Below, piece after piece: positions 1 through 58,780 of a stretch of 58,780 bases of DNA. The notes below the pieces were generated by a model. The model was not told the DNA's origin. It made no database searches and worked only from the letters and a program-made list of their open reading frames with translations. Source of the stretch: Bacteroidales bacterium (GTDB lineage: Bacteria > Bacteroidota > Bacteroidia > Bacteroidales > UBA932); the NCBI GenBank assembly GCA_017617715.1, contig JAFZVQ010000014.1, forward strand, positions 1 through 58,780, given 5' to 3'. The translations under genes and the position numbers were made by a program. Within the stretch, counting starts at the first letter, position 1; each line of letters begins with the position of its first letter.

Positions 1-2
1 CC

Positions 3-1850
3 ATGAAAATCGTCAACGGGGAGGTGCCCGAAAACCTCAAGAACCGCAAGGTCTTCTCGCTCGATATGGGCGCCCTCATTGCAGGCGCCAAATACCAGGG
101 CGAGTTCGAAGAGCGGCTCAAGGGCGTGGTCAAGGAGGTGGTCGATTCCGACGGCGAGATCATCCTCTTCATAGACGAAATCCACACCCTGGTGGGTGCA
201 GGGCGCTCATCAGGCGCGATGGATGCGTCCAACATCCTCAAGCCTGCCCTGGCGCGCGGCGAGCTGCGCACCATCGGCAGCACCACCCTGGACGAGTACC
301 AGAAGTATTTCGAGCAGGACAAGGCCCTGGAGCGCCGTTTCCAGAAGGTGATGGTGGACGAGCCATCGCCCGCCGAGAGTATCGCCATCCTGCGTGGCCT
401 GAAGGAGCGCTATGAGACCCACCACAAGGTCAGCATCGAGGACGACGCCCTGATCGCGGCCGTGAATCTCAGCCACCGCTACATCAGCAACAGGTTCCTG
501 CCCGACAAGGCCATCGACCTCGTGGACGAGGCGGCGAGCAAGCTGCGTCTGGAGATGAATTCGGTGCCCGAACCCATCGACGACCTCAATGCCCGCATCC
601 GCCAGCTCGAGATCGAGAAGGAGGCTATCAAGCGAGAGGGCACCTCCCTGAAATCCGAGAAGCTCGACACCGAACTTGACGAAGCCAAGAAGCAGAAGGC
701 TGAGCTGGAGGCCCGCTGGAACGAGGAGAAGGGCATAATCACCGAGCTCAACAACCTCCGTCAGCAGATAGAGGACCTCAAGCGCGAGGCCGCTGCGGCT
801 GAGCGCTCAGGCGACTACGGCCGCGTGGCGGAGATACGCTACGGCAAGCTGGCGGGCGCGCAGCAGCGCCTTTCCGAGCTCACGGCAAAGCAGGCTGCAA
901 TAAAGGATCCTATTATCACAGAATCGGTTACCCCCACCGACATAGCTGAAATAGTGGCCCGCTGGACCGGCATCCCCGTGAACCGTATGCTGGAGAGCGA
1001 GAAGGAGAAGCTCCTGCGTATGGAGTCCCAGCTCCACAAGCGCGTGGTGGGCCAGGACAAGGCCATCGAGGCCGTCTCCGACGCCGTGCGCCGTTCGCGT
1101 GCGGGCCTGAGCAATGAGCACCGTCCCATCGGCAGCTTCCTCTTCCTCGGCACCACCGGCGTGGGCAAGACAGAGCTGGCGAAGGCCCTGGCGGAGTTCC
1201 TGTTCAACGATGAATCCATGATGACCCGTATCGACATGAGCGAGTACCAGGAGGCCCACACCGTGTCGCGTCTGGTCGGCGCGCCTCCGGGATACGTGGG
1301 ATACGACGAAGGCGGCCAGCTCACCGAGGCCGTGCGGCGCAAGCCCTACTCCGTGGTGCTGCTCGACGAGATTGAGAAGGCCCACACCGACGTGTTCAAC
1401 ATCCTTCTCCAGGTGCTGGACGACGGCCGTCTCACCGACAACAAAGGCCGCACCGTGGATTTCAAGAACACCATCCTGATCATGACCTCCAACCTCAAGG
1501 AGGAGGAGCTCCGCCTCCGCATGCGGCCCGAGTTCATCAACAGGATAGACGAGATAGTGAAGTTCGATGCCCTCACCCGCGACAACATCCGGGAGATAGT
1601 CCGCATCCAGATGAGCCTGCTGCAGAAGAAGCTCGAAGACGACAACGTGTCCCTGCAGTACACCCCTGCGTTCGAGGACTATGCCGTCGAGAACGGCTAC
1701 GACCCCGACTTCGGCGCCCGCCCCGTGAAGCGCCTCATCCAGCGCGAGCTGGTGAACCGCCTCGCCCGCGAGATCCTCGAGGGCCGCATCCACAAAGGTT
1801 CCGCCATCACCGTCGACGCCACCCCCTCCGGCATCATCGTCCGCCAGTAG
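3..1850 (+). CDS. clpB: ClpB disaggregase, 3' part (5' end outside window)
   Basis: Hexameric AAA+ chaperone that, with DnaK in the cytoplasm, pulls polypeptides out of aggregates. The window opens inside the first ATPase domain: the Met at base 3 is an internal residue of the family motif M-x-I-V-N-G-x-V-P, so the N-domain and first Walker A lie upstream. Visible in order are the D1 Walker B (LFIDEIH, about residue 55), the D1 arginine-finger region (ALERRFQKV), the coiled-coil middle domain (about 195-310), the D2 Walker A ([10 protein letters not shown], about 383), the D2 Walker B ([11 protein letters not shown]), the sensor-1 MTSN and the D2 RPEFINRID. Between MTSN and RPEF only about ten residues remain where the family normally has 35-40, an apparent in-frame deletion of 25-30 residues. 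Identity is certain; whether the copy is fully functional is not. Confidence 0.96.
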
Positions 1851-1865
1851 CAGAGGCCCGGATGA

Positions 1866-2336
1866 TTAATTGCCGAAACGCCAGATCATGCCGATGGCAT
1901 AAGTGATGGCGCGGAAGGTGTAGTTGGGCGTGTAGGTGGAGAAATCGAGGGTGAAACTCTTGCCGAAGTCGAAGGCGAGGCCGTTCTTGCCGCCCCATGC
2001 GAAGCCTTCGGTGTAGGTGTCGTAGCCGAACATCAGGCCGGTGTGCGGATAGACCTTGAAGCCCCTGGGACCTATGGCGAGGCCGATTTCCGGCACGGCG
2101 AACACTCCGAACTGCTTTGCCACCGGGAGGAAGTAGGTGTAGGCTTCAGCGCCCACGCCCACGGACAGGAACTTATCCCTGTTGTAGTTGCGGAAGCCTC
2201 CGACGACTCCGGCGCCGACGTCGTTTGCATTATTGAAGTTGATACTGATTCCTGCATAGGGTACGGTAGTCCTCTGGGCCGATGCTCCGATGCACAGTGC
2301 AAACGCGGCAACCAATGTGATCAATAATTTCTTCAT
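1866..2336 (-). CDS. small secreted outer-membrane beta-barrel protein
   Basis: A 156-residue protein starting with a clear Sec signal peptide (MKKLLITLVAAFALCIGASA, cleavage near AQR). The rest consists of short alternating hydrophobic strands rich in Gly, Tyr and Phe (for example VGVGAEAYTYFLP and IGLAIGPRGFKVYPHTGLMFGYD) and ends in a strand closing with Phe-Gly-Asn, as in small outer-membrane barrels of Bacteroidetes. No enzymatic motif is visible. It converges on clpB with a 15-nt gap and is divergent from the SGNH hydrolase, each gene having its own TATATTTG box in the shared intergenic region. The exact function is unknown; a porin-family or OmpA-barrel-like structural role is the best guess. 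Confidence 0.8.
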   Translation of the reverse strand: MKKLLITLVAAFALCIGASAQRTTVPYAGISINFNNANDVGAGVVGGFRNYNRDKFLSVGVGAEAYTYFLPVAKQFGVFAVPEIGLAIGPRGFKVYPHTGLMFGYDTYTEGFAWGGKNGLAFDFGKSFTLDFSTYTPNYTFRAITYAIGMIWRFGN

Positions 2337-2357
2337 CTCTTCTTAAGTTACTTTTCG

Positions 2358-2365
2358 CAAATATA
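2358..2365 (-). promoter_or_regulatory. Bacteroidetes -7 box (TATATTTG) for the barrel gene
   Basis: On the minus strand these bases read TATATTTG, a match to TAnnTTTG. The box lies 21 nt upstream of the ATG at 2336, giving a leader of about 17 nt. No strong -33 TTTG is visible. It is one half of a divergent pair with the box at 2368-2375. Confidence 0.6.
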
Positions 2366-2367
2366 GA

Positions 2368-2375
2368 TATATTTG
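2368..2375 (+). promoter_or_regulatory. Bacteroidetes -7 box (TATATTTG) for the SGNH hydrolase
   Basis: TATATTTG matches TAnnTTTG and lies 18 nt before the ATG at 2394. The minus-strand box at 2358-2365 is only two bases away, so polymerases firing left and right would compete for overlapping DNA. Confidence 0.6.
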
Positions 2376-2393
2376 TGGAAACTACACTGCATC

Positions 2394-3500
2394 ATGAAAA
2401 AGACTCTGTTTGTTGTTCTGTTCGTCGCGGCATGGATTGTGTCTTCCGCCGCAAGCAAAGTTGAGTATGTCTACACCGAAGCTTCGGACCTCACCCTGGT
2501 GGGCAAGCTGATGCCCGGCAAGACCGCCAACCCCTACCACAGGGTGGACACCACTCTCTACAAAGGCTTCACCAAGCGCGAGAACCAGCTCGTCCGCATG
2601 ACCTCCGGCATGGCCTGCGCTTTCAAGACCGACACACGGAGCATCAGCATCCTGACCAGCTACGGCCACATGGACGATCCGGTCAATACGAATATTATCT
2701 CCGCCCGCGGCTACGACCTCTATGTCCGAGAAGGCGGCAAATGGAAATGGGCAGCCTCGGGCGTGACCGGCCGGAGCAAGCTGGCAGAGCCGTTCACCCT
2801 TATCAGCAACATGGACGGTTCAGAGCATGAATTCCTGCTGTATTTCCCTCTCTACAGCGAGGAATACTCCATCAAGATAGGCGTGGAAAAGGGATCCGCC
2901 ATCAAGGCTGCCGGGAATCCGTTCCGCCACCGCATAGCCATCTGGGGCTCCAGCTACACCCACGGCTCCAGCACCACGCGCGCAGGCATGGCCTATCCGG
3001 CGCAGTTCTCCCGCGCCACCGGCCTGCAGATGCTTTCGCTCGGCTGCAGCGGCCGCTGCCTGCTCCAGGACTACTACTGCGACGTGCTCGTGGACGTGGA
3101 TGCCGACGCCTTCGTGTTCGATGCCTTCTCCAATCCCCAGGCGGACATGATACGCGAGCGCCTGCTGCCCTTCATCGACAGGATGGTGGCCGCCCACCCC
3201 GGCAAGCCGCTTATTTTCCAGCAGACCATCTACCGCGAAAAGCGCAATTTCAACGTGGCCGAAGAAAAGAAGGAACAGGCCAAGATGGACATGGCCGAAT
3301 CAATTCTCAAAGAGTTGAAGGCCAGCCCGGAAGGCCGCAAGAAATACAAGGACGTCTATTACATCAAGCCCGAGGCCTGCCCCGCCAGCCACGAAGCCTC
3401 AGTGGACGGCGTCCACCCCGACAATTACGGCTACACCCTCTGGGCCAGGTCCGTCGAGAAGCCCATACTAAGGATACTCCGTAAATACGGGATACGCTGA
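2394..3500 (+). CDS. secreted SGNH/GDSL-type hydrolase
   Basis: A 368-residue protein with signal peptide MKKTLFVVLFVAAWIVSSAA. The open frame extends upstream to a TTG at 2373, but that codon lies within the -7 box, so the ATG at 2394 is preferred. An N-terminal beta-rich region (about 25-170) precedes an SGNH hydrolase core. Block I with the probable nucleophile serine is IWGSSYTHGSS (about 183-193), and the C-terminal catalytic Asp-His is in VDGVHPDNYGY near residue 345. Such enzymes remove acyl groups from glycans or lipids in the periplasm or on the surface. It is followed 43 nt later by a co-directional GH20 gene, so a deacetylase-type role in amino-sugar glycan breakdown is plausible but inferred. 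Confidence 0.85.
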   Translation: MKKTLFVVLFVAAWIVSSAASKVEYVYTEASDLTLVGKLMPGKTANPYHRVDTTLYKGFTKRENQLVRMTSGMACAFKTDTRSISILTSYGHMDDPVNTNIISARGYDLYVREGGKWKWAASGVTGRSKLAEPFTLISNMDGSEHEFLLYFPLYSEEYSIKIGVEKGSAIKAAGNPFRHRIAIWGSSYTHGSSTTRAGMAYPAQFSRATGLQMLSLGCSGRCLLQDYYCDVLVDVDADAFVFDAFSNPQADMIRERLLPFIDRMVAAHPGKPLIFQQTIYREKRNFNVAEEKKEQAKMDMAESILKELKASPEGRKKYKDVYYIKPEACPASHEASVDGVHPDNYGYTLWARSVEKPILRILRKYGIR

Positions 3501-3543
3501 CAATTAACGCCTTGGTAAAAGATGGTTTAAATGAGATTTAAAT

Positions 3544-5658
3544 ATGGGAATCAAGCATTTCATTGCCGTAGCGGCGGCCGCCCTGCTTGCCCTGGCGGCC
3601 TCTGCTGAAGGAGTATCCCCCAGGATAATAATCCCGCAAGTCAAATCCTACACCCTTTCCGAAGGCAGCATTGTTCTGGAAAAGGGCGCCGCTTTCAGCA
3701 TCTCGGCAACCGATGCAAAAGAAGACCTCTCTGGTTTCAAGGCGTATCTCGAAACCTGCGACTTGTCTCTCATTCCTGCCGCCAAGGGCGGTCCGAAGCC
3801 GGTAGTCCGGTTCAAGATAGGGCCGAAGGCTCTCAAAAATGCTCCCAAGGATGCTTATTCCATGGTCATTGGCCGTAAGGACATCAGCATCTGCGCAGCA
3901 GAAATCAGCGGCGCCTTCTATGCCGTGCAGTCCCTTATAAAGATGACGGCTGCCAGCCCCGGGCGCCGGCTCGCCTGTTGCAGGATCGACGACGCCCCGC
4001 GATTCTCCCACCGCGGACTGATGTTTGACGTGGTCCGCCATTTCCACGGGAAAGATTTTATTCTCAAGCAGTTGGACGCAATGGCCCTGCTTGGGATGAA
4101 CAAGCTGCACTTCCATCTCACCGACAATGAAGCATGGCGCCTCGATCTTGAATGTGCTCCTGAAATGGTCCGGAAGGCCGCTTTCGGTGACAGCAAATGG
4201 TTCAACACCATTTTTCCGGGGAGGCCCCTCACTCTCGCGGATGCCCCTGAAGGCTACGTCCCCGGCTCCGTCTATGACGACGGGGCCATCTATGGCGGTT
4301 ATTATTCCAAGGATGACATCAGGGAAATAATAGCCTATGCGGCTGCAAGGAATATTGATGTAATACCCGAAATAGAACTGCCCGGACACAATCTGGCCCT
4401 GCTTCATGTCCATCCGGAGTTTTTCTGTGACGGAGAGCACATGGTCCCTGATGTCTTCTGCGCCGGGAAGGAAGCTCCTTTCGTGTTTTTCGAAAAGGTG
4501 CTGGAAGAGGTGATGGATCTTTTTCCTTCCCGCTACATCCATATCGGCGGAGATGAGGCCTCGAAAGACAACTGGTCGGTCTGCAGCCGGTGCGCAGAAA
4601 GGATGCATTCAGAGGGTCTCAAGGATGTTTTCGAGCTCCAGAGCTATTGCATCAGACGCATGGAAAAGTTGATAAATGCGCACGGCAAGCGACTGATTGG
4701 CTGGGATGAGATACTGGAGGGCGGCCTGTCCGGGAACGCCACGGTGATGTCCTGGCGGGGCACGGCCGGCGGGGTGAAAGCTATCAGCATGGCGCACGAC
4801 GTCATCATGAGTCCGAATACTTATTACTACCTGGATTATGGTCAGGATGCTCCATACAAGGAGCCGCTTGCATTCAGGACCTACCTTCCGCTGGACGTTG
4901 TCTATGGCTATGAACCGGAAGCAGATATCGAGGCTTTGTACGGAGGGGAACTCTCCCAGGAAACACGGGCCAGGATTCTCGGAGTCCAGGGCAACCTGTG
5001 GTCGGAGTGCGTCGTCTCCGACAGCCATTTCGAATATATGCTCTATCCACGCGCTTTCGCCATTGCAGAGACCGGATGGTCGCCGAAGGGCTCAAAGGAT
5101 TATGAAACTTTCCGGGAAAATGCTATAATACTGTCCCGCATTTTCAATGAAAAAGGCATCACTACCTTCGACCTCACAGGCGAAGCCGGGGAAAGACGGG
5201 AAGCCAGGAACGAAATTAGCCGTATCACCCGTTCCGCAAAAGCGGTGATGCGCACCGGAAACGGCAAGGAGACGGATGCGTCCGTGCTGGTGGACGGCTA
5301 TCTCGGCGGATGGGCCCTCAAGGGGTCGGATTTATGGGTAAAAATACCCAAATCGGAGATAACCATCGATGTCGACCTCGGTTCGGCAATGGACATTCAT
5401 TACATCGGAGCTGAATTCGCAGACCACAATGCCAGGCGCTGTCGCGCACCGCAGGATACAGAATTCACCACCTCGGTGGATGGCATAAACTACGTCCCTG
5501 CGCAGGTCCCGCAACTGAGGATCGACGAAAGCAGCACGTCCTTTGCAATCCGCACCGCCGGCGGCACCGTCTCGACCCGCGCCCGATACATACGCCTTCG
5601 CTTCAACCTCGGCAGCGAGAAGGTCAACACCTATATCAGCGAGGTGATAGTCAATTAA
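3544..5658 (+). CDS. GH20 beta-N-acetylhexosaminidase with C-terminal discoidin-like domain
   Basis: A 704-residue secreted enzyme releasing terminal beta-linked GlcNAc or GalNAc. Signal peptide at 1-21. The GH20b-type N-terminal domain spans about 28-140 and the TIM barrel about 150-505. The barrel begins RFSHRGLMFDVVRHF and carries the diagnostic NKLHFHLTDNEAWRL and the catalytic Asp337-Glu338 pair in HIGGDEA. Family members use substrate-assisted catalysis. The C-terminal part (about 560-704) has the beta-sandwich pattern of an F5/8 type C (discoidin-like) carbohydrate-binding domain, ending YIRLRFNLGSEKVNTYISEVIVN. No consensus promoter is obvious in the 43-nt gap upstream, so co-transcription with the SGNH hydrolase is likely. 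Host glycans or peptidoglycan are possible substrates. Confidence 0.94.
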   Translation: MGIKHFIAVAAAALLALAASAEGVSPRIIIPQVKSYTLSEGSIVLEKGAAFSISATDAKEDLSGFKAYLETCDLSLIPAAKGGPKPVVRFKIGPKALKNAPKDAYSMVIGRKDISICAAEISGAFYAVQSLIKMTAASPGRRLACCRIDDAPRFSHRGLMFDVVRHFHGKDFILKQLDAMALLGMNKLHFHLTDNEAWRLDLECAPEMVRKAAFGDSKWFNTIFPGRPLTLADAPEGYVPGSVYDDGAIYGGYYSKDDIREIIAYAAARNIDVIPEIELPGHNLALLHVHPEFFCDGEHMVPDVFCAGKEAPFVFFEKVLEEVMDLFPSRYIHIGGDEASKDNWSVCSRCAERMHSEGLKDVFELQSYCIRRMEKLINAHGKRLIGWDEILEGGLSGNATVMSWRGTAGGVKAISMAHDVIMSPNTYYYLDYGQDAPYKEPLAFRTYLPLDVVYGYEPEADIEALYGGELSQETRARILGVQGNLWSECVVSDSHFEYMLYPRAFAIAETGWSPKGSKDYETFRENAIILSRIFNEKGITTFDLTGEAGERREARNEISRITRSAKAVMRTGNGKETDASVLVDGYLGGWALKGSDLWVKIPKSEITIDVDLGSAMDIHYIGAEFADHNARRCRAPQDTEFTTSVDGINYVPAQVPQLRIDESSTSFAIRTAGGTVSTRARYIRLRFNLGSEKVNTYISEVIVN

Positions 5659-5663
5659 GGGCT

Positions 5664-5698
5664 GTCATCCTGAGGAGTGCGAAGCACGACGAAGGATC
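5664..5698. repeat. dispersed intergenic repeat, copy 1
   Basis: A 35-bp element beginning GTCATCCTGAG with an internal short hairpin GTGC-GAA-GCAC and ending CGAAGGATC. A near-identical copy is at 37689-37723. It lies between the convergent GH20 and phosphodiesterase genes and is followed by a run of nine G (5699-5707). Function unknown. Confidence 0.75.
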
Positions 5699-5707
5699 GG
5701 GGGGGGG

Positions 5708-6574
5708 CTATTTCCGGACGGGGAGTTTCCCTTCGTCGATAAACCCGCAGGCGGCGCGGGGAATGTCGGTGCAGATGTAATCTGCCTCCAGATAGTAGGA
5801 CAGCATCATCTCGGCCTCCGTGCCGTTCGGCCAGAGGTTGATGACCATGCCGTCCTTGTGGGCCTTGCGCATGTCTTCCAGCGTTGTGCGGGCGCGGTGG
5901 CAGGCCATGCGCTTCGTGCCGATGTCGGCGGCGATCGCGCGCGTCTCCGCCGTGTTGCCCTTGGATGTGATAAACATGACCTCCACATCCGGATGGTGCT
6001 TCCTCAGATACTTGAGCACGCGGGTGTCGAATGAGGAGAAGATGTATGTGGATGCGTCAGGACGGGCTTTGGAGATGGAGGCATAGACGTCTTCCGCATA
6101 AATCGCGAGCACGTCTTCGGGATACAGGTCCTCGCGCGTGGTCTTCATTTCGAATTCGACATAGCAGCCGGGATATTTGCTGAAGAGCGCCAGGACTTCA
6201 TCCAGCGTGGGGATGGTGTTGCCTTTCCTGGTGCGAAGGGCGCGCACCTCGCTGAAAGTCATCTTCTCCAGGGTGCCCTCGGCATCGACCATGCGGGACA
6301 CTTCAAAGTCGTGCATGATCACGTATCTGCCGTCGGCGGTGCGGTGGATATCCAGTTCGAAACCGGTGATACCGGCCTGCAGGGCCGTCTCGAATGCGGG
6401 CAGGGTGTTCTCGTCCGCCTCGAAGCGCCCGCCCCTGTGCGCCACGAGGCGCACCTCGCGCTGCTCCTTTTCCTGCGCCCCCGCTTCCGCCGGGCTGATG
6501 AATACCGATAATACGCCAAGCGCAAGGACAATCAGTGCCCCTGCATGGCTCCTGTGTGTAAATAAGTTCAGCAT
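5708..6574 (-). CDS. secreted glycerophosphodiester phosphodiesterase
   Basis: Hydrolyses glycerophosphodiesters to sn-glycerol 3-phosphate and an alcohol. The open frame reaches 6772, but the only start giving a signal peptide is the ATG at 6574, just downstream of a TATATTTG box; the upstream extension is not coding-like. The 288-residue protein has a signal peptide at about 1-33, then the GDPD signature: His46-Arg-Gly-Gly, Glu55-Asn56-Thr, Glu73-Leu-Asp75 and His88-Asp. These are the metal-binding and catalytic residues of the PLC-like TIM-barrel fold. The end (YICTDIPRAA) matches the usual TDxP motif. It is a single-gene unit, but it lies near two loci full of other phosphodiesterases. 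Confidence 0.93.
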   Translation of the reverse strand: MLNLFTHRSHAGALIVLALGVLSVFISPAEAGAQEKEQREVRLVAHRGGRFEADENTLPAFETALQAGITGFELDIHRTADGRYVIMHDFEVSRMVDAEGTLEKMTFSEVRALRTRKGNTIPTLDEVLALFSKYPGCYVEFEMKTTREDLYPEDVLAIYAEDVYASISKARPDASTYIFSSFDTRVLKYLRKHHPDVEVMFITSKGNTAETRAIAADIGTKRMACHRARTTLEDMRKAHKDGMVINLWPNGTEAEMMLSYYLEADYICTDIPRAACGFIDEGKLPVRK

Positions 6575-6581
6575 AACTCTG

Positions 6582-6589
6582 CAAATATA
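6582..6589 (-). promoter_or_regulatory. -7 box (TATATTTG) abutting the phosphodiesterase start
   Basis: The minus strand reads TATATTTG with its last G only 7 nt before the ATG at 6574. If transcription starts about 5 nt past the box, the mRNA has almost no leader. Confidence 0.55.
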
Positions 6590-6680
6590 GAAGAAATGAT
6601 GCAAACAAAGGAAGAATAGTTGCAAAAATCCTCGGCAGTAATGGTGTCCTTTGCATATAAATATAGAACACGGACACACA

Positions 6681-6827
6681 ATGTACAAAGACTCATCAAA
6701 TTCAACGTATCGCACACCGCTCGCAGAAGTGGTTCCCATCTGCGCCGGGAGCATGCTTGCAGCATCTGACATGGTTGGTGTGAACGCCAGCCTTGAAGAC
6801 TATGAAGTCATTGATCTTTGCGAATAA
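6681..6827 (+). CDS. small peptide ORF A (48 aa), first of a tandem pair
   Basis: A 48-residue ORF, Y-R-T-P near the N-terminus, then a hydrophobic stretch ending MLAAS, then an acidic tail closing EDYEVIDLCE. I do not recognise a named family. It aligns with three other small ORFs of this window (6840, 27924, 54009): all have an aromatic residue shortly before a Pro, then 13-14 residues, then [A/C]-A-S, then an acidic, aromatic-containing end. It is not a classical signal peptide: the hydrophobic part is broken and lacks the Lys-rich start. Only 12 nt separate it from the next ORF of exactly the same length. Translation is supported by the conserved pattern, not by any match I can run. Confidence 0.6.
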   Translation: MYKDSSNSTYRTPLAEVVPICAGSMLAASDMVGVNASLEDYEVIDLCE

Positions 6828-6839
6828 AAACACTTGGGT

Positions 6840-6986
6840 ATGAATAAAAAAACTAATTCTCAATCCTTTTACAGCGCACCGCAGGTGAAGGTGACCTTCA
6901 TCCACGCTGACCTTATGTTCGCGGCATCCCAGACTCAATACGGAGCCTCACGCGAAAGCTATGATTCCATTGACTTTTTTGAATAA
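6840..6986 (+). CDS. small peptide ORF B (48 aa), paralogue of ORF A
   Basis: A 48-residue ORF starting MNKKTNSQ, with Y-S-A-P at 11-14, MFAAS at 26-30 and C-terminus SYDSIDFFE. It has the same length as ORF A. Shared positions include Pro then 13 residues then AAS, and the tail [D/S]Y[E/D]xIDxxE, which indicates tandem duplication followed by divergence. The stop codon is 18 nt before the ATG of the fimbrillin-like lipoprotein at 7005, so co-transcription and possibly translational coupling are likely. No function is known to me; candidates are a secreted or processed peptide, a regulator of the lipoprotein, or a substrate of an export system. Confidence 0.62.
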   Translation: MNKKTNSQSFYSAPQVKVTFIHADLMFAASQTQYGASRESYDSIDFFE

Positions 6987-7004
6987 TAAAAAACAACACC
7001 AAAT

Positions 7005-9614
7005 ATGAGAAAGTCAGCTATATTTGCATTGATTGCCATGGCGACCGCAACAGTCGCCTGCAACAAAGAGAATTTCGAGGAGCAGCCCGTTCTCGGAGAT
7101 TCCAACAAAATCGTATTCACGGCAGAGCTTCCCACCAGGACGGCCACGGCCAACGACCAGACAGTCACCTGGGTGGCCGGCGACGAAGTTAAGTTCGTCT
7201 GGGCAGGCGGCAGTGCAACTGCTACCGCGTCCGCGTCCGGAGCAAGCACCACTTTCAGCGTTGAGGTGGCTGACGGCATCACTGAACTTTATGCAGTGTA
7301 TCCTGCTTCTGCCGGTGGCAGCTACGACGAGGGCAATGTGAACGTCCACTTCAACGGCTCCCGCACAGACGGATCCTTCGCAGCAAACGACATCTGCGTC
7401 GCAAAGGCTGTCAAGAACGGCGACACCTGGAGCACAACGCTGGAATTCAAGAATGCGGCCTGCCTGCTCAAGGTCGGCGTATCCAGCAGTTCCGTGGACA
7501 AGATCCAGGTCTTCGCAGGGAACGGTGAAGCCATTGCAGGTTATCTCCCTATAAATATTGATGGGAGCGGGGCCCCGTCTCTCGGTGAAGTGCTCGTCAG
7601 CCCGAGCGACCACGTTACAATGACCGTCAGCGGTCCCGGAGACTATTATATCCCCATGCTTCCCGGCGTCACTCTCAGCAAGGGTTTCCAGGTGAAACTT
7701 TTTGAGGGAGAAAATCAGCTCACCCCCTTCTATTACAACGGTTCCTTTACCACCACCCGCGGCCAGATCGTGAAACTTGACAATCTGGAAGCCCATGCCG
7801 GCCAGTACTACGTTACCCCTTCGGGAGCAGGTTCCAAAGCCGGTCAGAGCTGGAGCCAGGCTATGGACATCGACAAATTCAAGGCTTTTGTCACCAATCA
7901 AGACAACCACTTCATCTTAAAGGGATCGACTTTCCATTTCTCGGCCGAAGAGTTCTCCTTCGGCGATGATTATCTGGTGCTGCATTACCCTGATCACAGC
8001 AAAGTCGCTTTCACATTGGAAGGAACCGTGACGGCCTCCGACACGACAGTTTTCGTTGGACGCACCAACACCAGCGACAGCAATAAGGCCGGCGTTCTAT
8101 GGCCGCAGGCCAACTCGAATATCACCGTCAAGAACGTCAAGTTCACCGGGACCAACGGCAAAGGCAATTCTGCCGCCATTCGTCTCAATAACGGCGCCGA
8201 AACGTTTACACTTGACCATTGCTATTTCCGTGACAACGAGACCGATGGCAACGGAGCGGCAATAGCTGTCTACAACAGCTGCGCCCTTACCGTAAAGAAT
8301 TGTTCTTTCTCCAACAATTCAGGCATTGGAGGAGCCCTGTTCTTAAATAGCGGATCTGCTACCGCTGTAATTGAAGACAGCGAGATTAAAAACAATACTT
8401 ACGGCGCCATACGTGCAGACGCGGCAAGTACAATCGAGATTACACGCACCAATTTCACCGGTAACGACGGCGTTAACTATAGTGGGCCTGCGGTCCGCTT
8501 TGGCGGAAGCCCCACAGTAACCATCACTGACTGCGACTTCGTAGGAAACCATTGTAATTCAGGAGCAGGTACTATTGCGGTGAGTTCCAGTACCGTCGAC
8601 CTCAACGTAATCGGCGGCAAGTTCGAAGGAAATCATGCGGACGGCACCACCAATGACGACTCCGCCGGCGCCGTTATCTACGATTGGGGTGGCAGCACCG
8701 TTACCTTCACGGATGTCCTTTTCAAGGAGAATTATAACAATGTGGGCACCAATACCCAATCGGGAGGAATCATCAGGTTGGGGAAGAACACTTGCGTGGC
8801 AAGATTCAATGGCTGCACTTTCGACGGCAATTACTCATACCGTTCCTATTCTGACAACCCTTCCAACGCTTCGCTGGCTGCCATAATCCAGAACCGCCAG
8901 GGAGGAGCCAAGTATTACTTTAACGCCTGTGAGTTCAAGCATAATTCCTCCGGTCTGGACAGCGAGCGCATAGGTGGCTTTTACGGAATGTTAGTCGCGG
9001 CATACAGTACTTGCACCATTGGAATGAACAACTGCTCTATCCACGACAACTACGGCCAGCGCAATCCCGAAGAACCTCAGACTACCTGGTTCCACCTCAG
9101 CAATACCTCAAACACTTTCATCCTCAGCAACAGTACCATCATCGGAGACGCCCAGCGCACTCCTCAGATGGGCGGAGCCGTGCACAAGGATCACTGGAGT
9201 GTGCTTAAACTCAACACAACAGGTAATTACTATCTCCTGAATGATATCATTTGTTCCAAATTTTCCGACGGTTGCGGCATCTGGTGCGGTGCAGGGAACA
9301 CTTCCATCAATGCCTATTATACCAAGATGAGTCCGGAAGGAGACGGCAGGGCCGTTTGGACCAATAATACCGGAGCTGGATTCAACTACTACTCCGCCTA
9401 CCTGGGAAGCTACGACGGAACTCACGTTTGGAACGGCACCTTCAGCGCCGGTACCAACAAGGATTCGTTCGCTGCGACTTCCGATGTCAACGCCCAGATT
9501 GAAGCTGCTGACGCCGGCTTCTACGCCTGGCTGAACAGCATAGGCGCCCTCGGCAAGGACATCAACGGCAACAACCGCGGCGCCACATCCTGGCCCGGCT
9601 GCTACCAGAACTAG
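7005..9614 (+). CDS. lipoprotein with fimbrillin-like N-domain and right-handed beta-helix
   Basis: An 869-residue surface-type lipoprotein. The lipobox TVAC places the lipidated Cys at 19, followed by NKENFEE, an acidic/Lys-rich context typical of surface-exported Bacteroidetes lipoproteins. Residues about 30-265 resemble the fimbrillin-type domain (IVFTAELPTRTAT, then TWVAGDEVKF, later a YYIPMLPG strand and a GQIVKLDNL end). From about 330 to 780 the repeated pattern of TVKNCSFSNNSG, VTITDCDFVGNHC and ARFNGCTFDGNYS is that of parallel beta-helix repeats with Asn ladders. The C-terminus (DINGNNRG then GCYQN) resembles the choice-of-anchor Q ending. No catalytic lyase residues can be assigned. 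Probable role: adhesion or glycan binding. Two small peptide ORFs precede it, and a perfect terminator follows. Confidence 0.82.
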   Translation: MRKSAIFALIAMATATVACNKENFEEQPVLGDSNKIVFTAELPTRTATANDQTVTWVAGDEVKFVWAGGSATATASASGASTTFSVEVADGITELYAVYPASAGGSYDEGNVNVHFNGSRTDGSFAANDICVAKAVKNGDTWSTTLEFKNAACLLKVGVSSSSVDKIQVFAGNGEAIAGYLPINIDGSGAPSLGEVLVSPSDHVTMTVSGPGDYYIPMLPGVTLSKGFQVKLFEGENQLTPFYYNGSFTTTRGQIVKLDNLEAHAGQYYVTPSGAGSKAGQSWSQAMDIDKFKAFVTNQDNHFILKGSTFHFSAEEFSFGDDYLVLHYPDHSKVAFTLEGTVTASDTTVFVGRTNTSDSNKAGVLWPQANSNITVKNVKFTGTNGKGNSAAIRLNNGAETFTLDHCYFRDNETDGNGAAIAVYNSCALTVKNCSFSNNSGIGGALFLNSGSATAVIEDSEIKNNTYGAIRADAASTIEITRTNFTGNDGVNYSGPAVRFGGSPTVTITDCDFVGNHCNSGAGTIAVSSSTVDLNVIGGKFEGNHADGTTNDDSAGAVIYDWGGSTVTFTDVLFKENYNNVGTNTQSGGIIRLGKNTCVARFNGCTFDGNYSYRSYSDNPSNASLAAIIQNRQGGAKYYFNACEFKHNSSGLDSERIGGFYGMLVAAYSTCTIGMNNCSIHDNYGQRNPEEPQTTWFHLSNTSNTFILSNSTIIGDAQRTPQMGGAVHKDHWSVLKLNTTGNYYLLNDIICSKFSDGCGIWCGAGNTSINAYYTKMSPEGDGRAVWTNNTGAGFNYYSAYLGSYDGTHVWNGTFSAGTNKDSFAATSDVNAQIEAADAGFYAWLNSIGALGKDINGNNRGATSWPGCYQN
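9547..9611 (+). repeat. 65-bp direct repeat, copy 1 (3' end of beta-helix gene)
   Basis: This stretch encodes the last residues of the beta-helix lipoprotein and recurs at 11196-11260 with a single mismatch (GCCACATCC versus GCCACCTCC). The two copies bracket 1,584 bp containing the HTH-YhcG nuclease gene. Confidence 0.9.
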
Positions 9615-9634
9615 CCTCCGGCAACGCACCTAAG

Positions 9635-9670
9635 AAAAACGGCCCGTGGCATAATGCCCGGGCCGTTTTT
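9635..9670. terminator. bidirectional intrinsic terminator
   Basis: A 12-bp perfect stem, AAAAACGGCCCG paired with CGGGCCGTTTTT, with an inner GGC/GCC extension and a small loop. A/T tracts on both outer sides let it serve both the + strand lipoprotein gene and the - strand nuclease gene, whose TGA begins at its edge. Confidence 0.9.
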
Positions 9671-11142
9671 CAATTTTCTCCAGTTTGTTTTTCTTCTTTG
9701 TACCTTCTAAAATCCTCTTCCGTGATATTCTCCAGCATGTACTTGCGGATATCATCCTCGGAGGGTAACTGCAAACGGTATTTGCTGACGAAGATGTTCT
9801 GCGAAAGCCCCTCTATTGAGTACTTGACGGTGGTTTCACCATAGTCGGTGCAAAGAAGAATGCCGATGGGGGGATTGTCATCCTCCTGCATTACCTCGTG
9901 CTTGTAGTAGTTCATATAGAGGTTCATCTGCGAAGCGTACTCGTGGCGGAAGCGGTCAATCTTCAGGTCTATAATGACGTGACATTTCAAGATGCGGTGA
10001 TAGAAAATGAGGTCGGCCTTGAAATAGTCTTGATCTACAAGAATGCGCTTCTGGCGATACTCGAAACAAAAACCGCGTCCCATCTCCAGGAGGAACCGTT
10101 GCAGATTGTTGAGAATAGCTGTTTCCAGGTGGGTTTCCGTATTGTCTTCATATGGCCTGACTCCCAGAAACTCCAGTGTGACAGGATTATGAATAATCTC
10201 CTTCGGAGTTATCTGCTGCGCATTCTTGGCAGTAAGCCTTTGGAGAGCTTTTTTATCCTTCGACATACCCATGCGTTCATAATAGAGGGAAGAGACCTGT
10301 CGGTCGAGTTCTTTTTGTGTCCAACAGCCGCGAATTGTCTCCTGCTCGTAAAAGGCACGTTTCAATGGATCATTAATCGTAGCTAAATACGATAATATAG
10401 TATAGTTCAGCCGGTAGAATAGCCTTTCCGGTGGTGTGCGCCATTCTTCCAATTCGGCTGTTTTTGACTGCCGAATTATTTCTTGTTTTTGGGCGGGGTC
10501 TTCAAATTCGGCGGTTGAAAACAGCCGAATTGGGAACCGCTCGTCATTCTCCAGCCATAAACGGTTGGTTTCTAAAAACTTGACAATTACAGAGCCAAGT
10601 GACGGGTATACTTTATATACGTGTCGATAATCACGTAACCGGCGAAGATTGAAGCCTCTTTGATTCAATCTTTCAGATAATCGATCCAGTAGCTTCTCCC
10701 CATATTTAGCCCGGTCTTCACCGTGCTGTTCAAACTCGACAATGTAATACCCGACCAGCCAGTTTCGGGCAGTCAGTGAAAGATTGACAGCATGCGCAGC
10801 CTGAGCCTGCAGAGCATCCTGAATGAGGTTGATACGCCCCACCAAAGAATCAAAGGTCAGGTTTTCAGAACAGCTTTGCAATGCCTCATTGTCATCTTCA
10901 TGCGGCACAATTGTCATTTCTTTCAAGTCCGGCTCTTCAACGTAACCCACAAGCATCTCAAACGGCACTCCAAGCACATCTGAGGCCTTGTGGATGGTCT
11001 CCAGGTTCTTGGACTTGAACAGCACCTTCACATTCTGCTTCCGGATGCCCATCCGTCTGGCGAATTCGCTCTTGCTCATCCCGATCCGCTCCAGCAGCGC
11101 CTCCCCTTTTGCTTCAAAATAAATCTGATTCATAGTTCCCAT
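9670..11142 (-). CDS. HTH (XRE-like) - YhcG/DUF1016 PD-(D/E)xK nuclease fusion
   Basis: A DNA-binding N-terminus is fused to a YhcG-type nuclease. The helix-turn-helix (about 10-65: IGMSKSEFARRMGIRKQNVKVLF, then IHKASDVLGVPFEMLVGYVE) is Cro/C1-like. The DUF1016 N-terminal domain follows (ARNWLVGYYIVEFEQ, then KLLDRLSERLNQRGF). The C-terminal nuclease has ADLIFYHRILKCHVIIDLK, with the catalytic Asp and the Asp-x-Lys pair about 15 residues apart. YhcG proteins occur as accessory or defence-associated nucleases; the substrate is unknown. Two ATGs (11142 and 11133) are possible just after a TACCTTTG box at 11149-11156; the TTG at 11151 lies inside that box and is rejected. The gene is more AT-rich than its neighbours and bracketed by a 65-bp direct repeat, both consistent with acquisition. 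Confidence 0.88.
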   Translation of the reverse strand: MGTMNQIYFEAKGEALLERIGMSKSEFARRMGIRKQNVKVLFKSKNLETIHKASDVLGVPFEMLVGYVEEPDLKEMTIVPHEDDNEALQSCSENLTFDSLVGRINLIQDALQAQAAHAVNLSLTARNWLVGYYIVEFEQHGEDRAKYGEKLLDRLSERLNQRGFNLRRLRDYRHVYKVYPSLGSVIVKFLETNRLWLENDERFPIRLFSTAEFEDPAQKQEIIRQSKTAELEEWRTPPERLFYRLNYTILSYLATINDPLKRAFYEQETIRGCWTQKELDRQVSSLYYERMGMSKDKKALQRLTAKNAQQITPKEIIHNPVTLEFLGVRPYEDNTETHLETAILNNLQRFLLEMGRGFCFEYRQKRILVDQDYFKADLIFYHRILKCHVIIDLKIDRFRHEYASQMNLYMNYYKHEVMQEDDNPPIGILLCTDYGETTVKYSIEGLSQNIFVSKYRLQLPSEDDIRKYMLENITEEDFRRYKEEKQTGEN

Positions 11143-11148
11143 TTTTTG

Positions 11149-11156
11149 CAAAGGTA
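11149..11156 (-). promoter_or_regulatory. -7 box (TACCTTTG) for the HTH-YhcG gene
   Basis: The minus strand reads TACCTTTG, 6 nt before the first ATG (11142) and 15 nt before the second (11133). A nearly leaderless transcript is implied for the first start. Confidence 0.55.
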
Positions 11157-11195
11157 ATACATAAATATTACTTTTGCAAGATTAAACCATAATTC

Positions 11196-11260
11196 CCCTC
11201 GGCAAGGACATCAACGGCAACAACCGCGGCGCCACCTCCTGGCCCGGCTGCTACCAGAAC
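11196..11260 (+). repeat. 65-bp direct repeat, copy 2 (remnant of lipoprotein 3' end)
   Basis: Matches 9547-9611 in 64 of 65 bases. Here the stop codon TAG of the lipoprotein has become CAG, and no gene body precedes it, so it is a non-coding remnant of a gene end. It arose either by a duplication around an inserted gene or as the leftover of a lost paralogue. Confidence 0.9.
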
Positions 11261-11291
11261 CAGTCTGAAATAAACACGAATGAATACAGAT

Positions 11292-11343
11292 TTAGTAAGC
11301 ACTCAGTTACTAAACAATTACTTACTAACTTGTTTCTTACTAA
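11292..11343 (+). promoter_or_regulatory. four TTACTAA-type iterons at exact 15-bp spacing
   Basis: TTAGTAA at 11292, then TTACTAA at 11307, 11322 and 11337: four heptamers with exactly 15-bp phasing. The first is the reverse complement of the other three. The array runs directly into the -7 box at 11353, and the -33 TTG lies between the last two heptamers. It looks like a cooperative operator for a repressor or other DNA-binding protein acting on the ATPase gene promoter. Confidence 0.6.
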
Positions 11344-11360
11344 ATAAATGCTTATATTTG
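11330..11360 (+). promoter_or_regulatory. promoter of the AAA ATPase gene (TTG-N20-TATATTTG)
   Basis: TTG at 11330-11332 is separated by 20 bp from TATATTTG at 11353-11360, close to the Bacteroidetes consensus. The ATG follows at 11384, giving a leader of about 19 nt. The promoter is interleaved with the 15-bp heptamer array. Confidence 0.65.
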
Positions 11361-11383
11361 CGAAAGAATAACATTAATGCGCA

Positions 11384-12499
11384 ATGGATCAAGTATTTAC
11401 TTTCGGCAAGCCGGTTGATAATGAGATGTTTACTGACAGGGAGGCGGAGTCGGTCAGGCTTAAGGCAAACTTTGAGAGTGGAATCAACACATTTATTATT
11501 TCGCCAAGAAGATGGGGTAAGACTTCATTGGTAAAAAAAGTAATCAAAGAATCCGACAAGAATGGTGTAATCTATGTATTTGCAGATGTATTCAAAACAA
11601 AAACCCCATACGAGTTTTGCGAAACGCTTGGGAATGCCATCCTGAAGCAAACTTCTTCCGCTTTTGAGGAACTGGTTTCAAATGCGCAGAAACTTTTAGG
11701 GAGGATTCATGTGGGAGTTAATCTGTCGCCCGACCAGGCAAATCCCCTAAAACTGCAATTTGGCATAGAGGAGGATCAAAAAACAATAGAGGAGATTCTT
11801 ACGCTTCCCCAACGGATTGCAGAAAAGAAGAAGACAACTATTGTCGTGTGCATTGATGAATTCCAGCAGATTGCGGATTACGATGACAGCCTCACCTTTC
11901 AGAAAGAACTGAGAACCATATGGCAACACCAAAGTAACGTGTCTTATTGTCTGTTTGGAAGTAAGCGTCATATGATGGAGGGCTTGTTCGATGACGAGAC
12001 AAAACCTTTTTACAAATTCGGTGATATCTTATACTTGAAAAGAATTCCGCTCTCTTACTGGATAGCCTACATTTCCAAACGATTCTCTACAGCCGGAAAG
12101 ACTATTACCGATGAACAGATCGAAAGAATATGCACGACTGTTGATTATCATTCTTCATACGTTCAGCAATTGAGCTGGTACGTATATCTGTTTTCTGACA
12201 AAATAGTAACTGAAGAAGATATCGATAAAGGCATAAAAGAGCTGATTGACCAGAATACTGCGTTGTTTGAAAGTCGGACAGAAGGTCTTTCTCCTCTCCA
12301 GATGAGAATGTTGCTGGCGGTGTCTGAAGGGATATACGATGGTTTTTCTTCCTCGGGTGTAATCAAAAAGTATAAACTGGGATCATCTGCTGCTGCAATT
12401 GCCACCAAAAAAGCACTCCTGGAGAAAGGACTGGTATTTAATGAAGATAAAAGGATTCAACTGTCAGATCCAGTTCTCGGACTGTGGATGAAGTTATGA
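11384..12499 (+). CDS. archaeal-type AAA ATPase (ATPase_2/COG1672-like)
   Basis: A 371-residue cytoplasmic P-loop protein. Walker A is SPRRWGKTSL (Lys46) and Walker B is TIVVCIDEFQ (Asp158-Glu159), followed by a sensor-like segment (YCLFGSKRHMM). The C-terminal part carries a winged-helix-like region (LSPLQMRMLLAV, then SSGVIKKYKLGSSAAAIATKKALLEKGLV). This order is typical of the prokaryotic ATPase_2 family (STAND-like), often present in several genomic copies and of unknown function; a signalling or defence role is sometimes proposed. No nuclease domain is fused to it. The gene is clearly more AT-rich than the PUL genes that follow and has an elaborate promoter with four phased heptamers, which suggests horizontal acquisition and dedicated control. 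Confidence 0.86.
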   Translation: MDQVFTFGKPVDNEMFTDREAESVRLKANFESGINTFIISPRRWGKTSLVKKVIKESDKNGVIYVFADVFKTKTPYEFCETLGNAILKQTSSAFEELVSNAQKLLGRIHVGVNLSPDQANPLKLQFGIEEDQKTIEEILTLPQRIAEKKKTTIVVCIDEFQQIADYDDSLTFQKELRTIWQHQSNVSYCLFGSKRHMMEGLFDDETKPFYKFGDILYLKRIPLSYWIAYISKRFSTAGKTITDEQIERICTTVDYHSSYVQQLSWYVYLFSDKIVTEEDIDKGIKELIDQNTALFESRTEGLSPLQMRMLLAVSEGIYDGFSSSGVIKKYKLGSSAAAIATKKALLEKGLVFNEDKRIQLSDPVLGLWMKL

Positions 12500-12563
12500 T
12501 GGGAAAGGCGAGATTGTTGCAACTAAAGGCATTATCGTTCTAACTGTCAGTTCCATCCGGGCG

Positions 12564-12571
12564 TATTTTTG
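12564..12571 (+). promoter_or_regulatory. -7 box (TATTTTTG) of PUL-A first gene
   Basis: TATTTTTG ends 5 nt before the ATG at 12577, implying a leaderless transcript for the EEP-GH27 gene and the genes after it. Confidence 0.55.
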
Positions 12572-12576
12572 CATTT

Positions 12577-14880
12577 ATGAAAGCGTTATTGTCTCTATTG
12601 CTGCTTCTGCCGTGGTCACTCTTCGCCCAAGATGAAGACCGCCTGACAGTCGCGTCCTTCAACGTCCGTTTCCTTGACGACAACCGTCCGGAGTACGACT
12701 ATAAGTTCGGCGGACAGCCCTGGAGCGTCCGGAGGCCGGCCGTGAAGGCATTTTTCCTTCAGAACGACATCGATGTGGCCGGGCTTCAGGAGGTGCGCCG
12801 CACGCAGGCGGCCGACCTTGAGGAAGACCTCGGCGACGAATGGTTCATCTATTGCCCGGGGCGCCTGAGCGGCGGCAGGATGGTGCGCACCTCCGACGAA
12901 TCCACTGGCGTAATGTATCGGAAGTCCCGATTCAAGCTCTTGGACCACGGGTGCTTCTGGCTGAGCGACACCCCCGCCGGCACCGCATCGCTCCGCAAGG
13001 GGCAGAATTATCCCATCATCACCTCCTGGCTCCACCTGGAAGATAAAAAAGGCGAACAGCTTTGGTTTTTCTCGGCCCACATAAGCTGGTCCGTGGATGA
13101 GAATCCGGAGTTGCCGGACCAGGAAGTCGAAACGCTCCTGTCCGAGATGGAAAAACTGACCGGTCTGAACCGGGCCGATTTCAGGACAGCTCCAATATTT
13201 CTCGTGGGAGACTTGAACAATTCTCCGGAAAAGTCGGCCATCCAGACCCTTAAAGGCCGGTTCCGGGACGCCCGCACCAGCTGCCCGGAAACAGAATCCA
13301 CCGAAAGGAAGACTTTCCACAACTGGGGGAAGGAAAAAGGCTCCGGCATCATTGACTACATCTTCTATGGGACCGGAAAGCCCCTGGAATACATAGTAGA
13401 CAACACCAGCTACGCTCCGGAAGTCAAATACCTCTCCGACCATTATCCCATACTCCTGCGGCTCTCCCGCACACCGGACAAGTATTGCCTCACCCCCCAG
13501 GCACCAGCCAGGCCGCGGTACAACGGCCCTGCAGTGCTTGGGGCCCGTCCAGGCCGCCCTATCTATTTCCGCCTGCCCTTCTCCGGGCAGCGGCCCATGA
13601 AGTTCAGCGCCTGCCGTCTTCCCAAGGGGCTTAAGCTCGACCGCAGCAGCGGAGTGGTGAGCGGCAGCGTCGATAAGGCCGGAGACTATACCATCACCTG
13701 GAAGGCACAGAACAAAGCCGGGTGCGGCAAGGGAAAGATGGTCCTCAAGATAGGAGACACCATCGCCCTGACTCCTCCCATGGGCTGGAACAGCTGGAAT
13801 TGCTGGGGACTGGAAGTTTCTCAGGAAAAGGTTCAGGAATCGGCCCGGGCGCTTATTTCAAGCGGGCTGGCAGATTACGGATACAGTTATATCAACATAG
13901 ACGATGCCTGGCAGGCCTCCGAGCGCAGCGCCGACGGCACGCTCCTACCGAACGACAGGTTCCAGGACATAGCCGCCCTTGGGGACTGGCTTCACTCAAA
14001 CGGCCTTAAGCTTGGCATTTATTCCTCTCCCGGAGACCGCACCTGCGGAGGATATCTCGGTTCCCTGGGACATGAGCGGCAGGATGCCAATACCTGGAAC
14101 TCCTGGGGCGTGGATTACCTGAAATACGACCTCTGCGGCTACCGGTCGCTCCTTAAGGAAATGCCGACGGTAGGGAAAGAAGAGCACATGAAGCCGTATC
14201 TTCTCATGAAAGAAGCGCTTCTGCAGCAGCCAAGGGATATCGTCTATTCCATCTGCCAATATGGCCTCGAAGACGTCTGGACCTGGGGAGAAGAAGCCGG
14301 CGGCAACCTCTGGCGTACTACGGGAGACCTGTGGGACAAATGGGAACGTGTAGTCCGCATCGGCTTCGTCAAGCAGCGTCCTGCCGTATCATATTCAGGC
14401 CCCGGGCATTGGAACGACCCCGACATGCTCGTAATAGGCAAGGTTGGCTGGGGCGAGGGACTTCGCGATAGCAGGCTCAGCGCCGACGAGCAGTATTCCC
14501 ACGTCTCGCAGTGGGCCCTCCTTGCCGCCCCGCTTATGATCGGCGGAGACCTTTCCTGCGTGGATGAATTCACGCTTAACCTACTCTGTAACAACGAGGT
14601 AATTGCTGTCGACCAGGACCCTCTGGGCAAGCAGGCCGACTGCCTTTGGGAAGACGAAACGATTCAAATCTGGGGGCGTCCCCTGTCGGACGGATCCTGC
14701 GCCGCCGGCATATTCAACCTGGGAGAACGCGCGGTTGAAACCGACATTCCGGAGATGCTGTCAAAGGCAGGATATCCGAATGCCCGCGCCTGTCGGGACC
14801 TGTGGCGGCAGGAAGACTGTCCGGATCATGTCTGCATACCGTCACATGGCGTAATTCTGGTGAAGTATTATGCTGAATAA
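12577..14880 (+). CDS. EEP phosphodiesterase - Ig-like linker - GH27 alpha-galactosidase fusion
   Basis: A 767-residue secreted protein (signal peptide MKALLSLLLLLPWSLFA). Residues about 22-300 form an endonuclease/exonuclease/phosphatase domain with all canonical motifs: SFNVRF, GLQEVRR, SAHISW, GDLNNS, IIDYIFY and LSDHYP. A putative Ig domain follows (about 315-395). A GH27 barrel runs from TPPMGWNSWNCWG (about 400), with nucleophile Asp518 in KYDLCGY, acid/base Asp584 in WRTTGDLWDKW, and PGHWNDPDML. GH27 enzymes remove alpha-galactose (or alpha-GalNAc). One polypeptide thus carries a glycosidase and a phosphoester-cleaving fold, suggesting a phosphorylated, alpha-galactosylated substrate; this is inference. 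It overlaps the regulator gene at 14870 by 11 nt. Confidence 0.92.
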   Translation: MKALLSLLLLLPWSLFAQDEDRLTVASFNVRFLDDNRPEYDYKFGGQPWSVRRPAVKAFFLQNDIDVAGLQEVRRTQAADLEEDLGDEWFIYCPGRLSGGRMVRTSDESTGVMYRKSRFKLLDHGCFWLSDTPAGTASLRKGQNYPIITSWLHLEDKKGEQLWFFSAHISWSVDENPELPDQEVETLLSEMEKLTGLNRADFRTAPIFLVGDLNNSPEKSAIQTLKGRFRDARTSCPETESTERKTFHNWGKEKGSGIIDYIFYGTGKPLEYIVDNTSYAPEVKYLSDHYPILLRLSRTPDKYCLTPQAPARPRYNGPAVLGARPGRPIYFRLPFSGQRPMKFSACRLPKGLKLDRSSGVVSGSVDKAGDYTITWKAQNKAGCGKGKMVLKIGDTIALTPPMGWNSWNCWGLEVSQEKVQESARALISSGLADYGYSYINIDDAWQASERSADGTLLPNDRFQDIAALGDWLHSNGLKLGIYSSPGDRTCGGYLGSLGHERQDANTWNSWGVDYLKYDLCGYRSLLKEMPTVGKEEHMKPYLLMKEALLQQPRDIVYSICQYGLEDVWTWGEEAGGNLWRTTGDLWDKWERVVRIGFVKQRPAVSYSGPGHWNDPDMLVIGKVGWGEGLRDSRLSADEQYSHVSQWALLAAPLMIGGDLSCVDEFTLNLLCNNEVIAVDQDPLGKQADCLWEDETIQIWGRPLSDGSCAAGIFNLGERAVETDIPEMLSKAGYPNARACRDLWRQEDCPDHVCIPSHGVILVKYYAE

Positions 14881-17800
14881 TAAGATTCTGCTCCTTCTCG
14901 CACTCCTTCTGCCATGGCCCGTCACCGTGGCGGCGCAGGACGTGCAGTGGCAGACGATGCAACTGGACATCCATTCGGGACTCAGCGACAACTGCGTAAA
15001 CGACGTGCTGGTGGACTCCAGGGGCTTCCTCTGGATAGGGACGAACGCCGGGCTGGACTTGTACGACGGAATCAACTTGATGAACGTGTCATTCCCAGAT
15101 ACGGAGAATCATGTGCGTCCCGTGGTGTTTTCCCTGGCCGAAGATCCTTCAGGCATCCTGTGGGCCGGCACCTCCAAGGGCCTGTATTGCATCGACAGGA
15201 AACTCCTTGAGATGCGCCTGTTTGAAATACCCGGACTCGATGGTTATTCCGCTCGTCAGATGTGCTGCAGCAAAAGCGGTTATGTGTGGCTTGCACCCAA
15301 GCGGGAGAATGTTGTCCGTATCGAGACGTCAAGCGGAACGGTGACAACTTTCCATGTAGATGGCTCAGCCCTCAGCTGCGATCCTTCAGGTGCCGTTTAC
15401 ATCATTTCAAGCGACGGGCGGCTGTATGTCTCCGCCGACGGAGCCTCCGATCCGGAGTGCCTGTGCGCCGAACCGGACCTTCCCGCCGGCATTTCGCGCA
15501 TAGCAAGTACGGACAGTCATATTTTCCTTTCAGTCGAAAAGGGTATGGCATATGCATTCGATATGAATGATCGGGAGTTCACGCCGCTTCCCTTCATCAA
15601 CAGGATGAGGGACGCCGTCTCATGCCCGGACGGGGAAACATGGATTGCCGCCCGCGACGGCATACAGGTTCTTGACAGCACTTTCGCCCTTGTGCGTACC
15701 ATACGTCCCTTCCACGACAATTCCATCAGATGCGTATCCGGGGACGGAAATGGCGGAATATGGGCCGGAACGCTTCTGGAAGGCCTTGCCCACATCTCTC
15801 CGGACAACGTCCGATTCCGGCACTACAGCGATTCCTTCGCCGGAGGCCGCTTCAAGGCTCGCGATTTTGCCGAAACTCCGGACGGCCTTGTCTGGATAGG
15901 CACGGACACCCGGGGCCTTCTCTGCCTGGATCCTCAAAACGGCGGAGAGCATGCAGTGCGGCAGTTCTTCCCGGGACGGAACGTCACCGGACTCATGGCC
16001 GAAGGGCGCAAGTTATGGGTAGGTACCATAGATGAAGACCTTCCGGTTACACTTATAGATACCGGAACCGGAAAGAGAACCGCCTATCCTCAGGCCGGGA
16101 AATCGGCATACTCATTCTGCCGCGACCTGTCAGGCAGGCTATGGATAGGAGGCAAAGACAGTTTCGTCGTCGGCAGGGACAAGCCCGACGGCAGCTTCAT
16201 CCGCGAGATATTCGTACCGTGCGAACAGGTCTCCCGCATCATCTGCACATCGGACGGAAACATCTGGATCGCCAGCATCAGCGGACAGGTGTTCCGCTAT
16301 AAGGAGTATTCGCTTTCGACCTACAAGATTCCGACGTCCAATATCCTGACCGACATCTCTGAAGACGGGCACGGGCGGGTGTTTGCCACATCTGAAGGCG
16401 GCGGACTCTGGGAATTCAATCCGGTCCGCGATTCTTTCCAGCCCGCCGGAGCAGCGGAAACCAGGCTTCTGAAAATTGCCAGGCCCCGCGGCAGCGACCT
16501 TCTCTGGATCACCGGGGCCCATGGAATGCATATCCTCAACCCCGCTGACGGCAGGCAGCTGCCCATGATTCCCATCGACGCCCTCGGAATAGATGGTTTC
16601 AATTACTCATCGAACTTCATTTCTTCCGACGGGACGCTCTACGCGGGCACGTCAGACGGATTCATCTCTTTCTCCGCCAGGCGGATGTCGGAGGTGCCGG
16701 AGCCCGTAATCGCGCCGGTCTTCTCCTCCTTGCACATCCTGTCTTCCGCAGGGAAGGAGGGCGGGGCCCGTTATTTCCGTCCCGCTTCCCTCAACATCGG
16801 CAGAAGCGCCCGTTCCTTCGAGGTCAACGTGTCGCCGCTGGATTACAGCAGGTTCCCCAGCAAAGAGCTGTTCTGGAGAATCGACGGAATCAACGGATGG
16901 CAGCCTGTCAGGGACGGCAGCTTTACGGTTTATGACCTGTCCCCGGGAAGATGGGATCTCAAGGTGAAGGCGCTTTCGATTTCCGGAGCGGAGAGCCCCG
17001 AGGCGGTGCTGTCGCTTAGAGTCCAGCCGCCGCTGCTGCTCAGTCCGGGAGCTTTCCTTGTGTATCTTATCCTGTTCCTGCTGTCCATCTATGGGATATC
17101 CATACTCTCCGACCGCCGTGCCAAGGCAAAGGCCGCCAGGGAGCAGGAGCGCAAGCTGCTGGAATCCAAGATGGAATTCCTCACCTCCATCGCCCACGAA
17201 ATACGCACCCCGCTCTCGCTTGTGCAGATACCGCTGGAGGCCTTGATACGTAAGTTTTCCTCCTCTCCGGATGGCGCAGTTCAGGAGAATCTGGACATAA
17301 TGCGGCGCAATTCGCTCAAGCTCACCGTTCTCATAAACGAACTCCTGGACTTCCGCAAGCTTACAGATTCCACATTCCAGATGCACCCCGAATTCCTGGA
17401 CATCCGTAGCATAGCCAAGGATGCGCACCGCCGCTTCCTGCCCATGTTCCTGCAGGAAGGGAAGAGCCTGGAGCTCAGCCTCCCGGAGGTGCCGGTTTAC
17501 AGCGAAACGGACGTCCGCTCCCTCGGCCGCATCTTCGACAACCTCCTTTCCAATGCCCTCAAGTATTCCGGGCACCGTTCGTCCGTAGTGCTGTCCGTCA
17601 AGGGCCAGGACGCGGTGGTAAGCGTGGAAAACGACGGCCCGGTGCTCCCCGAAAACGTGCGCGAAGAGATATTCAAGCCGTTCTACCGCTACGGAGACAG
17701 CGCATCCGCGAACGTTGAAGGAACCGGGCTCGGCCTTTCGACAAGCCGCCAGTTCGCATCGCTGCTCGGAGGCTCACTGACGATGGACGACGACCTGTCC

Positions 17801-18661
17801 GTCAACAGGTTCATCTTTACAATTCCAGTTTCTTCGGAAGCCTCGCAGCCATCCGGGCCAATCAGCGTCAGCACCAAGGACAAGTCCATAATGGTGGTCG
17901 AGGACGACAAGGATATGGCGCGGGTCATCGGGGATATACTCAGCGAGTCGTATGACATACTGTATGCCTCCAACGGCCGCCAGGCCCTAAGCCAGATAGA
18001 AGCAGGGGCGTCTCCCACGCTGGTCGTTTCGGACGTAATAATGCCGGAAATGGATGGAATAGCCCTCACGAAGGCCCTGAAGGGCAATCTGGCCACCAGC
18101 CATATACCGGTCATACTGCTCTCGGCAGAAGTGCCGGACGTATTCATGCAGGAAAGCCTCGAAGGCGGTGCGGACGCATATCTGGAGAAGCCGTTCTCGC
18201 CCAAGAAACTGCGCAGCACCGTGGACAACCTCATCGAGAACCGCAAGCGCATTTACGAATTCTACATTTCTTCGCTCCCGTCTGACGGAGAACTGCCTTC
18301 CGGCCGGGTTTCCGCCCAGGAGCAGAAGTTCCTCCGCAGCATCCAGGAGTATGTTTCCGCCAACCTCCACCGCAACATCACCCTGGACGACCTTGCCGAA
18401 GTCGTGTGCCTGTCACCTTCCACTCTGTACAAGAAAATGAAGGATTATGCCGGGCTTGCGCCGATGGAATATGTGATGAAAGTCCGCCTGCACAGGGCCG
18501 TGGAGCTGCTGAAGGATGATTCCGTATCGGTACAGGACGTGGCGTCTACCGTAGGCTTCAACACCCATTCCTTCTTCTCTGAGTGCTTCAAGCGGGAATT
18601 CGGTATGACGCCGCGCCAGTGGAGACTGCGCAACGTAGCCAAAGGGCAGAATATCAAATGA
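14870..18661 (+). CDS. hybrid two-component system regulator (HTCS)
   Basis: A 1263-residue inner-membrane sensor and transcription factor in one chain, the usual PUL activator in Bacteroidetes. Signal peptide at 1-23. The periplasmic sensor is made of Reg_prop beta-propeller repeats (SRGFLWIGTNAGLDLYDG and many similar WIGT/WAGT units, about 40-650) and a Y_Y_Y domain (about 655-720). A transmembrane helix lies near 725-748. The cytoplasmic part has a HisKA with phospho-His776 (SIAHEIRTPL), a HATPase (about 878-985, with N-box NLLSNALKYS and GTGLGLST), a receiver with phospho-Asp1055 (VVSDVIMPEMDG) and an AraC-type HTH (about 1160-1260). The gene overlaps the EEP-GH27 gene by 11 nt and the next gene by 4 nt, so it is embedded in the PUL-A operon. 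Its ligand is probably a released oligosaccharide. Confidence 0.97.
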   Translation: MLNNKILLLLALLLPWPVTVAAQDVQWQTMQLDIHSGLSDNCVNDVLVDSRGFLWIGTNAGLDLYDGINLMNVSFPDTENHVRPVVFSLAEDPSGILWAGTSKGLYCIDRKLLEMRLFEIPGLDGYSARQMCCSKSGYVWLAPKRENVVRIETSSGTVTTFHVDGSALSCDPSGAVYIISSDGRLYVSADGASDPECLCAEPDLPAGISRIASTDSHIFLSVEKGMAYAFDMNDREFTPLPFINRMRDAVSCPDGETWIAARDGIQVLDSTFALVRTIRPFHDNSIRCVSGDGNGGIWAGTLLEGLAHISPDNVRFRHYSDSFAGGRFKARDFAETPDGLVWIGTDTRGLLCLDPQNGGEHAVRQFFPGRNVTGLMAEGRKLWVGTIDEDLPVTLIDTGTGKRTAYPQAGKSAYSFCRDLSGRLWIGGKDSFVVGRDKPDGSFIREIFVPCEQVSRIICTSDGNIWIASISGQVFRYKEYSLSTYKIPTSNILTDISEDGHGRVFATSEGGGLWEFNPVRDSFQPAGAAETRLLKIARPRGSDLLWITGAHGMHILNPADGRQLPMIPIDALGIDGFNYSSNFISSDGTLYAGTSDGFISFSARRMSEVPEPVIAPVFSSLHILSSAGKEGGARYFRPASLNIGRSARSFEVNVSPLDYSRFPSKELFWRIDGINGWQPVRDGSFTVYDLSPGRWDLKVKALSISGAESPEAVLSLRVQPPLLLSPGAFLVYLILFLLSIYGISILSDRRAKAKAAREQERKLLESKMEFLTSIAHEIRTPLSLVQIPLEALIRKFSSSPDGAVQENLDIMRRNSLKLTVLINELLDFRKLTDSTFQMHPEFLDIRSIAKDAHRRFLPMFLQEGKSLELSLPEVPVYSETDVRSLGRIFDNLLSNALKYSGHRSSVVLSVKGQDAVVSVENDGPVLPENVREEIFKPFYRYGDSASANVEGTGLGLSTSRQFASLLGGSLTMDDDLSVNRFIFTIPVSSEASQPSGPISVSTKDKSIMVVEDDKDMARVIGDILSESYDILYASNGRQALSQIEAGASPTLVVSDVIMPEMDGIALTKALKGNLATSHIPVILLSAEVPDVFMQESLEGGADAYLEKPFSPKKLRSTVDNLIENRKRIYEFYISSLPSDGELPSGRVSAQEQKFLRSIQEYVSANLHRNITLDDLAEVVCLSPSTLYKKMKDYAGLAPMEYVMKVRLHRAVELLKDDSVSVQDVASTVGFNTHSFFSECFKREFGMTPRQWRLRNVAKGQNIK

Positions 18662-20154
18662 TTATGAAGAAACTGCATATACTGCTGCTGATTAGCTCCT
18701 CCCTTCTGGCCTCAGGGTGCGGGGAAAAGGAGGAGCCCGGGATTCCCACTCCCGTATTCGACGCCAGGCCGGAATACGTCGACTTTTACCATACCGCGTG
18801 GGAACAGGCCAAGGCCCATATCAAGTATCAACCGGGCCTCGTGCAGCCACTGTACATGGACGAGGGGTTCCGGGACGAGGCGATCTGGATCTGGGATTCG
18901 GAATTCATGGTCCTGTTCTGCAAATATGCCCCGAAGGTTTTCCCCGGCATCCAGACGCTCGACAATTTCTATTACACCCTTCACGGGAATGCGGGGTCTC
19001 CGCTCAGCGTTTGGCACCCGGACAATCCCCCTTTCTTTGCCTGGGTGGAGAACGACTACTACAAATTCACCGGCGACAAGGCCCATATTAAGGAGCTGAT
19101 CAGCGAGAAGCAGTTCCTCCAGAAGCATTTCGAGCTGTTCAACACCATGAAGCCCGGGACGGAATTTCCTTTCCCGATTTGCAATATAGGCATTGCCGTA
19201 GAATACAAGGGCGTAGGCTACAACTGGAACAGCTGGCAGAGCGGCATGGACAACACTCCCAGAAAGAGGGAGATGCCGCTGTTCTGGGTGGATGCCATAT
19301 CGCAGCAGGCCCTGTCGGCCCTCTATATCTCCCGCCTTGCCCGGGTTGCAGGGGATAAAGCCGTGGAGCAGGAATACAAAGACAAGTACGAGGATCTGAA
19401 GAATAAGGTGAACAGGTATTACTGGGACGAAGAAGACGGCTGCTACTACGACATCCGTGAGGGAGACCTCTCCAGGACGCATATCCTCACGCCCGCTTCC
19501 TTCTGGCCCATGCTTGCGGAAATCCCCTCGCAGGAGCAGGCGGAAGCCATGGTCAGGTTCGCCCTGCAGGACGACAAACTCGGAGGCGCCGTGCCGTGGA
19601 CGTCCGTAGCCCGGGACGATGTTGATTTTGACCCGGACGGGAACTACTGGAGAGGCTCTATGTGGCTCCCGACGGCCTACATGGGCATCAAGGCTCTCGA
19701 GAAGTACGGCTTCTTCGAGCAGGCCGACAGCACCGCAGAGGCCATCCTCGAGCATATGTGGCAAACTTATTCGCAGTATGAGCCTCACACCATCTGGGAA
19801 TGTTACAATCCCACGAAGCCAGAGCCCGCCAGCAAGGTTACCAGCGCGTCCACCAGGGTCAAGAGCGTCAAGGCCGATTTCTGCGGATGGTCGGCCCTGG
19901 GGCCCATATCCCTCTTCATAGAGAACGTCCTCGGTTTCTACGACGTCGATGCCCCTACGGCCACCGTACGCTGGAACCTGCACCAGAGCTGCAGGCACGG
20001 AATAGAGAAACTCAGCTTCGGAAACACGGTCACAGACATACTCTATGAGGACGGGGTAGTGACTGTAAAGACCAACCGTCCCTATACCCTTTACATCAAC
20101 GGCACCCGCTACGCCATACACCGCGGCAAGAACAGAATTCACCCGGCAAAATAA
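18658..20154 (+). CDS. GH63/MGH1-like (alpha/alpha)6-barrel glycosidase lipoprotein
   Basis: The start ATG overlaps the regulator stop (ATGA), so translation is probably coupled; a second Met at 18664 is also possible. Lipidated Cys at 21 (LASGC), followed by GEKEEP, acidic as in surface-exported lipoproteins. The body is an (alpha/alpha)6-barrel with family marks: LYMDEGFRDEAIWIWDSEFM, a central GYNWNSWQSGMDNTPR where Asp is a likely general acid, YYWDEEDGCYYD, then NYWRGSMWLPTAYMG and TIWECYNPTKPEP. These resemble the GH63 and GH37 inverting alpha-glucosidase/trehalase clan and the MGH1-like domain. The specific linkage cannot be assigned. It sits between the regulator and the SusC gene of PUL-A. 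Confidence 0.85.
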   Translation: MIMKKLHILLLISSSLLASGCGEKEEPGIPTPVFDARPEYVDFYHTAWEQAKAHIKYQPGLVQPLYMDEGFRDEAIWIWDSEFMVLFCKYAPKVFPGIQTLDNFYYTLHGNAGSPLSVWHPDNPPFFAWVENDYYKFTGDKAHIKELISEKQFLQKHFELFNTMKPGTEFPFPICNIGIAVEYKGVGYNWNSWQSGMDNTPRKREMPLFWVDAISQQALSALYISRLARVAGDKAVEQEYKDKYEDLKNKVNRYYWDEEDGCYYDIREGDLSRTHILTPASFWPMLAEIPSQEQAEAMVRFALQDDKLGGAVPWTSVARDDVDFDPDGNYWRGSMWLPTAYMGIKALEKYGFFEQADSTAEAILEHMWQTYSQYEPHTIWECYNPTKPEPASKVTSASTRVKSVKADFCGWSALGPISLFIENVLGFYDVDAPTATVRWNLHQSCRHGIEKLSFGNTVTDILYEDGVVTVKTNRPYTLYINGTRYAIHRGKNRIHPAK

Positions 20155-20209
20155 TAATTACTTGCAATTGTCGGAAACATCGGCGTATTATAAACGTCCG
20201 AGACCGAAC

Positions 20210-20217
20210 TATCTTTG
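20210..20217 (+). promoter_or_regulatory. -7 box (TATCTTTG) before susC-like gene of PUL-A
   Basis: TATCTTTG matches TAnnTTTG and lies 21 nt before the ATG at 20239. The 84-nt gap between the glycosidase and the SusC gene therefore probably contains an internal promoter, likely the regulator's main target. Confidence 0.6.
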
Positions 20218-20238
20218 TAAAAAGATATTCCGGATTAT

Positions 20239-23200
20239 ATGCGACGTTTAGCGTTAACACTGTTTTTCTCTCTCCTCGCCGTTGCAGGCTTCTCCCAGGA
20301 GATCACCCTCACGGGCGTCGTAAAGGACGCTGTCACCGGCGAACCGGTAATCGGAGCCGGCGTAATTGTGAGGGGTGCATCGGGCGGGACCGTCACTTCC
20401 ATCGACGGAGAATTCTCGATAGCCGCGTCCGTCGGCAAGGAAATAGTCATTTCGTCCCTGGGATACGAAGACTACACCTTCAAGGTCACGGGCCCCGGCC
20501 CTGTGGAAATCAGAATGAGCTCGTCTTCCGAATTTCTGGAAGAAGTGGTAGTGGTGGGTTACGGCACAGCAAAGAGGGCCAACCTTACCGGCGCGGTGGA
20601 CCAGGTCACCTCGGAGGTGTTCTCCGGGCGGCCTTCCTCGAACACCACCCAGATGCTCGTTGGCGCTATCCCTAACCTGAATATCACGCTGAGTGACGGC
20701 AAGCCGAGCCGTAGCGCCGACTACAACATCAGAGGTACCACCTCGGTCGGCGGCGGCGGCAACGCCCTCGTGCTCATCGACGGCGTGGAAGGAGACCCGG
20801 CGCTGCTCAACCCGGACGACATCGAGAGCGTGTCCGTGCTGAAAGATGCCGCATCAGCGTCCATCTACGGCTCCAGGGCGACGTTCGGCGTGGTGCTCAT
20901 AACCACGAAGAGCGCATCGAACGAAGCGGGCAAATTCAATTTCAGCTACAACGAGAATCTTTCCTTCCTGACGCCGAGCAACCTTCCTAACATTGTCGAT
21001 GACGGATATGTTTATGCCTCTCTGTTCAGGGATTCATACTATAACTACTGGGGCGTGTTGCCTTCCGGAATCAACACCAGCCAGGAATTCTCGCAGGCGT
21101 GGCTGGACGAATTCCTGCGGCGCAAGCAAAAGGGCATCACCGATGAAGTGGACGTGGACGAGAGCGGCCGGTACGTCTATTACGGCAACACCAACTACTA
21201 CAAGGTTATCTACAAGCCATATACGATGGCCCGCACGCACAACATGTCCGCAAGCGGCACGACCGGAAAAATCGACTATTACGTGTCGGGACGTATCTAC
21301 AAATACGATGGAATCCTGAATTTCAACCCGGACGAATACTTCACGACCGCCTTGCGGTCCAAGGTCACGGCCCGGCCGTTCGACTGGCTGAAAATATGGG
21401 AAAATATCTCGTTCAACTACGAAAAGAACCATATCCCTGCCAGCCATAACCAGAACAACAACGGCCTGTTCCTCCGCAGCATGCAGGACGAGGGCCACGT
21501 GAGCGTCCCCGTTTTCAATCCCGACGGGACCCTCACCAAGAGCGGCGCCATGGCAATCGGCGGCTTGGTGACCGGTAAGAATTACACCGACAAACTCCGG
21601 AACAACTTAACCACCACGACAGGAGCCCGCGCAGAATTCTTCGACCATACCCTCCGGCTCAACGCAGACTTCTCCTTCAGGGCTAACTGGGAGAACAACC
21701 TGAAGAAGAACACCATGGTCAGCTACAGTGAGGCTCCGGGAGAAATCACATGGAGAGGAACTCCCGGCGTGAACGACTATGTCCAGGAGTATTGGTTCCG
21801 GAGCAATTATATTTCGACCAATGCCTATGCAGAGTATGCAAAAGTGTGGAACGAAAAGCACGATTTCAAGGTCCTGGCCGGCTTCAACTGGGAACAATAC
21901 GCATCAAAGTCGTTCCAAATGTTGCGATACGGGCTCATCTCCGAGGACGTGGAATCCATCAACATGGCAATGGGAGACAATTTCTCCGAGTATTCCTACG
22001 AAGGCCGGTGGAAGAGCGCGGGCGTGTTCGCAAGGCTCAACTACGCCTTCGACGAGCGATTCCTTCTGGAACTCAACGGTCGCTATGACGGGTCATCCAA
22101 GTTCCCCACCAACCAGCAATGGGGCTTCTTCCCTTCCGCTTCTGCCGCATGGAGAGTCTCCAAGGAACATTGGTGGAACGTAAACCCTTCCATCATATCC
22201 AACCTCAAGCTGCGTGTCTCCTGGGGCGAGCTCGGCAACGGTAACGTATCGGAGTATTCCTTTGTGGAGAGGTTCGGATTCTCCAACCTCAACAACGTCA
22301 TCGACGGAGAGTCCAAGAGGCGCATAACCTCGATACCGAGCCAGATTCCGGACAACCTGACATGGGAAACGTCCAGGACCATAGATGGCGGTGTCGACAT
22401 AGGCTTCTACAACGGGAAGATCAACTTCACGGGCGACTATTACGTGCGCAACACGCTGAATATGTACACCGTGGGTCCGACCCTGCCCGACACCTACGGA
22501 GCCAGCGCACCCAAAGGCAACTATGCAGACCTGATCACCCGCGGCTTCGAGCTTTCGCTGAGCTACGACGATGCCGTCCCCATCGCCGGCCACGACTTCA
22601 ATTACGGAATCAAGGCCACCCTTGCCGACAACCGTTCCTTCATCACCCGCTACAACAACCCGTCAAAGTCCTTGAGTGACTACTACGAGGGTCAGGAAAT
22701 CGGCGAAATCTGGGGATTCCAGTTTGACGGTTTCTTCGAAAGCGACGAGCAGATCAACAATTTCTACGGCCCGGGAATCCCTTATGTCAACAAGCTCATC
22801 CAAATCAACGAGGGATACATATCAAAACCCGGGGACGTCATCCTGAAGGACAACAACGGGAACTATATGATTGACAAGGGGGCCCAGACGGCAAACGATG
22901 CCGGAGACATGGTGATTGTCGGAAACAAGCACCCAAGATATCATTATTCCCTATCCCTGAACCTTGAGTGGAACGGAATCTACGCATCCGCGATGTTCCA
23001 GGGAATAGGCAAGCAGGACTGGTACCCGAGCGGCGAATCCATCATCTGGGGCCAGTACCACAGGCCATACGGAAATGCACTGGCCTGGACTGTCAACAAC
23101 GCCTGGACTCCGGAGAATCCCGATGCATTCCTGCCGAAATACAGCGGCTACTACCGCATCTTCTTCTCCGGACAGCACAAGGTGGACCGCTACGTCTTGA

Positions 23201-23475
23201 ATGCCGCATACTGCCGGCTCCAGAACTTGCAGGTCGGCTGGAACCTTCCCCGCAAATGGCTGAAGCCTATCGGCCTTAGCGGCCTTAGCATCTATTTCTC
23301 AGGCGAGAACCTTTATACCTGGTCGCCTCTTTACAGGCTGACTACGGACGTTGACGTCGTCACCGCTACACACGGATCCGACGCCGACCTCGGCAACGGC
23401 ACCGACAACTACGGAGACGGCAACAGCCTCACCTCCCTGAGGACGTTCTCACTTGGTATAACCATTAAAATCTGA
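20239..23475 (+). CDS. SusC-like TonB-dependent outer-membrane transporter (PUL-A)
   Basis: A 1078-residue protein that imports oligosaccharides through the outer membrane using TonB energy, in complex with the following SusD. Signal peptide at 1-20. A carboxypeptidase-regulatory-like domain (about 23-100: ITLTGVVKDAVTGEPVIGAGV) precedes the SusC signature LEEVVVVGYGTAKR. The plug domain includes NIRGTTSVGGGGNALVLIDGVEG and DIESVSVLKDAASASIYGSRA. A 22-strand-type barrel ends RTFSLGITIKI. Length is typical of the family. The gene is followed after 5 nt by the SusD gene. Its own -7 box suggests it can be induced independently of the upstream genes. Confidence 0.97.
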   Translation: MRRLALTLFFSLLAVAGFSQEITLTGVVKDAVTGEPVIGAGVIVRGASGGTVTSIDGEFSIAASVGKEIVISSLGYEDYTFKVTGPGPVEIRMSSSSEFLEEVVVVGYGTAKRANLTGAVDQVTSEVFSGRPSSNTTQMLVGAIPNLNITLSDGKPSRSADYNIRGTTSVGGGGNALVLIDGVEGDPALLNPDDIESVSVLKDAASASIYGSRATFGVVLITTKSASNEAGKFNFSYNENLSFLTPSNLPNIVDDGYVYASLFRDSYYNYWGVLPSGINTSQEFSQAWLDEFLRRKQKGITDEVDVDESGRYVYYGNTNYYKVIYKPYTMARTHNMSASGTTGKIDYYVSGRIYKYDGILNFNPDEYFTTALRSKVTARPFDWLKIWENISFNYEKNHIPASHNQNNNGLFLRSMQDEGHVSVPVFNPDGTLTKSGAMAIGGLVTGKNYTDKLRNNLTTTTGARAEFFDHTLRLNADFSFRANWENNLKKNTMVSYSEAPGEITWRGTPGVNDYVQEYWFRSNYISTNAYAEYAKVWNEKHDFKVLAGFNWEQYASKSFQMLRYGLISEDVESINMAMGDNFSEYSYEGRWKSAGVFARLNYAFDERFLLELNGRYDGSSKFPTNQQWGFFPSASAAWRVSKEHWWNVNPSIISNLKLRVSWGELGNGNVSEYSFVERFGFSNLNNVIDGESKRRITSIPSQIPDNLTWETSRTIDGGVDIGFYNGKINFTGDYYVRNTLNMYTVGPTLPDTYGASAPKGNYADLITRGFELSLSYDDAVPIAGHDFNYGIKATLADNRSFITRYNNPSKSLSDYYEGQEIGEIWGFQFDGFFESDEQINNFYGPGIPYVNKLIQINEGYISKPGDVILKDNNGNYMIDKGAQTANDAGDMVIVGNKHPRYHYSLSLNLEWNGIYASAMFQGIGKQDWYPSGESIIWGQYHRPYGNALAWTVNNAWTPENPDAFLPKYSGYYRIFFSGQHKVDRYVLNAAYCRLQNLQVGWNLPRKWLKPIGLSGLSIYFSGENLYTWSPLYRLTTDVDVVTATHGSDADLGNGTDNYGDGNSLTSLRTFSLGITIKI

Positions 23476-23480
23476 CGGTT

Positions 23481-25334
23481 ATGAAAAAGTACAGGATATT
23501 GATCATCGCCGCCCTGGGAGCGCTCAGCGTTTATTCCTGCTCCCTGGTGGAATTGCCGGTGACATCCGGGAACAAAGCCCTGATTTTCGGCTCGGCACAG
23601 GGTCTGGAAGCATATTCACTCTCCTTCTACAATCAGCTCCCGTCGCTGAGTGAACTGACCAGCGGTGAAGGGACTACAGACTATGCAGTCGGCAGGAGCG
23701 TAAGTACGTTCTACACCTCAGCATATACGGCAGAGACATCCACTTCCTGGGGCTGGGGCTACCTCCGCACGGTCAACTACTTTATCGACGGCATACACGA
23801 TGAAGAAATGTGCACCGTATCTCAGGCCGACAAAGACCATTACGAGGGTCTTGCACGCTGGTTCAGGGCGTACTTCTATTACAAAAAGCTCTTCACCTAT
23901 GGCGGCGTGCCCTGGTTCGACCACTGCCTCAAGAATGACGAGCTGGACGAGATGTACAAGAACAGGGATTCCCGCGACGTCATCATCAGCCATATAATAG
24001 ACGACCTTGATTTCGCTGCTGAACACATCAGGACCACATCATCGAAAAGCAACACCCGCATATCCAAGAATGCCGCCTACGCCTTGAAGAGCCGCGCCTG
24101 TCTCTGGGAAGCATCCTGGCGCAAATACCATAACCTGGAGACTGCCGACTGGACCGCAAACAAGCTTTACCGGCTGGCAGCGGACGCCGCAAAGGTGATT
24201 ATCAACGACCCCCTGGTGCAGCTTAACAATAAGGTGTGTGCAGATGCATATCTGACCGACAATCCTTCGCTCGGGGCATACAGAAGCCTTTTCTACTCCA
24301 AGGACATCATCACCGATGAAGTCATCCTTGGCGTGCAGGCATCCCTCCTCGACCTGGTGACAGGCGATGCCAACTGGTACTGGAATTCACCTACCTACGG
24401 CGGTTGCTCCTGTCTTTCAAGGGCATTCATATTCACCTACCTCTGCACTGACGGCACGCCGTTCACCGACAAACCCGCGTACAAGGCCATCAACTTCATT
24501 AATGAATTCGCCGGCCGCGACGCCCGCCTGGCCCAGACAGTCAAGGGCCCCAGGTATGAGATGAAGGGCGGAGGCTGGAGAGACCGCCGTCCCAACATAG
24601 TGGACGGGGTTGCCATCACCGGCTACCAGCCCATAAAATTCGTCGAGGACTCTACAGAAAAGAACGGCACATCCAAGAACGAGAACAGCCAGCCCGTATT
24701 CCGTTACGCCGAGGTGCTGCTCAACTATGCCGAGGCCATGGCGGAACTGGGAGAACTCACCGACGCAGACTGGGCCGCCACAATCGGAGCCCTGCGCCTG
24801 CGGGCCGGTTTCCAGGACAAGCCCGGCGTGACGCTGTCCAAGCCCACCAAGGTGGACAAATACCTGCAGGAGACCTTCTATCCCGACATCAACGATCCCG
24901 TGATCCTTGAAATCCGCCGCGAAAGGGCTATCGAGCTGGTCTACGAAGGCTTTCGCGCCGACGACCTCAAACGCTGGAAGGAAGGTAAGAACTTCGAACG
25001 AGTCCCCTGGACAGGCATCCACGTCCCCGTCCTGAACGCCCAGTTCAAGGTGAACGACGACGACACCCAGGATTTTTACGTCACCTATGACGAGTACGCC
25101 AATGTTCCCAGCTACGCACAGAACAAATACGTTCAAGTCTTCCCCGAAAGCTCTGCAGAGCAGGGCCTCCGACTGGATGAGAACCCCGACGGCGGATATG
25201 ATCTCCGCTATGAGGTTATCGTGAAGCGCAAATGGCACGATGATGACCGCCAGTACCTCTATCCCATTCCCGCCGAAGTTATTCGCGAGTATGAAAACCA
25301 CGGCTACAAACTTGACCAGAACCCCGGATGGTGA
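23481..25334 (+). CDS. SusD-like surface glycan-binding lipoprotein (PUL-A)
   Basis: A 617-residue partner lid of the SusC transporter. Signal peptide with lipobox ending SVYSC (Cys20). The N-terminal SusD region and TPR-like helices include WFRAYFYYKKLFTYGGVPWFDHCL, a typical SusD segment. The C-terminal region has VFRYAEVLLNYAEAMAELG and ends with the diagnostic QYLYPIPAEVIREY and LDQNPGW. It binds the glycan at the cell surface and opens and closes over SusC. No catalytic role is expected. It is directly followed by an intergenic repeat and the first EEP-propeller gene. Confidence 0.96.
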   Translation: MKKYRILIIAALGALSVYSCSLVELPVTSGNKALIFGSAQGLEAYSLSFYNQLPSLSELTSGEGTTDYAVGRSVSTFYTSAYTAETSTSWGWGYLRTVNYFIDGIHDEEMCTVSQADKDHYEGLARWFRAYFYYKKLFTYGGVPWFDHCLKNDELDEMYKNRDSRDVIISHIIDDLDFAAEHIRTTSSKSNTRISKNAAYALKSRACLWEASWRKYHNLETADWTANKLYRLAADAAKVIINDPLVQLNNKVCADAYLTDNPSLGAYRSLFYSKDIITDEVILGVQASLLDLVTGDANWYWNSPTYGGCSCLSRAFIFTYLCTDGTPFTDKPAYKAINFINEFAGRDARLAQTVKGPRYEMKGGGWRDRRPNIVDGVAITGYQPIKFVEDSTEKNGTSKNENSQPVFRYAEVLLNYAEAMAELGELTDADWAATIGALRLRAGFQDKPGVTLSKPTKVDKYLQETFYPDINDPVILEIRRERAIELVYEGFRADDLKRWKEGKNFERVPWTGIHVPVLNAQFKVNDDDTQDFYVTYDEYANVPSYAQNKYVQVFPESSAEQGLRLDENPDGGYDLRYEVIVKRKWHDDDRQYLYPIPAEVIREYENHGYKLDQNPGW

Positions 25335-25340
25335 CCTTCT

Positions 25341-25367
25341 GTCATTTTGAGCGAAGTCGAAAAATCT
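25341..25367. repeat. dispersed intergenic repeat (GTCATTTTGAGCGAAG type)
   Basis: GTCATTTTGAGCGAAGTCGAAAAATC is a variant of the element at 35811-35836 (read on the other strand). It fills most of the 39-nt gap between the SusD gene and the next ORF. Confidence 0.6.
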
Positions 25368-25373
25368 AAAAGC

Positions 25374-27917
25374 ATGAAAAAATATATAAATCTCCTGTTC
25401 CTGCTTCTCCTGCTGCCCTCCTGTTACAAGCAGCAGCAATTGGACTACAGCAAATGGTACACCGTCGAGGTGGATGATGAAGACCCGCTCCCTTCCGAGG
25501 AAGTAAAGGGCCTCATGATAATGTCTTCCAACGTACGTTATTACTCGGCCCGGAACAAGGCGGACGATCCTGACGTCGGCGACCGCGACTGGGAAGTGCG
25601 CAAGAAAGGCTACTTTAAGATGGTGAACACCATGAAGCCTATGGTAATCGGTCTCCAGGAAGCCGAAATGAATCAGGTTTCAGACATTGTCGCCAACTGC
25701 AAAGGGTACGCCTATGTAGGCGTCGGCCGCAACGACGGATCACAGAAGGGTGAATCGACCTCGATCCTGTACAAGACGGATGAAATCTCGCTGGAAGACT
25801 GGGGTACGGTATGGCTGTCGCCCACGCCCAATGTAGTCGGAAGCTATTTCCCGGAAATGACAGACGGACAATACGGGCAAAGCCGCACCGCAACCTGGGC
25901 CGTACTCACCGCCAAGGAAAGCGGGCGCCGGTTCTTCTACATCAATACACACTTCAGCCTGTATGAGGCATCCCAGCCCAAGGAAGTACAGGTCATATTG
26001 AATACCGTAAAGGAAAAATGCCCCGCCGGGCTTCCGACCGTCCTTTCGGCAGACTGGAACCTCGAAGAGACCGACCCTATACTGGCGCCTATATTGGGAC
26101 AATACTCCAGCGCCAGGCAGACTGCTCCTCTCACGGACAACATCGAAACTTTCCACTGGTGGGGTAGTCAGAGCACGATTTCCAAGCATCAGCACCTGGA
26201 CCACATCTTCTGGTCCGGATTCGAAAAGTGCCTCCGTTTCCGCACCCTCAATATGAAATGGGAAAAACTGTGGATATCCGACCATCATCCGGTATATGCA
26301 ATCTTCCAGTTCAAGACCGGCTCCACCGAAAAGCAAAAACCTGTTGCAGCCTTCGATATTCCCGCGAATCCCAAGATGGACGAAATCATCAGGTTTACGG
26401 ACAAATCCACGTCGGAAGACGGCATCGAGGTATGGGAATGGAACATCGGCGGCATCGTTTCCTCAGCACAGAATCCCGAGGTGATGTTCAACACCTATGG
26501 AGACGACATCCCGGTAAGCCTCACGGTTACGGACCATTACGGCCAGAAGGCGTCTGCATCCAAGACTTTCTCCGTCGCCCTCTCGGAAGGACACGACCTC
26601 ACCATAGAGTGGAGCAAGCTCTATGACGAAACCACGGACGGGAAAGGCACCGCAGTGGCAGACTGGACGGCTCCAGCAGTCACTCCTGCAGGAGATAAGA
26701 TTTATGTGGCTTCCTCCGGCTATCATCTCGTCGGATTCAATCCCGACGGCAGCATCTTCGGCTCCTACGACATCGGAAAACGTGAACCGTGCATCACCGA
26801 CCGCGACATCCAGACACCAACACCTTCCATCGACTCCCAGGGCAATGTGTACATTCCCGTGCAATACGGCTACAGCGAAAGCGGCCACGGCGGCCTGTAC
26901 TCCATCAGGCCCGACCTGTCCGGCGAAAACTGGTACCACGACACCGGAAACACATCGCAGTACCGCAATACGATTCCTACCATAGTGGGAGACTATGTCG
27001 CAGTGGTCCTGACGAACTGCGGAAACGACCTGACCAGGAACGCCGCCGTTTTCAGGCGCTCCAATGGGTCGTTGGTACAGGTACTTGAGTGTGACAAGGG
27101 CTCCTGGGGCGGCATGGCTGCGGGATACAAGGGAGAACTCATTTATTCGACCAACAGGGGCGGCACCAAGCAGGGACGCGAGCCCAGCACCGAAACCAGT
27201 GGTGGATATCACGTAGCAGTCGTGGACGGCGCCCTGGGCAACTGGAAGACCTCCGCCAACAGCGACTCCGGCCGCAAGACCAACCTCCTCGGCATGCGCC
27301 ACACCGACGGCAACGGCTACCTGGCCAAAGCGGGCCAGCCTGCTGTGGGCAGCGACCATTGCGTCTATGTCTGCGCCACCAGCGACAACGAGAATATGAT
27401 TTGCGCCAAGTACAATCTGGACAATTATGTGTTCGATTCGGCGCCGACGCCTCTTTGGAAGGTCGAACTGGAGACCCACTCCACCAGCGGCGTCCTCGGT
27501 CTTGGCTGCGTGCTCGATGCCGACGGCAACGCCTACTTCCGCGCCGCGGAGAAGGTATTCCGCCTGAACTCAAAGACCGGCGACAAGGGCTGGGTTTACA
27601 ATACGGAAGGCAACTACAACACCGGAGTCCCGGCCATCGACGCCCTGGGCTATGTGTATGTGGTCGACTACGGCGGAAACAAGCTGCTCAAGCTCTCTTC
27701 CGCGGACGGCAAACTCATTTCCTCTTTGGAACTTGAGAACCCCAGGACCAGCCCCACGATCGGGCCTGACGGAACCATCTACGTGACCGGCAGCTCATCC
27801 CAGGGTGCCATTCTCTACAAGATCAAATGCCAGAAAACGACAGCCCCCGGCCCGAACTGGTCGCAGCTCGGAGGCAATCCACAGAAGACTTGCACGCCCC
27901 CCGGATTCAACTTATAA
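25374..27917 (+). CDS. EEP - PKD - beta-propeller surface lipoprotein
   Basis: An 847-residue lipoprotein; start at the ATG giving MKKYINLLFLLLLLPSC (Cys17), because the TTG at 25347 lies in an intergenic repeat. Residues about 45-320 form an EEP domain: MSSNVRYYSARNK, IGLQEAEM, INTHFSLYE, SADWNLEE, HLDHIFW and ISDHHPVYA, so the catalytic Asn, Glu, His, Asp/Asn and Asp/His are all present. A PKD domain follows (about 330-410: FTDKSTSEDGIEVWEWNIGG). A PQQ-like propeller (about 415-825) then repeats the pattern SGYHLVGFNPDGSIFGSYD and GNVYIPVQYG. The tail NWSQLGGNPQKT also ends its paralogue at 28072. Likely a surface phosphodiesterase with binding domains; the substrate is unknown. Confidence 0.88.
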   Translation: MKKYINLLFLLLLLPSCYKQQQLDYSKWYTVEVDDEDPLPSEEVKGLMIMSSNVRYYSARNKADDPDVGDRDWEVRKKGYFKMVNTMKPMVIGLQEAEMNQVSDIVANCKGYAYVGVGRNDGSQKGESTSILYKTDEISLEDWGTVWLSPTPNVVGSYFPEMTDGQYGQSRTATWAVLTAKESGRRFFYINTHFSLYEASQPKEVQVILNTVKEKCPAGLPTVLSADWNLEETDPILAPILGQYSSARQTAPLTDNIETFHWWGSQSTISKHQHLDHIFWSGFEKCLRFRTLNMKWEKLWISDHHPVYAIFQFKTGSTEKQKPVAAFDIPANPKMDEIIRFTDKSTSEDGIEVWEWNIGGIVSSAQNPEVMFNTYGDDIPVSLTVTDHYGQKASASKTFSVALSEGHDLTIEWSKLYDETTDGKGTAVADWTAPAVTPAGDKIYVASSGYHLVGFNPDGSIFGSYDIGKREPCITDRDIQTPTPSIDSQGNVYIPVQYGYSESGHGGLYSIRPDLSGENWYHDTGNTSQYRNTIPTIVGDYVAVVLTNCGNDLTRNAAVFRRSNGSLVQVLECDKGSWGGMAAGYKGELIYSTNRGGTKQGREPSTETSGGYHVAVVDGALGNWKTSANSDSGRKTNLLGMRHTDGNGYLAKAGQPAVGSDHCVYVCATSDNENMICAKYNLDNYVFDSAPTPLWKVELETHSTSGVLGLGCVLDADGNAYFRAAEKVFRLNSKTGDKGWVYNTEGNYNTGVPAIDALGYVYVVDYGGNKLLKLSSADGKLISSLELENPRTSPTIGPDGTIYVTGSSSQGAILYKIKCQKTTAPGPNWSQLGGNPQKTCTPPGFNL

Positions 27918-27923
27918 CGAATT

Positions 27924-28058
27924 ATGAAAAAAGAATATATATCCCCTCTCACCAACCTGGTTCTGAATATCAGAAACAGCCGCCCTCTGTGCGCCAGCAC
28001 CGAGTCGTTGACTCCCCTCGAAGAAAGTGACGACCTGAGCGGCCTGGATTGGAATTAA
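27924..28058 (+). CDS. small peptide ORF C (44 aa) inside PUL-A
   Basis: A 44-residue ORF, MKKEYISPLTNL, with PLCAS at 21-25 and an acidic C-terminus SDDLSGLDWN. It shares with the ORFs at 6681, 6840 and 54009 an aromatic residue then Pro, a 13-14 residue spacer, [A/C]-A-S, and an acidic aromatic tail. It starts 6 nt after the first EEP-propeller gene and stops 13 nt before the second, which has a fimbrillin-like N-domain; its presence correlates with that domain, since the first EEP-propeller gene lacks both. No known function. It is too small for ordinary gene callers, and no homologue search was possible here. Confidence 0.6.
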   Translation: MKKEYISPLTNLVLNIRNSRPLCASTESLTPLEESDDLSGLDWN

Positions 28059-28071
28059 TCAAGCAAACAGT

Positions 28072-31000
28072 ATGAAAAAGTTGTATCCAGTAGCTCTTCT
28101 GGTCCTGTTTGCTTGCTCTCAGGAACCAGTTGTTCCGGTCGAACCGGAAACCGTAACCTTCAGTGCCGAGATTGCCGCACCTGATGCCACAAAAACGCAA
28201 CTCGGGGATAAAACCGGCACGTCCTATCCCAATTACTGGTCGGCCGGTGACGCCATTTCAGTCAATGGCATCAGTTCGGGCGCCATCGCCGACGATTCGG
28301 AATACGTAGGCACCGCCAAGGCGACATTTACCATCCAGGGCGTCATCAACGCTCCATATTATTGCGCATACCCCGCTCCCGCGATATCTTCGTACAGTAA
28401 CGGATCCGCGGTTGTCACCCTCCCGGCCACTCAAAGGATGTCCGCGACAAGTTACGACGCGTCTGCCTTTGTCATGGCGGGCAGCAGCAGTTCTGCGTTG
28501 CTGACTTTCTCGCCTCTGGTGAGTGTTGTCAAGCTCACCATTCCGGGATCATATGATGCAAGAGTTTCTTCCGTGTTATTCGAGAGTCTCGGATCGGAAA
28601 AAGTGAGCGGACAGTTCAGTACCGACTTCAGCAGCCTCTCACCCCGTTCCGGAGCCAGTTCCAGGGTGTGCGTGTATGCTTACGGAGACGGCACCGCTTT
28701 CGGCAGCAGCATGTATATGGTAATCCCTGCTCAGACTTATACGTGCGGCATGCGTTTCACTATCCGGGCCACCGACGGCACGCAAATGACATTCTCCACG
28801 TCCAGTTCGTTTACCGCTCAGCCTGGCAAGGTATATCCCCTAACAGCCAGGACATACGTCCCCGAGCAGGAAACCATTCCCGACGGTTTGTTCGTGATGT
28901 CGTCCAACGTACGCTTCGCATCGGCCCGTGACAAATCCAACAATCCTGATACGGGAGACCGGGACTGGACCAACCGCAGGAGCGCTTATTACGCAATGGT
29001 AAACAATTACCGCCCGGCTATCATCGGCCTCCAAGAGGCGGAAAGGGAACAGGTTTCCGATATCAAGAGCAACTGCAGCGGCTACAACCACTATGGCCTT
29101 GGCAACAAACTTGGGGAAGATATCACGAAGTCCGACGGAGCGTGGAATCTGTGGGGTTACCAGAACAACGGAGAATCCTCCACCATACTCTACAGGACTG
29201 ATCTGATTACCCTGAACAGTTCAGGCACGGTATGGCACTCTGACACGCCCAACAAAGCGGGCACCTATTTCTCCGGGATATCGGACAGCAAACCACAGGC
29301 CTCTGCCTGGGCCATCATGACCTACAAGCCCACGAACACCCAGTTCTTCCTGATGAACGTCCATCTGAGTATATACGATACTGAGCCCCAGGAAATTGCC
29401 CTCATTATGAACACGGTCAACAGCAAGAACACCGGCAATCTCCCTGTCATCATTATCGGAGACTGGAACCTCAAGGACGGTGACTCATGGCTGAATCCCC
29501 TCGAGGCCGTCTATTACAATGCACGCCACAGGGCACAGAAGACGGATGATTACGGGAGCTACCACTGGTGGGGTACCGAGAGCAAAAAGATAGACCATAT
29601 TTACTACAAGGGCATCGGCGACTGCTATCTTTTCCGCACCGATGCGAGGAAGTGGAACGACAAGTACGTTTCCGACCATTATCCCGTCTTTGCGGTCTTC
29701 GGCGTCAACAGCAGCACCCCGGCCATGCCTGTCGCCAACTTCGAAATCCCCGGAAGCATCCAGATTGATGAGCCCGCCACTTTCACCGACCTTTCCTCAT
29801 CCCCTTCCGGCATAGCCTATTGGGAATGGGACTTCGACGGAATACGCTCCAACGAGCAGAATCCCATTGTTACTTTCACCACCATCAAGAGTGACGTTCA
29901 GGCCAGGCTTACCGTCATCGACAACAATGGCAACATGGCTACGGCGACAAAGTTCATCGAGATTGAAGGCTCCGACGAGCATGCCATTACACAGGTCTGG
30001 AGCAGGGCATATGACACCACGGAAGGCGCTTGCGCCTACTGGGGTTCACCGGCAGTGAATGCCGCCGGCAACAGGATTTACGTGTCATCCTCCGGCTACC
30101 ACCTGGTTGGCTTCAATTCATCCGGAACGCAGATTGGAAGCTACGACCTTTCCGAGTACAGTCCCAACATGCCTGCCTCGCTGACTTTCCAGACGCCCAC
30201 GCCATCCATAGACATTGACGGGAATGTCTATATGCCGGTACAGTATCAGAGCGCTGACGGCGGCAACGGCGGTCTCTTCAGCCTCAAGGGAGACCTGACT
30301 GCCAAGAACTGGTATGTGCCGACGGGCCCCAAGTCCCAGTACCGCAACTGTATCCCGGCCATCTTAGGGGACTATGTCAGCGTACTTCTGCGGAATGTGG
30401 GCGGCGATTTCGACAACAATATGCTTATTTTCAGCCGCAAAGACGGAACGCTCAACCAGCAGCTTAATGTGGATAAAGGTTCCTATGGCGGAATGGCCGT
30501 AAGCGCCGACGGTAAACTCATTGTCAGTACGGCCCGCGGAAGTTCAGAAGATACCGGCGGCGGCTTCAAGGTGGCCGTCATCGATGGCGAATACGGCACC
30601 TGGAAAGTTTCTTCCAACAGCGACACCGGACGGTCTTACAACCTGCTTGGCCTTGCCCATACCGACGGAAACAATTACATGGCCAAGGGCAACCAGCCTG
30701 CCATCTCCACAATCGACGGAAGTGTCTATGTAGTGTCGACTACAACCGCAGAGGATATATTGGTTTGTGCCCGCTACAGCCTCAACTCCTATGTGTACAA
30801 CTCCGTCCCTACGCCTATATGGAAGGTTGAGGTCGAGGCGGCAGCCAACAACTTCGGTCTTGGCTGCGTGCTGGACGACGAGGGCAACGCCTATGTGCGC
30901 GCCGCCAACAAGGTGTTCAAGCTGAATGCCTCCGATGGCTCGTTGCTGTGGGAATTTACCACCGGCACTGGCAACTGCGGCGTGCCCGCTATTGACAATA

Positions 31001-31338
31001 TGGGCTACGTGTATGTGACGGATTCAGGAAAACAGCGCATCTACAAGCTCTCGCCCCAGAACGGCAGCCTGGTTTCACAAATCATAATTTCAGGCTACCA
31101 GCCCCGGACCAGTCCTACCATAGACTACAGCGGCAATATCTATGTGGCCGCCACTTCAAACAGCGACGAGGGTGCCTATCTCTTCAAGTTTACTTGCCCC
31201 AAGACTACAGGTCCCGGCGCCAACTGGAGCCAGCTCGGTGGCAATCCCATGAAAACCTGCGTAGTTCCCGGAGCTACCGAGCCTTATAATGCCAGCGGAG
31301 CTTCACACCAAGGCTATATGACCTCTGACCTGTACTAA
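28072..31338 (+). CDS. fimbrillin-like - EEP - PKD - beta-propeller surface lipoprotein
   Basis: A 1088-residue lipoprotein (LFAC, Cys15, followed by SQEP). Residues about 22-265 form a fimbrillin-like domain (VTFSAEIAAPDATKTQL, YWSAGDAISVNGI, then a GKVYPLTARTYVP end). An EEP domain follows (about 275-550) with MSSNVRFASARDK, IGLQEAER, MNVHLSIYD, IGDWNLKD, KKIDHIYY and VSDHYPVFA, all catalytic positions intact. A PKD domain (about 560-640) and a PQQ-like propeller (about 645-1065) end with NWSQLGGNPMKT. From the EEP onward it parallels the protein at 25374, so the two arose by duplication, with a fimbrillin-like domain and a peptide ORF added or lost. It acts on the cell surface; the substrate is unknown. 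Confidence 0.88.
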   Translation: MKKLYPVALLVLFACSQEPVVPVEPETVTFSAEIAAPDATKTQLGDKTGTSYPNYWSAGDAISVNGISSGAIADDSEYVGTAKATFTIQGVINAPYYCAYPAPAISSYSNGSAVVTLPATQRMSATSYDASAFVMAGSSSSALLTFSPLVSVVKLTIPGSYDARVSSVLFESLGSEKVSGQFSTDFSSLSPRSGASSRVCVYAYGDGTAFGSSMYMVIPAQTYTCGMRFTIRATDGTQMTFSTSSSFTAQPGKVYPLTARTYVPEQETIPDGLFVMSSNVRFASARDKSNNPDTGDRDWTNRRSAYYAMVNNYRPAIIGLQEAEREQVSDIKSNCSGYNHYGLGNKLGEDITKSDGAWNLWGYQNNGESSTILYRTDLITLNSSGTVWHSDTPNKAGTYFSGISDSKPQASAWAIMTYKPTNTQFFLMNVHLSIYDTEPQEIALIMNTVNSKNTGNLPVIIIGDWNLKDGDSWLNPLEAVYYNARHRAQKTDDYGSYHWWGTESKKIDHIYYKGIGDCYLFRTDARKWNDKYVSDHYPVFAVFGVNSSTPAMPVANFEIPGSIQIDEPATFTDLSSSPSGIAYWEWDFDGIRSNEQNPIVTFTTIKSDVQARLTVIDNNGNMATATKFIEIEGSDEHAITQVWSRAYDTTEGACAYWGSPAVNAAGNRIYVSSSGYHLVGFNSSGTQIGSYDLSEYSPNMPASLTFQTPTPSIDIDGNVYMPVQYQSADGGNGGLFSLKGDLTAKNWYVPTGPKSQYRNCIPAILGDYVSVLLRNVGGDFDNNMLIFSRKDGTLNQQLNVDKGSYGGMAVSADGKLIVSTARGSSEDTGGGFKVAVIDGEYGTWKVSSNSDTGRSYNLLGLAHTDGNNYMAKGNQPAISTIDGSVYVVSTTTAEDILVCARYSLNSYVYNSVPTPIWKVEVEAAANNFGLGCVLDDEGNAYVRAANKVFKLNASDGSLLWEFTTGTGNCGVPAIDNMGYVYVTDSGKQRIYKLSPQNGSLVSQIIISGYQPRTSPTIDYSGNIYVAATSNSDEGAYLFKFTCPKTTGPGANWSQLGGNPMKTCVVPGATEPYNASGASHQGYMTSDLY

Positions 31339-31339
31339 G

Positions 31340-32608
31340 ATGAAGCGTCTTTATCTGTGCTGCCAGATTATCGTTTTAGCTCTCGCAGCCTGCACGGAAA
31401 CCCTGCCTCCGTTCCCGGAGGTAGGGGAACCGTATGCCATCACCAGGGAGCCGGGAGACCACCTGCTGGCCAACTACTTCGGCATAAACGCCTGGAGTCC
31501 GGACGGCCGCTACGTCTGCGTGCTCGAGACTGACGTAAACGGAAGGCTGGCGGAGCAGACGGATACGGCAACGGTGGCGCTAGTGGACCTCAAAGACGGT
31601 AATCGTCTCATTCCTGTCTCAAGGACGGTATGCTGGAACTTTCAGGAAGCCGCCATGTTCCACTGGATACCATGGGAAGACGGCCTGTGCGCATTCAACG
31701 ACTGCCGTGACGGCAGGTTCGTCACGGTTCTGCTGAACTGGAAAACTGGGGCGGAGCGCATCGTGCCGAGGCCCGTCAGCGCAGTGGACCCTTCCGGGGA
31801 ATGGGCCCTGAGCCTCAACTATGCACGGCTCAGAGTATGCCGCCCGGATTACGGATACGCCGGTGACGGGCAGGATCCCCAGCTTGACAAAGTCTGGCCC
31901 GAGGATGACGGCCTCTGGCTGATCAACCTCAAGACAGGAGAAGAAAAGCTCATCCTTTCCGTTGCCGCGGCAAAGGATCTGATGCCCCGGATAACATCCG
32001 ACGACGGCCTGGCATATTTCTGCCATACCATCATCAGTTCGGATGCAGGCAGAGTCTTCTTCCTCGCACGCACTGTGCAGGACTTCAAGGCACAGCTCGC
32101 GGAACGCGGGTACGTGTATAGATGGGATACAGTGTCGTTCACGATCCGCACCGACGGAACGGAGCTTCGCCGCTGCTTCCCGGACGGATGGAAAGGCTCC
32201 CATTTCAACTGGAAAGACAACGAAACGCTTGCTGTCACAGCCAGATGGAACGGCAACCAGACCTGGGTACACACGGTCTTTACGGTCGGCAAAGAGGAGG
32301 AAGTACGTCATCTCGCTCCCGGCATCATGGACTGGGACGGACACTGTATCTTCTCTCCCAACGGCAAGTTCATCAGCAGCGAAGGCTATTGGAATAAGGA
32401 CGGTTACCGCAGCTGGGTGCTTCTGCGGCTCGAAGATGAGGCGCTGATTTCCCTCGGCCGCTTCTTCGTGCCAGACGAGTATAAGGAGCAGTATTCCCGC
32501 TGCGACCTTCATGCACGCTGGCGCCCCGACGGCAGTCAGCTGGCCTTCAACTCCGTCCACGAAGGGAGCCGGCAGGTATATATTCGGGATGTAAAATGGA
32601 AACAATAA
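31340..32608 (+). CDS. TolB/WD40-like beta-propeller lipoprotein
   Basis: A 422-residue lipoprotein (LAAC, Cys18, then TETLPP). The body shows propeller blades of the TolB/WD40-like kind: NAWSPDGRYVCVLETD, VDPSGEWALSLNYARL, CIFSPNGKFISSEGYW and ARWRPDGSQLAFNSVHEGSRQVYI. Similar seven-bladed propellers occur in oligogalacturonate lyases (PL22) and in non-catalytic binding proteins; I see no way to assign catalytic His residues with confidence. One nucleotide separates it from the preceding gene and it overlaps or abuts the next, so it belongs to the PUL-A operon. Role: probably glycan binding or an unrecognised lyase. Confidence 0.72.
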   Translation: MKRLYLCCQIIVLALAACTETLPPFPEVGEPYAITREPGDHLLANYFGINAWSPDGRYVCVLETDVNGRLAEQTDTATVALVDLKDGNRLIPVSRTVCWNFQEAAMFHWIPWEDGLCAFNDCRDGRFVTVLLNWKTGAERIVPRPVSAVDPSGEWALSLNYARLRVCRPDYGYAGDGQDPQLDKVWPEDDGLWLINLKTGEEKLILSVAAAKDLMPRITSDDGLAYFCHTIISSDAGRVFFLARTVQDFKAQLAERGYVYRWDTVSFTIRTDGTELRRCFPDGWKGSHFNWKDNETLAVTARWNGNQTWVHTVFTVGKEEEVRHLAPGIMDWDGHCIFSPNGKFISSEGYWNKDGYRSWVLLRLEDEALISLGRFFVPDEYKEQYSRCDLHARWRPDGSQLAFNSVHEGSRQVYIRDVKWKQ

Positions 32609-34038
32609 TGAAGCGATTATTCCTCGGAGTCGCGGCATTGCTTGCCGGAGCCTGGCAGATTGCCGCACAGGAGATTCAGCCTGATATCACGCCTGTCAGC
32701 GTGCGGGTGACTATAGACACCAGCGCTGTCGAGGGGCCGATAAAGCCCATGAATGCCGTCAACAACGGGCCGTTGGCAGACAGCAAGCAGCAAAAGGCTG
32801 ATTTCAAAATCTTGAACATTCCCTACAGCCGCACACACGATGCCAGCGAGGGCTACTACGGCCAGCGCGTGGTCGACGTCAGCGACATCTTCCCTGATTT
32901 CTGCAAGGATCCGGACAAGGCGTCTTCATATGATTTCAGGGAGACGGATGTGTATATCAAGGCCCTGGTCGATGCCGGAAGCGAGCCTTTCTACCGTCTG
33001 GGACAGACTATCGAGAACCAGACGGCAGCCAAGTACAACATCTATCCACCCAAGGACTATAAGAAGTGGGCGAAGATATGCGAGCATATCATCATGCACT
33101 ACAACGAGGGCTGGGCGGACGGCTTCCATTACGGCATCCGTTACTGGGAAATCTGGAACGAAGCCGACCTGGACCAGTCTTCCGGGCGCTGGAAGACGGA
33201 ACCGCGCACCTGGGGCGGCAGCATAGAAGAATTCCATAAGTTCTATGCAGTGGCGGCAAAGCATTTGAAGGAGCGCTTCCCTGGCTTGAAGATCGGCGGC
33301 CCCTCATATTGCCGTATCCAGGGCACCAAGACATATTTCCCGCAGTTCTTTGAGTATATGCGGGACAATAAAGTGCCCATAGACTTCATTTCCTGGCATA
33401 AATACGGCTCCGAGCCGTCGGTCTACCTCCTGGAGGCAAGCATGATAAGGGAATGGATGCGTGAGTACGGCTATTCCGATGCGGAGCTCATCCTCAATGA
33501 ATGGAACTACCGAAGGTTCAAGGGCAACGCGCCCGGTTCCCCGAATGAGTATTACAATGAAGATGTGCGCTACTCCCTGAAGGGTGCTGCGTTTGCTGCG
33601 GCCACGATGAGCGCCATGCAGGATGCGCCGGTGGATATGCTGATGTACTATGATTACCGTCCTCTCAGCGGATGGTGCGGCTTCTACAGGTATCCCACCC
33701 TTGAGCGGCTTCCCACCTACTATGCCTTCTATGCCTGGAGCAAGCTCTCCGGCAGTGAGTGCAGCTGCAAGATTGAGGGGGGAGCGGGGGATATCTATGC
33801 GGTGGCATCGGTAAAGGACGGGAAAACGGTCCTTATGCTCACCCGCTACGACGGCGACAACAATGCCTGCAACCTTGCCTCGGTGCGGGTGTCTCTTTCC
33901 GGCAGCCCTCTTGGAAGGGTCTTCTGCCACCTTACCGATAAAGAACACGTCTACACGGAGATTCCCCTTTTTCCCGAGGAGGACGGGACTGTCCTTGTGG
34001 AACTCTACAACAACTCCATAGCAGTGCTGGAATTATAA
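32608..34038 (+). CDS. GH39-like clan GH-A glycoside hydrolase
   Basis: A 476-residue secreted enzyme (signal peptide MKRLFLGVAALLAGAWQIAA). An ATG at 32596 is also in frame, but the one at 32608, overlapping the preceding stop as TAATG, gives the clean signal. The retaining TIM-barrel has acid/base Glu185 in YWEIWNEADL and nucleophile Glu298 in LILNEWNY, the spacing and context of clan GH-A, closest to GH39 (beta-xylosidase or alpha-L-iduronidase types). A C-terminal beta-sandwich follows (about 385-476). FISWHKYGSE and YYDYRPLSGWCGF are further barrel strands. Substrate sugar cannot be fixed from sequence; other GH-A families such as GH30 or GH51 are less likely. Confidence 0.82.
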   Translation: MKRLFLGVAALLAGAWQIAAQEIQPDITPVSVRVTIDTSAVEGPIKPMNAVNNGPLADSKQQKADFKILNIPYSRTHDASEGYYGQRVVDVSDIFPDFCKDPDKASSYDFRETDVYIKALVDAGSEPFYRLGQTIENQTAAKYNIYPPKDYKKWAKICEHIIMHYNEGWADGFHYGIRYWEIWNEADLDQSSGRWKTEPRTWGGSIEEFHKFYAVAAKHLKERFPGLKIGGPSYCRIQGTKTYFPQFFEYMRDNKVPIDFISWHKYGSEPSVYLLEASMIREWMREYGYSDAELILNEWNYRRFKGNAPGSPNEYYNEDVRYSLKGAAFAAATMSAMQDAPVDMLMYYDYRPLSGWCGFYRYPTLERLPTYYAFYAWSKLSGSECSCKIEGGAGDIYAVASVKDGKTVLMLTRYDGDNNACNLASVRVSLSGSPLGRVFCHLTDKEHVYTEIPLFPEEDGTVLVELYNNSIAVLEL

Positions 34039-35811
34039 ATGAAAAGACTCCTTGCAGCCATATCGCTCTTGTTCGCCCTGCTTCCGTCGGCCCGGGCGAT
34101 TTCCCTTGCCGACGGGCGGGAATGCATTTCCCTTGCCGGGCAGTGGAACTATATAGTAGATCCCATGGATACTGGCATCTACAAATACCAGATGCAGCTC
34201 CAGAAGCCCCAGAAGCGTTATTTCGCCGACCGACACTTCTATCAGGACAAGACTAAGCTTATAGAATACGATTTCGACAAAGCTCCCACGCTCACCGTTC
34301 CGGGCGACTGGAACTCGCAATCGGAGCGACTTTACTTATATGAAGGAACCATCTGGTATAGAAGGGTTGTTGATTTCCATAAAATTCCCGGGAGGAGGTG
34401 GTTCCTTTATTTCGGCGCTGTCAACTACCAGTGCATGGTAGGACTCAACAATAATATTCTCGGTACGCATAAAGGAGGCTTCACTCCGTTTTGGTTTGAA
34501 GTGACCGATGTCCTGCAGGAGGGACCTAACAGCCTGATAGTGTGGGTCAACAACTCACGCGGGGCGTCCGAAGTGCCCACGGTCAACTTCGACTGGTGGA
34601 ACTATGGCGGCATCACCAGGGATGTCCTGTTGGTCAGCGTGCCGGAGGTCTACATACGGGAATGGCGTATGCGCTTCGACGGGGCTGAGATAGAGGTTTC
34701 CGTGAAACTGGACGGCGGCAGCGACACAGTGACGCTTGAGATTCCCGAACTCGGAATCAGGAAGAAAGCGTGCGCCTGCAAGGAAGGGACCGCATATTTC
34801 AGGATGAAGGCTTCGCCGGAGCTTTGGAGTCCGGACTCGCCTCGCCTGTATGATATTTCCATCAACTGCGGCGCTGACAAGATAAAAGATCGAGTTGGAT
34901 TCAGGACCATACGCACAGAAGGGGAGAAGATACTGTTGAACGGTAACCCGGTGTTTCTAAAGGGTGTCGCCCTGCACGATGAGACAATCGGGGTGAATCC
35001 AGGGCGCTGCAGGAGTGAGGAAGATGTCCGGGCGCTTTTGGAGGCGGCAAAAGACCTCGGGTGCAATTTCCTGCGCCTTGCGCATTATCCCCACAGCGAG
35101 CAGATGGTCCGCCTTGCCGAGGAAATGGGCTTCATGCTCTGGGAAGAAATCCCATGCTACTGGAACATCGACTGGGCCTCCGAAGATACCTACAAAAATG
35201 CTGAAAACCAGCTACTTGAGATGATAGGCCGCGACGTCAATCGCGCCGCCGTCGTGGTCTGGTCCATGGCCAATGAAACGCCCCGCACCCCGGAGAGGCT
35301 TGCTTTCCTCGGGAAGCTCATTGCCAAGACAAGGGCTGTGGATCCGACAAGGCTCGTCAGCGCGGCTATCCAGAAAGATAAACCGGATTTTTACCATCCG
35401 GTCATCGATGACGACTTGCTCGGGCTGACCGACCTGATCAGTTTCAACCAATACATCGGCTGGTACGACGGCAAACCGGCGGACTGCGACTCCGTGGTCT
35501 GGTCCATCCCGCGCGGGAAGCCCGTGGTGATCAGCGAATTCGGAGGCGGAGCCCTCTATGGCAACCACGGCAGCGACGCCGAGATGTTTACGGAAGAGTA
35601 TCTTGAGCTGCTGTACCGTAAAAACCTTTCGATGCTGTCGAAGATTCCGGGCCTCAGCGGCCTCTGCCCTTGGTGCCTTAAGGATTTCCGCTCTCCCAAG
35701 CGCCCTCTCACCGGTATCCAGGACGATTTCAACCGCAAGGGTCTCATCGACGAGCAGGGCCGCCCCAAGCAGGCCTTCTTCGTCGTCAAGGCCTTCTACG
35801 GGCAGGAATAG
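34039..35811 (+). CDS. GH2 family glycosidase (beta-glucuronidase/beta-galactosidase type)
   Basis: A 590-residue secreted enzyme (signal peptide MKRLLAAISLLFALLPSARA) that starts with the base after the preceding stop. The GH2 sugar-binding domain includes LAGQWNYIVDP and TVPGDWNSQ, then YEGTIWYRR. A short beta-sandwich and a TIM barrel with NFLRLAHYPHSEQMVRLAEEMGFMLWEEIP follow. Acid/base Glu413 is in VWSMANETPRT and nucleophile Glu500 is in VISEFGGG. The compact length and barrel motifs resemble beta-glucuronidase-like GH2 enzymes more than long beta-galactosidases, but linkage specificity is not certain. Last enzyme of the tight PUL-A run; an intergenic repeat and a new promoter follow it. 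Confidence 0.9.
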   Translation: MKRLLAAISLLFALLPSARAISLADGRECISLAGQWNYIVDPMDTGIYKYQMQLQKPQKRYFADRHFYQDKTKLIEYDFDKAPTLTVPGDWNSQSERLYLYEGTIWYRRVVDFHKIPGRRWFLYFGAVNYQCMVGLNNNILGTHKGGFTPFWFEVTDVLQEGPNSLIVWVNNSRGASEVPTVNFDWWNYGGITRDVLLVSVPEVYIREWRMRFDGAEIEVSVKLDGGSDTVTLEIPELGIRKKACACKEGTAYFRMKASPELWSPDSPRLYDISINCGADKIKDRVGFRTIRTEGEKILLNGNPVFLKGVALHDETIGVNPGRCRSEEDVRALLEAAKDLGCNFLRLAHYPHSEQMVRLAEEMGFMLWEEIPCYWNIDWASEDTYKNAENQLLEMIGRDVNRAAVVVWSMANETPRTPERLAFLGKLIAKTRAVDPTRLVSAAIQKDKPDFYHPVIDDDLLGLTDLISFNQYIGWYDGKPADCDSVVWSIPRGKPVVISEFGGGALYGNHGSDAEMFTEEYLELLYRKNLSMLSKIPGLSGLCPWCLKDFRSPKRPLTGIQDDFNRKGLIDEQGRPKQAFFVVKAFYGQE

Positions 35812-35836
35812 ATTCTTCGCTTCGCTCAGAATGACA
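35811..35836. repeat. dispersed intergenic repeat (GATTCTTCGCTTCGCTCAG type)
   Basis: GATTCTTCGCTTCGCTCAGAATGACA directly overlaps the GH2 stop codon. The same sequence is found at 37660-37685, and a partial copy at 37640-37655. Confidence 0.8.
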
Positions 35837-35865
35837 ATGAGTGGCACCGAGGGCCGTTTCGGGAA

Positions 35866-35873
35866 TAATTTTG
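35866..35873 (+). promoter_or_regulatory. -7 box (TAATTTTG) for the phosphodiesterase-LamG gene
   Basis: TAATTTTG fits TAnnTTTG; it lies 37 nt before the ATG at 35911 in the 99-nt gap after the GH2 gene. It suggests this gene can be transcribed apart from the rest of PUL-A. Confidence 0.45.
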
Positions 35874-35910
35874 CCGTTTCAGGTAATATTCGTACATTGC
35901 AAAACAGTTC

Positions 35911-37629
35911 GTGATGATGAAAAAGATATTTTCGCTGCTAATCGCCGCCCTGATGGTGCTGGCTGCATATTCATGTGAGAAAGACCCTGAGCCCGTGGAT
36001 CCTGATCCCGGGAACAAAGAGGAAGAGGTCACTCCCGTGGAAACCCCGGATACACCCATCGTGTCCAAAGGGGCCTACAAGCATGTTGTGATAGTCGGAG
36101 TCGACGGTGCAGGAGCGTTCTTCAAGGATACGCCAACGCCCCGCTGCGACGAGATTTTCGCCGGCCAGGCCACGACCTACAGGTCCAAGACATCGTTCCC
36201 TACCATCAGCGCCCAGTGCTGGACTTCCATGCTGCACGGCGTGCTTCCCGAGTTTCACGGCATCACGAACGACATTTCCGAAGACAAGAACGTCCATTAT
36301 CCGGTGAAGAGCCCTTATCCGTCCATCTTCAGGGTGGCGCGCGAGGCCCATCCGGATGCGAAACTGGCTTCCTTCGTGAGCTGGTACGCCATCAACAACG
36401 GCATTATCGAGCAGAATCTCGGGGTCGAGATGGGGGAGACGAAGGATGTCGATCCGGAAATAGCGCGCATGACTGTCAGTTATCTTGCCGACAACGCGCC
36501 GATGCTGCTGTTCGTTCATTTCGGCTCCCCGGATGTCGTGGGAGAGAAGCTTGGCTTCGGGACGGACGCCCAGCTTAAGGCCATCAGCGACCTGGATACC
36601 TATATCGGATGGATTTACGACCAACTTAAGCTGAAGGGGCTCCTTGACGATACCCTCTTTATCGTCACCGCCGACCATGGCGGCATCGGAAAGAGCCATG
36701 GCGGCGACACGGAGCAGGAAAGATATGTGTTCCTGGGAATCGCGGGCAAGACTGTCGCGGACGGTACCATCGTCGACGCTGAAGCTCGCGACGTCGCTGC
36801 AATTTCCGCCTATGCGCTTGGGCTTGAAGCTCCGGAGACATGGACAGGGCACGTCCCGGCCGGCGTGTTCAAGGATGTCACCGAGGTGGGTGAACGCAAG
36901 GCCGGGGAGCTGCCGGGCGCAAAGTACCGCAGCCACCAGACAGCGCCTACCCCTTCCCTGAGCGACGTGCAGGCCCTTCTCTCCAAACATAATGTGACGG
37001 CGTACTTCCCGTTCGACGAAAGCATCAGCGACGCTTTCGGCAAGGTGCAGACAAGCTCCTCCGGCACGCTGAAGTATGAAGACGCCTACTTCGGGAAAGG
37101 TGTTGCCCTGAACAACGGATACGTGACTTTGAAGGATGTATCCGTGGGCACTGGATCCTTCTCGGCGGCGTTCTGGCTGAAAGCCACGCTGCCATCGCCC
37201 AAGGGCGCCGACCCGGGACTGATTTCCAACAAAGACTGGAACGAGGGCGTGTATAAAGGATTCATCCTGTCCCTCAGGGGCACCCGGGATATCAAGTTCA
37301 ATGTCGGAGACGGCGGCAAGAACAGGATGGATTTCACGCGGGTACTTCCGTCCGACTATGACCAAGGCTGGATGCACGTCATCCTGACCGTCGACCGCGA
37401 GAACAGAAAGGTCCGACTTTACTACGACTTTATCGACGGGGACGAGGCGGACATTCCGGATGCGCTTGCCACCATATCCTTCGACTCGCTGTCTTTCAAC
37501 ATCGGCCAGGACGGCACCGGCAACCTCTCCTACAAGCTCCCCGCCAGCATAGACGAACTCATCATCACGTCCGACGTGCTGGACGATGATGCCATCGCCG
37601 CCCTGAAGGCCCACTATTCAGCGAAGTAG
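35911..37629 (+). CDS. type I phosphodiesterase/alkaline-phosphatase-superfamily lipoprotein with LamG domain
   Basis: A 572-residue lipoprotein (AAYSC, Cys21, followed by EKDPEP, a surface-export-like acidic context). Residues about 50-335 form the phosphodiesterase/nucleotide-pyrophosphatase fold: metal-binding VIVGVDGAGA, probable nucleophile Thr98 in TSFPTISAQCWTSMLHG, then DLDTYIGWIYDQLK and metal-binding IVTADHGGIGKSHGG. The C-terminal 365-572 is a LamG/concanavalin-like sandwich (VTAYFPFDESISDAFG, SFSAAFWLKA, MHVILTVDRENRKVRLYYD), a likely glycan-binding module. It cleaves phosphoesters or phosphodiesters outside the cell. It closes PUL-A and converges on PUL-B, and adds a second phosphodiesterase fold to the EEP set. 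Confidence 0.9.
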   Translation: MMMKKIFSLLIAALMVLAAYSCEKDPEPVDPDPGNKEEEVTPVETPDTPIVSKGAYKHVVIVGVDGAGAFFKDTPTPRCDEIFAGQATTYRSKTSFPTISAQCWTSMLHGVLPEFHGITNDISEDKNVHYPVKSPYPSIFRVAREAHPDAKLASFVSWYAINNGIIEQNLGVEMGETKDVDPEIARMTVSYLADNAPMLLFVHFGSPDVVGEKLGFGTDAQLKAISDLDTYIGWIYDQLKLKGLLDDTLFIVTADHGGIGKSHGGDTEQERYVFLGIAGKTVADGTIVDAEARDVAAISAYALGLEAPETWTGHVPAGVFKDVTEVGERKAGELPGAKYRSHQTAPTPSLSDVQALLSKHNVTAYFPFDESISDAFGKVQTSSSGTLKYEDAYFGKGVALNNGYVTLKDVSVGTGSFSAAFWLKATLPSPKGADPGLISNKDWNEGVYKGFILSLRGTRDIKFNVGDGGKNRMDFTRVLPSDYDQGWMHVILTVDRENRKVRLYYDFIDGDEADIPDALATISFDSLSFNIGQDGTGNLSYKLPASIDELIITSDVLDDDAIAALKAHYSAK

Positions 37630-37639
37630 CAGAAGGACA

Positions 37640-37723
37640 GATTCTTCGCTTCGGCATTAGATTCTTCGCTTCGCTCAGAATGACAGATGTCATCATGAGG
37701 CGTGCGAAGCACGACGAAGGATC
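37640..37723. repeat. cluster of dispersed intergenic repeats between the convergent PULs
   Basis: Contains a partial copy (37640-37655) and a full copy (37660-37685) of the element seen at 35811, followed by a copy (37689-37723) of the element at 5664 with its GTGC-GAA-GCAC hairpin. The block fills the gap between the PUL-A and PUL-B ends and may aid transcription termination. Confidence 0.8.
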
Positions 37724-37735
37724 TCTCGGCGACCG

Positions 37736-40696
37736 TCAGAGGGCGAAGTCGACGTAGACGGGGAAGTGGTCGGAGGCGTAGAGGCCGTCGTAGAGGCGGT
37801 TGTTGCAGACGTAGCGGAGCGGAGTGACGCCCTTGCCGCGGAAGTAGATGAAATCGATCCGGCGTGCCATGGGCGGCGCGGGCATGCGCCAGGCGTTGAA
37901 AGTGCCGTCCGGGCCCTTCCTCGCGGCCGGATTGGAGTCGAACGCATGGTAGGAATCGGTCCACCAGGTCCTGTACACCTTTGAACACTCTTCCTTCTCG
38001 CCGGCGTTGAAGTCGCCCAGGAAGAAGGACGGGTTGCCCTCCGCGTTGTACTTCCGTTCCATCCTCTCGAAGATGCCGGCGTTCTGCGCGTGCAGCTCCT
38101 TGTTGAGCGGCGCGTGCGTGACCATCACGAACAGCTTGCGGCCGTCGCGCTCCTTGAGCGTGACGCAGAAACCGCCCCGGATGAACTTGTGGCCGGGGAT
38201 GGAGTCGTTGTACTGCTTCTGCTCCGGCGGGTCGGAAATCCAGAAGTAGTGCGGCGCACCTTCCAGAGTGAAGCGGTCCCGCTTCCACAGCAGGCCGTGG
38301 GCCTTCGTGCCCACGCCGTCGTCGGCATAGGGACCGAAGAACCAGCAGTCGTAGCCTGCGCCGCGCTCCTCAAGCATGCGGGGCAGGCTCTTCTGCTCGG
38401 CCGAATCCACCTCCTGCACGCCGCAGATGTCGAAACCGTTGTCGATGAACGACTGCACCAGGCGCGGCGCGCGTGCCTCCCAGTTATTCACGGGGCTGGC
38501 CGCGTCCAGCTTCGCGCGGCGCAGGTTGTAGGTGCCTATGCGCACCGGGCTGTTGTCCAGCTCAAACAGCAGTACTGCCATATCGAATTGACCGAGTTTA
38601 ACCTTGTTGCCCGACACCTTGCCGCCGCCGGTCGCATCGCCGTCCACGACATGCCAGCCGGGTGCGTCAATGCTTGCCGACACCACGTGTGCTGCCCCGG
38701 TGTCCTGGTTGGCCACCACCACCGCCATACGGGTGCCGTCCTCGCTGAGGAACGAACGGGCGTCGAGCCCCGGGGCGCTGCAGGTGAAACCGAAACAGTC
38801 GTTGTAGCGGCCCAGGAGCAGGCATTCCTTATATTTCTCCTTCAGGGCGTTGGCCTGCTTCAGGTAGGCCTGGTAGACCGGCGCGTCGGAGATGATGCCC
38901 CTGCAGCGGTAGATTTCTATGTCGTTGCGCTGGCCGTCGAGCACGGTGTTGTTGACGTGCCGGGCTGCGTCCACGTCGTCGCGCTGGCCGCGGTCCGTGA
39001 ACACGAACTCAGGGAAGGTGTAGCGGAAGAAGTTGATCCAGCGCTCCGGGCCGTCGTTGGCCGGGTAGCCGTGGGTGTAGTCGCAGTACTGGGCGAGTGC
39101 GTCCACGGTGGCCTCGGCGCCAAGCGCGAAGTCCGGGGCCTTTTCGGCATAACGGTCACGCAGCAGCTTCAGGCACTCCGCCCGCTTCCTGATGCCGAAC
39201 ACGTCGGGCACCGGATACTCACGGGAAGTGTCCCAGTTGGCGCTCTCCCACTCGATGTAGCCCAGCTGGTCGTAGAAAACGCTGTGGGCGCCGAGCTCGT
39301 ACGCACGGTCCTGAAGGTCGAAGAGGACCTTGTTCCACGCCGGGTCCATCATAGTGGCCACGGCGAAGGTGCGCTGGTCATACTCGCCCAGCCAGGTGCC
39401 CTGGCCGGTGAACTTGTAGCGCTCCAGGATCTCGGAGCCGGTGTTGTCGTGGCGGCAGACCTTCGGGCCGGCGCCGCTCTTGTAGAAACGGCTCTCGCGG
39501 TCGATGAGCTTGCCGTTGTAGTAGAGCAGCAGGTGGTTACCGGCGGCCTGGTACCGAGCGATTTCGGCCTTCAGTGCCTGGTCGCCGCCCTGGCTCAGGT
39601 CGGGGGAGTAGTCCGGATTTCCGTGGTCCATGCCTTCGTCCCACCATCCGAAAAGGAACAGGGCGTTGCAGCCCACGCTCTGCCCGGCCTCGTCCACGAC
39701 ACCGTTCATGTCGGGATACTTGAACAGGTATTCGCCGTACTGGTGCTTGAAAATCACGCGCTGCCAGCTCTTCATCTCCCGCACCCACTGCGGCGCGCCC
39801 CTGTAGTCCCACCAGGTGTCCGCCCATTTACGGTAGATACCCGAAGCCACGTGCCAGCTGCCGGAATAGGGGGCCACCACGTTGGCGTTGCAGCTCCAGC
39901 TTTCGCCGCAGAAGCAGTGCGGGTACTTGAAGAAACCGAACTCCAGAACGTCGTGCCTCCCGGTTTCGGGGTTACGGTAGGCGCGCAGGCCGTGCCAGGT
40001 GTCCTGGAAGGTGGCGTCGTGGGAGCCGAAATACAGGCCCTGGTCCTCCCCGAAGAGTCCGAAGCAGTTCATGAAGCACTTTGCGCCGTACTTGACGTCC
40101 CTCTGGCGAAAGATCTGCTCGGGGCGCTTGTAGGGCGATTCCGTGAGCTTGCCAATGGTCTTCTGCGGATTGTCGAAGAGCTTGCCGCCTGCCTCCGCCG
40201 TGAAGAGTTTATGGTCTGCGGGCAGCTGGGCGCCGTGCACCAGCGGGTAGTGGAACTCGCGCAGCACGGTGTGCGGCTCGTTATTCTGCAGCGTGGAGCC
40301 GAAGCGCACCTTGTCTTCTTCCAGGGTGAGCGTGAGGGTGACCTGCATGTCGAGCTCCTGCCCGCCGGCTTTTAGGGAAGGGTAGCTGAGGGTGATCACG
40401 TTGCCTTCCTGCCTGATTTCGGGCTGCTGCTCCGAGCCGAGAATCTGGATTTCCTTCTGGCGGGGGGAGTCGTAATAGAGCCGCCAGAGCAGCGCGCCGC
40501 CGGCATAGTCGTGTCCGGTCTGCACGTTGCGCAGGCTCAGCAGGGAGCCGTCGGCACCTATAGCCACCGCCACTTTATCGTTTTCCATGGACACTGCGCC
40601 CTCGGGGAGCCCGGGAGCCTCTTCTTTCGTGCCGGCGGCGGTGCATGCTGTCAGCACGGCCAGTACGTGTATGATTAAAAGCTTAATATTCATCAT
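37736..40696 (-). CDS. GH-like barrel (DUF6259-type) fused to EEP phosphodiesterase
   Basis: A 986-residue lipoprotein (LTAC, Cys18). Residues about 30-280 form a mutarotase-like beta-sandwich. About 300-620 is a TIM-barrel region with LFLFGWWDEGMDHG, HLLLYYNGKLIDRES and SVFYDQLGYIEW, where Asp is a possible nucleophile; this arrangement resembles the uncharacterised DUF6259 family related to alpha-glycosidase barrels. A small beta domain follows. The C-terminal 718-986 is an EEP domain with GTYNLRR, CGVQEVD, VTHAPLN, LGDFNAG, RRIDFIYFRG and ASDHFPVY, catalytically intact. This is the second GH-EEP fusion in the window, in the opposite domain order to the one at 12577. The start overlaps the upstream stop (ATGA), so it is the last gene of the PUL-B operon. 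Confidence 0.86.
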   Translation of the reverse strand: MMNIKLLIIHVLAVLTACTAAGTKEEAPGLPEGAVSMENDKVAVAIGADGSLLSLRNVQTGHDYAGGALLWRLYYDSPRQKEIQILGSEQQPEIRQEGNVITLSYPSLKAGGQELDMQVTLTLTLEEDKVRFGSTLQNNEPHTVLREFHYPLVHGAQLPADHKLFTAEAGGKLFDNPQKTIGKLTESPYKRPEQIFRQRDVKYGAKCFMNCFGLFGEDQGLYFGSHDATFQDTWHGLRAYRNPETGRHDVLEFGFFKYPHCFCGESWSCNANVVAPYSGSWHVASGIYRKWADTWWDYRGAPQWVREMKSWQRVIFKHQYGEYLFKYPDMNGVVDEAGQSVGCNALFLFGWWDEGMDHGNPDYSPDLSQGGDQALKAEIARYQAAGNHLLLYYNGKLIDRESRFYKSGAGPKVCRHDNTGSEILERYKFTGQGTWLGEYDQRTFAVATMMDPAWNKVLFDLQDRAYELGAHSVFYDQLGYIEWESANWDTSREYPVPDVFGIRKRAECLKLLRDRYAEKAPDFALGAEATVDALAQYCDYTHGYPANDGPERWINFFRYTFPEFVFTDRGQRDDVDAARHVNNTVLDGQRNDIEIYRCRGIISDAPVYQAYLKQANALKEKYKECLLLGRYNDCFGFTCSAPGLDARSFLSEDGTRMAVVVANQDTGAAHVVSASIDAPGWHVVDGDATGGGKVSGNKVKLGQFDMAVLLFELDNSPVRIGTYNLRRAKLDAASPVNNWEARAPRLVQSFIDNGFDICGVQEVDSAEQKSLPRMLEERGAGYDCWFFGPYADDGVGTKAHGLLWKRDRFTLEGAPHYFWISDPPEQKQYNDSIPGHKFIRGGFCVTLKERDGRKLFVMVTHAPLNKELHAQNAGIFERMERKYNAEGNPSFFLGDFNAGEKEECSKVYRTWWTDSYHAFDSNPAARKGPDGTFNAWRMPAPPMARRIDFIYFRGKGVTPLRYVCNNRLYDGLYASDHFPVYVDFAL

Positions 40697-41877
40697 TTAA
40701 GGAATTTCATCTCCACAAAAATAGGGAAATGGTCGGATGCATACAAGCCGTTGTAGAGCTTGTTGCTGCATGTGTAAAGCTGGGGCTCCAGCTTGTCGCC
40801 CCGGTAGAACACGAAGTCGATCCGGGATTTTCCGGTGGGGTTGGCGTAGCCGTTGTAGGTGCCGGCGCATCCCATGCGTTTAGTGGCGTCAAGCACGACG
40901 TAGGCGTCTTTCCAATAGGAGGTATAGGTCATATAGACCGAGCCGGCGTCGGATGAAGTGCCGGCATTCATGTCGCCCACGAAGAAAGAAGGAAGCTTGT
41001 CGGGGTTGTAGAGCTTTTCCATCTTTTCATAGTGGGGCGCGCTCTTCTTGTTGCTTTCGCCGTCGAGGCAGCCGTGGTTGTTCATGAGGAAGAACTTACG
41101 GCCGGAGGCTTTGTGGGTGAGGATGCAGCAGCATCCGCCCCTCTTGAAGGAGCCTGACGAGCCCACGTCGTTGACGCTCATTATCTGGGGCGTGTCGGTG
41201 GCCCAGAAGAAATGCCAGTCGGACAGCGTGAAGGCGTCTTTCCTGAAGCCTATGCCCTGCGCGCGGTCGCCTGTGCCGCTTTGGTTGTAGGGGCTGAAGT
41301 ACTTGAATGTATAGTAGTTGGAGAGCTCGCTGTTCAGCCACGCCTGCGCGTCGGAACTGACTTCCTGGATGCCGAAAGCGTCGAATTTGCAGTCGATAAG
41401 CGACTGCTTCAGCCGCTCCTTGCGTATGCTCCAGGTGTAGTCGCCGCTCGTGTCGAGGTTGCTCATCCGGAGGTTGTAGGAGCCTATTTTCAGCACCGGC
41501 TCATCAGGCGTGTCGCCGCCCTGGGCGTTCCCCTCCTGCCTGATTTCCACGGCTGCGGTCTTGCCGGCCGCGGTGGTGAAGCTTATGATCACGGAGCGGG
41601 GGTCTTTCCAGGGGTTTTCCAGCACGCGCACCGTCACGGAGGCGTCGTCGTGGCCGGACAGCCGGTCCGGCTCGGCCCAGCCGGCCTCGCTGCTAAGGCT
41701 CACGGTCCATTTGGCGTTGGAGCGCACTTCAATATGGTAGCTGGCTATTTCCGCTTTGGCCTCGATGACTCCGGGGCTTGCTGAAATCTCCTCCTCCGGC
41801 TCCTCCTTCTCCTGGCAGGAGCCTGTGAGGACTCCGGCCAGGAGCGTGAGGGCCAGTATGATAACGCGTCGGCGCAT
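40693..41877 (-). CDS. BACON - EEP phosphodiesterase lipoprotein
   Basis: A 394-residue lipoprotein (LTGSC, Cys21, then QEKEEPEEE, a strongly acidic surface-export-like signal). The open frame extends to 42012 but overlaps the upstream gene; the ATG at 41877 lies two bases after that gene's stop and gives the signal peptide. A BACON domain (about 30-112: ISASPGVIEAKAE, SNAKWTVSLSSEAGWAEP, SVIISFTTAAGK) precedes an EEP domain (about 122-394) with GSYNLRMSNLD, GIQEVSS, NNHGCLDG, VGDMNAGT, SRIDFVFYRG and ASDHFPIFV. Its EEP is most like that of the neighbouring GH-EEP fusion (shared NLR, QEV, DFxxFRG and SDHFP patterns), a tandem duplication within PUL-B. Confidence 0.9.
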   Translation of the reverse strand: MRRRVIILALTLLAGVLTGSCQEKEEPEEEISASPGVIEAKAEIASYHIEVRSNAKWTVSLSSEAGWAEPDRLSGHDDASVTVRVLENPWKDPRSVIISFTTAAGKTAAVEIRQEGNAQGGDTPDEPVLKIGSYNLRMSNLDTSGDYTWSIRKERLKQSLIDCKFDAFGIQEVSSDAQAWLNSELSNYYTFKYFSPYNQSGTGDRAQGIGFRKDAFTLSDWHFFWATDTPQIMSVNDVGSSGSFKRGGCCCILTHKASGRKFFLMNNHGCLDGESNKKSAPHYEKMEKLYNPDKLPSFFVGDMNAGTSSDAGSVYMTYTSYWKDAYVVLDATKRMGCAGTYNGYANPTGKSRIDFVFYRGDKLEPQLYTCSNKLYNGLYASDHFPIFVEMKFLK

Positions 41878-41879
41878 CG

Positions 41880-43496
41880 CTATTTGGCAGGGTTGTAGAT
41901 GAGTTCGATGGAGGACACTGCGCCCTTTGCGTAGGCGTAGATGTAGTATTTGGTGTTGGCTGCGGTGCCGCCCACGGTGTAGGTGTAGGTTTTGCCGCCT
42001 TCGGCATCCCATTCCTGAATCTCGCCGCCCTTGAGGTAGGCGCTGCTTGCAGGGTGTGCCGCCTTGTCGGCTATGAGCTTGGTGATGCCGACCTTAGGCG
42101 CGGACGTGGTGAGCTTGACGTTGTGGCAGGTCACGCGGTAGAGCTTGTAGCCTTCGATGGGCGGCAGGCCGAGGTAGCGGTACTGGGCGTTGAAGGCGAA
42201 GTAGCCGGGCTTGTCGTCCACGGGCGGCTGCCAGAAGGCCTGACCGGCGCTGGCGGTGTCGCAGTCGGCGGGAGTGAAGATGTAGTTGACGCCGTTCAGG
42301 GGGTAGATGCATTCGATGCCGCCGTCCTGGTGGGTGTATTTTGCCGCCGTGGGCCAGCCTTCAAAGGGCTGTCCGGTGAAATCGAAGGTCAGCGTGATGG
42401 CGTTGGGATCGGGATTGGGGTCGGGATCGTCGCCGGTGTTGGGATCCGGATCCGGGTCCGGCTGGGTGTTGGGATCAGCGGGTTCGGGCCCGAGGGGCGT
42501 TTCGCTGCCGTCGGCGTCGGCATAGTAGAGCTTGAGGCTCTTGATTATGCTGGCGTTGGTCGGGGAATTGATCCAGTACACGGTATTGGGGGCCGTGCCT
42601 TCGAGTTCATATGTGTAGGTCTCGAGGTTCGTGACCTGGTTCTGGGGCTCGCCGCCGGTCACGTACTGGATTTCATCCACGGGGACGTCTTTGTGGCGCA
42701 CCCATTTGGCGACACCGACATTGCGGGTGAATTTCTCGGGATTCTGGGTGCTGGCGTTCTGCACCATCTCTATCTTGGCTATCTTCTTGCCCTCGATTGC
42801 AGGGATGCCGAAATAGCGGTAGGTGCCGGAATAGACGCCCTTGGCGGGGTCGAGGCGGATGTTGTGCTTCTCGGCGCCGTTGGGGTCGGCGATGGTGAAG
42901 TCGTAGTCCTTGCCGTCGAGCTTGAAGGTCACCTGCGCCCTTCTGTGGGAGTTGGAGGTGGCGGTGCCGCCGTTGTCGGTGGCGCAGCCTGAGTCGCAAT
43001 TCTTGAGGCCCGCCCATGACTGGTCGTTTGCGGTGGGCCAGCCGTCTAGGCCGCCGGCCGTGAAGTCGAAGAACAGTTCAAGGTAGCTGGGCTGGGGATC
43101 CGGATCGGGCCCGGGATCCGTGTCTGGATTGGGGTTGGCGTCCTGGGTGATGTCGATGAATGCCTTAGTGGTGTCGTGGAACAGGGTCACGGTGGCCTTA
43201 CGCACCTCCGCAGTCTCGTTTTTGAACACCTTGATGCTGAACGACATATTGTCCTTGCCGGAGGTCACGTCGCACTTCACCCAGTCGATGGCCTCGCCCT
43301 GGGCATTGGTCTTGGAGAGGTTCCATGTGCAGTTGGATTCCACGCCCACCTCGAAGATCTGGCCTTCGTAGGTGGCATGCAGCTGGGTGGGGGAGACGGA
43401 GATTTCGGGATCCTCAGTCTTCTGGGGCTCTTTGTCGCATCCTGCGGCAAGCAGGCCTGCCGAGAGGAGCGCGATGATTAGATGTTTTACTTTCAT
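41880..43496 (-). CDS. BACON surface glycan-binding lipoprotein with two homologous domains
   Basis: A 538-residue lipoprotein (AAGC, Cys20, followed by DKEP, a surface-export-like signal). A BACON domain covers about 32-118 (ISVSPTQLHATYEGQIFEVGVES, CTWNLSK). Two homologous domains follow, about 135-325 and 375-538. Each begins with a LxFDFTxxxxxGWPTA strand, carries a [F/L]xLxxPxIEGxK[I/L]x segment (YRYFGIPAIEGKKI versus YRYLGLPPIEGYKL) and ends with a TYTYxxxGTAxNTxYxI strand. They are joined by Asp/Pro-rich linkers. The position directly after SusD in the operon is that of SusE/SGBP proteins, which capture glycan. No catalytic motif is visible. Confidence 0.85.
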   Translation of the reverse strand: MKVKHLIIALLSAGLLAAGCDKEPQKTEDPEISVSPTQLHATYEGQIFEVGVESNCTWNLSKTNAQGEAIDWVKCDVTSGKDNMSFSIKVFKNETAEVRKATVTLFHDTTKAFIDITQDANPNPDTDPGPDPDPQPSYLELFFDFTAGGLDGWPTANDQSWAGLKNCDSGCATDNGGTATSNSHRRAQVTFKLDGKDYDFTIADPNGAEKHNIRLDPAKGVYSGTYRYFGIPAIEGKKIAKIEMVQNASTQNPEKFTRNVGVAKWVRHKDVPVDEIQYVTGGEPQNQVTNLETYTYELEGTAPNTVYWINSPTNASIIKSLKLYYADADGSETPLGPEPADPNTQPDPDPDPNTGDDPDPNPDPNAITLTFDFTGQPFEGWPTAAKYTHQDGGIECIYPLNGVNYIFTPADCDTASAGQAFWQPPVDDKPGYFAFNAQYRYLGLPPIEGYKLYRVTCHNVKLTTSAPKVGITKLIADKAAHPASSAYLKGGEIQEWDAEGGKTYTYTVGGTAANTKYYIYAYAKGAVSSIELIYNPAK

Positions 43497-43517
43497 TTTT
43501 TATATGCTGATAGGTTA

Positions 43518-45335
43518 TTAATTCCATTGCCAGCCTTCGTTCTGGCCGAGGTTGGGATTCACGTTGAGTGCGGCGATGGGGATGGGATGGGTGTACATCA
43601 TGTCGTCCCAGACCACCTTGTAGTGGTAGATAAGGTAGCCGTAGCTGCCCTCCGAGAGGGTCCAGGTGCCGTCGGCGCCGCTGCTTATCTTGTAGTTGGT
43701 CTCGTTGGTGTTCTTGCTCTTCGAGACGGTGTATTTCTTGCCGGCCCATTCGAATCCGGACGCGGCCTCTTCCTGTGTGATGTAGATGCCGCGCCAGCCC
43801 TGGTGCTTGTAGCGGCGCTCGATAAGGTCGCCCAGGTGCCAGCGCATCAGGTCGTCGTAGCGGCTCTGGCCTTCGAGCGCGAGCTCGGTGACCCTTTCGC
43901 GGCGGATTTCCAGCTGCACGTCGGTGAGGGTGGCGGGATGCAGGACATCCTTGGTGTAGTAGTCACGCAGCCAGGTGTCGGCCACGTAGCCGGCGCTGCC
44001 GGGGTAGATGCTTGTCACGCCTGCACGCTTGCGCAGGGCGCCGACGGTCTTGTCCCAGAGCGCCTGGTCCATGTGCCCCAGTTCGGCGGCCGCTTCTGCG
44101 TAGTTGAGCAGCACTTCTGCGTAGCGGATTATGGGCACGGAGTTGTAGGACTTGTTGTCGGCGCTCAGCGGCTCCTCTTCAAGCTGCACCCATTTGATCC
44201 ATTCGTAGCCGCTGCAGGTCCATGTCCAGTTGGGAGCGAATTCCTCCTGCACGCCGTTGGCCTTCGACATCTTGCGGCCGGGGGCCAGCACGGTGGCGGA
44301 GAGCCTCTTGTCGCGGCCTTCGAATTCCTTGGTCACGCTGACGGCCTCCTCTGCGGGCGTGCCGTTGGTCTTCAGGAACATGCGCACGTATTCCTTGGTG
44401 GGGGAATAGAGGTTGGACGAAGTGGTGGAGCAGTATCTGTAGGTGACGCCGTGCAGGGTGCTGAGCTCGGTGGAGTAGGTGTGCCCCCAGATGACTTCGT
44501 CCGAGGGCAGCACGGCCGACACGAAGAGGCTGCGGTAGTCGGAATTCAGCGAGAAGGCCTTGCTGTCGACAAGCTGCTTAGAGTATTTTTCGGCGAGCTG
44601 CAGGAGTTGCTCCGGGCTTTCGAATTCGCCGTTCCAGGCCTTGCCGGTGGAGGGGTTGACCTTATGGTATTTACGGAAGGTGCCTTCATAGAGGAAGATA
44701 CGGGAGGCGTAGGCAAGAGCCACGTGCTGGTTGACGTACACCCTGCCGGCAGTGTTGACGCCGTCGCCGGATGCAAGGCAGTGGTCGCAGGCGAAGATGA
44801 GGTCTTCGGCTATCCTGTGGAAGATGTATTCCCTGTCCTGGCGCGTGCCGTAGAGGGTAAGGCTGTCGGACGGCTGTATCACCCTGTCGATGAAGTAGCA
44901 GTCGCCGAACACCTTCATGCGCTTCATGGTGATCCAGGCCCTCCAGAAACGGGCGACGCCTTCGTAGTGGCCGTAGGTCTTTTCGGGCACGGCGTCCTTG
45001 CAGCGGGGCATATTTTCTATCATGTATGCCACGCGGCGGGGAAAACTCCAGGTGGAGGTGGTCCAGTTGTCGGCCTTGGCGGCGGAATAGTTGCCCCGGT
45101 AGAATTCCTTCGAGGCCTTGGTGCCGCACAGGTCGGAATAGAGGTCTTCCCCGAGGGCCATGTCAGTGGCGGCGGGGAGGGCCGTATTGATCAGTCCGTT
45201 GGCATAGAGCCTCAGGTCGCCTTCGGATGCGAAGAAGGTCTCGGCTGCGAACTTGTTGGCCGGGGTCTTCTCCAGGAAATCATTGCAGGAGACGGCCAGG
45301 AGGGCTGTCGCGATGAGTATTACGTGTTTTTTCAT
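43518..45335 (-). CDS. SusD-like surface glycan-binding lipoprotein (PUL-B)
   Basis: A 605-residue lipoprotein (AVSC, Cys17, then NDFLEKTP, the standard start of mature SusD proteins). It has the SusD N-terminal and helical regions (FWRAWITMKRMKVFGDCYFID), the segment VPIIRYAEVLLNYAEAAAELG and the C-terminal MMYTHPIPIAALNVNPNLGQNEGW. It forms the lid of the SusC pore encoded immediately upstream (5-nt gap). Divergence from the PUL-A SusD is large, so the two transporters probably import different glycans or different fragments. Confidence 0.96.
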   Translation of the reverse strand: MKKHVILIATALLAVSCNDFLEKTPANKFAAETFFASEGDLRLYANGLINTALPAATDMALGEDLYSDLCGTKASKEFYRGNYSAAKADNWTTSTWSFPRRVAYMIENMPRCKDAVPEKTYGHYEGVARFWRAWITMKRMKVFGDCYFIDRVIQPSDSLTLYGTRQDREYIFHRIAEDLIFACDHCLASGDGVNTAGRVYVNQHVALAYASRIFLYEGTFRKYHKVNPSTGKAWNGEFESPEQLLQLAEKYSKQLVDSKAFSLNSDYRSLFVSAVLPSDEVIWGHTYSTELSTLHGVTYRYCSTTSSNLYSPTKEYVRMFLKTNGTPAEEAVSVTKEFEGRDKRLSATVLAPGRKMSKANGVQEEFAPNWTWTCSGYEWIKWVQLEEEPLSADNKSYNSVPIIRYAEVLLNYAEAAAELGHMDQALWDKTVGALRKRAGVTSIYPGSAGYVADTWLRDYYTKDVLHPATLTDVQLEIRRERVTELALEGQSRYDDLMRWHLGDLIERRYKHQGWRGIYITQEEAASGFEWAGKKYTVSKSKNTNETNYKISSGADGTWTLSEGSYGYLIYHYKVVWDDMMYTHPIPIAALNVNPNLGQNEGWQWN

Positions 45336-45340
45336 TGCCT

Positions 45341-48300
45341 CTAGAATGTAAGGTTAATACCGAAGGTGAAGGCTCTGAGCATGGGGTAGCTTGCGCCGTC
45401 GCCCATGGTCTCGGAGGTGGAGTTGCCGAAGTCGGAGTCGCCCTTGTTGATCACTTCGGGATCGAACATCGAAGTGTGTTCGAACAAGGGGGAGAAAGTG
45501 AGGAGATTCTCTCCCGAGAAGTACACCCTGAGCTTGTCGATATTGATCTTTTGGGCGAGCTTTGCAGGGAAGGTGTAATCGAGCGTGAGGTTCTTCAGAC
45601 GCAGATATGCGGCATTTTGGAGGAAATAGTCGTTGTAGGAATTCATGGTTCCCAGGCCGCTGCCGGCTATGGCAGGGCCGTAGAGGCGGCGGGGCCAGTA
45701 GGGATTCTTGTCGGCGTTGGCCACGCGCCAGTTCTCGGAGCTCTTGTCGAGGATCACGACGTCCAGCTGGTCCTTGAGGGCGTAGTCGTAGGCCCTGCCG
45801 TAGCCGCCCCAGAAGAAGCCCGTGCCTTCGGAAGGGAACCAGTCGCGGTGGCCGATTCCCTGCAGGAAGATGCTCAGGCCTATGTTGTTCCATTTGAAGT
45901 CCATGTTGATGCCGTACTGGTAACGGGGCATTATGTTGCCGATACGGTCGAGGTCGCCGTGGTCTTCGAGGGTGCCGGCGCCGGCCGTGATTTCCTGGTT
46001 GCCGTCCACGTCGAGGAACTTGATGTCGCCGGCGTAGGGGATGGTGGAGGTGCCGAGGTTATGGTATTTGTCGGGGTACCAGGCCGCGGCTTCCTCGTTG
46101 GTGAGGAAGAGCCCGTCGGTGCGGAAGCCCCATATTTCGCCGATTTCCTTGTTCTCGTAGTAGCCGAAGATGTTGTGGCTCTCGTTGTAGAACTGGGTCA
46201 CCCATGTGCGGCTGTCCCAGAGGCTGCCCTTGACCGAGTAGCTGAAGTCCTTGCCGGCAAGCTTGAAGGCGTCGCGCCAGGAAAGGGTGAGCTCCCAGCC
46301 GCGGGTCATCAGCTGGCCGTAATTGCCCTTGGGAGTGGCTGCACCGAGGATTGCGGGCAGTTCGGGACCGGAGGAATACATGTCGTCGGTGTAGCGGACG
46401 TAGTAGTCGCCGGAGAAGGAGAGGCGGCTGTGGAGCAGGTCCATGTCGAGGCCGGCGTCCCATGTGCGGATGCGCTCCCATGTGAGGCTGTCGGGCACTA
46501 TCGAAGGCATGCCGGCGGTGTTGACGTAGCCGCCGTCGAAGATGACGCTGCTCTTGCCCACGCCCATGGTCTCCAGGAAGGAGTAGGGCGACACGCTGCC
46601 GTTGCCGAGGGTGCCCCAGTTGCCGCGCAGCTTAAGGTTGTCAAGCCAGCTGCGGGACCACTGCATCCACGGCTCTTCGGAGATGCGCCAGCCGGCGGAT
46701 GCCGACGGGAATAGGCCCCAGCGCTGGTTGCTGGGGAAACGGGAGTTGGCGTCGTAGCGGATGGAGCCTTCGATTATGTAACGTCCGAGGAATGAATAGT
46801 TTGCCCTGGAGAACACGCCCACGGTGCTCCAGTCGCTGTCGTACTGCTTGATCTCGATTTCGCTGCCTTCGAACATTTCGAAACTGGTCAGCCCGGGGTA
46901 CATCATGCCCTGGCGGAGTATGGTCTCCACGTCGTATTTGTGGTCCTCTATGTTCCAGCCGGCCACCACGTTAAGCTTGTGGTCCGGGCCGAGCTTGGGG
47001 GTGAAAGTGCCCACGATGTTGGCGCTCACGTGGTTGGTGGTATAATGGTACTCCCGTTTGTAGGAGTCCGCTTCGCTCACGTAGTATGTCACGATGCCGG
47101 GCGAGCGGCTCTGGGATGTGGGCGCCACATAGCGCTCGGTGTGCTTGTTGGCGAATTTATAGGAAATGTCGCCGCGGATCTTGAAGACGTCCTTCACCGG
47201 CTCTATGGTGATGCCGGTGGTGGTGGTCACGGACACGGTCTGCTGGTCCTGGGCCGAGTTGCCTTCGCTGAAGGCTTCATAGCCGGAGGCTGCGGCGCCG
47301 ATGGTGTAGGTGCCGTCTTCGTTGTGGGTGGGCATGCACGGCAGGCCCAGCATGCCTATCTGCTGCAGCTGGCTGCCCACTTTGGAGCTGTTCTTGGAGA
47401 AGATGGGCTGGATGTAGTCGATGCGGTAGAGGTAGGTGTTGTTGTCCACAGTGAGCCAGTCCCTCAGCTTCAGGGCCACCTTGGAACGGAGGTTGAACTG
47501 GTTGTAGTCTTCGTGGCCTATCTTGTAGATGCCGTCCTGGGTGTAGTAGCGTCCCGACAGGGAGTAGGACAGTTTCTTGGACGAGCCGTTGATGCTGATG
47601 GAGTGGGTGTTGGTGGTGTTGAGGCGCTTGTAGAACATCTCCAGCCAGTTCACAGACGCGAAATAGATGTAGTTGGAGCCGTTCATGCCGTAGATGCTGG
47701 TGTCGCCCGAGGCGCGCCTTGCTTCAAACTGTTCGAGGTAGTCGGACGGGATGTCGTAGGTGTTCATCTTCGTGGGAAGGGCACCGGCGGCAGTGGGGGT
47801 TTCGGTGCGTCCGAGCCAGAAATCATAGAAGGTACGCGTGTACTCGAGGCCGTCGGAGATTATGTTGTCTTCCCACATCACTGTGCGCTGGTTGAAGGCC
47901 ACCGAGCCGCTGTAGCTGACGGTGAGCTTTTCGTTGCTGGATTCCTTGGTGGTGATCAGGATCACTCCGTAGGCGGCGCGGGAACCGTAGATTGCGGCGG
48001 AGGAGGCGTCTTTCAGCACGGAGACCGACTGGATGTCGTCGGGGTTGACGGAGGAGAGCTCCCCTTCCACGCCGTCGATTAGCACGAGCGCGCTGCCGCC
48101 CTGGCCGATGGAGTACTCGGTCATGGCCTTTGAGCTCATGTCTTTCTTCATCACGTAGCTGGTGGCGCCGCCGCGGATGTACACCGAGCCGCCGTGGGTG
48201 GGCTTGCCGTCGGCCTGGAAGATGCTCAGGCCCGGGATCTGGCCCTGAAGGGAGCGCGTCACGCTGGCGTTGGGCCTGTCTTCCAGCACGTCGCCGGAAA

Positions 48301-48685
48301 TCTGCTCCACGCTGCCTACGAGCTGCGATTTCTTGAGTGTGCCGTAGCCCACCACGACCGTTTCTTCCAGCATTTCCGCATCCACTTCAAGGGCGAAATT
48401 GATGACGGCCTGGCTGTGGACGGGGCGCTCGGAGTCCTTGTAGCCGATCAGTGAGCATATGATTGTGGCGTCCGGGGCCACTTCGATGGAGTAGCTCCCG
48501 TCCATGCCGGAGATGACGCCTGCCTTGCCTCCCTTTTCAAGGATGGCGGCCCCGGGGACGGGCTCTCCAGTGGAGGCGTCAGTCACCTTGCCTGTGACCT
48601 GCAGCTTCTGGGCCAGTGCCGGGGCGCACATCAGGAGAAGGGCGGCGGCAGTGGCCAGGATTCTTTTGACGGATGATTTCATCAT
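45341..48685 (-). CDS. SusC-like TonB-dependent outer-membrane transporter (PUL-B)
   Basis: A 1114-residue transporter, first gene of PUL-B. Signal peptide (about 1-25, cleavage near ALAQ). A carboxypeptidase-regulatory-like domain (KLQVTGKVTDASTGEPVPGAAI) and the signature LEETVVVGYGTLKKSQ lead to a plug with VYIRGGATSYVMKK, GSALVLIDGVEG and DIQSVSVLKDASSAAIYGSRAAYG. The barrel ends RAFTFGINLTF. Typical length. A TAACTTTG box lies 38 nt upstream on the minus strand, in the gap it shares with the divergent DUF6377-type regulator gene. Confidence 0.97.
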   Translation of the reverse strand: MMKSSVKRILATAAALLLMCAPALAQKLQVTGKVTDASTGEPVPGAAILEKGGKAGVISGMDGSYSIEVAPDATIICSLIGYKDSERPVHSQAVINFALEVDAEMLEETVVVGYGTLKKSQLVGSVEQISGDVLEDRPNASVTRSLQGQIPGLSIFQADGKPTHGGSVYIRGGATSYVMKKDMSSKAMTEYSIGQGGSALVLIDGVEGELSSVNPDDIQSVSVLKDASSAAIYGSRAAYGVILITTKESSNEKLTVSYSGSVAFNQRTVMWEDNIISDGLEYTRTFYDFWLGRTETPTAAGALPTKMNTYDIPSDYLEQFEARRASGDTSIYGMNGSNYIYFASVNWLEMFYKRLNTTNTHSISINGSSKKLSYSLSGRYYTQDGIYKIGHEDYNQFNLRSKVALKLRDWLTVDNNTYLYRIDYIQPIFSKNSSKVGSQLQQIGMLGLPCMPTHNEDGTYTIGAAASGYEAFSEGNSAQDQQTVSVTTTTGITIEPVKDVFKIRGDISYKFANKHTERYVAPTSQSRSPGIVTYYVSEADSYKREYHYTTNHVSANIVGTFTPKLGPDHKLNVVAGWNIEDHKYDVETILRQGMMYPGLTSFEMFEGSEIEIKQYDSDWSTVGVFSRANYSFLGRYIIEGSIRYDANSRFPSNQRWGLFPSASAGWRISEEPWMQWSRSWLDNLKLRGNWGTLGNGSVSPYSFLETMGVGKSSVIFDGGYVNTAGMPSIVPDSLTWERIRTWDAGLDMDLLHSRLSFSGDYYVRYTDDMYSSGPELPAILGAATPKGNYGQLMTRGWELTLSWRDAFKLAGKDFSYSVKGSLWDSRTWVTQFYNESHNIFGYYENKEIGEIWGFRTDGLFLTNEEAAAWYPDKYHNLGTSTIPYAGDIKFLDVDGNQEITAGAGTLEDHGDLDRIGNIMPRYQYGINMDFKWNNIGLSIFLQGIGHRDWFPSEGTGFFWGGYGRAYDYALKDQLDVVILDKSSENWRVANADKNPYWPRRLYGPAIAGSGLGTMNSYNDYFLQNAAYLRLKNLTLDYTFPAKLAQKINIDKLRVYFSGENLLTFSPLFEHTSMFDPEVINKGDSDFGNSTSETMGDGASYPMLRAFTFGINLTF

Positions 48686-48723
48686 AGGGTATAGTTGTGT
48701 TTGTGTTTCAAGTGGTTGCTTTG

Positions 48724-48731
48724 CAAAGTTA
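48724..48731 (-). promoter_or_regulatory. -7 box (TAACTTTG) of the PUL-B operon
   Basis: The minus strand reads TAACTTTG, 38 nt before the SusC ATG at 48685, giving a leader of about 34 nt. The 191-nt intergenic region is AT-rich and also holds the divergent promoter at 48865-48872; no further operator is obvious to me. Confidence 0.55.
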
Positions 48732-48864
48732 GGTATAAATGCAAACTGTTGTGTAGTGTGGTACGCAATAACAAGGGTCTTTATAAGGAAATTATAAGTT
48801 TAGATATTTGTATATTAATGTGTTAGTGTTATATTTTAGTTATTGAAAAACAAGATTTTTTACA

Positions 48865-48872
48865 TATATTTG
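48865..48872 (+). promoter_or_regulatory. -7 box (TATATTTG) abutting the GTG start of the regulator
   Basis: TATATTTG ends 4 nt before the GTG at 48877, so the predicted transcript starts at or next to the start codon. This is the tightest leaderless arrangement in the window. Confidence 0.55.
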
Positions 48873-48876
48873 CTGC

Positions 48877-50388
48877 GTGAAAAGAATTATTTTATGCTTC
48901 TTTTTGGGCCTTCTCGCCCTTTGCTCCTGCGAAAGGGGGAGCCGGGAATACCTGGCCGCCCTGGACAGGGCGATAGAGATGAAGCCGGTGTATGACTCCC
49001 TGTATGTCAGCCGTCAGGACTCCCTTCGCAGGCTGTTTCTCGACGCCGGTTCGGATTCGCTAAAGTGGGAGCGGGCGTATGAAATAGAAAAGGTCCTGTT
49101 CTACCACGACGTGGACTCCTGCCACCGCTATGTGCGCGAGATGCTGCGGCTCAGCGGAGATGATCCCAGGCGCAGGGGGCTGAGCCAGTCGTGCTATGCC
49201 AATATTCTTTTCAAGCTGGATTCCCTTACCATTGCCCGGAATGTGCTGGAGAAAATCGATACGACGGGATTTGACTCGGAGGCTTTCGGGATATACGCCT
49301 TCGCCGGACATCACATATACGGAAAGCTTAAGCAGCAGCATCCTGAGTTTGAGCAGGTCAGGGAGGAGCTCATTGAACGCTGGTGGCAGCGGGACAGTTC
49401 AGCCATAGAGTGCGCCTACTACCACAATACGGCATTGAACAACGCCGGCCTGTACGACCAGGCTATCGAGAAACTGCTTGCCTGCGAGCTGAAGACCCCG
49501 AACGACACCACCAAGGCCAACTATTTCCTGGCGCTGGAGTACTCGCTCAAAGGGGATGAGGAGATGGCGGTCCGGCATTTCGCGCGCTCTGCCACCTTCG
49601 ACATGCGGCTCTCGGTCAAGGCCTACCGTTCGCTATATGAGCTGGCGCGCCTTCTTTTCCGCCAGGGCGACATCCGCAGGGCCGACAGATACATGCGCAT
49701 GGCCCACCAGGACGCCATCGACTCCCACTACGCGGTGCAGTACGAAGACATAGTCCGCTCGCTGCTGGAGATAATGAACGTGCTGCTGCAGCAGGAGCAG
49801 CAAAAGAAACAGGCCTATCTGCTTCTGGCTCTGGTGTCAGCAATGCTGCTTGCAGTGGCCCTGGTGTCCCTTTTCCTGCTGAACAAGTACTCGCGGCGCC
49901 TGGACAGATCCCGCAAGCAGATCAACGAAATCTCCCAAATCAAGGACGGCTTCCTTGCGCATTACATGGAGAAGTGCGTGGACTACCTGAACAACGTGGA
50001 CCGCTACCGTTCGTCGCTGCGGCAGACCGCCAGGAACGAGGGCTACTCAGGGGTGCTGGCCATGCTGCGCAAGCCTTCCTTCGCCGACGATGAGTTCCAC
50101 GACCTGCTTTCCGCATTCGACACCACCTTCCTCGGGATATTCCCGGACTTTGTGGAACGGGTGAACGAACATATGCAGCCGGAGCACCGCCTGTCCAGGA
50201 CTGCCGGCGGCGAGCTCTCCACCGAGCTCCGCATCCTCGCCCTCATCCGAATGGGAATCCCCCAGCGCCGTAAGATCGCCAAGGTCCTGAACATGTCCGT
50301 GACCACGGTCTATTCCTACCACAGCCTCCTCCAGAAGCATTCGCTCCACCCGGACGCCTCCTTCGACCGCATAATCGCCAGCCTGTGA
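48877..50388 (+). CDS. DUF6377-type TPR/membrane regulator with HTH
   Basis: A 503-residue protein starting at GTG; the start is fixed by the signal sequence MKRIILCFFLGLLALCSC (lipobox-like, Cys18). A TPR-type helical periplasmic region (about 25-300) is followed by a transmembrane helix (about 314-336: AYLLLALVSAMLLAVALVSL), a short coiled coil (RSRKQINEISQIKDGFLAHYMEKCVDYLNNVD) and a C-terminal region with a LuxR-like helix-turn-helix (ELRILALIRMGIPQRRKIAKVLNMSVTTVYSY). This architecture is that of DUF6377 proteins, which often sit next to SusC/SusD genes. Divergent from PUL-B, which lacks its own hybrid sensor, so it is the likely regulator of that locus (inference). Confidence 0.85.
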   Translation: MKRIILCFFLGLLALCSCERGSREYLAALDRAIEMKPVYDSLYVSRQDSLRRLFLDAGSDSLKWERAYEIEKVLFYHDVDSCHRYVREMLRLSGDDPRRRGLSQSCYANILFKLDSLTIARNVLEKIDTTGFDSEAFGIYAFAGHHIYGKLKQQHPEFEQVREELIERWWQRDSSAIECAYYHNTALNNAGLYDQAIEKLLACELKTPNDTTKANYFLALEYSLKGDEEMAVRHFARSATFDMRLSVKAYRSLYELARLLFRQGDIRRADRYMRMAHQDAIDSHYAVQYEDIVRSLLEIMNVLLQQEQQKKQAYLLLALVSAMLLAVALVSLFLLNKYSRRLDRSRKQINEISQIKDGFLAHYMEKCVDYLNNVDRYRSSLRQTARNEGYSGVLAMLRKPSFADDEFHDLLSAFDTTFLGIFPDFVERVNEHMQPEHRLSRTAGGELSTELRILALIRMGIPQRRKIAKVLNMSVTTVYSYHSLLQKHSLHPDASFDRIIASL

Positions 50389-50393
50389 TGCCG

Positions 50394-51701
50394 CTACCGG
50401 TGGTCGGCGTCGAAGGCGGCCATGCGCTCTTCCAGCAGCTCGAACTGGTCGCCCTTGATGCGGCTGGAGCACACGCGCACTCCCTGGCGGGCGCTGCCCA
50501 TCTTCTCCAGGCTCACCGTGCTCACCCCGTAGGCCAGAAGTTCGTCCACCAGCCGGGCGCTGTCCATGCCCGGGCGGCTCAGCGTGAAGAAGAAGCCGTC
50601 GCCGACGGGCCCGCGGGCATCGCGCTCATAGCTCAGCGTGAAACCGTGACGAAGGAAGATTTCCTTCATCCTGGCGGCCCTGGCGCCATATTCGCTAACG
50701 TCCCGCACGAAGTCCAGACTCCCTTCGCAGCTGCTGTTCATCATTGCGGCGACTCCGTACTGGGCACTGGCCGTGCAGCCGGAAGTGATCTGGTCGAGGA
50801 TGTTGCCCGTGATGGTGAGTCCGAAGATGCCGGAGCCGCCGTAGCGGGCCGCAAGTGCCTGGAACTGAGCGTGATAGAGCTCCGGCCCCACGCACATGAC
50901 GCCTATGCGCTGGCCTGCGTAGGAAAATATCTTGGAGGCGGACAGCAGCATGATGTAATTGTCGGTATAGCGCGCCACGGTGGGCGGGTAGGGCTTGCAA
51001 TATGGCGTGCCGTAGTCCGCGCGCAAGTCCATGCAGAAGTAGGCAAGGTCCTCGATCACGATGGTGCCCGCCTCGCCGGCCACGCGTGCGATGACGGCAA
51101 GTTCTTCATCCGTCAGGCACATCCAGGAGGGGTTGTTGGGGTTGGAGTACACGATGGCGGCAAATTCGCCGCCGGCGAGCTCGCGCCGGAGCGCCTCTTC
51201 CATCCCTGCCGCGCGTAACTCGGTGACTTCCACGCCTTTCCAGGGCGTGCCGAGTATGGCCATCTGCTGCTTGTTGGCGGAGAAACTGGGCTCGAGGACC
51301 AGGATTCTGTTGCGCCCTTTGAAGCACTGCGACACGCCGGCAAAGGCCCCGAAGGCTCCGAGCATGGAGCCTGTGGTGGGTATGTGGTAGAGCGGCGGAA
51401 GGTCGATTCCGAGGAAGGCTTTGACGAAGCGGGACGAGGCCTCCTTCAGCACGGGCAGGCCGTCGGTGGGCGGGTAGCTGGAGCCCACGCCGGCGTCGAG
51501 CGCCGCCTTTTCAGCTTCCACTCCCACCTTGTTGGGCGCGAAGCCCGGTGAGCCTAACTCCATGTGTATCACCGGAATGCCGGTCTCTCGCTCAAGGTGC
51601 GCCGACAGCTTGGCGTTGTCCATGATGGTGGCGGTGCCGGGGCTGTCGATGTTGAATTGCCTGCATGCGCGGGCTATTGTGTCTTCTGTGAATACTCTCA
51701 T
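50394..51701 (-). CDS. PLP-dependent class I/II aminotransferase
   Basis: A 435-residue cytoplasmic enzyme. The fold-type I signature is present: SNPNNPS (about 186-192), IEDLAYF with the PLP-binding Asp, and Schiff-base Lys257 in LLSASKIFSYAGQRIG, with the phosphate-binding Arg in GQRIG. Its ATG overlaps the aroD-aroA stop codon by 4 nt, so both are translated together. That context suggests a role near aromatic amino acid synthesis, for instance an aromatic or prephenate aminotransferase, but substrate choice is inferred from position only. It converges on the DUF6377-type gene with a 5-nt gap. Confidence 0.88.
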   Translation of the reverse strand: MRVFTEDTIARACRQFNIDSPGTATIMDNAKLSAHLERETGIPVIHMELGSPGFAPNKVGVEAEKAALDAGVGSSYPPTDGLPVLKEASSRFVKAFLGIDLPPLYHIPTTGSMLGAFGAFAGVSQCFKGRNRILVLEPSFSANKQQMAILGTPWKGVEVTELRAAGMEEALRRELAGGEFAAIVYSNPNNPSWMCLTDEELAVIARVAGEAGTIVIEDLAYFCMDLRADYGTPYCKPYPPTVARYTDNYIMLLSASKIFSYAGQRIGVMCVGPELYHAQFQALAARYGGSGIFGLTITGNILDQITSGCTASAQYGVAAMMNSSCEGSLDFVRDVSEYGARAARMKEIFLRHGFTLSYERDARGPVGDGFFFTLSRPGMDSARLVDELLAYGVSTVSLEKMGSARQGVRVCSSRIKGDQFELLEERMAAFDADHR

Positions 51702-53680
51702 TGGTTGAATGTCTCAAAGAATCCCGGGAACGACTTGCCCACGCAGGCTGTGTCATCTATTGATATAGGTCCGTCGGCGCCGAGGGACGCCACCTGGAGG
51801 GCCATGGCCATGCGGTGGTCGTGGCTGGAAGTGTAGGCGCCGGAATGCAGCAGGCGGCCGCTGAGCAGGCGGCTCGCCCATGTCTCGCCCTGGACCACCA
51901 GGAAGTCGCCGTCCGCTTCTGCCTCCACGCCCATCTGCTCCAGCATGCGGAGTATGGCTTCGGCGCGGTTGGACTCCTTGCCGGCAAGCCTGCCGAGGCC
52001 GGCGATGCGTGACTCGCCTGCGCAGAATGCGGCCAGCACGGCCACCACCGGGAAGAGGTCGGGGGCATGGTTGAGGTCGAAACTGAACGCCTCGAGGGGC
52101 GCGCGCCGCACGCAGATAGTGCCGTCGTCGAGCTGCGACACCATGGCGCCGGCCTCGATGAGCACGTCGATCGCGGCTATGTCGGCCTGTATGGATTTCA
52201 TGTCCATGCCGTTGATTTCCACGCTGCCGAACACAGCGCCGGCCACCAGGAAGCCCGCCGCCGCGCTCCAGTCGCTTTCTATGCTGAAGTCGGCCGCTTT
52301 GTAGCGCTGGCCGCCGCGCACCTTGAATGTGATGCCGGTGCAGCCGCCCCAGTCTTCAGCCTCCAGCATTTCGGCGTCGCCCTCCATTTCGCTGCGGGTG
52401 CTGATGCCGAAGTGGCGCAGGACGTCCAGGGTTATGTACATGTACGGCAGGCTCTTGGGCTCGCTGACGTGGAAGGTGCTGTCTTTGTCGCACAGGGGGA
52501 GCGCCATCAGCAGGCCGGATATCAGCTGGGAGCCGCCGGAGCCGCTGACCTCCGCGTTGCCGGGGATGAGGCGGCCGCGCACCGTCAGGGGGACGTGGAT
52601 TTCGCGTGTGCCGGTCTCATTCAGGTTGTTCAGCAGCACCCCGAAAGCCGCCATGATTTCCGCCGCCTGGTTCATGGGCCTGCGGGTCAGGGTTCCGTAG
52701 CCTTCGAGGGCGAATGGGATGCCGTTGATTGCCGAGAGCACGGGGATGGAGAGGCGGGCCAGCAGCCCGGATTCACCGACGTTGAGGAGTGGCAGTCCGA
52801 GATCTTGCTTGATGGGGCCTATGCCGGTGATTATCAGCGTGCTGCCGTCTTGCTGCACGTCGGCGCCGAGGGAGCGTGCGGCCTGGATCGCCGCTTCGCT
52901 GTCTTCGCAGGAGCTGTAGTCACGCAGGCGCGAGGTGCCTTCTGCGAGTGCGGCTGCCAGGATGGCGCGCTGGGCGAAACTTTTGGAGGCGGGCATACGC
53001 AGACCGGCGCGGTGGAAGCCTTCGGCGCTGCCGTAGATGAGGTCGGCGAGCTCGTCCGTGGCGGGCTGACCGGGGGCCGTGGCTTCTTCTCGGGTGAGGG
53101 CGGCGTAGGTGAACGGGGCCCCGCGCCTGAGGCAGCTGATGCGGGTGCTGCGGCCCTCGTCGCCCATTCCGAAGGCGATCAGACGGCCCTGCAGGGAATC
53201 CACGTCCTCAAGGATGATGCTGTAGAGGCCCTCGATGCGGGCGGCGTCGGACGGCGAGTGGCAGGTGGTCACAATCTTGGCGATGTCGGCGCCGTAGCGG
53301 AAACACCTCGCCAGCGCCATCTGGAGGCCCTTTTCGTCCGGCGTGCCGTCGAAGTCGTGGTAGGAGCGGATGAGCTCCGTGCCGCACTGCCGGCACAGCT
53401 TCTGGAAGCGCCTGCTGACCTCCGACGGCGCCTCGATCTCCAGGTCCGCAAACCGCGCCCCCGCCTGGACTGCGATTGACAGCTTATGCTCTGAAACACT
53501 CCAATCACCTCCATCTCCGCGGCAGGTAGCGATCAAGGGAATATCCGTCTGCGCAAACAGCTCCTCGATCTCGCTGTCGCTGAGCTCGCACCTGTCGAGG
53601 CGAATCTCGGCCATCTCCAGGTCCGGCAGCAGCTCCATGATTTCGCTATATGTCTTGTTCTGTAGGCTTGTGCAAATCAT
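51698..53680 (-). CDS. aroD-aroA: fused type I 3-dehydroquinate dehydratase - EPSP synthase
   Basis: A 660-residue bifunctional shikimate-pathway enzyme. Residues about 1-215 are a type I dehydroquinase (AroD): MAEIRLDRCEL, PLIATCRGDGG, catalytic His108 in SYHDF and Schiff-base Lys135 in DIAKIVTTC. Residues about 222-660 are EPSP synthase (AroA): the phosphate/PEP-binding MPASKSFAQRA (Lys233), VSGSGGSQLISGLLMALP, SDWSAAAGFLVAGA, DLFPVVAVLAAFC and SSHDHRMAMAL. The normally Gly-rich GESGLLAR segment (for GxSGTxxR) has Leu in place of Thr. Steps 3 and 6 of the pathway are thus on one chain. It is followed, with a 4-nt overlap, by an aminotransferase gene. Confidence 0.93.
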   Translation of the reverse strand: MICTSLQNKTYSEIMELLPDLEMAEIRLDRCELSDSEIEELFAQTDIPLIATCRGDGGDWSVSEHKLSIAVQAGARFADLEIEAPSEVSRRFQKLCRQCGTELIRSYHDFDGTPDEKGLQMALARCFRYGADIAKIVTTCHSPSDAARIEGLYSIILEDVDSLQGRLIAFGMGDEGRSTRISCLRRGAPFTYAALTREEATAPGQPATDELADLIYGSAEGFHRAGLRMPASKSFAQRAILAAALAEGTSRLRDYSSCEDSEAAIQAARSLGADVQQDGSTLIITGIGPIKQDLGLPLLNVGESGLLARLSIPVLSAINGIPFALEGYGTLTRRPMNQAAEIMAAFGVLLNNLNETGTREIHVPLTVRGRLIPGNAEVSGSGGSQLISGLLMALPLCDKDSTFHVSEPKSLPYMYITLDVLRHFGISTRSEMEGDAEMLEAEDWGGCTGITFKVRGGQRYKAADFSIESDWSAAAGFLVAGAVFGSVEINGMDMKSIQADIAAIDVLIEAGAMVSQLDDGTICVRRAPLEAFSFDLNHAPDLFPVVAVLAAFCAGESRIAGLGRLAGKESNRAEAILRMLEQMGVEAEADGDFLVVQGETWASRLLSGRLLHSGAYTSSHDHRMAMALQVASLGADGPISIDDTACVGKSFPGFFETFNQ

Positions 53681-53717
53681 ATCAGGCTTGTTTGAAAGCC
53701 CTAAGATACACCAAAAA

Positions 53718-53748
53718 TTTGATAATTGCGATATTTTAAATACCTTTG
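53718..53748 (+). promoter_or_regulatory. tRNA-Leu promoter (TTTG-N19-TACCTTTG)
   Basis: TTTG at 53718-53721, exactly 19 bp, then TACCTTTG at 53741-53748: a perfect match to the Bacteroidetes housekeeping consensus, ending 11 nt before the tRNA. Confidence 0.8.
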
Positions 53749-53759
53749 CAATCCCGTTT

Positions 53760-53846
53760 GCCCGAGTGGCGGAATGGTAGACGCGATGGACTCAAAATCC
53801 ATTGTCCCTTAAAGGCGTGAGGGTTCGAGTCCCTCCTCGGGCACCA
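53760..53846 (+). tRNA. trnL-CAA: tRNA-Leu (anticodon CAA)
   Basis: An 87-nt tRNA with encoded CCA. Acceptor stem GCCCGAG pairs with CTCGGGC; the anticodon loop is CTCAAAA between GATGGA and TCCATT, giving CAA, which reads UUG. A long variable arm (GTCCCTTAAAGGCGT) and the T arm GAGGGTTCGAGTCCCTC confirm a class II leucine tRNA. Confidence 0.97.
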
Positions 53847-53848
53847 GA

Positions 53849-53886
53849 CCGGACTTTTTCGATTTTTTCGAGAAATCCGGTTTTTT
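53849..53886 (+). terminator. intrinsic terminator after tRNA-Leu
   Basis: CCGGA at 53849 pairs with TCCGG at 53876-53880, with TTT/AAA and TCGA/TCGA pairs inside, followed by TTTTTT. Confidence 0.8.
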
Positions 53887-53906
53887 CTTTCCTTGTATGG
53901 TATAAA

Positions 53907-53937
53907 TTGCGGATTATCATAAAATATCGTATTTTTG
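53907..53937 (+). promoter_or_regulatory. promoter of small peptide ORF D (TTG-N20-TATTTTTG)
   Basis: TTG at 53907-53909, 20 bp, TATTTTTG at 53930-53937. The peptide ORF starts at 54009, leaving a leader of about 67 nt, much longer than for other genes here. Confidence 0.65.
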
Positions 53938-54008
53938 CCATTGCTCATCGGGGGAGACATACCTGAGAGTAGAGGTCAATTCGACAGAATGCCAAATAAA
54001 CCACCATT

Positions 54009-54140
54009 ATGACCAAAACAACTATTAGCTACGCCTCGCCTAGATGCGAATATGATGAATCCTCCTTGGTGGACTTATTATGTGCCAGCCCGACGGAGGG
54101 TGGACTTGAAGGTATTACTGAAGAAGATTGGGTTGTTTAA
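54009..54140 (+). CDS. small peptide ORF D (43 aa)
   Basis: A 43-residue ORF, MTKTTISYASPRCEYDES, with LLCAS at 23-27 and tail GITEEDWVV. It follows the same pattern as the ORFs at 6681, 6840 and 27924: aromatic residue then Pro, 13-14 residues, [A/C]-A-S, acidic tail with an aromatic residue. It has its own strong promoter and a 67-nt leader and stops 12 nt before a fimbrillin-like lipoprotein gene. It is the first gene of its transcript, so it is probably translated in its own right. Function unknown. Confidence 0.65.
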   Translation: MTKTTISYASPRCEYDESSLVDLLCASPTEGGLEGITEEDWVV

Positions 54141-54152
54141 TGGACTTGCAGT

Positions 54153-57100
54153 ATGAAAAGTTATAAATCCATTTTTATAGCACTCCTGGCCGTATTGGCG
54201 ACTGGATGCAATGACTTTAAAGAGTCGCCTGAATCTTTGATTTTCCCCGAGAAGGAGATAATACTGACGGCAACCCGGGAGGGCCTTGACCCCGGGACCC
54301 GTTCCGTCCGCCAGGATGACGGATCTGTTTATTGGGGCCCTTCCGAAGAAGTCAGCGTTTTCTACGGCAGTGGCATTAACGGTGGCAGCAAGTTCGTATC
54401 GACTAACACATCCATTGCAAAGGCTGTCGAACTCCAGGGCACCATTGATACTACAGAACCTGGCAAGGAATATTGGGCCGTGTATCCTTATTCCGAAGTG
54501 ACTCATTGTGATGGATCTTCAATAATGACATACATACCAGGCGTTCAGACAGGTGTTGAAGGCAATTTCTCAGACAACGCCTTCCCGGCGATAGCAAAAG
54601 GAAACTCAACCAGTTTAGCTTTCTGGAACATTTGCGGCGGCATCAAGTTCTCCGTTTCAAGGTCGGATATCAAGTCCGTGGAATTCGAGGCCAATAGCGG
54701 TGAATACTTGTGTGGAAGGGCTCGGTTTGCCTTTAACTCCGAGGGCAAGCCAGAATTCACTGAGAATAATTATTGTGGTCCTATAGTTACGTTGGTAGCC
54801 CCCGATAATGGCACATTCAAGGCTGGAAAGTATTACTATATAACCATGATTCCAGCCTTTATCTCTGGTGGTTTCACAATGACCTTCACGACAGAAACAA
54901 AAACAGGATCATTTAGAAGTAATGCCGCGCAGGAGATAAAGCGCTCCACCTTCGGCGTATTGAAATACATTGATTCCAAAGTTACTAACTGGGAGAGTAA
55001 TGTACCCGTCCCCGAATATGTGGACCTTGGCCTTTCGGTCAAGTGGGCGACCTTCAATGTCGGAGCATCAAAGCCCGAAGAGTATGGCAACTACTACGCC
55101 TGGGGCGAGCCCACCACAAAAGCCTCCTACTACGAATCCAATTATCTGTGGCGCGACGGCGACACCATGACCAAATACAACGGCGAGACCTATGTCCTGG
55201 AGCTGGCTGACGATGCCGCCTACGCCACTCTCAGCGGCAGCTGGCGCATGCCCACCGAGGAGGAGATGGAAGAACTCCTCACAGGCTGCAACTGGACCTG
55301 GACCACAAAGAACGGAGTGGACGGATACACCGTGTCCGGCAAAGGAGCCTACTCCGGCAATTCCATCTTCCTTCCCGCCGCCGGCTGTTTGAGAGGGACA
55401 ATCAATTCCGAAGAAGGCTGGGCCGGAAGCTACTGGACGTCAACGCTTTACTACGCCAACAAGTTCAACGCCATCAAGCTTGATTTCATGTACACAGAGA
55501 CCAGCCGGCGCACGACCGACAGCCATCGCGAATACGGACTCCCCGTCCGTCCCGTCTTCTGCGAAAGCGTAACCGGCGTTTCCCTGAATAAGACGACGAT
55601 GGAGCTGCAGCTTGACAAAACGGAAAAGCTCACCGCCACCGTCTATCCCAGTGACGCCACCAACAAGGCGCTGGAATGGAGCAGTACCAACCCGTCCGTT
55701 GCAGTCGTGGACCAGGATGGCAATGTGACCGGCCTCGCAATAGGATCTGCCGACATCATCGTCACCACCGTCAACGGCGGCAAGACCGCAAAATGCGAAG
55801 TAACGGTGGTTGCACCCGGCTACGAATACGTAGACCTTGGACTATCGGTCAAATGGGCCACCTTCAATGTGGGAGCCCTGAGGCCGGAGGAATACGGCAA
55901 CTACCTCGCCTGGGGCGAGACAACACCAAAGTCGGCATATAATTGGAAAACCTACGCCTTCTGCAACGGAAGCGACCAGACGCTGTCCAAATACAACTTC
56001 AGCGAAGAGTACGGCGTGTTTGACAACCTGTACATGCTGACAGCCAAAGACGACGCAGCCCATTTCATGTGGAGCGGAAACTGGCGCATGCCGACGGGCG
56101 ATGAGTGGTCCGCACTGAAGAATTTCTGCACCTGGACCTGGGAGAAACGGAACGGCGTCTGGGGATACAAAGTCAGCGGCAAAGGTTCATATTCAGGCAA
56201 TTCGATATTCCTCCCGGCCGGCGGCTTCATGTCCGGGAGCGAGCGCAGCCTTGCCGGCAGCGATGGCTATTACTGGGCGTCCGACCTCTATGAAAAAGGC
56301 GTCCCGTCCGAAGCCTTCGCATTCGGATTCGATTCTTCTGACAAGAAACTCTACGTATTGCCCCGACAGACAGGCTACCTGGTCCGTCCCGTCTATGCCG
56401 AGCCCACCAGCGTTTCCTGGGTGTCCCTGGACTGCAGAGTGGATTGTATATACTTCGGGGAAAGCCGGCAGCTCACCGCAACCGTATATCCCGAAACTGC
56501 GACTGACCAGAGGGTCACATGGTCTTCAGACAATCCCGACATCGTCAGCGTGACCCAGAAAGGAAGGGTCACGGCTGCAATGAAACCCGGCGTAGCAACC
56601 ATAACAGCAACCACCGTGGATGGAGAAAGGAAGGCCAGGTGCACGCTCAGCACGATGAAAGCAGTCACTCTGGCCGACATAGGCCTCTCCGTCAATTGGG
56701 CCTCCTGCAACGTCGGCGCCTCTTCACGTGAAGAGTACGGCGATTACTTCGCTTGGGGCGAGACGCAGCCAAAGAACGGATACTTCCCCGGCAACTACTT
56801 ATGGTACGACCATCCCAGCACCATGCTCACCAAGTATAACGGAGATGCCTCCTGCGGCAACGTGGACAACAAGGTCATCCTCGACAGGGAAGACGATGCC
56901 GCCCACGCCATCTGGGGCGGGAAGTGGCGTACACCCACAGCGGAAGAATGGCAGGAGCTGATTGACAGCTGTACATGGGAAACAGTTGAAATAGACGGAG
57001 TAAAAGGCAAAAGGGGTGTAAGCAAGAACCCCAACTTCTACAGTATCTTCCTTCCTTTCGCCGGTGGCTGCTACGGCTCCAGCGAAGCAGACGGCAAGGG

Positions 57101-57251
57101 CGAAATCGGAGAGTACTGGTCTTCATCCAGGGTGCTCAACAACAATCCCCGGAACGCATACTCGGCCAAATTCTACTTATACGTTGAATCTCATATAACC
57201 GATACTCCACGCCTTACCGGATTGCCCATACGCGCCGTGGCCGACAAGTAA
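54153..57251 (+). CDS. fimbrillin-like lipoprotein with three FISUMP-like and two BIG2 domains
   Basis: A 1032-residue surface-type lipoprotein (ATGC, Cys19, then NDFKESPE). The N-terminal domain (about 35-275) is fimbrillin-like: IILTATREG with DPGTRS, VYWGPSEEVSVFYG, then YYYITMIPAFISGGFTM. Three FISUMP-like domains begin at about 288, 558 and 839, each opening with a DLGLSVKWATFNVGA-type strand, then EEYGxYxAWGE, a WRxPTxxEWxxL segment and a GNSIFLPAxG segment, and ending RPV or IRAV. BIG2 Ig-like domains lie between them (about 475-552, VSLNKTTMELQLDKTEKL; about 755-835). It is probably a long surface adhesin. No enzyme motif. The peptide ORF at 54009 precedes it. Confidence 0.85.
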   Translation: MKSYKSIFIALLAVLATGCNDFKESPESLIFPEKEIILTATREGLDPGTRSVRQDDGSVYWGPSEEVSVFYGSGINGGSKFVSTNTSIAKAVELQGTIDTTEPGKEYWAVYPYSEVTHCDGSSIMTYIPGVQTGVEGNFSDNAFPAIAKGNSTSLAFWNICGGIKFSVSRSDIKSVEFEANSGEYLCGRARFAFNSEGKPEFTENNYCGPIVTLVAPDNGTFKAGKYYYITMIPAFISGGFTMTFTTETKTGSFRSNAAQEIKRSTFGVLKYIDSKVTNWESNVPVPEYVDLGLSVKWATFNVGASKPEEYGNYYAWGEPTTKASYYESNYLWRDGDTMTKYNGETYVLELADDAAYATLSGSWRMPTEEEMEELLTGCNWTWTTKNGVDGYTVSGKGAYSGNSIFLPAAGCLRGTINSEEGWAGSYWTSTLYYANKFNAIKLDFMYTETSRRTTDSHREYGLPVRPVFCESVTGVSLNKTTMELQLDKTEKLTATVYPSDATNKALEWSSTNPSVAVVDQDGNVTGLAIGSADIIVTTVNGGKTAKCEVTVVAPGYEYVDLGLSVKWATFNVGALRPEEYGNYLAWGETTPKSAYNWKTYAFCNGSDQTLSKYNFSEEYGVFDNLYMLTAKDDAAHFMWSGNWRMPTGDEWSALKNFCTWTWEKRNGVWGYKVSGKGSYSGNSIFLPAGGFMSGSERSLAGSDGYYWASDLYEKGVPSEAFAFGFDSSDKKLYVLPRQTGYLVRPVYAEPTSVSWVSLDCRVDCIYFGESRQLTATVYPETATDQRVTWSSDNPDIVSVTQKGRVTAAMKPGVATITATTVDGERKARCTLSTMKAVTLADIGLSVNWASCNVGASSREEYGDYFAWGETQPKNGYFPGNYLWYDHPSTMLTKYNGDASCGNVDNKVILDREDDAAHAIWGGKWRTPTAEEWQELIDSCTWETVEIDGVKGKRGVSKNPNFYSIFLPFAGGCYGSSEADGKGEIGEYWSSSRVLNNNPRNAYSAKFYLYVESHITDTPRLTGLPIRAVADK

Positions 57252-57293
57252 ACCAGTACCAGGGACGCTCATTGCATCTGGCCCATAGTCTGA

Positions 57294-57854
57294 ATGCCGA
57301 GGGGAATTGCGATGGCCCAGCAGCTTGATGCTTCATGGGATTTGCCGGAGGAAAAGCAAACAGTCCAGAGAATCGGAGATGATGTCCAGGACTTTGAGAT
57401 AGGTATTGGGGGCGGATTTGCAACGCCGCTAAAACTTGGCAGCGGCATGAAGCTTGAGGCCGAGGCGCGTTACAATATTGTTGGCTCGCCGTGGGACCTT
57501 GGCCTGCAGTACTCGGCTCTTTTCGTAGAGAGTCCGAAGTATGGCATCAAGTTCAGCTCCGGCGCAATGTATAGTGCTCATGTTGATTACAACTGGCGTA
57601 ATTGGAATAATGTGGCACCTTTTGCCGGGCTCGGAGCCGGGTATTTCAACGGTGAGTACTTGAATCCAAATAACGCGTCAGGTCACGACGTAACCACAAC
57701 AAAGGCAAGCAACGCGTTCCTGTCTTTCCGCGGAGGCTGTGAATTCTGGGACCATCTTCGCATTACTGCAGAGTACCGGCTATTCTTCGGAGGCTCGCCA
57801 TCAGTAATCTCCATCGGCGTCAGATGGAGTTTCTTTGGCGGACACAGGAAGTAA
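57294..57854 (+). CDS. outer-membrane beta-barrel protein lacking its signal peptide
   Basis: A 186-residue ORF bounded upstream by an in-frame TGA that immediately precedes the ATG. From about residue 35 it is an amphipathic barrel: FEIGIGGGFATPL, LEAEARYNIVG, WDLGLQYSALF, VAPFAGLGAGYF, ITAEYRLFFGG and the C-terminal ISIGVRWSFFGG. No hydrophobic signal is present; the sequence AMAQQLDAS near the start looks like the end of a signal peptide, as if the first 15-20 codons had been lost or replaced. It is therefore probably a 5'-truncated gene that cannot reach the outer membrane, unless a frameshift hides the start. It resembles in style the intact barrel at 1866. Confidence 0.6.
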   Translation: MPRGIAMAQQLDASWDLPEEKQTVQRIGDDVQDFEIGIGGGFATPLKLGSGMKLEAEARYNIVGSPWDLGLQYSALFVESPKYGIKFSSGAMYSAHVDYNWRNWNNVAPFAGLGAGYFNGEYLNPNNASGHDVTTTKASNAFLSFRGGCEFWDHLRITAEYRLFFGGSPSVISIGVRWSFFGGHRK

Positions 57855-57880
57855 AAAGCTTTTATACGGCACAACTGTGC

Positions 57881-58729
57881 TTATTGGTTATCAATCTCTG
57901 GCGTACCTGTTTCCAGGGCTGGTTTGTCCTTTGCGTTGAGTGAGGTCACGACGCTGGTGCCGACTCGTTTCTCAATATTCTCGCGAGCTTCCCCGGCAAT
58001 GCTGCCACCTTCACGGGCGATGTTTCTACTTTGATTGAAGGTCTTGGGCTGCTTTGCTTGGGAGATTGCCTTTGTGGATACTTCTGCAAGCATATTCAGA
58101 ACCAATTCGATATCTGTCATATTGTCCCGCAGGTTCTCTTTCTTGAGCCCCTTAAGGTCTTTATATTCCCTGACTGTCAGCCCGCTCCAGGCCTTGGTCA
58201 GCTCATTAGTAAGTATAGCGTAGTCCTTCTCCTTTTCTATACCTCTTGCCTTCCATTCATCAGTCAGTTCTTTACGCATCCGGATGGATTGGAGCCGCTG
58301 GTTAATCCAGCCCTCTGAATATCCTTTTGCCCGGTAATAATCAGCACCTCGCAAGATAGCCAGTTCCGGATCTTGAATCTCATCAAGGCGCTCACTTGCC
58401 ACCTGGGCGATCCACTGCTTGAATGGCTCAGCCTTAGGAGATGGAATAGATTGAATAAGCCTGAAAAGTTGCTGCTGGTCGGCCACATCTGTTTGGCGCA
58501 TCTTTCCGTCAGTAGCCTTCATTTTCAAAGTACTACAAATTGTAGTAGGTTTAGCACCTTCATTCTTCAAGCGAACCTTCAGAACACTCCAATACCTTTT
58601 TGGATCGGCACTGTCCGTCAGCACGGCTACGACATCTATAATTGAGAAATACCATTTCTCATCTTCCTCGCTCCACGCGGTTCTAATCTTTCTTTCTCCG
58701 AATAGCTGGAGAGCTTCCTTCGTACTCAT
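57881..58729 (-). CDS. dinD: BRO-N / DinD-like DNA-damage-inducible or antirepressor protein
   Basis: A 282-residue protein from the ATG at 58729, chosen because a TATATTTG box lies just upstream. The N-terminal Bro-N domain includes KIRTAWSEEDEKWYFSIIDVVAVLT and YWSVLKVRLKNEG. The middle has QIASERLDE-like phage antirepressor features (PFKQWIAQVASERLDEIQDPELAI). The C-terminal half has NQRLQSIRMRKELTDEWKARG, KDYAILTNELTKAW and GLKKENLRDNMTDIEL, as in DinD. DinD in E. coli is SOS-induced and inhibits RecA-mediated strand exchange; the BRO fold otherwise serves in phage antirepressors. The gene is more AT-rich than the PULs. An exact role here is uncertain. Confidence 0.8.
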   Translation of the reverse strand: MSTKEALQLFGERKIRTAWSEEDEKWYFSIIDVVAVLTDSADPKRYWSVLKVRLKNEGAKPTTICSTLKMKATDGKMRQTDVADQQQLFRLIQSIPSPKAEPFKQWIAQVASERLDEIQDPELAILRGADYYRAKGYSEGWINQRLQSIRMRKELTDEWKARGIEKEKDYAILTNELTKAWSGLTVREYKDLKGLKKENLRDNMTDIELVLNMLAEVSTKAISQAKQPKTFNQSRNIAREGGSIAGEARENIEKRVGTSVVTSLNAKDKPALETGTPEIDNQ

Positions 58730-58745
58730 ATAAAACCATTTTCTA

Positions 58746-58776
58746 CAAATATAGCTGACATAACCAGTAATTCCAA
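58746..58776 (-). promoter_or_regulatory. promoter of the DinD-like gene (TTG-N20-TATATTTG)
   Basis: On the minus strand, TTG (58774-58776), 20 bp and TATATTTG (58746-58753), followed 16 nt later by the ATG at 58729. No LexA-type palindrome is visible in the bases available. Confidence 0.6.
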
Positions 58777-58780
58777 GCAA

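Follow-up and report, generated by a model that had tools for sequence, protein, structure and literature searches.

Among described systems, the small genes analyzed here are most readily compared with those for the linear polyphosphorylated peptides (LPP) of Bacillota, which, according to the main text of the paper describing them, are made by lppA-K-B-S-D-N clusters (PMC13381572, Nat Commun 2026). These encode a precursor (LppA), an HprK kinase (LppK), an RRE protein (LppB), an SpI-like enzyme with S29/H68/D93 (LppS), an MsbA-like transporter (LppD), and an NTP transferase (LppN). As presented in the same text, the precursor consensus is YxxPxVLxHQxIxFETxxS, cleavage occurs before A-Q-S, S3 is polyphosphorylated, and the Y-16A and P-13A mutants show weaker RRE binding (PMC13381572). 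That text confines LPP to Bacillota and describes their role as unknown, and a word search of it returned no term beginning with "Bacteroid-". Lasso peptides are the second point of reference: in the available text of PMC8498205 an HprK-like kinase, a nucleotidyltransferase, and an ABC transporter co-occur with them, and their leaders carry a YxxP motif, as mentioned in the main text of PMC13381572. A limited literature search found no published description of the small ORFs reported below or of an LPP system in Bacteroidota.

We analyzed a 58,780-nt stretch of a Bacteroidales genome (the window; contig JAFZVQ010000014.1), in which an earlier note had proposed that four small ORFs form a family tied to fimbrillin-like lipoproteins. 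The host is a gut bacterium with close relatives from the rumen, and its assembly (G000) comprises 2.3 Mb in 86 contigs and is 76.6% complete. The places and lengths of the four ORFs, the 12-nt gap within the tandem pair, and the distance from Pro to [A/C]-A-S (13, 13, 14, and 13 residues) all proved to be as described (Table 1). When aligned, the ORFs share Y-x-x-P, then 13 (once 14) residues, [A/C]-A-S, and an acidic aromatic tail. The next genes begin 18, 13, and 12 nt past the last small ORF of their locus, within the 12-18 nt noted before, and their products are lipoproteins as judged by eye from the lipobox. Their description as fimbrillin-like is upheld by a profile of the N-domain (see below), while the match of the 28072 gene to PF13149 (Mfa_like_1) stays below the cut-off (24.1 bits vs 27). 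Pfam and NCBIfam hold no model for the peptides (the four window peptides and 23 members gave just stray sub-threshold matches), in agreement with the remark that no described family was known for them. At the gathering threshold, Rfam returned nothing but the tRNA.

Table 1. Small ORFs of the window, their predicted parts, and the adjacent lipoprotein genes. The leader/core division is inferred from the motif register and from LPP cleavage as published in the main text of PMC13381572.
Feature	Position	Strand	Basis or content
Small ORF, 48 aa, first of tandem pair	6681..6827	+	held-out HMM
Predicted leader of 6681 ORF	6681-6758		YRTP motif
Predicted core of 6681 ORF	6759-6824		AASDMV...DLCE
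Small ORF, 48 aa, second of tandem pair	6840..6986	+	held-out HMM
Predicted leader of 6840 ORF	6840-6920		YSAP
Predicted core of 6840 ORF	6921-6983		AASQTQ...DFFE
Partner lipoprotein, 869 aa	7005..9614	+	fimbrillin-like N-domain, then right-handed beta-helix (PF13229)
Small ORF, 44 aa	27924..28058	+	held-out HMM
Predicted leader of 27924 ORF	27924-27989		YISP
Predicted core of 27924 ORF	27990-28055		CASTES...LDWN
Partner lipoprotein, 1088 aa	28072..31338	+	fimbrillin-like N-domain (PF13149 below cut-off) and further domains
Small ORF, 43 aa	54009..54140	+	held-out HMM
Predicted leader of 54009 ORF	54009-54080		YASP
Predicted core of 54009 ORF	54081-54137		CASPTEGGLEGITEEDWVV
Partner lipoprotein, 1032 aa	54153..57251	+	fimbrillin-like N-domain, Big_2, FISUMP/Fib_succ_major-type modules

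Further domains of the 28072 lipoprotein are an endonuclease/exonuclease/phosphatase domain, a PKD-like domain (below cut-off), and PQQ-type repeats. By eye, the phosphatase and PQQ-repeat parts are alike in the neighbouring lipoprotein encoded at 25347-27917; of the two, only 28072-31338 has a small ORF ahead of it and a fimbrillin-like N-domain. Three named MAG records, including one with the label water-buffalo rumen, contain copies of the 54009 peptide with one residue changed.

Chance ORFs would likewise be small and have no Pfam or NCBIfam model. To this reading we oppose a held-out HMM, trained on 87 homologues drawn from 19 other genomes and run against the 337 small ORFs of the window (28-80 aa, six frames). 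The four ORFs scored at E values from 4e-13 to 3e-5 and the next ORF at 0.73, with no reversed-sequence control below 0.94; the model thus picks exactly the four that had been thought to exceed chance, although one 98%-identical orthologue contained in it inflates the score of the 54009 peptide. Within the whole of G000 it recovered 42 of 42 known members and, at E<=1, none of 683 other small ORFs; because the member sets came from iterated searches, this result shows separation, not independent discovery. Substitution patterns likewise bear out the family. Raw pS was 0.582 and raw pN 0.211 over 24 homologous pairs, which are non-independent and reuse sequences, with 0.548/0.269 in the first half and 0.614/0.158 in the tail (the split being set by a regular expression). 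Pairs were taken at peptide identity >50%, a choice that lowers pN; yet synonymous sites are near saturation in several pairs, and the L015/L091 pair shows pS 0.90 vs pN 0.20. The small ORFs look like translated peptides under purifying selection that is stronger in the tail, and in tandem pairs the distal member is conserved from one genome to another. With the held-out test and selection against it, the reading as chance ORFs is refuted as far as sequence allows, and we assign it a negligible probability.

A profile of the four window peptides gave 23 matches at E<=10 in all of G000, and a profile of these 23 led to 42 members. Once the loci were oriented, 39 members turned out to have as their immediate downstream neighbour a lipoprotein gene whose product carries a fimbrillin-like N-domain, and two were the first of tandem pairs (the 6681 ORF and one on contig C15). 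One copy (C76:62469-62594) sits 11 nt behind a fimbrillin-like gene and has no same-strand ORF of >=80 aa behind it, up to the contig end. Behind this small ORF without a downstream lipoprotein there is a resolvase-like gene (by eye; L064, 63055-63699, minus strand), and a rearrangement could have removed a partner.

The N-domain profile built from the 39 partners (A7) gave 116 matches in G000 at E<=0.01, 93 of them at E<=1.3e-10. When the regions upstream of 54 fimbrillin-like genes not yet covered were fetched and searched, a further 17 small ORFs came up (E<=0.06), and each of them stops in the interval from 22 nt ahead of the domain match to 4 nt into it; the match ranked after them, on the same strand, had an E value of 0.59. 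The total for G000 is at least 59 small ORFs. They lie directly upstream in 56 of the 93 fimbrillin-like genes and behind the gene in one, and none was found for the other 36. PF13149 itself matches eight times in G000, five times above its cut-off, with one of these five beside a small ORF. Among the 39 partner genes one passes that cut-off (contig C17, 37.2 bits), and the HMM gave no small ORF in the regions fetched around the start of each of the four strongest PF13149 matches, which lie in frames of 367-380 aa.

Two side observations concern the lipoproteins themselves. The 93 copies of the fimbrillin-like N-domain, mostly in large frames (C53, C57, C78, and others), amount to a very large expansion of surface lipoproteins. 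At two fimbrillin-like genes of contig C17 (L197 and L210), the ORFs stopping directly before them are, by position, the C-termini of preceding fimbrillin-like genes; they terminate in SGDLEDISYDPIN and TGGDIDDYTFDPII, endings that resemble small-ORF tails.

The family proposed in the earlier note extends well outside this genome: homologues occur in 19 of 24 other genomes of the genus at E<=0.01 (profile A3, 117 matches) and, counting G000 itself, in 18 of the 294 order genomes scanned. In 16 genomes of other families profile A3 itself found no match. We examined 87 of the 117 same-genus matches (28 + 60 rows, one duplicate removed). A gene starts within -35 to +40 nt of 81 copies, and 77 of these 81 adjacent products match the N-domain profile derived from G000 alone (its 39 own partners, E<=1e-5), the exceptions being L082, L133, L181, and L182. 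Five of the six non-adjacent copies precede another small ORF of a fimbrillin-like locus; the sixth is L184. The link to fimbrillin-like genes therefore recurs, with 39 of 42 copies in the own genome and 77 of 87 in the rest of the genus, plus the five that precede another small ORF. Six loci could be found in named records, all of them Bacteroidales or Bacteroidia MAGs and one labelled water-buffalo rumen.

Outside the genus the picture is mixed. Small ORFs precede fimbrillin-like lipoproteins in the same pattern in other families (G079, G131, G133, G223, G228, G245, G266, and G302), and 17 of 17 scored partners match the N-domain at E<=1.1e-9, a set chosen because a lipoprotein follows and including the same-genus loci L130-L132 and L358. 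Other copies do not precede a lipoprotein (for example L104, L106, L363, L367, and L374). For f107, another family, 15 copies were read (9 of 14 in G131 and 6 of 6 in G300): in 13 the feature ahead is a same-strand ORF, at a distance of -4 to 35 nt; L112 shares its reading frame with the ORF before it, and L100 lies ahead of a fimbrillin-like lipoprotein. Fourteen of the 15 lie behind a large protein gene or run on from it in frame, which qualifies the claimed tie to fimbrillin-like genes, and eight have no same-strand ORF of >=150 aa starting within 900 nt behind them.

For the proteins preceding f107 copies a T9SS-like sorting tail was considered and is not claimed, as no such domain was found in six of them with Pfam and NCBIfam. 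At L104 (G257:C10:151947-155024) a small-ORF-like start continues in frame into lipoprotein-like sequence (a frame of 370 aa), either a natural fusion or an internal start.

Gene order bears on whether the small ORFs are cis-acting leader peptides, whose translation would control or couple that of the lipoprotein and whose product would have no further role. The distance to the gene is 12 or 13 nt in 32 of 128 cases and mostly between -35 and +40 nt, and conservation is higher in the C-terminal half, which is closest to where the lipoprotein gene begins, as such coupling would lead one to expect. However, the leader half is conserved at the amino-acid level too, the C76:62469 copy lies downstream of its fimbrillin-like gene, f107 copies are placed behind or in frame with large protein genes in 14 of 15 cases, and a copy in G043 heads a maturation operon (see below). 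The downstream copies, the operon-head copies, and the distal tandem members conserved between genomes lower the odds of cis-acting leaders, which we judge rather unlikely.

Two halves can be told apart in the peptides. Tyr stands three residues before Pro in 163 of the 164 sequences with [YFWH]xxP (two of 129 same-genus sequences without this motif were left out of the Pro-registered counts), and 163 of 164 have a Ser somewhere within P+15 to P+18. This Ser is at P+16 in 110 of 127 same-genus sequences and 29 of 37 from other genera, and [C/A] occupies P+14 in 113 of 127 and 29 of 37, respectively. Glu is favoured at P+3, P+6, and P+10, and [L/I] at P+13. A double-glycine leader and a lipobox were considered for the peptides and dropped by eye.

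The halves also differ in how they relate to the neighbouring gene. Over the 39 pairs of G000, the core (P+14 on) correlates with the first 200 residues of the lipoprotein at a Mantel r of 0.55 (p 0.0005; partial 0.52) and the leader at 0.22 (p 0.0005; partial 0.11, p 0.02). For the 118 pairs of the genus, the core gives 0.42 (partial 0.42) and the leader 0.04 (partial -0.03). Nearest-neighbour agreement is modest, at 16/39 for the core and 7/39 for the leader in G000 and 37/118 and 27/118 for the whole genus. The leader is thus common to the copies and the predicted core covaries with the neighbouring lipoprotein, although this pattern could also reflect, or be helped by, physical closeness or linkage between the tail and the lipoprotein gene. 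Small chaperones or pilots that serve the neighbouring surface protein in the cytosol might covary with it as well, and acidic small proteins encoded beside exported partners would suit such a task; but this role leaves unexplained both the common YxxP...S leader and the operons with an RRE, a kinase, a peptidase, and an ABC transporter, and we consider it improbable.

Since YxxP resembles the motif of lasso leaders, G000 was searched for PqqD-type RREs. There are two loci, L249 (contig C64) and L248 (contig C27), with PF05402 above cut-off, and in each the gene run is HprK-like, signal-peptidase-like, PqqD, ABC; no precursor small ORF was found beside either. Apparent operons in other genomes join the two parts. 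In G043 the order on one strand is small ORF-HprK-S26-PqqD-NTP_transf_5-ABC, with the small ORF at the head; in G245 it is small ORF-fimbrillin-like lipoprotein-HprK-S26-PqqD-NTP_transf_5-ABC, and in G133 small ORF-fimbrillin-like lipoprotein-ABC-S26-PqqD-HprK. Small ORFs also lie within 6 kb of a PqqD gene in G266, G195, and G021 and 41 nt behind one in G112. Altogether, 6 of the 39 RRE regions read have a small ORF nearby (2/20 + 4/22, three regions in both).

The signal-peptidase-like enzyme has invariant SM, HR, and GDGN motifs (S35, H73, and D88 in six proteins); it has no Pfam match and reaches 21.6 bits against sigpep_I_arch (cut-off 51.85). In the kinase, an SGTGKST P-loop, H-[A/S]-S, and NDD are invariant in six proteins, and a match to Hpr_kinase_C, below cut-off, was obtained for one of the scanned proteins only. 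The ABC transporter contains PF00664 and PF00005 above cut-off with no peptidase domain listed, and MsbA is among its top NCBIfam models, below cut-off. NTP_transf_5 is above cut-off in G043 and G245; when three NTP transferase queries were run by tblastn against L248, L249, and the G133 locus L330, nothing matched at E<=1e-3. The closest RREs in the PDB are lasso RREs only (TfuB1, E 1e-4; TbiB1, E 0.09).

Ordinary lasso peptide precursors therefore had to be weighed. Their YxxP leader and the kinase, nucleotidyltransferase, and ABC transporter that occur with them, as given in the available texts of PMC8498205 and PMC13381572, have counterparts here, and NCBIfam lasso PqqD models hit one of the two G000 PqqD proteins with sub-cut-off scores. 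However, the B2 leader peptidase PF13471 is above cut-off in none of 27 small-ORF-positive genomes (18 of them >=90% complete with <=5% contamination, nine falling short) and sub-threshold in four, and no macrolactam cyclase (Asn-synthetase-like) was seen by eye at L248, L249, L280, L281, L282, or L287. Membership in the lasso peptides was rejected because of the missing B2 peptidase, and the probability we leave to it is very small.

A different PqqD locus, L285 (G013:C1:479000-498000), has at 5613-13026 a row of genes (by eye) for two asparagine-synthetase-like proteins and for HprK-like, sulfotransferase-like, PqqD, and YcaO-like proteins; it is perhaps another RiPP cluster.

Co-occurrence was assessed by two scans of the 294 order genomes, one for the small ORF (profile A11, E<=0.003; the 18 genomes given above) and one for the RRE (profile A9, E<=1e-5; 48 genomes). 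The RRE is present in 15 of the 18 small-ORF genomes vs 33 of 276 others (Fisher 1.1e-10, genome relatedness uncorrected). When genomes that gave rows to either model are removed, the RRE is found in 9 of 11 (p 6e-7, again uncorrected for relatedness and with G041, of the same genus, kept). The three small-ORF-positive genomes without an RRE match are G300, G267, and G183: the match in G267, inside a 169-aa ORF, is probably false, and in G183, which is 99% complete, a small-ORF-like frame precedes a fimbrillin-like gene (E 1e-24). Conversely, 33 RRE-positive genomes gave no small ORF. With a general PqqD model (51-genome scan), 16 of 20 same-genus genomes with a small-ORF match (own included) and 4 of 5 without one were positive, that is, there is no contrast within the genus; 12 of 13 same-genus genomes with three or more small-ORF matches were positive, and in G021, at first without a small-ORF match, a more sensitive model picks up a small ORF close to its cluster. 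Outside the genus the figures are 6 of 7 vs 9 of 16. Profile A9 derives from RREs of small-ORF-positive genomes, and the general PqqD family separates genomes outside the genus only weakly; what the small ORFs associate with is therefore this type of RRE.

The data establish a family, its linkage, selection on it, shared maturation operons, order-wide co-occurrence, and covariation of core and lipoprotein. Probably the small ORFs encode the precursor peptides of an LPP-type, RiPP-like system that depends on an RRE, with the precursors scattered over the genome beside fimbrillin-like lipoproteins. The second complete gene set at L248 and the complete run in G133 support this reading; it is weakened by the lack of a contrast inside the genus and by how few of the RRE regions read have a small ORF, and some 59 dispersed precursors in one genome would be unusual, which we counted against it. 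Of the guesses made in the earlier note, processed or secreted peptides are best supported, with a chaperone-like partner and an expression leader retained as the rivals discussed above; the observation was correct and understated, and the leader motif and the maturation system had been missed.

As precursors, the small ORFs would be handled as follows. The N-terminal half would serve as leader, its Y-x-x-P and the hydrophobic/Glu stretch that follows binding the PqqD-type RRE. The HprK-like kinase would phosphorylate the near-invariant Ser, usually 16 residues after Pro, and the signal-peptidase-like enzyme would cut the leader off at a predicted site next to [C/A]-x-S. The NTP_transf_5 enzyme, where present, may decorate the core further, and the MsbA-like ABC transporter would export the acidic core of about 19-22 residues. 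Outside the cytoplasm the core, matched to the adjacent surface lipoprotein, might then act with it; we put the chance that matured peptide and neighbouring lipoprotein work together at about even. A more far-reaching proposal is that dozens of peptides with similar leaders and divergent cores are matured by one or two RRE/kinase/peptidase/exporter sets, in a genome-wide system serving the cell surface, and that each peptide is fitted to a single fimbrillin-like lipoprotein; it is tentative and in our estimate rather doubtful. Equally speculative is one example of such a fit within a matched surface pair, in which the peptide would dock into, or complete, the fimbrillin-like fold of the lipoprotein.

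If this is true, the LPP family would be extended to another phylum, with its gene set and leader logic present in the order of the window genome, and the adjacent surface lipoprotein would be a concrete functional partner, the first biological one, for LPP-type peptides. The proposal accounts for a large set of small genes that are unmodelled in Pfam and NCBIfam, gives a simple search handle, and makes the system testable with a handful of genes in laboratory hosts.

Compared with the Mfa/Fim fimbrillins of Bacteroidales (PF13149), the partner proteins share a fimbrillin-like N-domain that is divergent, and differ in being mostly large with variable C-terminal parts. Phosphorylated lasso peptides of the paeninodin and pseudomycoidin type share, in the available text of PMC8498205, the RRE, kinase, nucleotidyltransferase, ABC transporter, and [Y/W]xxP leader, but here there is a signal-peptidase-like enzyme, with no B2 peptidase above cut-off in 27 genomes and no macrolactam cyclase seen by eye in the clusters read. 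The system differs from LPP in its occurrence in Bacteroidota, outside the range stated in the main text of the LPP paper, and in its precursors: they are for the most part scattered, number at least 59 in one 2.3-Mb assembly, and are paired with fimbrillin-like lipoproteins. The Pro-to-Ser distance is mostly 16 (P+16) rather than 15 (P+15), the residue before the presumed cut is mostly Leu/Ile rather than Thr, and the two G000 loci have no NTP transferase by tblastn. Common to both are a discrete PqqD-type RRE, an HprK-like kinase, an MsbA-like ABC transporter, a signal-peptidase-like enzyme with Ser, His, and Asp (of predicted activity), and, in G043 and G245, an NTP transferase. Both also have a short precursor with a YxxP leader, a conserved Ser at the would-be core position 3, and a variable C-terminus, and the LPP core start A-Q-S is fitted by [C/A]-x-S. 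Given that LPP are described as restricted to Bacillota, the small-ORF system, not a proven member of LPP, looks like an LPP-like Bacteroidota variant with precursors dispersed beside adhesin-like surface proteins.
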